NCBI GenBank assembly: GCA_007693585.1
Contig: REDH01000072.1
Location: 141,321 to 181,782 of the forward strand
Origin: Deltaproteobacteria bacterium
GTDB lineage: Bacteria > Myxococcota_A > Bradymonadia > REDH01
DNA length: 40,462 nt
Reading direction: 5' to 3'
Notes under the pieces: model-generated
What the model was told of the DNA's origin: nothing
Databases searched by the model: none
What the model saw: only the letters and a program-made list of their open reading frames with translations
In this document: positions 1 through 40,462 of the stretch, piece after piece
Numbering within the stretch: the first letter of the stretch is position 1
How the letters are laid out: each line of letters opens with the position of its first letter
Translations under genes and position numbers: made by a program

Positions 1-18
1 GATGCAAAGGGATCGGGC

Positions 19-690
19 TCAACGCACAGGCGAAGGCATCTCGATGGACGCGAAGCTGGTATGCAGTGCTCCGAAGGTACTGCGCGCCCCCCGCACGACA
101 GCCTCGCACTCCCCCTCTCGCAGCGGCAACTCGTCCAGGCGTTCGATGAAGCTCCGCCACATGCGTCCGGTGTCGTTTCCGTATCCCGCGAAGAAGCGAT
201 GCGCGAGCTGCAGCTGGGGCATGGATTGTCTGGCAAGTCTCTCCTGGATGCGTGCCCCGAGGCTGGCCCCTTCCATGACATAGGCCGCACCAATGCTCTC
301 CGGGTCATCGGGCCCTGCTGCCCGTATCCGCGCGGCAAGGGAAAGTATCGGTTCCCGCACGCACGGTGCTGGAAAGACTCCGAGTGACTCGAGTTCCGAA
401 GTATCCTGGTCGGCCAGCTGAGCGCGTCGTCGGTCCCGGGTCAGGAGCCGGGAGAGTCGCCCGAATGGCGGTCCCGTGCAGGCGGCGCTTTCGAGCGCGA
501 GAAGTAGCGTTCGATAGAGATACAGTTGGGCAAGATACACGGAGGGCGTGAGACGGGCTTCGAGGAGTGCGGAGTGCGCAGGCACCTGTTCGATGCGAGC
601 ATGGTCAGCCCGCGTCTGCTCGCGCAACGCCCGGGCGAGGCTGGACGGGACGGAGCTCGTTTCCGGATTCGAAAGGGATTCAAGGTCCAT
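19..690 (-). CDS. bphO: Heme oxygenase, bacteriophytochrome-associated (BphO) type
   Basis: The 223-residue product looks like a biliverdin-forming heme oxygenase, which opens heme to biliverdin, CO and iron in the cytoplasm using an electron donor such as ferredoxin. Seen: the N-terminal ALREQTRADH segment places H30 where the proximal heme-ligand histidine of the family lies. The distal-helix motif AYVMEGASLG (137-145) carries the glycines that bend over heme, and FFAGYGNDTGRMW (167-178) matches the family's C-terminal helix. Length is normal. The ATG at 690 is preceded by GGAGGAG at good spacing. The gene lies 36 bp downstream of the histidine kinase on the same strand, so the two probably form one transcript. 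A bacteriophytochrome and a phycobiliprotein-like gene lie within 15 kb, so the biliverdin made here is their likely chromophore source (inference). Family assignment is firm; the partner is inferred. Confidence 0.88.
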   Translation of the reverse strand: MDLESLSNPETSSVPSSLARALREQTRADHARIEQVPAHSALLEARLTPSVYLAQLYLYRTLLLALESAACTGPPFGRLSRLLTRDRRRAQLADQDTSELESLGVFPAPCVREPILSLAARIRAAGPDDPESIGAAYVMEGASLGARIQERLARQSMPQLQLAHRFFAGYGNDTGRMWRSFIERLDELPLREGECEAVVRGARSTFGALHTSFASIEMPSPVR

Positions 691-726
691 GCGGCACTCC
701 TCCGGGGTGGGTCGTTGACTGTCAAT

Positions 727-1497
727 TCAAGGAAGTCGGACTGGCAGGTTGATCGATACGCGATGCAGGCGCGCCCGGTTGTCACGGCGTGGTGGAGTCG
801 ACGTTGGGCGCATCGTCTTCCGGGAGGCCGCGGGTGCGAACGACGCTGCTGCCTCCCCTTGTCCGGCGTCGTTCGGCAACGGTCCGGACGGTCCGTTGTG
901 TTCGAGCAGCAGCACAACGGAGTCACTCGATGACGATGAGTTCACCGTGAGGTGCACGACACGGTCCGACTGGCTCACCGCGCCAGGCTCCAGGGCGTGA
1001 AGCAGAGGCTCCAGGACGGCACGCGCCAGCGCGATGCGACAGGCATGGACTTCCAGCGACTCCGGAATGTCGACCCGAACCATGGCAGGATACGTACCAT
1101 GACTGCGCGCCGCGACGACGCATAGACCAATGAAGGAGGAAAGCAGGATCGTTGTCTCTCCGACCGGCTGCAGATACTCCCGGATGTCACGCAACCTCTC
1201 CCGAAGCTGATCGGCTCCCGCCTGCAGATCCTCGAGAACGGTCCTGGCGTCGCTTGCATCGTCAGCCTCGGTCAAGTCTGCGCGTTGAGGGATGACGTCC
1301 TGCAGATACTCGATGTTGCTGATCACGCAGCTCAGCGGATTGCTCATTTCGTGGGCCAGTGCGCCAAGCAGAAGGCGCTGGATGTCGGCGGCCGCAAGTG
1401 GTGTACTGTCAGAACTGGAACCCCGGTAAAGCACGTTATTCTCTCCACAGGTGAGACAGCCGGCGAAAAGGCTGCATCGTTCTGCACGGCTGTGCAT
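727..1497 (-). CDS. Small sensor-less histidine kinase with degenerate ATPase domain
   Basis: A cytoplasmic histidine-kinase-like protein of about 256 residues. The dimerisation/phosphoacceptor helix is clear: LLGALAHEMSNPLSCVISNI with H49. The catalytic lobe is weak. The N-box region reads RAVLEPLLHALE instead of the usual asparagine-rich form, the G1 region reads EHNGPSGP, and no GxGLGL G2 box is visible. The chain nevertheless ends in SINLPV as GHKL domains do, so it is divergent rather than cut short. No sensory domain or membrane segment is seen; only a Cys-rich stretch (CSLFAGCLTC) precedes the H-box. It is divergent from the sigma-54 response regulator, its likely partner, and precedes heme oxygenase. 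The start is uncertain. The frame stays open to a GTG at 1620, but that would leave only 20 bp to the divergent gene, so the ATG at 1497 is preferred. Confidence 0.72.
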   Translation of the reverse strand: MHSRAERCSLFAGCLTCGENNVLYRGSSSDSTPLAAADIQRLLLGALAHEMSNPLSCVISNIEYLQDVIPQRADLTEADDASDARTVLEDLQAGADQLRERLRDIREYLQPVGETTILLSSFIGLCVVAARSHGTYPAMVRVDIPESLEVHACRIALARAVLEPLLHALEPGAVSQSDRVVHLTVNSSSSSDSVVLLLEHNGPSGPLPNDAGQGEAAASFAPAASRKTMRPTSTPPRRDNRARLHRVSINLPVRLP

Positions 1498-1640
1498 CCA
1501 AAGCACGAAGCGTGACGGTCCCTGCCCACTGGCGCTCAACCGATGCAGCAGTACTGAAAATGGCTTCTGTGACGGCGTTCGGATCGTCAGGGCAGGCACG
1601 GGTGGAACGGCCCGCAGCACGAATCCTCCGGCTCAAGTCC

Positions 1641-3020
1641 ATGTCGACCCAACTTCCGCCAGTGAACATTGTCGTCTGCGATGATGACGAACGACTGCGA
1701 CGCAGTCTGGTGCGCACGCTCTCGGAGCAGGGGGCACATTGCATCGCCAGCCCCACGGGAGACGAAGCGCTCTCCGTCGTCCGCTCGCGCTCGGACATTG
1801 GCCTGCTCCTGCTCGATCTCATCATGCCGGGAATGGATGGTTTGCAGGTGCTGGAGCGCCTGCGCCGCGAGGGCTGCTCGGTGCCGGTCCTTCTCCTGAC
1901 CGCGAACGCCACGGTGGACCTTGCGGTGAGGGCGACAAAGCTGGGTTGCGTCAATGTCATGTCGAAACCTTATGGAAGACATGAGTTGGTGGCCCAGGTG
2001 CGTGAAGCGCTCGCCCTGCGCCCCGTTCATGGCAACGGTGGCGCTTCATCCGACGAGAAGCCCGGGTACGGCCGGCTCCTGGGCCAATCATCCGTTATGC
2101 AGGAACTGTTCCAGCGGCTTCGCAAAATGGAGAAGCTCCAGTTCACGGCGGTCCACATCCATGGAGAATCCGGTACAGGCAAGGAGCTTGTCGCACAGGA
2201 ACTCCACAAGCAAGGAATCCGCCATGAGCGGCCCTACGTCGAAGTCGACTGTTCAACCGTGCCGGAACCCCTGCTCGACAGCACGTTGTTCGGCCACGAG
2301 CGAGGAGCCTTCACGGACGCGCGCGCGACGCGGAAGGGGCTCTTCGAACTCGCGGATGACGGCATTCTCTTTCTCGACGAGATCGGTGAGCTCTCCGCGG
2401 CCGCGCAGGTGAAGCTGCTGCGTGTGCTGGAGGCCCGGACGTTCCGTCGCGTCGGTGGCTCGCGCAATCTCCCGGTACGCGCTGCCATCGTCACGGCGAC
2501 GAATCGCGACCTCGAGCTGGAGGCAACGCAGGGCCGGTTTCGGCAGGACCTCTACTATCGTCTCTCGGTCCTGCACCTCCACACGCCGGCCCTGCGGGAA
2601 CGACGAGAGGACATCGCTCTGCTGGCAGACCACTTCCTCGATGACTTCAGTCGACGCTACCGGCGGTCGCGTCGCCGCCTTGCGCCGGATGCGCTCGATA
2701 GCCTGCTCGCTTATGGCTGGCCAGGAAACGTCAGGGAGTTGCGCAATATCATGGAGCAAGTGGTTGTGTTCTCGGCCCGGCCGGATGTCCATCGGCGTGA
2801 CCTCCCCCCCGCACTGCAGTCCTTCATCCGTGGTGGGACGCCGGCCTTCACGGATACGCTGCAGCTTCCTGAGCATGGAATCCGTCTGAAGGATGTGGAG
2901 CGCTCGCTCGTCGAGCAGGCGCTGCACCGCACGGAGGGAAACCAGTCTGCCGCGGCCCGCCTGCTCGATATCTCCCGGCACACGTTTCGAACACTCATGA
3001 AGCGTTACGATCTGCTCTGA
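1641..3020 (+). CDS. NtrC-family sigma-54-dependent response regulator
   Basis: A 459-residue enhancer-binding transcription activator. Domains seen: a receiver (10-122) with the acidic pair at D14-D16, phosphoacceptor D59, T87 and K109; an AAA+ domain (about 145-375) with Walker A GESGTGKE (175-182), sigma-54 contact loop GAFTDA (222-227, a common natural variant of GAFTGA), Walker B GILFLDEIGE (241-250) and the R-finger region GRFRQDLYYRL; and a C-terminal Fis-type helix-turn-helix (about 425-457, ending NQSAAARLLDISRHTFRTL). The start at 1641 puts the receiver in its usual place; upstream in-frame codons add only low-complexity sequence. It is divergent from the histidine kinase and lies 488 bp upstream of a perfect -24/-12 promoter serving the large operon, which it most likely activates (inference). 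Phosphorylation by the neighbouring kinase or by the phytochrome system is possible. Confidence 0.93.
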   Translation: MSTQLPPVNIVVCDDDERLRRSLVRTLSEQGAHCIASPTGDEALSVVRSRSDIGLLLLDLIMPGMDGLQVLERLRREGCSVPVLLLTANATVDLAVRATKLGCVNVMSKPYGRHELVAQVREALALRPVHGNGGASSDEKPGYGRLLGQSSVMQELFQRLRKMEKLQFTAVHIHGESGTGKELVAQELHKQGIRHERPYVEVDCSTVPEPLLDSTLFGHERGAFTDARATRKGLFELADDGILFLDEIGELSAAAQVKLLRVLEARTFRRVGGSRNLPVRAAIVTATNRDLELEATQGRFRQDLYYRLSVLHLHTPALRERREDIALLADHFLDDFSRRYRRSRRRLAPDALDSLLAYGWPGNVRELRNIMEQVVVFSARPDVHRRDLPPALQSFIRGGTPAFTDTLQLPEHGIRLKDVERSLVEQALHRTEGNQSAAARLLDISRHTFRTLMKRYDLL

Positions 3021-3127
3021 ACTCGCGCTCGGGGGATCACGGACCGACCGGAGATGGCGCGCCGCAGACCGCCCTTCATGAGCCGACCGCTTCTGCAGGC
3101 ATCCTCCGATGCGTGAAATACTCCCCC

Positions 3128-3143
3128 TGTCGCATTTGCGACA
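3128..3143. promoter_or_regulatory. Perfect-arm palindrome, candidate activator (UAS) site
   Basis: TGTCGCA-TT-TGCGACA has two perfect 7-base arms around a 2-base centre. It lies 108 bp after the sigma-54 regulator stop and about 365 bp upstream of the -24/-12 element, a normal distance for a sigma-54 enhancer site. Binding by the Fis-type helix-turn-helix of the adjacent regulator is inference. Confidence 0.55.
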
Positions 3144-3244
3144 CATGATCCCTTCCGGTTGCCTGTACCTTCTGCGGACTCTGCACGCGCCGAGCCTCGA
3201 CGGCATTCATGGTTCCGGACACTTGGAATCCTGTGCGTCAATCC

Positions 3245-3260
3245 CGACAGCCTCCTGTCG
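3245..3260. promoter_or_regulatory. Inverted repeat in control region
   Basis: CGACAG-CCTC-CTGTCG has 6-base perfect arms. The TGTCG/CGACA blocks are the same as those in the stronger palindrome at 3128-3143 but in outward arrangement. It could be a second, weaker regulator site or a hairpin in DNA or RNA. Evidence is limited to symmetry and location. Confidence 0.3.
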
Positions 3261-3507
3261 TGTTTCCTGCAGACCGCGCCGCTGATTGCAGGCGACGCGT
3301 GAACTCGGCAAGCCCCGTGATGTCGTGCCTTCAGCCCCCGCGGCATGCCGTGCTCGGCTGACGCGTTCTCGCCCCGCGCTCGTTCGAGCGTCACAGGGCA
3401 GGATGGGTCAGGCAATGCGGGTGAACGCCGTGCGACCGTTCGCCCATGCTCCCGCAATACGTTGAAACAACTCATCCTTGTTGATCCTCTGCGCACCATG
3501 CTGGAAC

Positions 3508-3523
3508 TGGCACGCCAGTTGCA
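3508..3523 (+). promoter_or_regulatory. Sigma-54 (-24/-12) promoter
   Basis: TGGCACGCCAGTTGCA matches the consensus TGGCACGNNNNTTGCW at every defined position, with GG at 3509-3510 and GC at 3521-3522 separated by exactly ten bases. Transcription should start near 3533. That gives a leader of about 35 bases before the start at 3569, with GAGAGAGG (3555-3562) as ribosome-binding site. It is oriented toward the ten-gene operon. I found no equally good match in the other gene-free gaps. Confidence 0.85.
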
Positions 3524-3568
3524 GATGAACTGTGGCGTTACCCTCGGCGGATTCGAGAGAGGATGCGG

Positions 3569-3982
3569 ATGCCCATTGACCGAGACATTGACCTCGCCCC
3601 GAAAAGTGCCGTCACCGGAGGGGTACGCATGCCGGTGCTGTCGACTACACAGCGTTCCCCGACCGGCACAGGAGACTTCGCAGAGGTTCCGGGACAGCAT
3701 GCCGTCTGGGACGATGAGGGTCGATGCCTCCACCAGCCCGCCGATGGCGCCCAAACCTTGCGCGCTCACGGTGAACTCCTGCGCGCAGCGGCCGACATCG
3801 TCGCGACGGAACTCGGCGAAGAGGTCGTCCATGCCGAGTGCATGGATGTTCAGGATCGACACTGTATGCACCCGCTGCGGGGCGGCTGCGCCGTGGGTCC
3901 TGTGCACCTTGCCTCTGCGGAACAGGAACGCGAGCGCCGTCGGGCGCAGGCCCTCCTCGATGCGCTGCGGAGGACACCGTGA
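3569..3982 (+). CDS. Possible Roadblock/LC7-like small protein
   Basis: First gene of the sigma-54-driven operon, 137 residues. I do not recognise it with certainty. The middle has the alternation expected of a Roadblock/LC7 fold: a strand with a turn (QHAVWDDEGRCL), a long amphipathic helix (LLRAAADIVATELGEE), then strands (CMDVQDRHCMHPL and CAVGPVHLA), followed by a charged helical tail rich in Arg and Glu. Such proteins often pair with small GTPases or act as dimeric scaffolds; no GTPase is next to it. The ATG at 3569 is chosen over that at 3563 because GAGAGAGG ends at 3562. Its stop overlaps the next gene's GTG start (3979-3982), suggesting coupled translation. The fold call is inference. 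Confidence 0.6.
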   Translation: MPIDRDIDLAPKSAVTGGVRMPVLSTTQRSPTGTGDFAEVPGQHAVWDDEGRCLHQPADGAQTLRAHGELLRAAADIVATELGEEVVHAECMDVQDRHCMHPLRGGCAVGPVHLASAEQERERRRAQALLDALRRTP

Positions 3983-4830
3983 CGGGAGTGCGACAGACGC
4001 CCAGGGGAGTTCTCCACGTGCGACGGCTCCGGGAGGACCACGGCTGGTTTCCAGTGCGGGAAGCCGAGGCCTCGGCGGAGGAGGAGCGATGTGCAGAGAC
4101 ACTCGCCCACCTCCTTCTTGACGGCATGGCACACAACGGCCAGCTTCAGGTGCGCACGTCCGAACGACAGTTTCTCGCCGTTCGAGATGAGCGGGGCGTG
4201 CTCATCGGATGGGCATCGGGCATGACCCCTCTGGCGCAGCGTGCGGCAATGCTCCGGGCCGAGGCCGAGAATGCACGTTCTTCGATGGGCGTCTGGGACT
4301 CCACTCAGGCGCAGCACCCTCCAGGGACGGGCCCCAGAGTCGTGTCCGGCGGGCTTCCCGCTGGAGACACCCGAGAGCTGGCATCCTCGCCTCCTGCAAT
4401 TGCCGCCTCCCGAAGCTCCGGTGGCTTCCAGGACGACCTGCTGGAGTACGAGTTGGTCGTGGAGTCTGCCGTCTCGGGTGGCAAGGCTCCAGCCGCTGGG
4501 ACGGTTCGGGCCGCAGATGCGGCGTCCTGGCTTCTCGATGCGTTGAAGGCCACGCTTCCCGAGCTCGGAAGTGCGGTAGCGGCCAACTACTGGAGAGCTG
4601 CGCTAAGAGAGAACGCGCTCGACGGTCTGCTCAGGGTTTCCTTTCGTGGCGAGGTGGAGTGCCCATCGCCGCAAGCCCGGCTCGACGAAGAGGAGATCGA
4701 CGCGATGCTGAAGGCGGTACGGATGTGGGAAGAGCGGTGCCGAGCCGTGATCCCCGACTTCGCTGGCGTGATGCGGGGGCTCCCTGACGCTCCCTGGCAC
4801 GCACGCGAGATGACCCGGAGGAGTTCATGA
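3979..4830 (+). CDS. Operon protein of unknown function (283 aa)
   Basis: Soluble-looking protein with no family I recognise. The GTG start at 3979 overlaps the preceding stop, and its own stop overlaps the ferredoxin ATG (4827-4830). Two folded parts seem to be joined by a Pro/Ser/Gly-rich linker of about 60 residues. The N-terminal part (about 1-100) has a strand-helix-strand pattern (LAHLLLDGMAHNGQLQV, then QFLAVRDERGVLIGW). The C-terminal part (about 155-280) is helical with LLEYELVVESAV and SFRGEVECP strands and a final CRAVIPDF segment. I considered a ferredoxin-dependent bilin reductase because of length and neighbours, but saw no signature. Its position next to the ferredoxin and inside the coupled set suggests it works in the same complex or pathway. 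Confidence 0.7.
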   Translation: MTGVRQTPRGVLHVRRLREDHGWFPVREAEASAEEERCAETLAHLLLDGMAHNGQLQVRTSERQFLAVRDERGVLIGWASGMTPLAQRAAMLRAEAENARSSMGVWDSTQAQHPPGTGPRVVSGGLPAGDTRELASSPPAIAASRSSGGFQDDLLEYELVVESAVSGGKAPAAGTVRAADAASWLLDALKATLPELGSAVAANYWRAALRENALDGLLRVSFRGEVECPSPQARLDEEEIDAMLKAVRMWEERCRAVIPDFAGVMRGLPDAPWHAREMTRRSS

Positions 4831-5297
4831 AGCGAGTGGCGTTGACCACCATCAACCGAACGCCCGAGATCAAGACCCATGCACGGGTTCTCGACGCGCT
4901 GCTCGCCGAGGAAGTCGGTGTGATGATGGCTTGTGGCGGGCGTGGCCTCTGCGCGACGTGTCATGTGTATGTCGATGCGGGGCAGGAGGCCCTCACCGAC
5001 GTGACCGCCCGAGAGCAGCGCACGCTGAGCCGCCTCACCTCCGTGCGGGGAAACAGCCGGCTCGCCTGTCAGGCCCGCGTGTGCGGGGAAGGCGTTCGCG
5101 TGTCTCTCCCCGAGGGACTCTATGTCGTCAAGCAGCAGGACCTCGAGTCGATGATCGGCAAGCGGGCTTCGGCCAACATTCTCCATCCGATCACGGGTCG
5201 CATCCTCGCAGAAAAAGGGAAGATCATCACACGAAGCTTCATCATGCAACTGTCCGATCTCGACTACGACGTATCCACCGCACTGGCGGAGGACTGA
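4827..5297 (+). CDS. 2Fe-2S ferredoxin with C-terminal extension
   Basis: 156-residue electron-transfer protein. The cluster ligands are plain: ACGGRGLCATC gives C36, C42 and C45, with C81 in RLACQARV. The spacing C-x5-C-x2-C-x35-C is that of adrenodoxin-type rather than plant-type (C-x4-C) ferredoxins. The beta-grasp domain ends near residue 100. A further 50 residues (including ITGRILAEKGKIITRSF) have no counterpart in a simple ferredoxin and might dock a partner. The ATG overlaps the preceding stop as ATGA. It may supply electrons to heme oxygenase or to the V4R/globin partners of the operon; no dedicated reductase is visible in the window. Family firm, partner inferred. Confidence 0.9.
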   Translation: MKRVALTTINRTPEIKTHARVLDALLAEEVGVMMACGGRGLCATCHVYVDAGQEALTDVTAREQRTLSRLTSVRGNSRLACQARVCGEGVRVSLPEGLYVVKQQDLESMIGKRASANILHPITGRILAEKGKIITRSFIMQLSDLDYDVSTALAED

Positions 5298-5318
5298 CCC
5301 CACCCCCCGGAGACATCG

Positions 5319-5972
5319 ATGAGTGACCCGACGATTGGCCCCATGGCACGCAAGCACAACTACTACGGCAAGGAGGACTACCTCCGGAAGAAGCTCCGCG
5401 GAAGCGCCCTTGAGCTGGGCTACGGGGGGGTGGGCATGATGGCGACCGAAGACTTCATCGTCGGCCTGCAGGAGGGTTTGGAGAACGAGGTCGGCGAAGC
5501 CAGCGCGGTCATCATGTATCAGTGCGGGCTGGAGTGGGGGCGCATCGACATGCAACGCTTCCAGAAGCGCGTCTCCGAGGAGTTCGGGCGCTCGGCCAGA
5601 GAAATGAACGTCCAGTTCGTGCTCGAGACGTGGTGGTGGCCACTGACTGCAGCAGGGTGGGGTGGTTGGAACGTCGATCTGGGGCGGGTTCGTCAGGGCT
5701 TCATCGTGGTGGACCTCTTCAACTCTGCGGTGGCGCAGAGCCTCGAACTGGTCGGAAAGCCGGTCTGTCATCTGTACGCGGGCATGCTCGCAGGGAGCAT
5801 GAGCGTGTTCATTGGCAAGGACCTGAGCTGCATCGAGATCCAGTGCTACGCGATGGGCGAGGACCACTGCCGGTTCATGATCGGCAGTGAGAAGCGCATC
5901 GATGCGGCGGAGTTCTGGCTCAACGAGGGTGCGCGTGCTTCCGAGATCGTGCGACGCATGGGAGAGCAGTAG
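5319..5972 (+). CDS. V4R (4-vinyl-reductase-like) domain protein, first copy
   Basis: 217-residue cytoplasmic protein with a C-terminal V4R domain (about 120-190), the small-molecule-binding fold also found in BchJ-like proteins and in XylR/DmpR-type regulators. Diagnostic stretch: KPVCHLYAGMLAGSMSVFIG followed by CIEIQCYAMGEDHCRFMIG. Cysteines lie at C69, C150, C171, C176 and C184, the last four being the typical V4R set. The N-terminal half (YYGKEDYLRKKLRG; MYQCGLEWG) resembles the region preceding V4R in such regulators. Several tryptophans (105-107, 114, 117) make an aromatic patch that could bind a tetrapyrrole or a hydrophobic ligand (inference). GGAG precedes the ATG. It sits 21 bp after ferredoxin and 3 bp before the repeat protein. 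A second, diverged copy follows at 7532-8182. Confidence 0.88.
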   Translation: MSDPTIGPMARKHNYYGKEDYLRKKLRGSALELGYGGVGMMATEDFIVGLQEGLENEVGEASAVIMYQCGLEWGRIDMQRFQKRVSEEFGRSAREMNVQFVLETWWWPLTAAGWGGWNVDLGRVRQGFIVVDLFNSAVAQSLELVGKPVCHLYAGMLAGSMSVFIGKDLSCIEIQCYAMGEDHCRFMIGSEKRIDAAEFWLNEGARASEIVRRMGEQ

Positions 5973-5975
5973 GCC

Positions 5976-7034
5976 ATGGCCACCAAGTCAGCCCCACCGC
6001 CACTGCCCGGTGCCGAGGAGAGCGTATCGCTTCTCAACGCACTCGGAAGCAGCCCCAGTTCGCGTGTGCTTCGTCGACCAGCGAAGCCCAAGGCGACGGG
6101 TCCACAGGCCCGTCGCCCACTTCCAGCTCCGCCACCCAACCCGCAGTTCCGCCCTGGTCTGTCCGACGAAGCCCCCCGCGCAGCATCCCGGGTGGGCCAG
6201 CGGCAGACTAGCGAGATGTCGCGCCCTCCTCTCCCCTCCGCGGGTGCAAGGAGAGGCGCCGCTCCGGTGCAGTCCCGTCGGGTCGGCCCTCCGGACGTCC
6301 CGTCCGCCACTCCGGAAGTGCCGGACATCGGGGACGTCGACTGGGACGGGCTCTGGAATCACATGACGGACTCCGCCGGAGCAAGCGAGGGGGATCGGTT
6401 GGCCGAAGAGGCAGACACCGGAGTCGGCGACGACCCGGAGCACCGCTCGTCGCCACCCACCAGCGTTCGGCTGATCCAGCCGATGCGTGTCCCGTCCAGT
6501 GGGGCCCCGGGGACGGCCCCGTCCATGGAGGGTCAGGAGACGGCTCGGAGTATCGCCGACGTCCGCCCGATCGACGCCAAGGTCGACCACTCCGCAGCCA
6601 TGTCCCGAAACCGGGAACTGACCTCGGAACAGCTTCCGGTGGAAGCCGCACCGGATGGGTATTCCCGGTCCGTCCGTGCTCGCTTCAGGGGGGTCTGGTG
6701 GACCGGGCGACCATCCACCACCGCGGACGAAAGTGCACCGTTGACCGCATCACGGCAGCGCCCTCGGCGCGGAATACCCCGCAGCGTGAGTGAGCAGTTC
6801 CGCATGATCGCATGGCGCGGCATGGATGCGCAGGACGCCTCGGCGCTGGCCGCGGACGAGCTCACGGTGCAGGAGCGCTTCGCAGAGCCCGTCACCCCGG
6901 AATCACCCCGCAGTGTTCGCCAGCAGTTCGGTGCCGTGAACTGGTCCCGAGCAGCCTCCCCCCACGTGGACTCGAAGGAGTCCACGCCCCGAGAACAAAC
7001 CGTGGAGAGCCTCTTTTCAGGCCTCGACTGGTAG
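5976..7034 (+). CDS. Disordered Pro/Arg-rich protein with repeated SVxxxFxxxxW motifs
   Basis: 352 residues, mostly Pro, Ala, Ser, Arg and Asp, with no predicted folded domain or membrane segment. What stands out is a short repeated motif in the C-terminal third: SRSVRARFRGVWW (about 230-242), PRSVSEQFRMIAW (about 268-280), PRSVRQQFGAVNW (about 311-323), and a last version TVESLFSGLDW that forms the very C-terminus. A fifth, looser tryptophan block (DVDWDGLWNHM) lies near residue 120. The consensus is (P/S)RSVxxxFxx(V/I)xW, spaced by about 38-43 residues of linker. This looks like a multivalent scaffold or linker whose motifs each dock a folded partner, with the V4R proteins or the globin encoded on either side as the best candidates. 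Function is inferred from layout only. Confidence 0.8.
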   Translation: MATKSAPPPLPGAEESVSLLNALGSSPSSRVLRRPAKPKATGPQARRPLPAPPPNPQFRPGLSDEAPRAASRVGQRQTSEMSRPPLPSAGARRGAAPVQSRRVGPPDVPSATPEVPDIGDVDWDGLWNHMTDSAGASEGDRLAEEADTGVGDDPEHRSSPPTSVRLIQPMRVPSSGAPGTAPSMEGQETARSIADVRPIDAKVDHSAAMSRNRELTSEQLPVEAAPDGYSRSVRARFRGVWWTGRPSTTADESAPLTASRQRPRRGIPRSVSEQFRMIAWRGMDAQDASALAADELTVQERFAEPVTPESPRSVRQQFGAVNWSRAASPHVDSKESTPREQTVESLFSGLDW

Positions 7035-7045
7035 GAGACGAGCCC

Positions 7046-7519
7046 ATGAACAGCGCAATGATGGAAATGATGACGACGGTGGAAGGCCGCTACCTCACGG
7101 ACGAGGAGGTCCAGCGAATCCATGCCTACTTCGAGGGATTCCGAAGCCGTGTCGATGCCATGCGGGCAATCGAGGCGAAAGAGGCGGCGATCGTCCGGGA
7201 CACGATCGACGAAGTCTGGGAGAAGCACCCGGACTTTCACACCAGACACCATGCGGCACGCGAGAAGGCGGTTCGCGACGTCACCCTGACGCTTCGCTAC
7301 TGCGCGCAGGCCATGGTTCGGGAGGATGAGGAGTTTCTCGCCGAGAAGCTGCTGTTCTGGCTGCGGACCATCCTCCGATCCTTCAACATGGGTCAGGTGA
7401 TCGATACCACCTACCGAACGCTCGCACGCAAGGCGGAGGCTCATCTGGAGCCGCAGCATCTCGAGTTGCTCGGACCGTACCTGCGACAGACCCACCGACT
7501 GCTCACCCTCGATCGCTGA
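7046..7519 (+). CDS. Phycobiliprotein-like globin (BBAG-like), no canonical bilin cysteine
   Basis: 157 residues, all-helical, the size of an allophycocyanin subunit. Features shared with phycobiliproteins: an N-terminal EGRYLTDEEVQRI (like ARYLSPxELxxI), a helix ending VWEKHPD (like LFQKRPD), and AVRDVTLTLRY (75-85) matching the CLRDxxYxLRL signature. Then EEFLAEKLLFWLRTILRSFNMG matches the helix pair around the subunit's IxEIGLxGVREMYNSLG. The Arg-Asp pair that contacts bilin is kept (R77, D78), but the attachment cysteine is alanine (A75). The only cysteine is C86, eleven residues on. It may bind bilin non-covalently, bind heme, or only share the fold. Relatives called bilin-biosynthesis-associated globins are known from heterotrophic bacteria. 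A GGAGA ribosome site precedes the ATG at 7046. Assignment is by motif reading, not by search. Confidence 0.78.
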   Translation: MNSAMMEMMTTVEGRYLTDEEVQRIHAYFEGFRSRVDAMRAIEAKEAAIVRDTIDEVWEKHPDFHTRHHAAREKAVRDVTLTLRYCAQAMVREDEEFLAEKLLFWLRTILRSFNMGQVIDTTYRTLARKAEAHLEPQHLELLGPYLRQTHRLLTLDR

Positions 7520-7531
7520 CCAGGAGACCCC

Positions 7532-8182
7532 ATGGACCTTATCCATGACGCATTCCGTCCGCGGCCCTATGTCCTTCGGGACACCTACCTGCGGACATCG
7601 GCCTTCGAAGGCACCATTCACACCGAAGGCGGCCAGCGAGTGATGGTGCTTCCCGAGGAACTGATTCAGGGCCTTCACCGTGCAGTGGAGCATGAGACCG
7701 GGCGTGCGGCATCGCTGATCCTCTACGGCTGCGGACGCCGCTGGGGTGAGCGCATGATCGAGCGGTGGCGCGGAGAGTGGCGTGAATACTACGATGCCAA
7801 GATCGAGGACGCTGATTACACCGCATTCGAAGCCTTCCTGGTGGTTGTCTTTGCGGACCATGGCTGGGGTTCACTCGAAGTGGACTTCGCCATGGCCGAA
7901 GAAGGCCTGCTCGAGTTTCGCCTTCGCAACAGCGTGTTCGCACGCCTCATCACCGGCACCGAGCAGCCAGTGGTCGATCACATCTTCACCGGCTTCTTCG
8001 CCGCCATTGCGAGCGCATTCAGTGGAGAGACGCTGGATGCGATCGAAATCGCTTCAACGCGTTCCGGCGCTCCGGCCTGTCGATTCATCGTCGCACTTCC
8101 CGATCGCATCGATCGGGCCCGGGAGCGCGCTCTCGACGGTGCAACCGGCGACGAGCTGCTCGCAACGCTCAGGAGCAGCTGA
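7532..8182 (+). CDS. V4R-like domain protein, second diverged copy
   Basis: 216 residues, related along its length to the V4R protein at 5319-5972: shared YGCGRRWG (YQCGLEWG there), a central FEAFLVVVFADHGWGSLEVDF (FVLETWWWPLTAAGWGGWNVD there) and a C-terminal domain VVDHIFTGFFAAIASAFSGETLDAIEI ending PACRFIVALP. Only C67 and C183 remain of the five cysteines of the first copy; the PVC position is PVVD and the CIEIQC pair is lost. A heterodimer with one ligand-binding and one structural subunit is a reasonable guess. It starts 12 bp after the globin gene with AGGAGA as ribosome site, and its TGA shares a base with the ParA start, so translation is probably coupled. Confidence 0.82.
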   Translation: MDLIHDAFRPRPYVLRDTYLRTSAFEGTIHTEGGQRVMVLPEELIQGLHRAVEHETGRAASLILYGCGRRWGERMIERWRGEWREYYDAKIEDADYTAFEAFLVVVFADHGWGSLEVDFAMAEEGLLEFRLRNSVFARLITGTEQPVVDHIFTGFFAAIASAFSGETLDAIEIASTRSGAPACRFIVALPDRIDRARERALDGATGDELLATLRSS

Positions 8183-8961
8183 TGCACATCCTTGCCATCG
8201 CAAGTGCGAAGGGAGGCGTGGGGAAGAGCACGGTGGCCAGCCATCTGTCCGGTGCGCTTGCGTTCAAGGGTGCCGAGGTTCTGCTTGTCGACGCAGACCC
8301 ACAGGGAGGATCTACGTGTGCGGTTGGGGCGGGGGTGCCACAGGAACACCTCGCATTCACCGCGCAGTTGCTGTCCGGTGCGCAGCTCGCCACACAACGA
8401 ATCGGGAGCATGCCCGGCCTGCGCGTCGTCGGCGCACGACCAGATGTCGACAGCCTTCAGCTCACGTTTCCGCAAGGACACCTCCGCGCGCATCTTGAAC
8501 GGGTCACGCCCGTGCCTGACTTCGTCATCCTCGACCTTGCACCTTCCCTTGAGCCACTCACTCTCGCCTGCCTTGGCGATGCAGACGGAACCCTCGTCGT
8601 GCTGACCCCCACAGCACTCACACTCCGAACGCTCCCCACACTACTTCAGGAACTCCGTCACGCCTGTCCCCATGCTTCCGTGGAAGGGCTGCTCATCAAT
8701 CATCTCGGAGCAGTCGGGGGAACAGCGAAACTCGTTCTCCGCTCCGTGCACGAGCGCTTCGGGGACTGGGTGTTCCCTGTCGAGCTTCCCGAGGATGAGT
8801 GTATCCAGCGCGCCATGCTCGAAGGACACCTGGTCTTCTGGGAGGATGAAACTTCCCCCTCCTCACGCGCCTTTCTGCGCATGGCGGACGAGCTTCTGAT
8901 CAGATACCCGGGTCATGCCGACCCCGACGAACCGATATCGGGAGTGGAAGCGAGAGAATGA
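8182..8961 (+). CDS. ParA/MinD-type partition ATPase
   Basis: 259-residue deviant-Walker ATPase. Walker A' is KGGVGKST (10-17) with the signature lysine K10. VDADPQGGS is switch I-like, and FVILDLAPSLEPL contains the Walker B aspartate. Members dimerise with ATP on nucleoid DNA or membrane and position plasmids, chromosomes, chemoreceptor arrays, carboxysomes or other cargo. No ParB, parS-like repeat or replication gene is nearby, and the gene is embedded in the metabolic/sensory operon with 1- and 4-base overlaps on both sides. Cargo positioning of a protein assembly therefore fits better than plasmid partition (inference). The partner that stimulates hydrolysis could be one of the disordered proteins encoded in the operon. 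Confidence 0.9.
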   Translation: MHILAIASAKGGVGKSTVASHLSGALAFKGAEVLLVDADPQGGSTCAVGAGVPQEHLAFTAQLLSGAQLATQRIGSMPGLRVVGARPDVDSLQLTFPQGHLRAHLERVTPVPDFVILDLAPSLEPLTLACLGDADGTLVVLTPTALTLRTLPTLLQELRHACPHASVEGLLINHLGAVGGTAKLVLRSVHERFGDWVFPVELPEDECIQRAMLEGHLVFWEDETSPSSRAFLRMADELLIRYPGHADPDEPISGVEARE

Positions 8962-10748
8962 ACCATCCCTTCAAAGAGAGTGCGGTATCCCAGCCCCTCA
9001 CGATCGGAGGCAATTCCGTACTGGAGGGACGGTGGCGTATCGACCAGTTTCTAGGCGCTGGCGCCTTCGGCCGAGTCTACTCGGCTCGAGATCTGAAATC
9101 GGGGCAACGCGTGGCGATCAAGGCCTTCGACCGAGCCACTTCCGAAGCCGGGTATCTGTCCGAACTGGCCATGCTGTTCGCCGAGGAACACCCGAATGTC
9201 GTTCCGACGCGTTCCTTCGGATACCTCGCCGGGCAGAAGTACATCGTCTACGACTTCATTCCAGGAGGGACTCTTCGCGAGTGTCTGGTCCGCGAGAAGC
9301 GCCTGTCGGGCACGGTCTCGCTGTCCGTGGCCGCCGATATCGTCGAGGCGCTCGCGTTCGCACATGAACGGCGGATCGTTCACAACGATCTCAAGCCCGA
9401 GAACCTGTTGCTCTCCACAGCGAACTGGCCGTTCCGTGTCATGGTCTGCGACTTCGGTCTGGCCGCGAGGCTGCAGGATGCACCATCCGCAGCCACCAAC
9501 ATGGGGTCGCCCGCATACATGGCACCCGAGCAGTTCGGAGATCGACAGGACCACCGGGCAGACTATTACGCACTGGGGGTCATCCTCTACGAGTGCCTCT
9601 TTGGTCGTCGCCCCTTCGCCGGTGACCCGATCGCCCTGCGCCACGCGCATCGCAACATAGAGCCCACTTTCCCCAGCCGCGCTCCACGAGCGCTGCTCGA
9701 TCTGCTGCGTGGACTGCTCGCCAAGAACCCGGAGGAGCGCTTCGACACTCCCGACCGCCTGCGAGAGGCAATCGCACGGGCGATGGACAACACGAAAAGT
9801 CAGCGCACGGCTCATGTCCCCGCGCCAGAGTACATCTCCGCTCCCGAGCCCATACCACTGTTCACGCTCAGACTCCGCCACGCGCCGATCGGTCTTGTCC
9901 CAGCATGCCCGAGGAGTCTGCTCCTCCACTTTCCCAACCAGGTCGCGCGTCTCACCCAGGACGGACATCCACTTTCGCTGTTCCGTGCCCCCGCGAGCAC
10001 CGAGGATCATTTCCCCTCGCACAGCGCTTCCGAAGCGCACGCATGGATTCATGGCGGACAACTCATCTGGTGGAGAGAGGACCAGGTCCGGTCCTTCCCC
10101 GTTCCCGCAGCCGCAACGGGATTCAGCCGCGTTGCGCTCCATCCCGTGCAGGACCTCGTGGCCATCGTCTCGACGGATGCTGTCCGTCTACTGCTGGGGG
10201 ACGGCACCGTCAGCGTCCATGCCGACTTCGCGAGCTACGGCTCACCGCCACCGATCGCCTTTTCCAATGATGGTCAGGTGCTCTTTCTGGCCACGGAAGC
10301 CCCACGCACGCAACTCGTGGCCATGACACTGGACGGAAACGTGATCGCCCGCACCCCCGCCGATGCCGGTGACCCCATTCTCTGCCCCATCGGTTCCGAT
10401 CACATGATCATCGGCGGGGCCGGCCGAGGAACACTCCACTGTTTCGGCCCCGATGGCTTCCTCGTGCAGCGGCACGACAGTCACGCGCGAATCCATGACA
10501 TCCAGCCTGCGGGTCGTGATCGGGTGGCTATCCTCGGCAGTTCGAAGATCGAAGTCCTGCGATGGGAACCGCCCGATGCGCAGACGCACCCGAGCATGGC
10601 GTTCGGACACCTACTTTCACGTCCTCCGGATGGAGGTCAACTCCTTCTCAGCGACGATACCCTGTACTCCGTCCTGCGTCAGGGCGATGCAGCCACCATA
10701 CGGGCCTTCCAACTACCCGACAGCCTGCAGGGAGATCCACAGCCATGA
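8958..10748 (+). CDS. Ser/Thr protein kinase with C-terminal beta-propeller-like domain
   Basis: 596 residues. The Hanks-type kinase domain (about 25-285) has glycine loop GAGAFGRV, K55 in VAIK, E69, catalytic loop HNDLKPEN (142-149, D144), DFG (165-167), and APE as APEQF. The catalytic loop has Asn where most kinases have Arg (HRD), so activation-loop control probably differs. After a short linker, residues of about 300-590 form repeated four-strand-like units (for example FSRVALHPVQDLVAIVS, IAFSNDGQVLFLAT, HDIQPAGRDRVAILGSSKIEVLRW) typical of a WD40-like propeller. There is no membrane segment, so the kinase is cytoplasmic unless held by the next gene product. The ATG overlaps the ParA stop (ATGA), and its own stop overlaps the next ATG. 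Confidence 0.9.
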   Translation: MNHPFKESAVSQPLTIGGNSVLEGRWRIDQFLGAGAFGRVYSARDLKSGQRVAIKAFDRATSEAGYLSELAMLFAEEHPNVVPTRSFGYLAGQKYIVYDFIPGGTLRECLVREKRLSGTVSLSVAADIVEALAFAHERRIVHNDLKPENLLLSTANWPFRVMVCDFGLAARLQDAPSAATNMGSPAYMAPEQFGDRQDHRADYYALGVILYECLFGRRPFAGDPIALRHAHRNIEPTFPSRAPRALLDLLRGLLAKNPEERFDTPDRLREAIARAMDNTKSQRTAHVPAPEYISAPEPIPLFTLRLRHAPIGLVPACPRSLLLHFPNQVARLTQDGHPLSLFRAPASTEDHFPSHSASEAHAWIHGGQLIWWREDQVRSFPVPAAATGFSRVALHPVQDLVAIVSTDAVRLLLGDGTVSVHADFASYGSPPPIAFSNDGQVLFLATEAPRTQLVAMTLDGNVIARTPADAGDPILCPIGSDHMIIGGAGRGTLHCFGPDGFLVQRHDSHARIHDIQPAGRDRVAILGSSKIEVLRWEPPDAQTHPSMAFGHLLSRPPDGGQLLLSDDTLYSVLRQGDAATIRAFQLPDSLQGDPQP

Positions 10749-12109
10749 ACCGACGTCACCTCCTGTTGCTCGTCCTACCGCTCGCAGCCGCACTCTGGTT
10801 CGTGGTCGGCATCGTGATTCCCGGCGCCGAGCTCATGACCCGGATCGCAGTCTCGACGGGAGCGGGCGTCCTCCTTGTCGGCGTCGCGCTCTGGCCCAGG
10901 CGCCGAACTCTGGACACCTTCGCACTGGACGCCGATGACGACCAGGACGACGCCTTGACGCGCGACCTCTCCCCCATCGCTCCGGTCCGGAGCGACGCTC
11001 TCGACACGAAAGGCCTTCCCGGTGGCGAGACGGACGGCGACCGGAGTGACGAACATCCGCCTCTCGCTGCTGACGCCGATCTGCATGCAGACGCCGATGC
11101 CGAGGGAGTAGAAGCCCTTCCTCGACGAGCGGATGATCTCTCCCGGTTCTTTGACGATGCGCCGGACCATCCTGAAGCAGCGCAGGGATCCACACCCTTG
11201 GCGCCGTCCATCTTCGATGACCTTCCACAGGCCGATGTGTCGGCAACCGATTACCAGCCCAGCTATCGGTCGCTTCTGATCTCCCTTGCAGAACTCGATC
11301 CTGCGGCCTCAACCGAAGTCGAGGAGGGGGACCCATCCGGTCCCGCCGCGCAACCCGAGCTACCTCGACTCCGTCCTTCCCCAATGTCGCGCACGGCAGC
11401 CACCGTGACCGCAGCCCCTCGCCACGAACCGGCGTCCGATTCGAATGCTGCCGCATCGAGCAGGAACGACACGCGAGCACGCCAGCAGGAAGCACCCTCG
11501 ATGACGCATCCCACCGGGCGTGCCCTGGACGCTGTCGCCGCCATCAGCCCGTTCGGCAGTGGAACACCGACAGGTGTCCCCAGCGAATTTCGCATCGCGA
11601 ATCAGGAACAGGAGCGTGTGGCCGATCTGGCAGAAGCCTTCGAGGCAGACGTCGATCAGGCTGCCACAACAGCCCCAACGAGTGCCGGCCGAGCTCACTT
11701 CAGGACATCGCGCGATACCTCGGCCGATGACGACGAGTTCGTACAGCCGGTTCTGACTTCGCGCAATGCCCTGGGCTCCGGAGGAAGCGACAGCAATGGT
11801 CCCATGCTGACCCCGAGAAAGGGAATACCCGAGGACCTGATCAACCTCACCCGTGGACCACGAATGTTCGGAGAGGAACCGAGGCGAGCCATGGACAGCC
11901 GAGAGGATCTCGAGGACCTCTTCAAGGAATTCCTGGCGTCCTACCGTCGAGCAGGCCGGCAGGCTCCACTGATCGACTTTCCATCCTTCGAACGAAGAAT
12001 TCGAGACCAGCAGGTGCGGCTGCTGAAGGAGGACCCCCGCGCCCGGATCGAAGTGTTCATCCGACAGGAAGAAGGCCGACCACGGATCTGCTTTCGCAAG
12101 TTGGCATGA
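10745..12109 (+). CDS. Membrane-anchored acidic disordered protein with C-terminal domain
   Basis: 454 residues, last gene of the operon. Two membrane helices lie at the N-terminus (about 5-26 and 32-50), separated by a very short loop and followed by PRRR, so the long remainder should be cytoplasmic. Residues of about 58-380 are acidic, Ala/Ser/Pro-rich and apparently disordered, with patches such as FFDDAPD and IFDDLPQ. The last 70 residues fold again: EDLFKEFLASYRRAG, then FPSFERRIRDQQ, then ARIEVFIRQEEGRPRICFRK, a helix-helix-strand-strand pattern I associate with a myxobacterial C-terminal domain (MXAN_5187 type; unverified). It could tether the kinase, ParA or the V4R/globin assembly to the membrane. 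Start ATG overlaps the kinase stop (ATGA). It converges on the phytochrome gene 61 bp away. Confidence 0.82.
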   Translation: MNRRHLLLLVLPLAAALWFVVGIVIPGAELMTRIAVSTGAGVLLVGVALWPRRRTLDTFALDADDDQDDALTRDLSPIAPVRSDALDTKGLPGGETDGDRSDEHPPLAADADLHADADAEGVEALPRRADDLSRFFDDAPDHPEAAQGSTPLAPSIFDDLPQADVSATDYQPSYRSLLISLAELDPAASTEVEEGDPSGPAAQPELPRLRPSPMSRTAATVTAAPRHEPASDSNAAASSRNDTRARQQEAPSMTHPTGRALDAVAAISPFGSGTPTGVPSEFRIANQEQERVADLAEAFEADVDQAATTAPTSAGRAHFRTSRDTSADDDEFVQPVLTSRNALGSGGSDSNGPMLTPRKGIPEDLINLTRGPRMFGEEPRRAMDSREDLEDLFKEFLASYRRAGRQAPLIDFPSFERRIRDQQVRLLKEDPRARIEVFIRQEEGRPRICFRKLA

Positions 12110-12117
12110 TTTCGTGC

Positions 12118-12130
12118 GCCCCCGCGGGGC
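12118..12130. terminator. Short GC hairpin between convergent genes
   Basis: GCCCC-CGC-GGGGC lies in the 61-bp gap between two convergent genes, a place where a bidirectional terminator is expected. The stem is only 5 bp and no T-run follows on either strand, so it would be a poor intrinsic terminator. Confidence 0.25.
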
Positions 12131-12170
12131 AAGTCCAACGGCAGGCGACGTCAGCGCTGCACTTCCCGGC

Positions 12171-15100
12171 CTAGCCATCGCCTGACAGAGCGCCCATCAG
12201 ATCATTGATGTCAAAGGGTTTTCCGATGAACCGCACGTTGAGTTCCTGCAGACGTTGCTGCCACTGTGTCAGGCGTTCCGAGAAACCACTGACGAGCACG
12301 AGACGCGCTTCCGGCAGCACGCGACGGACTTCGTCCACGATCTCGAGCGCACCGGCGCCTCCAGACACCATGACATCCATGACGCATGCGACACTCCTGC
12401 CCGAATCAGCCGATGTCCAGGCGTGTTCCACCAGATCTCGACCGTCCGCAAAACCGTGCACCGACAGTCCACGACGCCGCAGCAACCGACTCAACGCATC
12501 GCGCTGGCGCGGATCATCCTCGAGCAGCCACACCTGACACACCGCGCACCGTTCTCCCGGCTCCTCGCTCGACGAGGGCGCAGCGATTGCTCTCCAGTTT
12601 CCGCTCTTCAATGAATCCAGAACTCGCGGCGACGTCAGCGCTCGCCCCCACAACTCCGGGTCAGGCTGGGTCGGAAGGTACACCAGGAACTCCGCTCCAG
12701 GCTCACCTGCGTTGGTGAGGCGGATGCCGCCCCCCATCCGTTCCATGAACGTTCTGGCGACATAGAGTCCCAGTCCTGTCCCGCCCTCTCGTTGCGTCAT
12801 GTATGCGTTGAACAGAGTATCCGCGACATGAAGGGGTACCCCGGGCCCGTCGTCCCTGACCCGAATCGCCACCAGCAACCTGCCATTCTCATCAGGCTCG
12901 ACTCCCGCACTTGCCCAAAGCCCCCCTTGGTCCTGCATCAGCTGGCGCGCGTTCAGCAGAAGGTTGAACAGGACCTGCCGCAGCAGACCCTCGTCCGCAA
13001 CGACCTGCAGGTCGTCTTCCGGCACGCGCACCACGGCCTTGATCGCAGAGCCACGCAGAGCGAAAGTCATGCACTCCCTCAGGAACTCGGAAACCACGAG
13101 GGTCACGGGCTTGATGGGCTGGTCTCGGGTGAAGGCCTGCAACTGGCGAGCCACCACACCTGCTTCATGGAGATGTCGACGAAGGTCGCCCAATCGCTCC
13201 AGAAGCTCCTCACCCGTTGGACGCTCTTCCTCGAGGAGCTGTACCTCCGCGATCATTGCCATGAGATAGTTATTGAAGTCGTGCACGATACCTCGCGCAA
13301 GTGCCTCCGTTGCCTTGCGCCTCGCATTCTGGATCTCGCGCTCCCGCAAAGCCCTCTGGCTGGAAATGTCCGTGGTGAGTCCTGTCCAGACCGATCCTCC
13401 TGTCCCTTCGGGATCGAGCGTCATTGCACCTGCCGTGCGCACCCACACCAACCCTCGCTCCGGGTGTTCGACCCTGTACTCGAACTCACCCGTTGTCCGC
13501 AGGGAGATGATCTGCTCCAGGTTCGCGGACAGCTTTGCACGGTCTGCTGCATCCACACACGACAGGACATCGTCGAGGCTGATCGCAGCCTTCCCGACGA
13601 GGCTCGGAAAGAGCGCACGCAGCTGGCCGCCGATGAACGAAAATGAGTGTTTCCCGCAGGCATCGACCCGTAACTGGAAGAGCACCCCGGGGACGTGCTC
13701 CAGCAGCGCCCGCAGCCGCGCATCGCGCTCCAGCACCTCCTCCATGAGCACCTGCTGCTCCGTGATGTCCCGAATCACCCCCCGGATCGAGCCCACGGCA
13801 CCCGCAGCGTCCAGCACCGGCTCCCCGGTCGACTCCACCCACCGCACCTCCGCGGCCTGCGTCCGGATCCGCGCCTGGAACCGAAAGGGCACCCGCTCCC
13901 CCACGGCCTCCTCGACCGCCGAAGACACCAGCGGCCGATCCTCCGGAACATAGAACGCGATGGCCTCCGCCAGCGTGACCGGCGTCCCGGGCTCCAGCCC
14001 ATGAATCCGATACGTCTCCTCTGACCAGACCGGCAGACGTTCGTCGGTGAACACCTCCCAGTGCCCGAGACGGGCCAGCCGCCCGGCCGCCGTGAAGAGC
14101 ATGTTCGCCTTGCGCACCGCCTCCAGAGCCTCCAGCAGCCGCACACGATCCGCTTCCTGTTCCGTCACGTCCCGAACCATCGCCACCGCCTCGGACCCCG
14201 AAAGCCTCGCGATGCGCGCATGGAACGAGCGCGACCCTGCCGGCATATCCAGCGGGTAGCGTACATCGAGGACCGAGGCCCCCGCTCCCAGATCCTCCAG
14301 CGCTCCCATCAGAAGACCGCGGGCCGGCTCCGGAAGCACCTCGCGGAAGGAACGCCCGAGGAACGCCGCCGGCGAGGCATACAGCGCAGTCGCGTCCTGC
14401 GCGTGAAAGTCCAGAATCCGGCCGTCCAGACCGAGCACGAACAGGAGATCCGGCACCGCCCGCAGAACCGCCTCCGCCCGGGCGCGCGTCTCCAGCAGCT
14501 CCCGGCTCGTCCGACGCTGATCGGCGCGAAGCATGCCGTGGGCGAGAAGCTCGGCCACCCGCTCCAGATGTCCCACCTCCTCCGGCGTCCACGGGCGGCT
14601 GCGACCGCGGCGCTCATGGGTCCACGCCGCGAACGATCGGCGCGGGCTGATCTCGCCGGTCTCCGGGTCCTCCTCGTAGGCCTGCCCGGGATCTCCGCCC
14701 CAGCGCACACGGTGAGGCCACGGCGCACGCAGCGCGACCAGCCAGCTGTCCCCCTCCACGCCCGGTAGCCGCACGCAGGCCATCCCGGCGTACCGGGGCA
14801 GGAGCGCATCCCTCAACGCCTCGGGCGGCGTCTCCAGAAGCAATGCTCCCGCCTCCGGGGAGCGCGAAGCCAGCCAGGCCTCGAGCGGCTCAAGCACCGA
14901 GTCCGGCAACGATCCCGGCACCGACTCGTCGCGCCCCTCTCCCGGGGACACCACGAGCACCTGCTCGGCGGCCAGAGGCTCGGCGATCTCCTGACGCAGC
15001 AGGTCATCGAGACGGGTCCGAGAACCCATGCGCTCCAGTCCCGCCTGCAACCGACGCGCATGAAGGTCCAGCGCTGACCTCCGGCGTGATCGCATCGTCA

Positions 15101-16016
15101 GCTCCACCCCCTGAACCTCCGCGGCGATGTGCTCGGTGAGCCCCAGCAGCAGCTCGCGGTGCAACCCGCAGGGGCGCCTGGCAGAGCCGTGGTGGCAGGC
15201 GATCAGTCCCCAGAGCGCCCCGTCGACCACCAGGCTCGTCACGAAGGTCCCGCACACCCCCATGTTGCGCAGGTACTGCAGATGCGTCGGCGCCAGGGCA
15301 CGGGCCGGACAATGCCGCAGATCGGGGTGGATGCCGGCTCCGGGAGAGCCGCGCAGCGAGGCCATGGGCACCCGCGCATCCACCAGGAGGCGCATGCGCT
15401 CCTCCAGATACAGTGCCCGCGCCGACTCCGGAATGTCCGAGGCCGGATAGTGCAGCCCGAGGTACGGCTCCAGCTCCGGCTGGCGGGCTTCACCCACGAC
15501 CTCTCCGTGCCCGTCCGCGTGAAAGCGGTACATCATCACCCGATCGTACCCGGACAGCTCGCGAAACACCGTGCATGACTCGCGCGCGAGGTCCTCGATG
15601 GCGGAGCACCCACCGACCCGCTGCATCGCCTCCGTCATCTGCGCCACCCCCGGCAGCGCGATGCCCGACGGTTCCTCCACCGCCAGCACCCAGCAGGTCT
15701 CATTCACCGTGAAAGTCCCCTCGAGCTGCTCCCCACTGACGGCCGGCACGCAGATCGATTGGTAAGTCCGAAGACCCGGGAGACCCGAACACAGTCCTCG
15801 GCGCAGCCCCTGGACGACCTCCCGCAACTCCCGCCCGAGAAGCCGGGCCGACTCCGCCTCCCCCATCCAGCGCGGCGCCGCGGACGCCCACTCGATCACC
15901 TCCGCTCCCCGAGGCCCGGCGAGCACGAAGGCGAACGGCTGCACCTCCAGACCCTCCGCCAGCGGCTGGGACTCGCACCAGCGGGGAACCAGCGCTGCAC
16001 CTTCGGAACGGTTCAT
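12171..16016 (-). CDS. bphP: Bacteriophytochrome hybrid histidine kinase (PAS-GAF-PHY-PAS3-HK-REC)
   Basis: 1281-residue red/far-red photoreceptor kinase. C14 in PRWCESQPL stands where biliverdin is attached in bacteriophytochromes, though the following QPHG is QPFA. The GAF domain carries PASDIP (191-196, D194) and the chromophore-pocket histidine H245 in APTHLQYL. The PHY domain has the tongue motif PRRSF (458-462). Then come three PAS domains (about 515-630, 655-770 and 775-890), phosphoacceptor box ALARGIVHDFNNYL (about 905-918), an ATPase domain (NLLLNARQ, DDGPGVP, GGTGLGLYVA) and a receiver at the end (about 1160-1278: LEDD, MDVMV, KPF). The C-terminal 520 residues resemble the neighbouring kinase, and base composition changes near 13740. 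It lies 67 bp downstream of that kinase on the same strand. Photoreceptor assignment is firm. Confidence 0.93.
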   Translation of the reverse strand: MNRSEGAALVPRWCESQPLAEGLEVQPFAFVLAGPRGAEVIEWASAAPRWMGEAESARLLGRELREVVQGLRRGLCSGLPGLRTYQSICVPAVSGEQLEGTFTVNETCWVLAVEEPSGIALPGVAQMTEAMQRVGGCSAIEDLARESCTVFRELSGYDRVMMYRFHADGHGEVVGEARQPELEPYLGLHYPASDIPESARALYLEERMRLLVDARVPMASLRGSPGAGIHPDLRHCPARALAPTHLQYLRNMGVCGTFVTSLVVDGALWGLIACHHGSARRPCGLHRELLLGLTEHIAAEVQGVELTMRSRRRSALDLHARRLQAGLERMGSRTRLDDLLRQEIAEPLAAEQVLVVSPGEGRDESVPGSLPDSVLEPLEAWLASRSPEAGALLLETPPEALRDALLPRYAGMACVRLPGVEGDSWLVALRAPWPHRVRWGGDPGQAYEEDPETGEISPRRSFAAWTHERRGRSRPWTPEEVGHLERVAELLAHGMLRADQRRTSRELLETRARAEAVLRAVPDLLFVLGLDGRILDFHAQDATALYASPAAFLGRSFREVLPEPARGLLMGALEDLGAGASVLDVRYPLDMPAGSRSFHARIARLSGSEAVAMVRDVTEQEADRVRLLEALEAVRKANMLFTAAGRLARLGHWEVFTDERLPVWSEETYRIHGLEPGTPVTLAEAIAFYVPEDRPLVSSAVEEAVGERVPFRFQARIRTQAAEVRWVESTGEPVLDAAGAVGSIRGVIRDITEQQVLMEEVLERDARLRALLEHVPGVLFQLRVDACGKHSFSFIGGQLRALFPSLVGKAAISLDDVLSCVDAADRAKLSANLEQIISLRTTGEFEYRVEHPERGLVWVRTAGAMTLDPEGTGGSVWTGLTTDISSQRALREREIQNARRKATEALARGIVHDFNNYLMAMIAEVQLLEEERPTGEELLERLGDLRRHLHEAGVVARQLQAFTRDQPIKPVTLVVSEFLRECMTFALRGSAIKAVVRVPEDDLQVVADEGLLRQVLFNLLLNARQLMQDQGGLWASAGVEPDENGRLLVAIRVRDDGPGVPLHVADTLFNAYMTQREGGTGLGLYVARTFMERMGGGIRLTNAGEPGAEFLVYLPTQPDPELWGRALTSPRVLDSLKSGNWRAIAAPSSSEEPGERCAVCQVWLLEDDPRQRDALSRLLRRRGLSVHGFADGRDLVEHAWTSADSGRSVACVMDVMVSGGAGALEIVDEVRRVLPEARLVLVSGFSERLTQWQQRLQELNVRFIGKPFDINDLMGALSGDG

Positions 16017-16083
16017 CGATTCGCCATCATGCTCTCACTCTCCCATCGCCCCCTCCCGCACCCGGTAGTGCGTCGACCCAGCC

Positions 16084-17634
16084 TCAGCCACTGTACCCGA
16101 GAATGCGCATCAACTCCTTAAAGCGAAAGGGCTTCGGAAGAAAAGACACCTGCGCGGCCCGGAGGTGCTCGCGCCACTCCGGCCACCGGTTCGCGTACCC
16201 GCTCATGAGCACGATCCGCGCATTCGGAAAACGGTCCCGCAGCCCTGTCGCCAATTCGAGCCCCCCGGACCCGGAGGCCACCACCACGTCCATCAGAAAG
16301 ACGATCGTCGGCTCGTCACTGCCCAGGAGAGGCAGGACGTCCATCATCTCCTCGCCCGTGGCATGGGTCCGCACGGAGAACCCCGCGCGGCCGAGCAGGC
16401 GCTCGAGCACACGGCGCTGCCTCGGATCGTCGTCGAGCACGTGCACGAGGGTGCCTCCGGGGCCCGTCCCCATGCCGTGCAGGGTGTCCCAGTCCGCACT
16501 GCGCGAGTGGACCGAGCTCGTCCCCTGCGCCGCCGGCAGGAGCAGCTCGAAACGGGCCCCCCGCAACTGCAACGGCGGCCGCACGTGGATCTCCCCCCCA
16601 AGACGGTCCAGCAGAGTGTGAACCACATGCAGCCCCAGACCCGAACCCTCCGGTCGAGTGGACCAGTACGGCTCGAAGATCCGCTCCCGATCCTCCAGCG
16701 CGATGCCCGGACCATCATCCTCCACCGAGACCATCACCCGCTCGCCCGGACCGTTCCACGACTCGGCCTGCAGCGTGACCTGCACCACCCCCTGCTCCCC
16801 CATCGCCTGCCGGGCATTGAGGATCACGTTGACCAGCACCTGCTGCAGCAGGTTCCGATCGGCCAGGATCGGCGGCACATCCCCCGTCACCGTCCAGGCC
16901 CCGCGCACCGCCGAGCCGCGGAGCGCGAAGATGATCACCTCACGCACGAACGACACCGCATCCAGCGCCTCCACCTGCATCGGCTGCTCGCGGGTGAACG
17001 CCAGGAGCTGCCGCGCGATGGTCCGGGCATCCTCGATGTCCCGCACCAGCGCCCGGGCCAGCCCCCGCGTGTCCGGATCATACGGATCCGCTCCCACCAG
17101 AAGCTCCGCCGTCCCCAGCAGCGCCGCGAGGTGGTTGTTGAACTCATGGGCGACCCCCCCGGCCATCCGCGCCACCGCATCCCGACGACTTTCCTCCAGA
17201 CGCTGCGCTTCCGAGTGGCGCACCTCCGTGACGTCCCGCACATGGCCGGTCCATCCCAACCCCTCATCGAGGAAGAGCTCCGGGATCGCCCGAAGCTCCA
17301 GCTCGCGCACCCCTCGCTCCGGGTGCAGCACCCGAAACCCCGTCCGCCACTCCCGGGGGTTCGACCAGTATGCCTCCCCTTCCTTCGCCAGACGGGCCAG
17401 GGAAGCGGGCTCGATGTGGCGGTGCAGCGCGCTCGACTCCGCGCGCGCCTCCTCCGCCGTCACCCCGAACAGCATCTCCACGTCGCCCGAGACCCAGCGC
17501 AGATACTCCGAACCGTCCGCGCGCCGGGAGAGCTGATAGAGCACCCCGGGCACCACCCGAGACACCGCACGCCAACGCGCTTCGAGCGCCCGGAGGGCGC
17601 CTTCCATTCCACGCTCGGGGGCTGAATCGTCCAT
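16084..17634 (-). CDS. PAS hybrid histidine kinase with receiver domain
   Basis: 516-residue cytoplasmic signalling kinase. One PAS domain (about 20-135, with VPGVLYQL and VLHPERG), phosphoacceptor box MAGGVAHEFNNHLAALLG (about 155), ATPase domain with N-box NVILNARQAMG, DDGPGI and GSGLGLHVVHTLLDRLGG, then a receiver (about 390-514) with DDDPRQR, MDVVV as phosphoacceptor segment and PKPF. It is a full-length paralogue of the C-terminal 520 residues of the bacteriophytochrome downstream (shared FTR-QP, FALRGSA and HPERG motifs), with which it probably forms an operon. Start ATG at 17634 has GGGAGA before it; the frame is open further upstream but that part is low-complexity. With no sensor of its own it may work in a relay with the phytochrome. 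Confidence 0.92.
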   Translation of the reverse strand: MDDSAPERGMEGALRALEARWRAVSRVVPGVLYQLSRRADGSEYLRWVSGDVEMLFGVTAEEARAESSALHRHIEPASLARLAKEGEAYWSNPREWRTGFRVLHPERGVRELELRAIPELFLDEGLGWTGHVRDVTEVRHSEAQRLEESRRDAVARMAGGVAHEFNNHLAALLGTAELLVGADPYDPDTRGLARALVRDIEDARTIARQLLAFTREQPMQVEALDAVSFVREVIIFALRGSAVRGAWTVTGDVPPILADRNLLQQVLVNVILNARQAMGEQGVVQVTLQAESWNGPGERVMVSVEDDGPGIALEDRERIFEPYWSTRPEGSGLGLHVVHTLLDRLGGEIHVRPPLQLRGARFELLLPAAQGTSSVHSRSADWDTLHGMGTGPGGTLVHVLDDDPRQRRVLERLLGRAGFSVRTHATGEEMMDVLPLLGSDEPTIVFLMDVVVASGSGGLELATGLRDRFPNARIVLMSGYANRWPEWREHLRAAQVSFLPKPFRFKELMRILGYSG

Positions 17635-17870
17635 CGTCTCCCACAGGCAAGAACGCACCCCGGCACAGCGTGCGCGAAGATCCGGACCAAATCCCCCTCG
17701 AACCGACAGCCTACCCCTGCCCCCTCCCCCGCACAAGCCCCTCCCCATGCGCGATTGCCCACACCCCCTTGCCCTCACCCGACGTCCGTGGTGAAACCCC
17801 CGCGGCCCTCCCGCCACACCCCGATCCGACCCGGGCGAACGCCCAGGCCGCCCCGAACCGCCCCCCGACC
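17635..17870. promoter_or_regulatory. Divergent intergenic region, phytochrome operon / catabolic operon
   Basis: 236 bp between two divergently transcribed operons; it must hold both promoters. The plus strand is strikingly C-rich and G-poor. I see no clear -35/-10 pair, no good -24/-12 element (a CGGCACAGCGTGCGC stretch near 17661 keeps only the GG and GC) and no long inverted repeat. Confidence 0.4.
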
Positions 17871-19331
17871 ATGGCCACACACACCTTCCTCCACCTCATC
17901 GACGGACACGAGACCCCCGCCTCCTCCGGCGAGACCCTCCCCTGCGTCGAACCCGCCACCGGACGGACCTACGCCACCCTCGCCCACGGCACCGACGACG
18001 ACGTCGACCGCGCCGCACGCGCCGCACGCGCCGCCCTCCACGGCCCCTGGGGCCGCATGACCCCCGACGAACGCTGGGCCATCCTCGAGCGCGCCGCCGA
18101 CCTCCTCGATGCCCGCGCCGAAGAGCTCGCCGCCGCCGAAAGCCGCGACACCGGAAAGCCCCTCTCCCTCTCCCGAACCGTCGACGCCCCAAGAGCCCCC
18201 GCCAACTTCCGCAACTTCGCCCGCCTCGCGCGCTCCCTCGGCGGACAGGCCTGGGAACAGCACCTCCCCGACGGCACCCGCGCCCTCCACTACACCCGAC
18301 ACCGGCCCGTCGGCGTCGTCGCCGTCATCGCTCCCTGGAACCTCCCCCTCCTCCTCCTCTCCTGGAAGGCCGCCCCCGCCCTCGCCATGGGCAACACCGT
18401 CGTCGCCAAGCCCTCCGAGGAAACCCCCGCCACCGCCACCCTCCTCGCCCGCATCCTCCACGAGGCCGGACTCCCCCCAGGCGTCTTCAACCTCGTCCTG
18501 GGCGACGGCCGCACCGGAAACGCCCTCGTCCAGCACCCCGAAGTCGACGCCGTCACCTTCACCGGCTCCTCCGACACCGGCGCACGCATCCAGGCCGCCG
18601 CCGCCCCCGGCATGCGAAAGCTCTCCTTCGAACTCGGCGGAAAGAACCCCGCCATCGTCCTCCACGACGCCGACCTCGAAGCCGCCCTCGCCGGCACCGT
18701 CCGCTCCACCTTCACCAACTGCGGACAGGTCTGCCTCTGCTCCGAGCGCATCCTCGTCCACCGCTCCCTCCACGACGCCTTCGTCGAAGGGCTCGTCCAG
18801 CGCGCACGCACCCTCCGCCCCGGCCTCCCCCACGACCCCGCCACACGCCTCGGACCCCTCATCTCCGCCGCACACCGACGCAAGGTCCACGCCGCCATCG
18901 ACCAGGCCCGCGCCGACGGCGCCACCGTCCTCACCGGCGGCGAAATCCCCGACCTCGACGGCGACGCCCGCGGCGGCTTCTTCTTCGAACCCACCCTCCT
19001 CGCCGGACTCCCCGACGACGCCCCCACCAACCAGGAAGAGATCTTCGGCCCCGTCGCCCACATCGCCCCCTTCGACGACGAAGACGAAGCCATCGCCCGC
19101 GCCAACGCCACCCGCTACGGACTCGCCGCCGCCCTCTGGACCCGCGATGTCCGAAGCGCTCACCGCGTCGCCGCCGCCATCGACGCCGGCATCGTCTGGG
19201 TCAACACCTGGAACCTCCGCGAGCTGCGCGCACCCTTCGGCGGCGTCAAACTCTCCGGCTCCGGACGCGAAGGCGGCGAGTGGTCCCTCCGCTTCGGCAC
19301 CGAAACCCAGGCCATCTCCGTCCTGCTCTGA
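17871..19331 (+). CDS. amnC: 2-aminomuconate/2-hydroxymuconate 6-semialdehyde dehydrogenase
   Basis: 486-residue NAD-dependent aldehyde dehydrogenase of the meta-cleavage type. Seen: PWNLPLLLLSWKAAPALAMG (substrate/cofactor channel), KPSEETP, FTGSSDTG (NAD loop), ELGGKNP with the general-base glutamate, and the catalytic cysteine in NCGQVCLCSERI. It would oxidise the ring-cleavage semialdehyde to the muconate acid. The RidA-type deaminase directly downstream favours the amino substrate (2-aminomuconate semialdehyde, from 3-hydroxyanthranilate or 2-aminophenol) over the hydroxy one. The start is placed at the ATG at 17871; the frame is open further upstream but that part is an arginine/proline-rich shadow of the divergent region. 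The coding strand is extraordinarily C-rich, with almost every codon ending in C. Confidence 0.85.
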   Translation: MATHTFLHLIDGHETPASSGETLPCVEPATGRTYATLAHGTDDDVDRAARAARAALHGPWGRMTPDERWAILERAADLLDARAEELAAAESRDTGKPLSLSRTVDAPRAPANFRNFARLARSLGGQAWEQHLPDGTRALHYTRHRPVGVVAVIAPWNLPLLLLSWKAAPALAMGNTVVAKPSEETPATATLLARILHEAGLPPGVFNLVLGDGRTGNALVQHPEVDAVTFTGSSDTGARIQAAAAPGMRKLSFELGGKNPAIVLHDADLEAALAGTVRSTFTNCGQVCLCSERILVHRSLHDAFVEGLVQRARTLRPGLPHDPATRLGPLISAAHRRKVHAAIDQARADGATVLTGGEIPDLDGDARGGFFFEPTLLAGLPDDAPTNQEEIFGPVAHIAPFDDEDEAIARANATRYGLAAALWTRDVRSAHRVAAAIDAGIVWVNTWNLRELRAPFGGVKLSGSGREGGEWSLRFGTETQAISVLL

Positions 19332-19426
19332 ATCGCGCCTCCCCCCCGGAACCGTCCACAGGACCTCCGCACACGCCGCCGAGCCCCCACCCAGCCCGCA
19401 GGACTCCCCCTCTCCCCCGACCCGCC

Positions 19427-19891
19427 ATGGCCCGCTCCCTCACCCATCCCCACCCCCGAAACGGCTCCACCGCCCACATCCTCCCGGACCGGCCCGGCGC
19501 CCTCGCCCACTACCCCCACCTCCGGCGTGTCGGACAGCTCCTCTTCGTCTCCGGACTGAGCTCCCGACGCCCCGACGGCACCCACGACGGCGTGCAGATC
19601 CACGCCGACGGTGCCGTGACGATGGACATCACCGCCCAGACCGAGGCGTGCATCCGCAACCTGGAGATCCTGCTCGCGGCCGCTGGCGCCACGCTGGAGG
19701 ACGTCGTCGACATGACCACCTTCCTCGTCTCCATGAACGACTTTCCCGGCTACAACGCCGTCTACAACCAGCACTTCCGCGCCGAGACCGGTCCGACCCG
19801 CACCACCGTCGCCGTCGCCGAGCTCCCCCACCCCCACCTCCTCATCGAGCTGAAGGCCATCGCCGCTCTCCCCGACGGCGACGCGCCCTGA
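19427..19891 (+). CDS. amnD: RidA-family 2-aminomuconate deaminase
   Basis: 154-residue Rid (YjgF/YER057c) family protein. Motifs: [47 protein letters not shown], and [30 protein letters not shown], with the arginine (TRTTV) and glutamate (IELKAIA) of the Rid active site. Most Rid proteins hydrolyse enamines/imines, but the subgroup inside aminophenol and 3-hydroxyanthranilate operons hydrolyses 2-aminomuconate to 2-oxohex-3-enedioate plus ammonia. Placement between the semialdehyde dehydrogenase and the hydratase supports that role. It starts 95 bp after the dehydrogenase; this gap is C-rich with no other gene. Confidence 0.82.
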
Positions 19892-19923
19892 ACGGCACCC
19901 CTCCCCGAGCCCACCGGACGACC

Positions 19924-20730
19924 ATGCTCTCCCCAGACGCCATCGAGACCCTCGCCGCACGCCTGCGCGACGCCCTCGCCACCGGAGAACCCTGCGCCCC
20001 CCTGCGCGAGGACGGCGGACCCGAGGACCTCGGCCCCGCCGATGCCTACGCCATCCAGCGCAGGAACATCGAGGCCCGCCTCGCCCGCGGACTCGACGGA
20101 AAGCCCACCCGCATCGTCGGCCGAAAGGTCGGCCTCACCAGCCGCGCCGTCCAGCAGTGGCTCAAGGTCGACCAACCCGACTTCGGCACCCTCCTGGCCG
20201 ACATGGAGGTCCCCGACGGAGGCATCGCCCCCATCACCCGGCTCCTCCAGCCCCGCGTCGAAGGCGAAATCGCCTTCGTCCTGGGCGAGTCCCTCGAAGG
20301 ACCCGGCATCACCGCCCGCGACGTCCTTCAGGCCACCGCCTTCCTCCTGCCCGCCATCGAGATCATCGACTCCCGCATCGCCGACTGGCGCATCACCTTC
20401 GAGGACACCGTCGCCGACAACGCCTCCAGCGGCCTCTTCGTCCTGGGCACCACTCCCGTCCACCCCGAGGAGATCCCCGACCTGCGCCTGGTCGGCTGCG
20501 CCCTCCGCAAGAACGGGCGCGTCGTCTCCACCGGCGCCGGCGTCGCCTGCCTCGACCACCCCGCCCACGCCGTCGCCTGGCTCGCCAACGCCCTCGCCAC
20601 CTTCGACACCCCCCTGCAGCCTGGAGACGTGATCCTCTCGGGCGCCCTCGGACCCGTCACCGACGTCGAACCCGGCGACGACGTCCGCGTCGACATCGGA
20701 CGGCTCGGCTCCGTCCGCGTCCGCTTCTGA
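19924..20730 (+). CDS. mhpD: 2-oxopent-4-enoate hydratase
   Basis: 268-residue member of the hydratase/decarboxylase family of the lower meta pathway; adds water to 2-oxopent-4-enoate to give 4-hydroxy-2-oxovalerate, with a divalent metal. Seen: [17 protein letters not shown] followed by DFGTLL (typical of DmpE/MhpD), EGEIAFVLG with metal-ligand glutamates, and [27 protein letters not shown]. The second family member at 22771 has [17 protein letters not shown] instead, which marks the decarboxylase; the two usually form a complex. Gap to the deaminase is 32 bp. Confidence 0.85.
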
Positions 20731-20786
20731 CGCCCGACCGGGTCCTGAGCCAACGCCCCGGAACACCGCCTCCCCCCGAGGACGAC

Positions 20787-21719
20787 ATGAAGACCCTGCG
20801 CGCCGCCCTCCTGGGCAGCGGACACATCGGCACCGACCTGCTCGCGAAGATCCTCCAGCGCGGACGACGCGTCGAGGCCGTCGCCATGGTCGGCATCGAC
20901 CCCGCCTCCGAAGGCCTCGCCCGCGCCCGCGACGCCGGCCTGCGCACCTTCGCCGGCGGGCTCGACGAGCTCCTCGCCGACCCGATCGCCAACAGCCTCG
21001 ACATCGCCTTCGACGCCACCTCCGCCGCCGCACACCTCGCCCACGCACCGAAGCTCGCCGAGCGCGGCATCCGCGCCGTCGACCTCACCCCCGCAGCCCT
21101 CGGGCCCTACGTCGTCCCCGCCGTCAACCTCGACAGCCTCCGCGACGCCCCCAACATCAACATGGTCACCTGCGGCGGACAGGCCACCATCCCCATCGTC
21201 CACGCCGTCCACCGCGTCAGCCCCGTCCACTACGCCGAGATCGTCGCCACCATCGCCAGCCGCTCCGCCGGGCCCGGCACCCGCGCCAACATCGACGAGT
21301 TCACCCGCACCACCGCCCGCGGACTCGAGGTCGTCGGCGGCGCGGGGCACGGCAAGGCCATCATCGTCCTCAACCCCGCCGAACCGCCCATCACCATGCG
21401 CGATACCGTCTACTGCCTGTGCGGACCCGAGGCCGATCCGGAGGCCATCCGCGCCTCCATCGAGCGCATGGTCGCCGAGGTGGCCGAGTTCGTGCCCGGT
21501 TACCGCCTCGTCCAGCCGCCCGTGATCGAGGACCTGCGCGAGAACCCGCTGCGGCGCCCCGGCGAAACCCCCGCCGCCGGCTGGAAGGTCACCACCCTCC
21601 TCGCCGTGGAGGGCGCCGGGGACCACCTGCCCACCTACGCGGGGAACCTCGACATCATGACCAGCGCCGCTCTCGCCGTAGGCGAGCGGCTCGCCCGGGA
21701 CACCCAGGAGGCGCCATGA
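20787..21719 (+). CDS. dmpF: Acetaldehyde dehydrogenase (acylating)
   Basis: 310 residues. Converts acetaldehyde, CoA and NAD+ to acetyl-CoA in a channelled complex with the aldolase encoded next. Seen: N-terminal Rossmann motif [25 protein letters not shown], catalytic cysteine in [32 protein letters not shown], and the C-terminal dimerisation part ending [17 protein letters not shown]. Length is that of DmpF/BphJ. Its stop overlaps the aldolase start as ATGA (21716-21719), as usual for this pair. Confidence 0.93.
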
Positions 21720-22774
21720 GCACGACGCCCGACACCTCCACCGGAGGCGACACCGGCGATCGCCGGCTGCTGCTGCAGGACTGCACCCTGCGCGACGGCA
21801 TGCACGCCATCGGACACCAGTACTCCGCAGCGCAGATGGCCGCCATCGCACAGCGCCTCGACGAGGCGCGCATCGACCTCATCGAGGTCAGCCACGGCGA
21901 CGGACTCGGCGGAAACTCCTTCATCTACGGCTTCAGCCGCGAGACCGAGGAGGCCTACATCACCGCCGTGCGCGAGGTCGTCCGGCACGCGCGCCTGGCG
22001 GCCCTGCTGCTGCCCGGCATCGGCACCATCGAGGACATGCGCCGCGCCCGCGGGCTCGGCGTGGACACCATCCGCATCGCCACGCACTGCACCGAAGCCG
22101 ACGTGTCGCGCCAGCACGTGGAGGCCGGCCGCGAACTCGGCATGGACGTGGCGTGTTTCCTGATGATGGCCCACAGCGTGTCGACGGCGACGCTCGTGGA
22201 GGAAGCCCGGAAGATGGAGTCCTACGGCGCCCACTGCGTCTACGTCACCGACAGCGCGGGCGCCCTGCTCATGCACGAGACCACCGAACGGGTGCGTGCC
22301 CTCAAGGACGCGCTGGGCTGCGAAGTGGGCTTCCACAACCACAACAACCTCGGGCTGGGCGTCGCCAACACGGTGCTCGCCATCGAGGCGGGGGCCGACC
22401 GGGTGGACGGAAGTCTGGCGGGCATGGGTGCGGGCGCGGGCAACTGCCCGCTGGAGGTGCTCGTGGCGGTGCTCGACCGGATGGGCCGGGGCACCGGCGC
22501 GCAGCTCTACCCGCTGATCGATGCGGCGGACCAGCTCGTGCGCCCGCTGCAGGAGCGGCCCGTGCAGACCGACGGCAACGCGCTGATGCTCGGCTACGCC
22601 GGGGTCTACTCGTCCTTCCTGCTGCACGCGGAGAAGGCCTCCCGGCAGTTCGGCGTGGACGCGCGGGACATCCTGCAGGAGCTCGGCCGGCGACGCATGG
22701 TCGGCGGCCAGGAAGACATGATCGTGGACGTCGCGCTGGAGCTGGCGGGACGCGACAACGGAGGGGACGCATGA
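21716..22774 (+). CDS. dmpG: 4-hydroxy-2-oxovalerate aldolase
   Basis: 352 residues. Cleaves 4-hydroxy-2-oxovalerate to pyruvate and acetaldehyde; the aldehyde is passed directly to the dehydrogenase encoded upstream. TIM-barrel motifs: [16 protein letters not shown] with the Arg-Asp pair and base histidine, [28 protein letters not shown], and the metal-binding [10 protein letters not shown]. The C-terminal helical communication domain is complete. Overlaps by 4 bases with genes on both sides, so translation is coupled across the dehydrogenase-aldolase-decarboxylase set. Base composition shifts from C-rich to more balanced G+C within this gene. Confidence 0.94.
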
Positions 22775-23634
22775 GCCAGAGCACAAGGGACATCAAGGGC
22801 ATCGCGAAGCTGCTGGACACGGCGGCCCGGGAGGGGCGCACCGTGCCCCAGATCAGCCTCGAGCTGCCGGACCTCACGGTCGAGGAGGCCTACCGGATCC
22901 AGCGGGCGTCGATCGCGCGGCGGATCAGGCGGGGAGCGCGGCTCGTCGGCATGAAGATGGGGCTCACGAGCCTCGCAAAGATGGAGCAGATGGGCGTGCA
23001 CGCGCCCATCTACGGGCACCTGACGAGCGACATGATCCTGGAGGATGGCGGCACGTTCGCCCACGGTGCGCTCGGCCATCCCCGGGTCGAGCCGGAGGTG
23101 GCCTTCGTGCTCGGCGCCGACCTGCACGGCCCCGTGACCCCGGCGCAGGCGCTGCTCGCCGTGGACGGGGTCTGCGCCGCCCTCGAGGTCATCAACAGCC
23201 GCTACGCGAACTTCCGGTTCTCCCTGCCGGACGTCATCGCCGACAACGCCAGCAGCGCCCTCTTCGTCCTCGGCAGCCGCGTCGTGTCCCCGGCGGACCT
23301 GGATCTCGGCAACCTCGGCATGGTCATGTCCATCAACGGCGTCGTCTCCCAGGTCGGCTCCTCGGCGGCGATCCTCGACCACCCGGCACGCTCGCTCGCC
23401 GCCCTGGCCGGGCTCCTCGCCGAGTCCGGAGAGCACCTCAAGGCCGGCCAGATCGTGCTGGCCGGGGGCGCGACCGCCGCCGTCGCCCTGCAGCCGGGAG
23501 ACCGGGTTCATCTGGAAGTGGACAGCCTGGGCTGCGTGGACCTCGCGGTCCGGATGGATGCTGCGCCGGATGCGGGAGCGGATGCTGCGCCGGATGCGGG
23601 AGCGGATGCTGCGCCGGATGCGGGGGCGTCCTGA
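22771..23634 (+). CDS. dmpH: 4-oxalocrotonate (2-oxohex-3-enedioate) decarboxylase
   Basis: 287 residues; decarboxylates 2-oxohex-3-enedioate to 2-oxopent-4-enoate, the substrate of the hydratase. Seen: [46 protein letters not shown] (metal glutamates), [26 protein letters not shown]. The last 26 residues are an odd Ala/Asp/Pro tail made by three exact-length 24-bp repeats; family members normally end near [12 protein letters not shown]. The ATG overlaps the aldolase stop (ATGA). It completes the lower pathway in this operon. Confidence 0.9.
23557..23628 (+). repeat. Three tandem 24-bp repeats at the 3' end of the decarboxylase gene
   Basis: Units at 23557-23580, 23581-23604 and 23605-23628. 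The first two are identical and the third differs by one base (A to G). Being a multiple of three they keep frame, and each encodes DAAPDAGA. The gene stop follows six bases later. Copy number is likely to vary by slippage. Confidence 0.95.
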
Positions 23635-23674
23635 GGAGAACGCCCCGTTGACCCAAACCCTATCGGGAGCCGCC

Positions 23675-24037
23675 ATGGACCTGTCCGCCGTTCGAGAACA
23701 CTGCCTGTCGAAGCCGGGAGCGACCGAGGACTTTCCCTTCGGTCCCGAGGTGCTGGTCTTCCGGGTCTGCGGAAAGCTGTTCTGCCTCATGAACCCCGAC
23801 GAGCGTCCGCCGCGGATCAACCTCAAGTGCCGGCCCGACGAAGTGGAGGCCCTGCGCGATCGGTACGCCGCGGTCCTGCCCGGCTACCACATGAACAAGC
23901 GCCACTGGAACACCGTGCTGCTCGATGGCGACGCGCCCTCGGACCGTGTGCGGGAATGGATCGACGACTCGTACGCGCTCGTCGTGGCCGGGCTGACGAA
24001 GCGGCAGCGGGAGCCACTGGCGGCGGGCGAGGCGTAG
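23675..24037 (+). CDS. MmcQ/YjbR family protein
   Basis: 120-residue protein of the MmcQ/YjbR family (double-wing DNA-binding-like fold, function poorly known). Typical features: LSKPGATEDFPFGPEVLVFRVCGKLFCLM near the N-terminus, INLKCRPDEVEALRDRY, and GYHMNKRHWNTVLLDG near the end. The ATG at 23675 gives the family's usual length; the upstream open frame only repeats the tandem-repeat DNA in another frame. It follows the catabolic operon by 40 bp and may be read through from it, but no functional link is evident. Confidence 0.88.
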   Translation: MDLSAVREHCLSKPGATEDFPFGPEVLVFRVCGKLFCLMNPDERPPRINLKCRPDEVEALRDRYAAVLPGYHMNKRHWNTVLLDGDAPSDRVREWIDDSYALVVAGLTKRQREPLAAGEA

Positions 24038-24317
24038 CGGCGGCGAGCGCGCCGAGGCCGCTCTCCAGCACATCTCCGACCCGATCGGGTCGCCAGCGCC
24101 TGGCGCTCGGACCGGATACGCGGCAGGGCAGCGTCGGGGGAGGGTCGCCCCGAAGAAGCTCCGAAGGCGATGGAAGGCCTTCCGGGACGACTCGCCTGAC
24201 GGCCGTGACGGCGCGCCGCCAACACCGGCCGGATCGCACCGATCGCGCCTAGCGATCATCTGGACTTGGGGGGACGGACAACCGTGCCCCGCACGCCACC
24301 TGCTGCCTGGAGTCCAC
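24038..24317. other. Gene-free gap with two adjacent palindromes
   Basis: 280 bp without a convincing gene. It contains the perfect 14-base palindrome GACCCGATCGGGTC (24078-24091) immediately followed by AGCGCC-T-GGCGCT (24095-24107), also readable as GCCAG-CGC-CTGGC. These could form transcript hairpins ending the MmcQ gene, but no T-run follows. Promoter elements for the photolyase are not recognisable. Confidence 0.35.
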
Positions 24318-25745
24318 ATGATCCCCGATGGTCTCGGCATGGCCCTGCCTCCCCATCTCGAGGAGCGGCTGTGCACCGCGCGCCGGTCGGCGCGGCCGGA
24401 TGGCGCGTACGTGATGTGCTGGCTGCGCCGAACGATGCGCGCCGACGAGAATCCCGTGCTCGATATGGCGCGGGTGGCGTCGCGCGCAACGGACAGACCG
24501 CTGTTCGTGCTTATGGCGCTCCACGAATCGACCCGCTGGGCGAGCGCACGGCATCACCTCTTCGCCCTGCAGTGCGCGCGCGACCTCGCGCGGCAACTGG
24601 GCGAGGCGGGGGTGGCGATGGCCGTGCACGTGGAGCGGACCGGAGCCCGGGGACCGGTGCTGGCGCCCCTGGTTCGGGAGGCGGCGCTGGTGGTCGTCGA
24701 CGAGGTGCCGGTCGCGCCCTGGCGCGAAGAGGTGGAGGCCGCCCGGGTCCACGGGCCCGTCTGGAGCGTGGACGGGGCCTGCGTCGTCCCGATGCCCCTC
24801 TCCGGGAAGGCCCCCAGCCGCGCCTTCGTGTTCCGGGACCGCTTCGCGGACGCACGGAGCGAGCGGATGGGGCAAAGCTGGCCGCGCGAGGGCGAGCCCG
24901 TGGCCTCCGCCCTTCCGGCACTGCCGTTCGAGCCGGTCCCCGTCGCGGACATGGAGGACCGTGACCTGCTCGGCCTCCTCGAAGGGTGCGCCATCGACCA
25001 CGGGGTCGCGCCGGTGCGCACGATGCCCGGCGGCAGCCGGGCGGCCAACGCGCGCTGGGAGGCCTTTCGGGACATGCGCCTGCACGAGTACGCCGACCGC
25101 CGCAACGACGCCCTCGACACCGAGGGCGTGAGCGGACTCTCGCCGTGGCTGAACCACGGCTGCCTCTCGCCGTTTCGCGTCGTGCGCGAGGCGCACGCCA
25201 TGGGCGGCCGGGGAGCGGAGAAGTTCCTGGACGAGCTGCTCGTGTGGCGGGAGGTTGCCTGGCACTTCTGTTGGCGAACGCCCGCGCCGGAGGCGTTCGA
25301 CGCCGTGCCGGGATGGGCCCGCGAGACGCTGCTCGGTCACGCGAGCGACCCGCGACCGGCGCTGCACGACCTCGAGGCCCTCGCCGAGGGCCGGACGGGA
25401 GATCCGCTGTGGGATACGGCGGCGGACTGCCTGCGTCACCGAGGCATGCTCCACAACAACGTGCGCATGACCTGGGGCAAGGGGGTGCTTCGCTGGTCCC
25501 CCGACCCGGAAACGGCTCTTGCACGGCTGATCGAACTGAACCACCGCTACGCCCTCGACGGACGCGACCCGGCGTCCATGGGGGGGCTGCTGTGGTGCCT
25601 GGGGCTCTTCGACCGGCCCTTCACGCCGGAGCAGCCCATCCTGGGCACCGTCCGCGGGAGAGGCACCGCAGCCCACGCCGAGCGGCTGGACGTTTCGGCC
25701 TGGCGCGAGGTGCTCGGGCTGGGTGCAAGGCGAACGGCGGAGTAA
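24318..25745 (+). CDS. Class II-like DNA photolyase / cryptochrome family
   Basis: 475-residue flavoprotein of the photolyase superfamily, probably a class II CPD photolyase that splits UV-induced pyrimidine dimers with blue light. Seen: the N-terminal alpha/beta domain (YVMCWLRRTMRADENP; PLFVLMALHES), then the helical FAD domain with LSPWLNHGCLSPFRVV, EKFLDELLVWREVAWHFC, DPLWDTAADCLRHRGMLHNNVRMTWGK given in two parts (residues about 373-400), and LIELNHRYALDGRDPASMGGLLWC followed by RPF and ILGTVR. The last three blocks match class II enzymes well. The ATG at 24318 has CTGGAG in front. A class II enzyme protein fits a light-themed neighbourhood, but no operon partner is seen. Confidence 0.87.
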   Translation: MIPDGLGMALPPHLEERLCTARRSARPDGAYVMCWLRRTMRADENPVLDMARVASRATDRPLFVLMALHESTRWASARHHLFALQCARDLARQLGEAGVAMAVHVERTGARGPVLAPLVREAALVVVDEVPVAPWREEVEAARVHGPVWSVDGACVVPMPLSGKAPSRAFVFRDRFADARSERMGQSWPREGEPVASALPALPFEPVPVADMEDRDLLGLLEGCAIDHGVAPVRTMPGGSRAANARWEAFRDMRLHEYADRRNDALDTEGVSGLSPWLNHGCLSPFRVVREAHAMGGRGAEKFLDELLVWREVAWHFCWRTPAPEAFDAVPGWARETLLGHASDPRPALHDLEALAEGRTGDPLWDTAADCLRHRGMLHNNVRMTWGKGVLRWSPDPETALARLIELNHRYALDGRDPASMGGLLWCLGLFDRPFTPEQPILGTVRGRGTAAHAERLDVSAWREVLGLGARRTAE

Positions 25746-26025
25746 CGCCGCGGGCGTCGCGACGCGGAGACTCGGGCCCATCGAACTGATGGGGGCAGAC
25801 GGTCAGATCGACTGCCGCTCGTGGGGGGGGGCGCCGTGCATCTCCGACGCAGGCAACCGGAACATGGGTGTTCCCTGGCGGCATGGTTCGTGCAGAGTGT
25901 CTGGTGGGGGGGTGTCCCCGGAGCGCCTGTCGTTCCGGAGGGCAATCGACATTCGGCCGTGCACGGCACGGCCGGAGCTTTCGGGAAGATGCGGCGCACG
26001 ACGCGAACACAGGGGAGGGCATTCG
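25746..26025. other. Gene-free gap with G-homopolymer
   Basis: 280 bp upstream of a small coiled-coil gene. Contains a run of nine G (25823-25831) and a second G7 run about 85 bp on, unusual in this window. No promoter or hairpin that I would defend. Confidence 0.3.
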
Positions 26026-26316
26026 ATGGCGACAATCAAGCCGGACGAGGAACTGGTTGCTCAGTTGGAGGCACGCCTTCGGCATCTGGGTGCCACGCTG
26101 GACGACCTCGTGGCGAAGAGCGAAGCGGAAGGACGCGCACTGGATGCCAAATACGCGAAGGGGATCGAGGAATTGCGTGCTCATCTCGCCTCGGCCCAAT
26201 CGCACCTCACCACGCTTCGCGAGCAGGGCAACTCGGACTGGCATACGGTGATGGAGGGCGTGGAGGAGGCGTGGCTGGAACTGGAGGCCGCCTTTCGCAA
26301 GGCCGCAGGAGAGTAG
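26026..26316 (+). CDS. Small coiled-coil protein
   Basis: 96-residue, almost entirely helical protein with strong heptad character: LVAQLEARLRHLGATLDDL, a charged middle (KSEAEGRALDAKYAKGIEEL) and a C-terminal WHTVMEGVEEAWLELEAAFRK. The pattern resembles short stress-response coiled-coil proteins (sll1863-like) that end in a repeated Trp/Glu/Ala helix. No signal peptide or membrane segment. GGGGAGG lies about ten bases before the ATG. Function unknown; convergent with the sigma-54 activator gene 84 bp away. Confidence 0.8.
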   Translation: MATIKPDEELVAQLEARLRHLGATLDDLVAKSEAEGRALDAKYAKGIEELRAHLASAQSHLTTLREQGNSDWHTVMEGVEEAWLELEAAFRKAAGE

Positions 26317-26400
26317 TCGGGGGTGCACCTTCAGCTTCCGTTCAGGCCGGGCGGGATCGCGGCACCGGAGTTCCCCTGCCTCGCGGGGGAGACTGGAGGC

Positions 26401-28101
<1,701 letters not shown>

Positions 28102-28369
28102 CGATACCCCGCAAATCATGGTCCGCCGCCCGAAACCGATTGGACCGTTACATCATTCTGACTACACCCACAACCGCGCGCCTGCTCCCGATACACCCAA
28201 GTCGCCTTCAGGAAGGGACTTCTTCGCCATGGCCCGATCATGGCCTGCTTCCTGCAGTGCTCATGCTTCAGGCAGGACGGCCAAACGCTCCGCAACCTCC
28301 CAATGGGAAACGCGGGCCCGCTCTGCAAGGGCCGGATGCGAGAACGAACCCTCAAACGGAGAGACGATC
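28102..28369. promoter_or_regulatory. Divergent intergenic region
   Basis: 268 bp between the sigma-54 activator and the first small hydrophilic protein. It is lower in GC than its surroundings (for example 28139-28200), as expected of promoter DNA. TTGGACCG at 28140 might serve as a -35 but has no convincing -10 partner. Confidence 0.35.
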
Positions 28370-28747
28370 ATGACGAATTCGAAAGTTGGAAAAGGAGCAA
28401 ATTCAGGAGCACGTGGAACGGATGCGGTCATGCCTGCGGCTACTGCATCTGCTGCACAGGAGCTCCCCCACAACACGACTCCACCCGCATCCGGACCCAC
28501 CAACGGAGCTGCTCAGGCTGCCGGGACGCCCCTGAACGCAGTCGGGTCTCCGAACGGCTTGGATGGCCAGCACGCGAACCATGGAGCGGACCGTACCGAC
28601 GATGGGGGTCGCAACCTCGTCGATGCTGTCTCGGAGAAGGCACGGAGTGCCATGAACCGGGCCGGGGCGAAGGCGAGGAAGATCGTGAGTGCCGCGGGCA
28701 ACGTCTTCCGGAGTGACGACCGGAACGACCCCGGCACCCGGAAGTGA
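28370..28747 (+). CDS. Small disordered Ala/Gly/Asn-rich protein
   Basis: 125 residues, starting MTNSKVGKGANSG, lacking hydrophobic core, signal peptide and membrane helices. The first 85 residues are low-complexity Ala, Gly, Pro, Asn and Thr. The last 40 (LVDAVSEKARSAMNRAGAKARKIVSAAG) could form an amphipathic helix, ending in charged residues. Composition is that of a stress-type hydrophilin. GGAGAG lies 6-12 bases before the ATG at 28370, which supports translation. A second hydrophilic protein beginning MTNQK follows 142 bp on. Function unknown; protection against desiccation or osmotic stress is a guess. Confidence 0.65.
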   Translation: MTNSKVGKGANSGARGTDAVMPAATASAAQELPHNTTPPASGPTNGAAQAAGTPLNAVGSPNGLDGQHANHGADRTDDGGRNLVDAVSEKARSAMNRAGAKARKIVSAAGNVFRSDDRNDPGTRK

Positions 28748-28752
28748 TCGAC

Positions 28753-28774
28753 GTCTCGCTGCACGCAGCGAGAC
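28753..28774 (+). terminator. Perfect 10-bp stem-loop after the first hydrophilic protein gene
   Basis: GTCTCGCTGC-AC-GCAGCGAGAC starts five bases after the stop codon. The stem is perfect (in RNA the inner pairs would open to form the loop). There is no T-run, so it may be a transcript-stabilising 3' hairpin rather than an intrinsic terminator. Confidence 0.5.
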
Positions 28775-28889
28775 AGGTCAAGAAGAGCACGCGCACCGGT
28801 CTCATGAGCGCGTTCCACCTCGGAGTGCTTCTTCAATCCGGAGAGCCCCGAACGTCGTCGACTTTGACGACAACCCACAGGAGTCTACC

Positions 28890-29132
28890 ATGACGAACCA
28901 GAAGAACCCCGCAGGATCCGACGCACGTGTGGAAGCCAGCCCGTCCGGGCGCAACAAGGAGCGACATGACAGTTCGAAGGCCCAGAAGAAGTCGGCCGAA
29001 TCCGCCGTGAGTCCCATGAAGGACCGAAAGCCTTCAGACAACCGAGAGGGAGCGAGCGCCGACCATGCCCGTTCGCAGAAGGACACCAAGCCTCAGGGCA
29101 GTTCGAACAAGTCCCGGTCTGCGGGAAGGTAG
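28890..29132 (+). CDS. Small highly hydrophilic (hydrophilin-like) protein
   Basis: 80 residues of nearly pure Ser, Lys, Asp, Arg, Glu, Gln, Gly and Pro, with virtually no large hydrophobic residues and no cysteine. Starts MTNQKNPAGSDARV and ends SNKSRSAGR. This composition defines hydrophilins/LEA-like proteins, which accumulate under osmotic or drying stress. AGGAG lies before the ATG at 28890. It lies near the osmoregulated-type glucan synthase gene on the same strand. No homology can be claimed from composition alone. Confidence 0.65.
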   Translation: MTNQKNPAGSDARVEASPSGRNKERHDSSKAQKKSAESAVSPMKDRKPSDNREGASADHARSQKDTKPQGSSNKSRSAGR

Positions 29133-29677
29133 TTCGTCTGCGAGAGGACGGGAAAGCCCGCCTGGAGAGAGAAGCGCGCGCCAGACTGTGCGCACGGATC
29201 AATCGACGCGCCCTGCACCTGCGGGGCGCGTCGCGCATCCGGCCCGGGACCTCACCGCTCCATAGGCCGGAAGAAGGAGCAGGCTCAGGCGAGCGACGGA
29301 TCGTTCGGCTCCTGTTCGCAACGAGTTGCGACCTGCGGGACGGGCAGGGGAAGCCCTCTGGAGACTTCGGATGCGAGACGTCGGGATCCCTGCGAGAGGA
29401 GTTCGAGCCACTTCGCCCAGACTGCGCGGAACACATCAGAGTGATGGAAATACTCCTCCATCCTGATGAATCCAGAGGGAAGCATCGATCGCAGGATGAA
29501 TCCACAAGAGCCTAACTGAACACCACTTACATCTACGGACTGCTCAGCTCTCCGCGCTTGGCGCGAAGCGTGCATTGACCCACCATGCCTCACGCGGTTC
29601 GAACACGACAGTGGAGGCCAGCCAGCCCAACCAGCTCTCCATGTCCCGATGGAGGGCGACAGCCATTGGAGTGCAAC
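29133..29677. other. 545-bp gap without a recognised gene
   Basis: Long open frames here on the minus strand run on into the antisense of the glucan synthase gene and have no protein-like composition. The gap contains one strong hairpin (29204-29233). The part at 29490-29580 is the least GC-rich of the area and is the likeliest place for a promoter, but no element is clear. Confidence 0.4.
29204..29233. terminator. GC-rich 10-bp stem-loop
   Basis: CGACGCGCCC (29204-29213) pairs with GGGCGCGTCG (29224-29233) around a 10-base loop. It lies 71 bp after the hydrophilin stop. No T-run follows, so termination is uncertain. Confidence 0.45.
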
Positions 29678-29902
29678 ATGCCACAACCTGCAATCACCAC
29701 GATCCCGCTCGGCACCCTCGTCGTCGCCGCCTTTGACGAAGCCGCGCTTCATCGGACGAATGAGGAGCACATCTCGAGCCTGGCAAACGAGATCCTGGCG
29801 CGTATTCTGCAAGCGCAGCCGGGGTTCGCGCGACGGATCCGAGCGAAGGAGGGCGCCATGACCACCCCACTCGTCGGAGCCGGCACCCGTACGGCGGAGT
29901 GA
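29678..29902 (+). CDS. Small conserved-looking protein of unknown function
   Basis: 74 residues: MPQPAITTIPLGTLVVAAFDEAALH then a helical EEHISSLANEILARILQAQPGFARRIR and a short polar tail. The block LGTLVVAAFDEA followed by a helix of this size resembles small proteins scattered through myxobacterial genomes (recollection, not checked). GGAG lies about seven bases before the ATG at 29678; the frame is open further upstream to 29585 but that part is low-complexity. It ends 61 bp before the cyclic glucan synthase and is probably co-transcribed with it. Confidence 0.55.
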   Translation: MPQPAITTIPLGTLVVAAFDEAALHRTNEEHISSLANEILARILQAQPGFARRIRAKEGAMTTPLVGAGTRTAE

Positions 29903-29963
29903 CCGTGCAACGAGCGGACAGAGCGCGTTCACCGATTCCCTCGCGGCACAACGGCTGCCAACC

Positions 29964-32900
29964 ATGCCCGTCGATCTCTTCTCCGGGAGCATCCAAGTGA
30001 AGAAGCGTCCGATCGACCTGGCCCTGTCGGTCCTTCGCGAGGCGTGGAGAGCAGGTTGGCCAGACAAACGGTCGGCCTTTGGAAAGCTGTCGGAACCGGC
30101 AGAGGACCCAACGACCGGACGGGGCGCAGTCTTCTCCATCGAGCAGCTCGAGCGGCACGCGACCGCGGTCGCCTCGGACCACAAACTCGATCCAGGGGTG
30201 CGCCGCGAAGGACTCGTGACGCGACTGCTCGCAGCACAGCAGGTGATCGCACAATGCCACGACCTGACCAGCCGAGTCGAGGGCTCGGGCGCTCGCCTGA
30301 CGGCCATCGAAGAGTGGCTGCTGGACAACCACCCGCTCGTGGACGAGCAGATCTCCCTCGCCCGCAGACATCTGCCGCGAGGCTACAGCCATCGGCTGCC
30401 GAGGCTGGCCGGTGGTGAACATTCCGGCATGCCGCGCATATACGGAATTGCCATGGAATACGTGGCGCATTCCGAGGGATGTGTGGACGACGAGGGATTG
30501 AGCCGTTTCGTGTCGGCCTACCAGTCGGTCACCTGTCTCGATATGCGGGAGCTCTGGGCCGTCGGAACCATGCTCCGACTGGCCCTCATCGAGATCCTGG
30601 CCGAAGCGGTGATGAACATGGTCCGACAGCGGGCGCAGCGAGACCGTGCGCTGGAGTGGACCCGACGGCTGGATGCGTCGTTCAACGGACAGGGCGATGC
30701 GCTCCTGGTCATGGCGGCCATGGTCAGGGAGGGCCCTGTCCTCTCCACGACATTCGTCACCCAGTTCATCCAGTCCCTTGCGGGCCGGGGAGCCTCTCAT
30801 GCGTTCGTTCTGGCCTGGCTGGAGGAACAGCTCGCGAACAGGGGGCAGACCATCGATGAAGTCGTTCGTGCCGAAGGACAGGGTCAGGCCGCCGATCAGG
30901 CACTGATGGCGCACACGATCGCCAGCCTGCGGCACGTCGGCGCGACGGACTGGCAGACGTTCGTCGAGAGGGCGAGCACGACCGAGGCGATCCTGGTGAG
31001 CGAGGCAGCCGGGATCCATGGTCTCATGGACTTCGAGACGCGGGATCGGTACCGGCACGCCGTCGAGAACGTGGCGCAAAGGCTGAACCTCTCCGAGGAG
31101 GAGGTCGCCCGGGCGGCGGTCTCGTTGGCGGATACCCGGCATGCCACGCAGCCCGATACGCCATCGGCCCATGTGGGGTTCCATCTTCTTCGGGAGGGGC
31201 GTCCGCACCTGGAGCGCGCACTGCGGGGAGATGCGCCGGTCCCGCCGGGCTGCCCAGGCGCAAGGCGTCGATGGACACTGCTGCTGTACCTGGGGTCCGT
31301 GGGCCTGATCACCGCCGCCACCGCGGCATGGCTTGTCCTTCCATCGCGAGGGATTCCCTCCTGGGCGTGGCCACTTCTCGCCGTGGCGATGGCGCTGGCC
31401 GCGTCTCAGTGCGCGCTTTCCCTCGTCAACTGGGTCGCCTCCCTCTTGCGCAAGCCCTCGGCGCTTCCGCGCATGGACTTCGAGCACGGCATCCCGAGGG
31501 CGTACCGGACGGTCGTCGTCGTGCCCACGCTGCTGCTCGACCTCCCGCAGATTTCGCGCATCGTCGAGAGCCTGGAGCTTCGCTACCTGGCCAATCGCGA
31601 CACGAACCTGTGGTTCGCCCTGCTGACCGACTTCGGCGATGCGCCCGACGAGCGAACGGCGGACGACGAGGCCCTGCTCCGTGCGGTGACCGAGGGCATC
31701 GACAGGCTCAACGAAAAGTACGACAGCCAGGCACACGGGCAATTCCTGCTGCTACACCGGCCACGTCTGTACAACCCCCAGGAAGGCTGCTGGATGGGCC
31801 GCGAGCGGAAACGGGGGAAACTCGAGGACTTCAACGCACTGCTGTGCGGCAGGGACAGCGGCGCGTTCGTTCGCACGGCAGGACAGGTCTCGGAGCTCCA
31901 TACGGTTCGCTACGTCATCACCCTCGACACCGACACCGACCTGCCGTGGGGTGCCGGCTGGCGCCTGGTGGCGGCCGCCGCACATCCGCTGAATCGTCCG
32001 CAGATGGACTCCATTCGAAGACGCCCTGTCGCCGGCTACGCCATCCTTCAACCGCGCGTCAGCATGTCGCTGCGCAGCGCGGGACAGAGCCACTATGCAC
32101 GTCTGCTGGCCGGAGAGGTCGGCCTCGACCCCTACACGCGTGAGGTCTCCGATGTCTACCAGGACCTGTTCAGCGAAACCTCCTACATCGGAAAGGGCAT
32201 CTACGACGTAGCTGCCTTTCGCGGTGCGCTGGACGGCCGATTTCCGGACAACGCCGTACTGAGCCACGATCTGCTCGAGTGCTGTTACGCGCGGGCAGGC
32301 CAGGTGAGCGATGTCGAACTCATCGAGGAGTCGCCATCGGGATATCTCGCGGACATCGGGCGCAGACACCGCTGGATGCGAGGGGACTGGCAACTCCTGC
32401 CCTGGCTCACCCTCCGGGTGAGTGACGCCACGTCCCGGCGACTGTACCCGGCACTGGAAGGTCTGGGCTGGTGGCGCATCTTCGACAACCTCCGCCGCTC
32501 TCTGGTCGCACCGGCCTACACGCTTCTCCTCTCTGCGGGCTGGCTCCTCGCTCCCGGCGCACTGCCCTGGACACTGGCCGTGGTCTCGCTGCTGCTCCTG
32601 CCCGAACTGCTTCCCGGGATTGTGGAGCTGACGAAGCGCCCACGACGGCTTCCGCGCGCGGTGCATCTCGCTGCCGTCCTCCGTGCCACGGTTCGTCGGC
32701 TTGCCAGGACCATGCTGTGGCTGACTTTCCTGCCGTTCGAGGCCTTCGTGGCCCTCGACGCCGCCTCCCGGGCCCTGTGGCGTACCTTCTACAGCCGCCG
32801 AAGAATGCTTCAGTGGCAGACGGCCGAAGCCGTCGAGCGCGAGTCGTCCATCGGCATCGGACGCAGCTATCGGCGCATGTGGGTGGGCCCGACCCTTGCG

Positions 32901-35900
32901 GGAGCGATCGCCTCCTGGCTCGTCATCACCAGCAATCCTCAGGCTCTCGCGGTTGCGGCACCCTTCCTGCTGTTGTGGCTGACCTCACCGCTGCTGGCCT
33001 GGTGGATCAGCCAGCCGCTGCCCGAGAACGCCGCGAAGCTCTCTGCGGACGACATCGGCGACCTGCGCCACTTCGCCCGCCTCACGTGGCGCTACTTCGA
33101 AGCGTTCGTCAACGCCCAGGAGAACTGGCTCCCACCGGACAACATCCAGGAGGAGCCCAACGGCACCGGACGACGTATCGCGCACCGCACCAGTCCGACC
33201 AACATGGGCATGGCCCTGGTCGCGAACCTCAGCGCGCAGGACCTCGGCTACCTGACCGTCGGACAACTCCTCGATCGCACCACGCGCGCACTGGATTCGA
33301 TGGAACAATTGGCCCGCCACCGCGGGCACTTCTTCAACTGGTACGACACGCGGACGCGCAAGCCCCTGATGCCGCTCTACGTGTCGACCGTCGACAGTGG
33401 CAACCTCGTCGGACACGCAAGGGTCCTTCGCAGCGGACTCCTCGAGTTGCCCGACCGGCCGATCTGGCCAGCGGAGACCGTGGACGGACTGCACGACACG
33501 TTGCGCGGTCTCACGGAACTGGGAGATTCCGCCGAAGGGATCGCCGCCGTGAAGGAGCTCCTGCAGTTTCGGACCGATTCCCTCTCGGCCAGAGCCGCAT
33601 GGCTGCGGGAACTCGCCAGGGAAGCCGAACGCCTCGCCGAGTTCCATCGGCGGCAGCAGCACCACAGACCGGAGGCCGCCTGGTGGGCGGGTGCTTTCGA
33701 ACAACAGGTCAAAGCCCTTCTGGCGGACCTGACCACCGTGGCACCCTGGCTGGAGGAAAGTGTCGCCATGCCGGACGAGGGCATGACAGGTCCTGCCGCG
33801 GAGCTCGATCGGGCGCAGACCCTCCACCAGCTGAGGATCCTGACGAGGCAGGCCGCAAGCACGCAGACTGGCGGAACCCAGCCGCCCGCCCAGAGCGGGG
33901 GAGAAGCCTCGGACCGCTCCCATGCAGAAGCCGTCCGCCTTGGCGCTGCCCGAATCGACGCACGGCTCGCATCCATCGAGGAACTCGCGAGACGCTGTGA
34001 GGAGATCGCGACGGCAGACTTCGGGTTCCTCTACGACGAACGGCGCAAGCTGCTGGCCATCGGGTACCGCATTGCCGAGCGTCAACGCGATGCCAGCTGC
34101 TATGACCTGCTGGCGTCGGAGGCTCGCCTCGCGAGCTACATGGCCATCGCCGCTGGTCAGATTCCCTTCGAACACTGGTTCGCACTGGGTCGGCGCCTCA
34201 CGGTCGCCGCCGGGAAACAGGCGCTGCTGAGCTGGAGCGGGTCGATGTTCGAGTACCTGATGCCGCGTCTCGTCATGCCCGAGTTCGAAGGGACGCTGCT
34301 CGACCAGACCTGCCGCGCCGTGGTGGCCAGACAGATCGAATACGGCCGACAACAGGGCACGCCATGGGGCATCTCCGAGTCGTGCTTCAACAGAACCGAC
34401 GCCGAGGGAACCTTCCAGTATCGTGCTTTCGGGGTGCCGGGCCTCGGACTGCAACGGGGGCTCGGCAACGATCTCGTCATTTCGCCCTACGCCAGCACCC
34501 TCGCCCTCCTGGTCGACCCGGCGAGGGCACTCGCCAACCTTCGCCGCATGAAGGCCGCTTCCTTCCTCGGCCGCCATGGATTCTACGAGGCCGTCGACTT
34601 CACGGAGAGTCGCACCTCCGATGACTCCCAGGGCACCATCGTGCCCACCTTCATGGCCCACCACCACGGCATGAGCCTCCTCGCGCTGAGCCAGAGCATC
34701 CTCGGACCTCGGATGCAGCAGAGATTTCTCGCCAACCCCGACCTCCGCGCGGCCGCCCTGCTGCTCCAGGAGCGCGTCCCGAATGATGCGGCCTTCCAGA
34801 TTCTTCCGCCCACACGCAACGAACCCGTATCGCTCAAGCTTCGCCAGAACGGACAACGGCCCCGGCCCCGTGTGCTCACCCACCCCAATGCCCCCATCCC
34901 GGAGATTCACCTGCTCTCCAATGGTCGCTACCACGTGATGGTCTCCGCGGCCGGAGGCGGCTACAGCCGATGGAACGACCTCGAGATCACCCGCTGGCGC
35001 GAAGATCCAACCTGCGAATCCCACGGCGTATTCTGTTTCTTCCAGGATCCGGACACGCAACGCGTCTGGTCCAACTCCTTTCAGCCGACCCTCCGTGCCG
35101 GAGGACGCTACGACGCCGTGTTCTCTCCCGGACGCGTTGAAATCCGACGGCAGGACGATGGCATCGCCACGCACACCGAGATCGCCGTGTCCCCCGACGA
35201 CGATGTCGAGATACGCCGAGTGCGCCTGACCAACTCCTCCCAACGTCCGCGTACCCTGGTCATGACGGCCTATGCCGAGGTCGTCCTTGCTCCGCGCGGT
35301 TCCGACCAGCAGCATCGCGCCTTCAGCAACCTGTTCGTGCAGACGGAGGCGGTTGCACAATCCGGCGCCATCCTGGTCACACGACGCGCCCGCTCGAAGG
35401 ATGAGCAGCCGCCGTGGGCGTTCGCCCTGCTTCGGGAATCGTCGCCCTCCGGCCAGCACTCGGGCACCTGCAGCCTCGACACCGATCGCGCACGCTTCAT
35501 CGGCCGTGACCGCAGCCTGCGACACCCCATGGCCATGGAAGACTCCGCGCCGCTCACCGGCGCCACGGGTACCGTACTCGATCCCTGCGTGGCACTCCGA
35601 CTCCCGTTGCACCTCGCCTTGGACCAGCAGATTCAGGTCGACCTCGTCCTCGGGGTCGCCCCGACGCGGGCGGAGGCCATGGCCCTGATCGCGAAGTATC
35701 AGGACCCCCGCATGGCGGACCGCGCCCTCGAAACCGCCCCCTGGCACAGCCGCAGCGTACTCGAACATGTCGGGGCCAATCCGGCCGACGCAAGGCGCTT
35801 CGAGGAACTCGCCGCCGCCGTCATTTCCCCCATCGCGGTGTTCCGTGCGCCCGGCACCGTGCTCCGACGCAACCGCAAGGGACAATCCGGACTCTGGAGA

Positions 35901-38810
35901 TACGCCATCTCGGGCGATCTTCCGATCGTGCTGCTTCACGTCCGTGATGCAGCCAACCTCCAGCTTGTCCGAGATCTGCTGCGCGCGCACGCCTACTGGC
36001 GGATGTGCGGCCTGACCACGGACCTCATTCTCTGCAACGAGAGCGCCTCGGGATACCGACGTGATCTCGATGAACAGCTGCTCGCCCTGATCGCCGAAGG
36101 AACCGAGACCCAGCTGCTGGACAAGCCGGGCGGCGTGTTCCTCAGGGAGGGAGACAGCCTCTCCGAAGAGGACCGAAGCCTTCTGCAGGCCGTCGCACGC
36201 ATCGTCTTCCGGGATACGGACGGGTCACTCGAACAGCAACTGGAGCGCAGACGCCAGGCGGTGTCGACGGCGCGACCAAAGATGCTGCGCACGACGCAGA
36301 CCCGCCGCAGGCGGACCGCGCACAGAGACCTCCCGAAGGACAGCTGCGAGAACCTGCTCTTCGACAATGGCACCGGCGGCTTCACGAGCGACGGCCGGGA
36401 GTATGTCATCGATCTTCCACCCGGCCGGCCGACGCCCGCACCCTGGGTGAACGTGATCGCCAACCCGAAGCTGGGTACCGTGGTCAGCGAGAGCGGCAGC
36501 GCGTACACCTGGTATGGCAACGCACAGCTCTTCCGGCTGACGCCCTGGAGTGACGATGCCGTCGTAAACGCGAGCGGCGAGAACCTCTTCGTGCGCTCCG
36601 AACCCGACGGGAACGTCTTCACGCCCACACCCGGCCCCGGGCGGAGCAGGACCGGCCATACCTGCCGGCACGGCTTCGGATACAGCACCTTCGACCATAC
36701 CGAGAACGGGCTCGACTCGAGATTGACGACATTCGTGGCGGTCGAGGCACCGGTCAAGTTCATGGTCCTGCGCCTGAAGAACCGCACCAGCAGCATTCGC
36801 TCCCTGAGCATTCTGGCCTCGATGGACCTGGTGCTCGGAGACACGCGCTCCCGACAGGGCATGCACGTCGTCACCGAACTCGAACCGCTGACCGGCGCCA
36901 TCGTCGCCCGAAACAGCTACAGTGCCAACGGCTCCACGACGGTCGCCTTTCTGGACTGCAGCGAACCACGGCGAAGCGTGAGCGGCGACCGCGCCGAGGT
37001 CCTGGGACGAAACGGCGACCCCGCCAGCCCGGCGGCGCTGCGCCTGCAACGCCTCTCCGGGCGCCTGGGACCAGCTCTTGACCCCTGTGCCGCCATGATG
37101 GCGCAGATCGAACTCGCCCCAGGTGCATCCCGAGAAGTCGTCTTTGTCCTCGGTGCAGGGCGGAACACCGCGGAGGTCGTCGAACTCACCCGGCACCATC
37201 GCACCGTCGCGGGCGCCCGTGTCGCACTCGAGGAGGTCAGGCGCTTCTGGAGTGAAAAGCTCGGAGTGCTGCACGCCTCGACGCCGGATCCCGCCATGGA
37301 CATCCTCGTCAACGGATGGCTGCCCTATCAGGCCCTCTCGTGCAGGATGTGGGGCCGTAGCGGATTCTATCAGTCCGGCGGCGCATATGGCTTCCGAGAC
37401 CAGCTTCAGGACGGCATGGCCCTCCTGCACGAGGCGCCCAAACTCGCCCGGGAGCACATCCTGCGGTGCGCCGGCCGTCAGTTCGTCGAAGGGGACGTAC
37501 AGCACTGGTGGCATCCGCCAGGCGGACACGGCGTCCGGACGAACTGCTCCGACGACTACCTCTGGCTCCCGTGCGCCGTCGCTCAGTACGTGGCGGTCAC
37601 GGGAGACACCAGCGTGCTCGAGGAACCGGTCCCCTTCCTTGCCGGGCGGTCCCTCGAGGACGGCGAGGAGAGCTACTACGACCTTCCCGGGCGATCGCAG
37701 GAAACGGGCAGCCTCTACGAGCATTGCGTCCGGTCCCTCGCGCACAGCACCCCGCGCGGAGCGCACGGCCTGCCTCTCATCGGCGCCGGCGACTGGAACG
37801 ACGGGATGAACCGCGTCGGGCACGGCGGGCGCGGGGAGAGCGTCTGGCTCGGCTTCTTCCTCCACCACGTCTCCTCGACCTTCGCCGTCCTCGCCGATCA
37901 ACAGGGGGACCCGGAATGCGCAGCGCAATGCCGCAGGACGGCCAGGATTCTCGCCGATCGCATCGAGGAGCACGCCTGGGACGGCGAGTGGTACCGACGA
38001 GCCTGGTTCGATGACGGAACCCCCCTCGGCTCCGCCCGCAGCGACGAATGCACCATCGACTCGCTGCCCCAGAGCTGGGCCACCATCGCGAACGTGGGCG
38101 ATCCCGAGCGCCGTCGGCGAGCACTCGATGCGATGTGGCAGCATCTCGTCAACGAGGACGACAACATCATGCGCCTCTTCACACCGCCGTTCGACCGCTC
38201 CGCCCTCGATCCCGGGTACATCAAGGGCTACCCCCCCGGCGTAAGGGAAAACGGGGGGCAATACACCCACGCCGCCGTCTGGGCTGCCTGGGCCCTCGCG
38301 CTGGCCGGTCGCACGGACCAGGCCGGCACCCTCCTGAGCCTGATCAACCCCATCCACCACACCCTCGATGCGACAGGGGTCGAGCACTACGCCGTCGAAC
38401 CCTACGTTCTGGCAGCGGATGTCTATGCCCAGCCGCCACGCGCCGGACGTGGCGGCTGGACCTGGTACACAGGCTCCGCTGCCTGGCTCTACCGCCTCAT
38501 GCACGAGGTCATCTTCGGAATACGCCGCGAGGCCAACACCCTTCGCTTCTCTCCAAGGGTACCCACCGCGTGGACCCACTTCACCCTGCACTACCGCTAC
38601 AAGGAGTCCCTGTACGTCATCGAGTTCAGACAGGTGGCCACCCACGAGGGTCCAGGCACACTGACCCTCGACGGGCACCCGCAAGCCGAAGGGAAACTCA
38701 TTCTCGTCGATGACGGCCGCGAACATGCGGTCGAGGTCCGCTTCGGACCGGCAACGGAATCTCCTCCCCACACCACCCCTTCATCTGACCCCCCCGGCTC
38801 TCCTCCCTGA
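29964..38810 (+). CDS. ndvB: Cyclic beta-1,2-glucan synthase (NdvB/ChvB type)
   Basis: 2948-residue inner-membrane enzyme that initiates, elongates, trims and cyclises beta-1,2-glucan from UDP-glucose for the periplasm. Order seen: an N-terminal domain (1-430); membrane helices at about 433-490; glycosyltransferase domain (about 500-840) with TVVVVPTLLL, TLDTDTDLPWG (about 653-663) and the acceptor motif RGDWQLLPWL; further membrane helices (about 850-890, 925-945, 990-1030); a glycoamylase-like domain (YRAFGVPGLGLQRGL; about 1490-1600); then two sugar-binding regions and a C-terminal GH94 phosphorylase domain with GAGDWNDGMNRVG (about 2607-2619, catalytic Asp) that sets ring size. Length and order equal those of the Rhizobiales enzymes. 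Start ATG 29964; GTG 29997 is an alternative with a better ribosome site. Confidence 0.95.
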   Translation: MPVDLFSGSIQVKKRPIDLALSVLREAWRAGWPDKRSAFGKLSEPAEDPTTGRGAVFSIEQLERHATAVASDHKLDPGVRREGLVTRLLAAQQVIAQCHDLTSRVEGSGARLTAIEEWLLDNHPLVDEQISLARRHLPRGYSHRLPRLAGGEHSGMPRIYGIAMEYVAHSEGCVDDEGLSRFVSAYQSVTCLDMRELWAVGTMLRLALIEILAEAVMNMVRQRAQRDRALEWTRRLDASFNGQGDALLVMAAMVREGPVLSTTFVTQFIQSLAGRGASHAFVLAWLEEQLANRGQTIDEVVRAEGQGQAADQALMAHTIASLRHVGATDWQTFVERASTTEAILVSEAAGIHGLMDFETRDRYRHAVENVAQRLNLSEEEVARAAVSLADTRHATQPDTPSAHVGFHLLREGRPHLERALRGDAPVPPGCPGARRRWTLLLYLGSVGLITAATAAWLVLPSRGIPSWAWPLLAVAMALAASQCALSLVNWVASLLRKPSALPRMDFEHGIPRAYRTVVVVPTLLLDLPQISRIVESLELRYLANRDTNLWFALLTDFGDAPDERTADDEALLRAVTEGIDRLNEKYDSQAHGQFLLLHRPRLYNPQEGCWMGRERKRGKLEDFNALLCGRDSGAFVRTAGQVSELHTVRYVITLDTDTDLPWGAGWRLVAAAAHPLNRPQMDSIRRRPVAGYAILQPRVSMSLRSAGQSHYARLLAGEVGLDPYTREVSDVYQDLFSETSYIGKGIYDVAAFRGALDGRFPDNAVLSHDLLECCYARAGQVSDVELIEESPSGYLADIGRRHRWMRGDWQLLPWLTLRVSDATSRRLYPALEGLGWWRIFDNLRRSLVAPAYTLLLSAGWLLAPGALPWTLAVVSLLLLPELLPGIVELTKRPRRLPRAVHLAAVLRATVRRLARTMLWLTFLPFEAFVALDAASRALWRTFYSRRRMLQWQTAEAVERESSIGIGRSYRRMWVGPTLAGAIASWLVITSNPQALAVAAPFLLLWLTSPLLAWWISQPLPENAAKLSADDIGDLRHFARLTWRYFEAFVNAQENWLPPDNIQEEPNGTGRRIAHRTSPTNMGMALVANLSAQDLGYLTVGQLLDRTTRALDSMEQLARHRGHFFNWYDTRTRKPLMPLYVSTVDSGNLVGHARVLRSGLLELPDRPIWPAETVDGLHDTLRGLTELGDSAEGIAAVKELLQFRTDSLSARAAWLRELAREAERLAEFHRRQQHHRPEAAWWAGAFEQQVKALLADLTTVAPWLEESVAMPDEGMTGPAAELDRAQTLHQLRILTRQAASTQTGGTQPPAQSGGEASDRSHAEAVRLGAARIDARLASIEELARRCEEIATADFGFLYDERRKLLAIGYRIAERQRDASCYDLLASEARLASYMAIAAGQIPFEHWFALGRRLTVAAGKQALLSWSGSMFEYLMPRLVMPEFEGTLLDQTCRAVVARQIEYGRQQGTPWGISESCFNRTDAEGTFQYRAFGVPGLGLQRGLGNDLVISPYASTLALLVDPARALANLRRMKAASFLGRHGFYEAVDFTESRTSDDSQGTIVPTFMAHHHGMSLLALSQSILGPRMQQRFLANPDLRAAALLLQERVPNDAAFQILPPTRNEPVSLKLRQNGQRPRPRVLTHPNAPIPEIHLLSNGRYHVMVSAAGGGYSRWNDLEITRWREDPTCESHGVFCFFQDPDTQRVWSNSFQPTLRAGGRYDAVFSPGRVEIRRQDDGIATHTEIAVSPDDDVEIRRVRLTNSSQRPRTLVMTAYAEVVLAPRGSDQQHRAFSNLFVQTEAVAQSGAILVTRRARSKDEQPPWAFALLRESSPSGQHSGTCSLDTDRARFIGRDRSLRHPMAMEDSAPLTGATGTVLDPCVALRLPLHLALDQQIQVDLVLGVAPTRAEAMALIAKYQDPRMADRALETAPWHSRSVLEHVGANPADARRFEELAAAVISPIAVFRAPGTVLRRNRKGQSGLWRYAISGDLPIVLLHVRDAANLQLVRDLLRAHAYWRMCGLTTDLILCNESASGYRRDLDEQLLALIAEGTETQLLDKPGGVFLREGDSLSEEDRSLLQAVARIVFRDTDGSLEQQLERRRQAVSTARPKMLRTTQTRRRRTAHRDLPKDSCENLLFDNGTGGFTSDGREYVIDLPPGRPTPAPWVNVIANPKLGTVVSESGSAYTWYGNAQLFRLTPWSDDAVVNASGENLFVRSEPDGNVFTPTPGPGRSRTGHTCRHGFGYSTFDHTENGLDSRLTTFVAVEAPVKFMVLRLKNRTSSIRSLSILASMDLVLGDTRSRQGMHVVTELEPLTGAIVARNSYSANGSTTVAFLDCSEPRRSVSGDRAEVLGRNGDPASPAALRLQRLSGRLGPALDPCAAMMAQIELAPGASREVVFVLGAGRNTAEVVELTRHHRTVAGARVALEEVRRFWSEKLGVLHASTPDPAMDILVNGWLPYQALSCRMWGRSGFYQSGGAYGFRDQLQDGMALLHEAPKLAREHILRCAGRQFVEGDVQHWWHPPGGHGVRTNCSDDYLWLPCAVAQYVAVTGDTSVLEEPVPFLAGRSLEDGEESYYDLPGRSQETGSLYEHCVRSLAHSTPRGAHGLPLIGAGDWNDGMNRVGHGGRGESVWLGFFLHHVSSTFAVLADQQGDPECAAQCRRTARILADRIEEHAWDGEWYRRAWFDDGTPLGSARSDECTIDSLPQSWATIANVGDPERRRRALDAMWQHLVNEDDNIMRLFTPPFDRSALDPGYIKGYPPGVRENGGQYTHAAVWAAWALALAGRTDQAGTLLSLINPIHHTLDATGVEHYAVEPYVLAADVYAQPPRAGRGGWTWYTGSAAWLYRLMHEVIFGIRREANTLRFSPRVPTAWTHFTLHYRYKESLYVIEFRQVATHEGPGTLTLDGHPQAEGKLILVDDGREHAVEVRFGPATESPPHTTPSSDPPGSPP

Positions 38811-39301
38811 CGCCGCTCCTGCGGGCGCTTGCGGCTGCCATGGCGCCGGTAGACCTCTCGGGCGGCCTCGCGAACCTCCGGCCTGCCCTTCCACGCAACC
38901 ACGCGTGACTTCGCTTCCCGGCACGCCGTACGGTGGTCCACGGCGTGCACCCGCAGGTGCGTGTCGTAGGTCAGCCGGTTGCCCGTCTCCTCGTGCGCCC
39001 AGAGCCCCGAGATGGGGCGGGCGGCGTGCAGGTCCGCGAACGCCTCGGGAAGCTCGCCCACGCGAAGCAACAGGGGGACGCCGATCGCCTCGAGACGCTC
39101 CCGAAGCTCGCGAAGGCCATCGAGCACGAAGTGCAGGTGCAGCGCGTCGTGCTCGGGCGAGCCCCAGAGCGAGGGCTCGAACACGCACAGCGCCGCCACC
39201 TCGCCGGGCTGGGCGCAGGCAGCGGTCAGCGCAGGATGGTCGTGAATGCGGGCGTCGCGCTTGATCCAGACGACGTGCAACGGAGCGGACGATTCGGACA
39301 T
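38811..39301 (-). pseudogene. Truncated photolyase/cryptochrome (N-terminal domain remnant)
   Basis: From an ATG at 39301 the frame reads a good photolyase/cryptochrome N-terminal alpha/beta domain: LHVVWIKRDARIHDHPALT, ALCVFEPSLWG, LHFVLDGLRELRERLEAIG, and GLWAHEETGNRLTYDTHLRVHA (to about residue 120, position 38942). There the similarity stops. The remaining residues (VDHRTACREAKSRVV onward) do not look like the expected next helix, and no FAD domain is present in any frame. The frame formally continues to 38597, antisense to the end of the glucan synthase gene, which a real gene is unlikely to do. I read it as a deletion remnant. A complete class II-like enzyme is encoded at 24318-25745 but belongs to another subfamily. 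Confidence 0.7.
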
Positions 39302-39424
39302 GAGACCCCGAGCGCAGGCCCCCGCTCGGGGATGCGTGGGCTGGCCGCGGAGGTGCACCGTGTTCGAGGAACGGACCGGACGGTGCCTCCATGGACAACA
39401 GCCAGGCCCGAACGAATGCATGGC

Positions 39425-40069
39425 TCAGTGGCAGTGGTCCACGTGACAGAAGCCCGAGCAGCAGTCCGCATTGGTGGTGCAGAACGCGCCCCACCCACCG
39501 CAGTCCGGCGTGGACGCTGGCGTACCCGCTCGGCAGACGCCGAGGGCGCCCAGCTCCGGGAGGAGGGGACCGCAGTGCTCGTCCGGACCGCACTCGTCGT
39601 CGTGGCAGCAGAAGGCATGGCAAGCCCCGTCCACGCAGTGCAACCCGGCACCACAGAATGGCCCCGTCCGGTTGTCGCACGCCGCGTCATGACCTGCGGC
39701 CTCCTCGGCCGGGAAGCACTGAATGCGCAGGGTCTCCTGCTCCGTGAGCATGATGTCGCACGTCTCGTCCGGGCCGCAGTGCTCCTGGGGCGAACGGACG
39801 TCACAGGAGGAGTCCGGGGGCAGCCAGCAGGACATCGGCATCACCCTGGGGCGGTCATCCGGCGGCGCGGGCGACTCACCCGGAGGTTCGGACGACGAAG
39901 CGGGTTGATCCGTCGTGGGTTCGCCGACCGCCGCTGCCGTCGATGGGTTGCCCCCATCCGGGTCATCCCCGGGCGCGGCGTCATCGTCACCGCATCCGGT
40001 GGACCAGACGACCAGCATGAGCGCGGCCACCCCGCCGCCGAGCACTCGTGTTCCCGGAATTCGTCGCAT
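39425..40069 (-). CDS. Secreted Cys-rich lipoprotein
   Basis: 214 residues. Signal peptide (MRRIPGTRVLGGGVAALMLV) ending in a lipobox WSTGC, so C26 should be lipidated; the Asp residues at +2 to +4 (GDDD) follow. A disordered acidic Pro/Ser linker (about 27-75) leads to a compact Cys-rich module of about 135 residues with repeated C-x-P-x-E-x-C patterns (HCGPDETCDIM; ECGPDEHCGPL) and a final knottin-like CTTNADCCSGFCHVDHCH. Such outer-membrane or surface Cys-rich lipoproteins are common in Myxococcota. GGAGGTAA sits six bases before the ATG. Function unknown; disulfide-bonded adhesion or binding domain is plausible. Confidence 0.85.
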   Translation of the reverse strand: MRRIPGTRVLGGGVAALMLVVWSTGCGDDDAAPGDDPDGGNPSTAAAVGEPTTDQPASSSEPPGESPAPPDDRPRVMPMSCWLPPDSSCDVRSPQEHCGPDETCDIMLTEQETLRIQCFPAEEAAGHDAACDNRTGPFCGAGLHCVDGACHAFCCHDDECGPDEHCGPLLPELGALGVCRAGTPASTPDCGGWGAFCTTNADCCSGFCHVDHCH

Positions 40070-40091
40070 GGATTACCTCCTGCCCCCTTCA

Positions 40092-40126
40092 TGCAAGTTC
40101 ATTGCACATGAAATCGCCCTGTGCAA
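40092..40126. promoter_or_regulatory. Three TTGCA/TGCAA half-sites between divergent genes
   Basis: TGCAA (40092-40096), TTGCA (40102-40106) and TGCAA (40122-40126). The first two make the inverted repeat TGCAA-GTTCA-TTGCA; the second and third make TTGCAC-N14-(G)TGCAA with 6-base arms. The cluster lies between the lipoprotein and the CobW-type gene, as an operator controlling both would. The binding protein is unknown. Confidence 0.45.
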
Positions 40127-40200
40127 GGGAAGGAAGCGGCCCATTGCCCTGCAGCGGCCATCGTCCCCTTGCTGGCCCGCCGTGCGCTTCGCCCCTGCTG

Positions 40201-40462
40201 ATGCTCATGACCGACCCCCGAACGAAACGCACTCCGCGTCGCACGCGTCCTCCCATCCCGGTCCACGTCATTGGCGGAGGTCTGGGGGCCGGGAAGACCA
40301 CCGCCATCAACCACCTGCTCGCGCAGCGACCGGAAGGAGAGCGCTGGGCGGTTCTCGTGAACGAGTATGGCGAGGTGGGGCTGGACGGCGCCCTGCTGTC
40401 CGGAGGAGAGCCGTCGAAGGGGGTGGACGTGCGCGAGGTCGCGGGCGGCTGCATCTGCTGCA
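40201..40462 (+). CDS. CobW/COG0523-type GTPase, 3' part beyond the window
   Basis: The first 87 codons are visible. After a short basic leader, VHVIGGGLGAGKTTAINHLL contains the P-loop GGLGAGKT. Next come VLVNEYGEVGLDGALL (family switch region) and EVAGGCICC, the metal-binding CxCC hallmark of COG0523. These GTPases deliver zinc, cobalt or other metals to client enzymes. ATG codons at 40201 and 40207 are both possible starts; no strong ribosome site. Divergent from the Cys-rich lipoprotein with an inverted-repeat cluster between them; many zinc-responsive COG0523 genes are Zur-controlled, but the repeats here do not match a Zur box I know. Confidence 0.88.
   Translation, partial: MLMTDPRTKRTPRRTRPPIPVHVIGGGLGAGKTTAINHLLAQRPEGERWAVLVNEYGEVGLDGALLSGGEPSKGVDVREVAGGCICC

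Follow-up and report, generated by a model that had tools for sequence, protein, structure and literature searches.

A phycobiliprotein-fold globin without the bilin-attachment cysteine in a Myxococcota V4R/2Fe-2S gene cluster, and the loss of this cysteine among its relatives

We analyzed a stretch of 40,462 nucleotides (hereafter, the window) from contig REDH01000072.1 of a non-photosynthetic Deltaproteobacteria bacterium, in which a gene for a phycobiliprotein-like globin lies between the genes of two V4R proteins. The genes and features around it are as follows.

19..690, minus strand: heme oxygenase (PF01126, E 5e-13)
727..1620, minus strand: putative histidine kinase fragment (HisKA 25.1 bits, just below the cut-off of 26.9)
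1512..3020, plus strand: NtrC-type response regulator with a sigma-54 activation domain; a homologue lies beside the second cluster of the genome
3508..3523, plus strand: exact sigma-54 (-24/-12) consensus match, TGGCACNNNNNTTGCW, between the NtrC-type regulator and ORF4
3838..4830, plus strand: ORF4, true start uncertain; no Pfam match; recurs near heme oxygenase, BBAG and FDBR genes
4827..5297, plus strand: 2Fe-2S ferredoxin-like protein (Fer2; PF00111, E 4e-10); homologues lie beside every BBAG
5319..5972, plus strand: V4R protein A, best conserved of the cluster proteins (PF02830, E 1e-17; 356 bits to L029)
5976..7034, plus strand: W-motif protein of 352 residues, low-complexity and probably disordered, with four motif copies
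6669..6707, plus strand: W-motif copy 1, SVRARFRGVWWTG
6783..6821, plus strand: W-motif copy 2, SVSEQFRMIAWRG
6912..6950, plus strand: W-motif copy 3, SVRQQFGAVNWSR
6999..7031, plus strand: W-motif copy 4, at the C-terminus, TVESLFSGLDW
7046..7519, plus strand: BBAG-type phycobiliprotein-like globin of 157 residues (Pfam, model and alignment)
7532..8182, plus strand: V4R protein B, divergent (V4R match E 0.003, below the cut-off)
8182..8961, plus strand: ParA/MinD-type ATPase, present in L029 as well
8958..10748, plus strand: Ser/Thr protein kinase with a C-terminal extension (PF00069, E 2e-46)
12171..16016, minus strand: bacteriophytochrome hybrid kinase (GAF-PHY-PAS-HATPase-REC)

The product of heme oxygenase is biliverdin, and the bacteriophytochrome carries the only PHY domain of the genome. 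Two photolyase-like genes (24318-25745, plus strand; 38597-39421, minus strand) share the window with the phytochrome and the globin. Further, the genes between an aldehyde dehydrogenase (17370-19331, plus strand) and a sigma-54 activator with XylR_N and V4R domains (26401-28119, minus strand) resemble an aromatic-compound degradation region.

Next, we analyzed the sequence and fold of the globin. Its motifs are RYLT (residues 15-18), KHPD (60-63) and AVRDVTLTLRY (75-85), and C86 is its only cysteine. In an alignment of 24 sequences, including eight phycobiliproteins from cyanobacterial plasmids, A75 was placed under the cysteine of the CxRD motif and R77-D78 under its Arg-Asp pair; HMMER alignments of the family profile gave the same placement. 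The Pfam Phycobilisome profile (PF00502) matched the globin at E 2e-21, with 77 bits against a cut-off of 22.2. When a profile of the globin and seven relatives was searched against the PDB, 179 distinct sequences were found at E ≤ 0.001, the best 60 of which were phycobiliproteins throughout. The AlphaFold2 model (five sequences) was all-helical with a pLDDT of 87.4 and a pTM of 0.82, and its best 50 PDB matches, with TM scores of 0.72-0.84, were phycobiliproteins only. The window globin is a phycobiliprotein-fold protein that lacks the attachment cysteine. The first-pass annotation had read its length, its motifs, the replacement of the bilin cysteine by A75, the retained Arg-Asp pair and the lone C86 correctly, as well as the heme oxygenase and phytochrome close by. 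The structure prediction that it had named as a check gave a phycobiliprotein-type globin fold.

Its neighbours (the 2Fe-2S protein, two V4R proteins and heme oxygenase) and its tree position identify this protein as one of the bilin biosynthesis-associated globins (BBAGs), which were described as a family in 2023. As reported by Rockwell et al., the BBAG cluster consists of a 2Fe-2S protein, two V4R proteins and the BBAG, and in many cases heme oxygenase and a bilin reductase are present too (PMC10151467). In our tree, where BBAGs are the globins of V4R/2Fe-2S clusters and published BBAG sequences are not included by name, a BBAG clade of 13 rows was separated from the phycobiliproteins at 100/99 support. 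The window globin fell outside the light-harvesting phycobiliprotein clade and grouped with these BBAGs. It carries A75-V-R77-D78 in place of the CxRD cysteine of light-harvesting members, and its NCBIfam equivalog scores were all far under the cut-off. Many phycobiliproteins have a loop of ~5 residues ahead of the motif, which the BBAGs lack. As expected of BBAG-1 and BBAG-3, the 2Fe-2S and two V4R genes are adjacent, and heme oxygenase and bilin reductase genes occur in the genome. With respect to BBAG-2, no RGMC motif was found in the globin and no B12-binding domain among the Pfam matches of its neighbours. The first-pass description as phycobiliprotein-like was right about the fold but missed both the membership in this already known family (PMC10151467) and a second copy in the genome. 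Judged by cluster position, the Fer2 protein (4827-5297) belongs to the family of Synechocystis Slr0148. Published work further established that CXRD is present in only "some" BBAG members, that BBAGs tested in E. coli bound bilin without lyases, that BBAG-2 has no CXRD and binds biliverdin with an RGMC cysteine motif instead, and that the BBAG-1 protein POZ53552 has the cysteine yet was poorly chromophorylated (PMC10151467).

The second BBAG cluster of the genome, at G000:C131, has the order NtrC-type regulator, ORF4, 2Fe-2S, V4R-A, W-motif ORF, BBAG, V4R-B and kinase. No ParA/MinD-type ATPase gene was seen in this cluster, and no homologue of the histidine kinase was found beside it. Its globin is 55% identical to that of the window and reads GERD, thus also being without the bilin cysteine. 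The genome contains two heme oxygenase genes, one near each cluster. A genome search with the Pfam bilin reductase profile (PF05996) gave 0 matches at the curated cut-off. By comparison with bilin reductases of other Myxococcota, a divergent enzyme was located a few kilobases from the C131 cluster, with 103 bits to the G352 enzyme, 20.7 bits to PF05996 against a cut-off of 31, and a single copy in the genome:

L045 1721-2794 (G000:C131), minus strand: divergent ferredoxin-dependent bilin reductase, below the PF05996 cut-off

A bilin reductase is present in this genome despite the negative Pfam search. That cysteine loss tracks the absence of a reductase had first looked true because of the 0 Pfam matches; this reading was rejected on account of the divergent enzyme. 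The L029 and Nannocystis genomes also have a bilin reductase, and G365 carries one within its cluster yet its BBAG is Cys-less. The phycobilisome linker (PF00427) and CpeS-type lyase (PF09367) were absent from the genome, while a control genome was positive. The ORF4 family, which recurs in C131, L029 and G214, has a conserved C-terminal domain with an NYWR motif (window 3838-4830; L045 11416-12894; L029 15007-16149; L049 127-1203).

The region was also scanned for promoters. When the window was shuffled 20 times by mononucleotide, the mean number of exact sigma-54 matches such as that at 3508-3523 was 0; with as many as 2 mismatches allowed, matches were at chance level, so that only the exact one stands out. 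Scans for sigma-70 promoters and terminators gave nothing beyond chance. At C131, one-mismatch sigma-54 sites (L045 12760, minus strand; 16503, plus strand) precede ORF4 and, by 72 bases, the start of the heme oxygenase gene; they are near chance level and only suggestive. We found no mention of a sigma-54 promoter match at a BBAG cluster in the published main texts.

We then compared the cluster with its relatives. Among 379 Myxococcota genomes, 11 had a PF00502 match and 14 a PF05996 match. The clusters examined were those of G000 (two), G214, G218, G265 (two), G320, G352, G365, the MAG M3003 (L029) and Nannocystis (L032), with two Acaryochloris plasmids as the cyanobacterial sample; four related loci were found using a 4-row alignment as the query. 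The set of 2Fe-2S, V4R-A, W-motif ORF, BBAG, V4R-B and kinase genes recurs in Myxococcota, with V4R-B orthologues in the equivalent position, and the Acaryochloris plasmids carry its components except the kinase. Six BBAGs lack the cysteine, its position being occupied by A in the window, G in C131, T in G214, G in G265b, G in G365 and V in G320a, and the other seven keep it.

In the phycobiliprotein pocket, the Arg-Asp pair holds the bilin rings. This pair is kept in 6/6 of the Cys-less BBAGs. In contrast, cysteine, Arg and Asp are jointly gone from three degenerate globins, namely the second globin of G320 and two Acaryochloris globins. Loss of the cysteine is therefore distinct from loss of the site, although the conservation of the pair could be partly structural. 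Degenerate second globins in BBAG clusters were located at L036 6237-6737, L037 6242-6739 and L043 4952-5407. ApcE2 and ApcD3 hold bilin non-covalently in a phycobiliprotein pocket without the cysteine thioether (PMC10810746). Given this precedent and the retained Arg-Asp pair, the window globin is predicted to retain bilin binding, with the non-covalent mode as the likeliest, as had also been favoured in the first-pass annotation.

Alternatively, bilin binding may have been wholly lost, leaving the globin as a structural subunit of a V4R/2Fe-2S complex. The attachment cysteine is indeed missing in both genome copies, and second globins in some clusters (G320b, Acaryochloris) are without the entire site. 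However, R77-D78 is found in every well-aligning Cys-less BBAG, unlike in the degenerate globins, and each of the two clusters has a heme oxygenase gene nearby; we consider a complete loss unlikely.

The first-pass annotation had also offered C86, eleven residues further on the same helix, as a covalent attachment site. C86 is the only cysteine of the window globin and is shared by all four members of its clade (window, C131, G214 and L029), and eleven residues correspond to about three helical turns, which would bring it to the same face as residue 75. Nevertheless, the usual A-ring site is ~16 angstroms away from C86 along the helix. It is carried by 4/6 Cys-less and 3/7 Cys-bearing BBAGs, being absent from Cys-less G265b and G320a and present in the CxRD-bearing L029, G218 and Nannocystis proteins. 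Since it occurs in members that keep CxRD, C86 is no replacement, and it was rejected as a compensating site. The column otherwise holds A, T, V, I or S and looks like a small buried packing position, making covalent attachment through C86 improbable. Binding of heme rather than bilin, as in an ordinary globin, would suit the globin fold, but the sequence and structure matches are phycobiliproteins and the recurring neighbours are bilin genes, which leaves very little room for it.

The history of the cysteine was then analyzed with a tree built from the concatenated sequences of four cluster proteins (2Fe-2S, V4R-A, BBAG and V4R-B). One clade, at 100/100, comprised the window, C131, G214 and L029; L029, the closest outside relative, has CTRD. 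A single Cys-less clade was rejected (p-AU 5.6e-55), and the well-supported branches force at least 4 changes at the cysteine position in this small sample, where the long branch of G320 makes its placement uncertain. The outgroup phycobiliproteins have the cysteine in 8/8. Because L029 is CTRD and the Cys-less members are not one clade, the loss appears secondary and recurrent; repeated, secondary loss of the bilin cysteine within BBAGs is the simplest reading, repeated gain instead being formally possible. The remaining suggestion of the first-pass annotation, an early branch of the phycobiliprotein family that never bore the cysteine, would fit the lack of linker and CpeS-type lyase matches in the genome, but it fails because the Cys-less BBAGs are scattered among Cys-bearing ones, with L029 inside the window's own clade and the cysteine in all eight outgroup proteins, and we give it almost no credence.

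The gene between V4R-A and the BBAG encodes the W-motif protein, whose four V-x3-F-x2-hydrophobic-x-W copies are at residues 233-242, 271-280, 314-323 and 343-352. A low-complexity W-motif ORF was found in each of 11 clusters, carrying between two and four motif copies, the last often at the C-terminal end, and no equivalent was found in G265b or G320 (compared, among others: window 5976-7034; L045 9730-10242; L029 9443-9913; L036 5873-6211). In the 11 orthologous ORFs, the core V-x3-F-x2-hydrophobic was observed 27 times against 1.1 expected (2000 shuffles, maximum 5), a test that overstates the weight somewhat because the motif was defined on the same proteins. Independent support comes from the constant place of the gene and from its occurrence as far away as Acaryochloris. 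Neither Pfam nor NCBIfam gave a match to the protein, and a model in which V4R-A was joined to it had a pLDDT of 35.

A Ser/Thr kinase was present at every Myxococcota BBAG cluster examined, mostly directly downstream of V4R-B or after ParA; the exceptions were G265b, where it precedes the 2Fe-2S gene, and G320, where it is further downstream. Myxococcota have many kinases, and adjacency, which alone is no proof, suggests that the kinase belongs to the BBAG module. Kinases of the window clade have one kinase domain and a C-terminal extension, several clusters of the other clade have two kinase domains or two kinase genes, and the window kinase has HND where HRD is expected (compared: window 8958-10748; L040 4764-7493; L030 11130-14093). 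In Synechocystis, the last gene of the corresponding operon is spkG, and ferredoxin 5 is no longer phosphorylated when spkG is deleted (PMC11863333); further, Slr0144-Slr0149 co-purify as a native complex (PMC9880817). Rockwell et al. set adjacent genes aside because these are often absent in cyanobacteria, and their main text does not name the W-motif protein, ParA or the kinase among the parts of the cluster (PMC10151467).

We propose that the window BBAG, in which the thioether cysteine is gone but the globin pocket and Arg-Asp pair remain, would bind its bilin non-covalently, the ligand being either biliverdin or a reduced bilin made by the divergent reductase near the second cluster. By analogy with the complex known for the Synechocystis relatives, it would join V4R-A, V4R-B and the 2Fe-2S protein in a complex as the subunit that carries the chromophore. 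The W-motif protein may serve as a flexible tether, and the signal would leave through the adjacent Ser/Thr kinase, a link drawn from gene order. We hold this proposal as a whole to be somewhat more probable than its negation. A wider view, put forward only tentatively, is that the BBAG cluster may serve non-photosynthetic bacteria as a conserved module for signalling in response to bilin. Here, the Cys-less BBAG would bind bilin reversibly, and the readout would be its occupancy in place of a permanent chromophore. The W-motif protein would tether the V4R and 2Fe-2S subunits, the cluster kinase would transmit the signal, and cyanobacteria would have inherited the same module.

New here are the repeated secondary loss of the cysteine while the Arg-Asp pair stayed in place, the presence of a bilin reductase in the genome, and the recurrence of the W-motif protein and the kinase at the clusters. 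Published arguments about phycobilisome origin rest on BBAGs as relatives, and independent cysteine losses with a retained Arg-Asp pair offer a natural comparison for whether bilin binding began from the cysteine or from the pocket. For BBAGs, including those of the cyanobacterial photosystem-repair operon, the W-motif protein and the kinase are testable partners.

Like the characterized BBAG-1 and BBAG-3, the window globin comes from a Myxococcota host and is encoded in a cluster with one 2Fe-2S and two V4R genes, which heme oxygenase and reductase genes often accompany; however, those proteins have CXRD and the window globin AVRD. Unlike their typical setting, the window cluster has no bilin reductase, one being near the second copy instead. 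BBAG-2 and the photoglobins are related Myxococcota globins that lie beside B12-binding proteins and bear an RGMC or CXQD motif, whereas the window globin has neither motif and belongs to the V4R-linked lineage. The Synechocystis slr0144-slr0152 operon (BBAG Slr0149, ferredoxin 5 and SpkG) has the same gene classes and a terminal Ser/Thr kinase, but is cyanobacterial and tied to photosystem repair; it is likened here by gene classes, the sequences compared being those of Acaryochloris. Similarly, ApcE2 and ApcD3 show a natural loss of the thioether in a phycobiliprotein, although, in contrast to the window globin, they are true light-harvesting proteins that carry phycocyanobilin in far-red phycobilisome cores.
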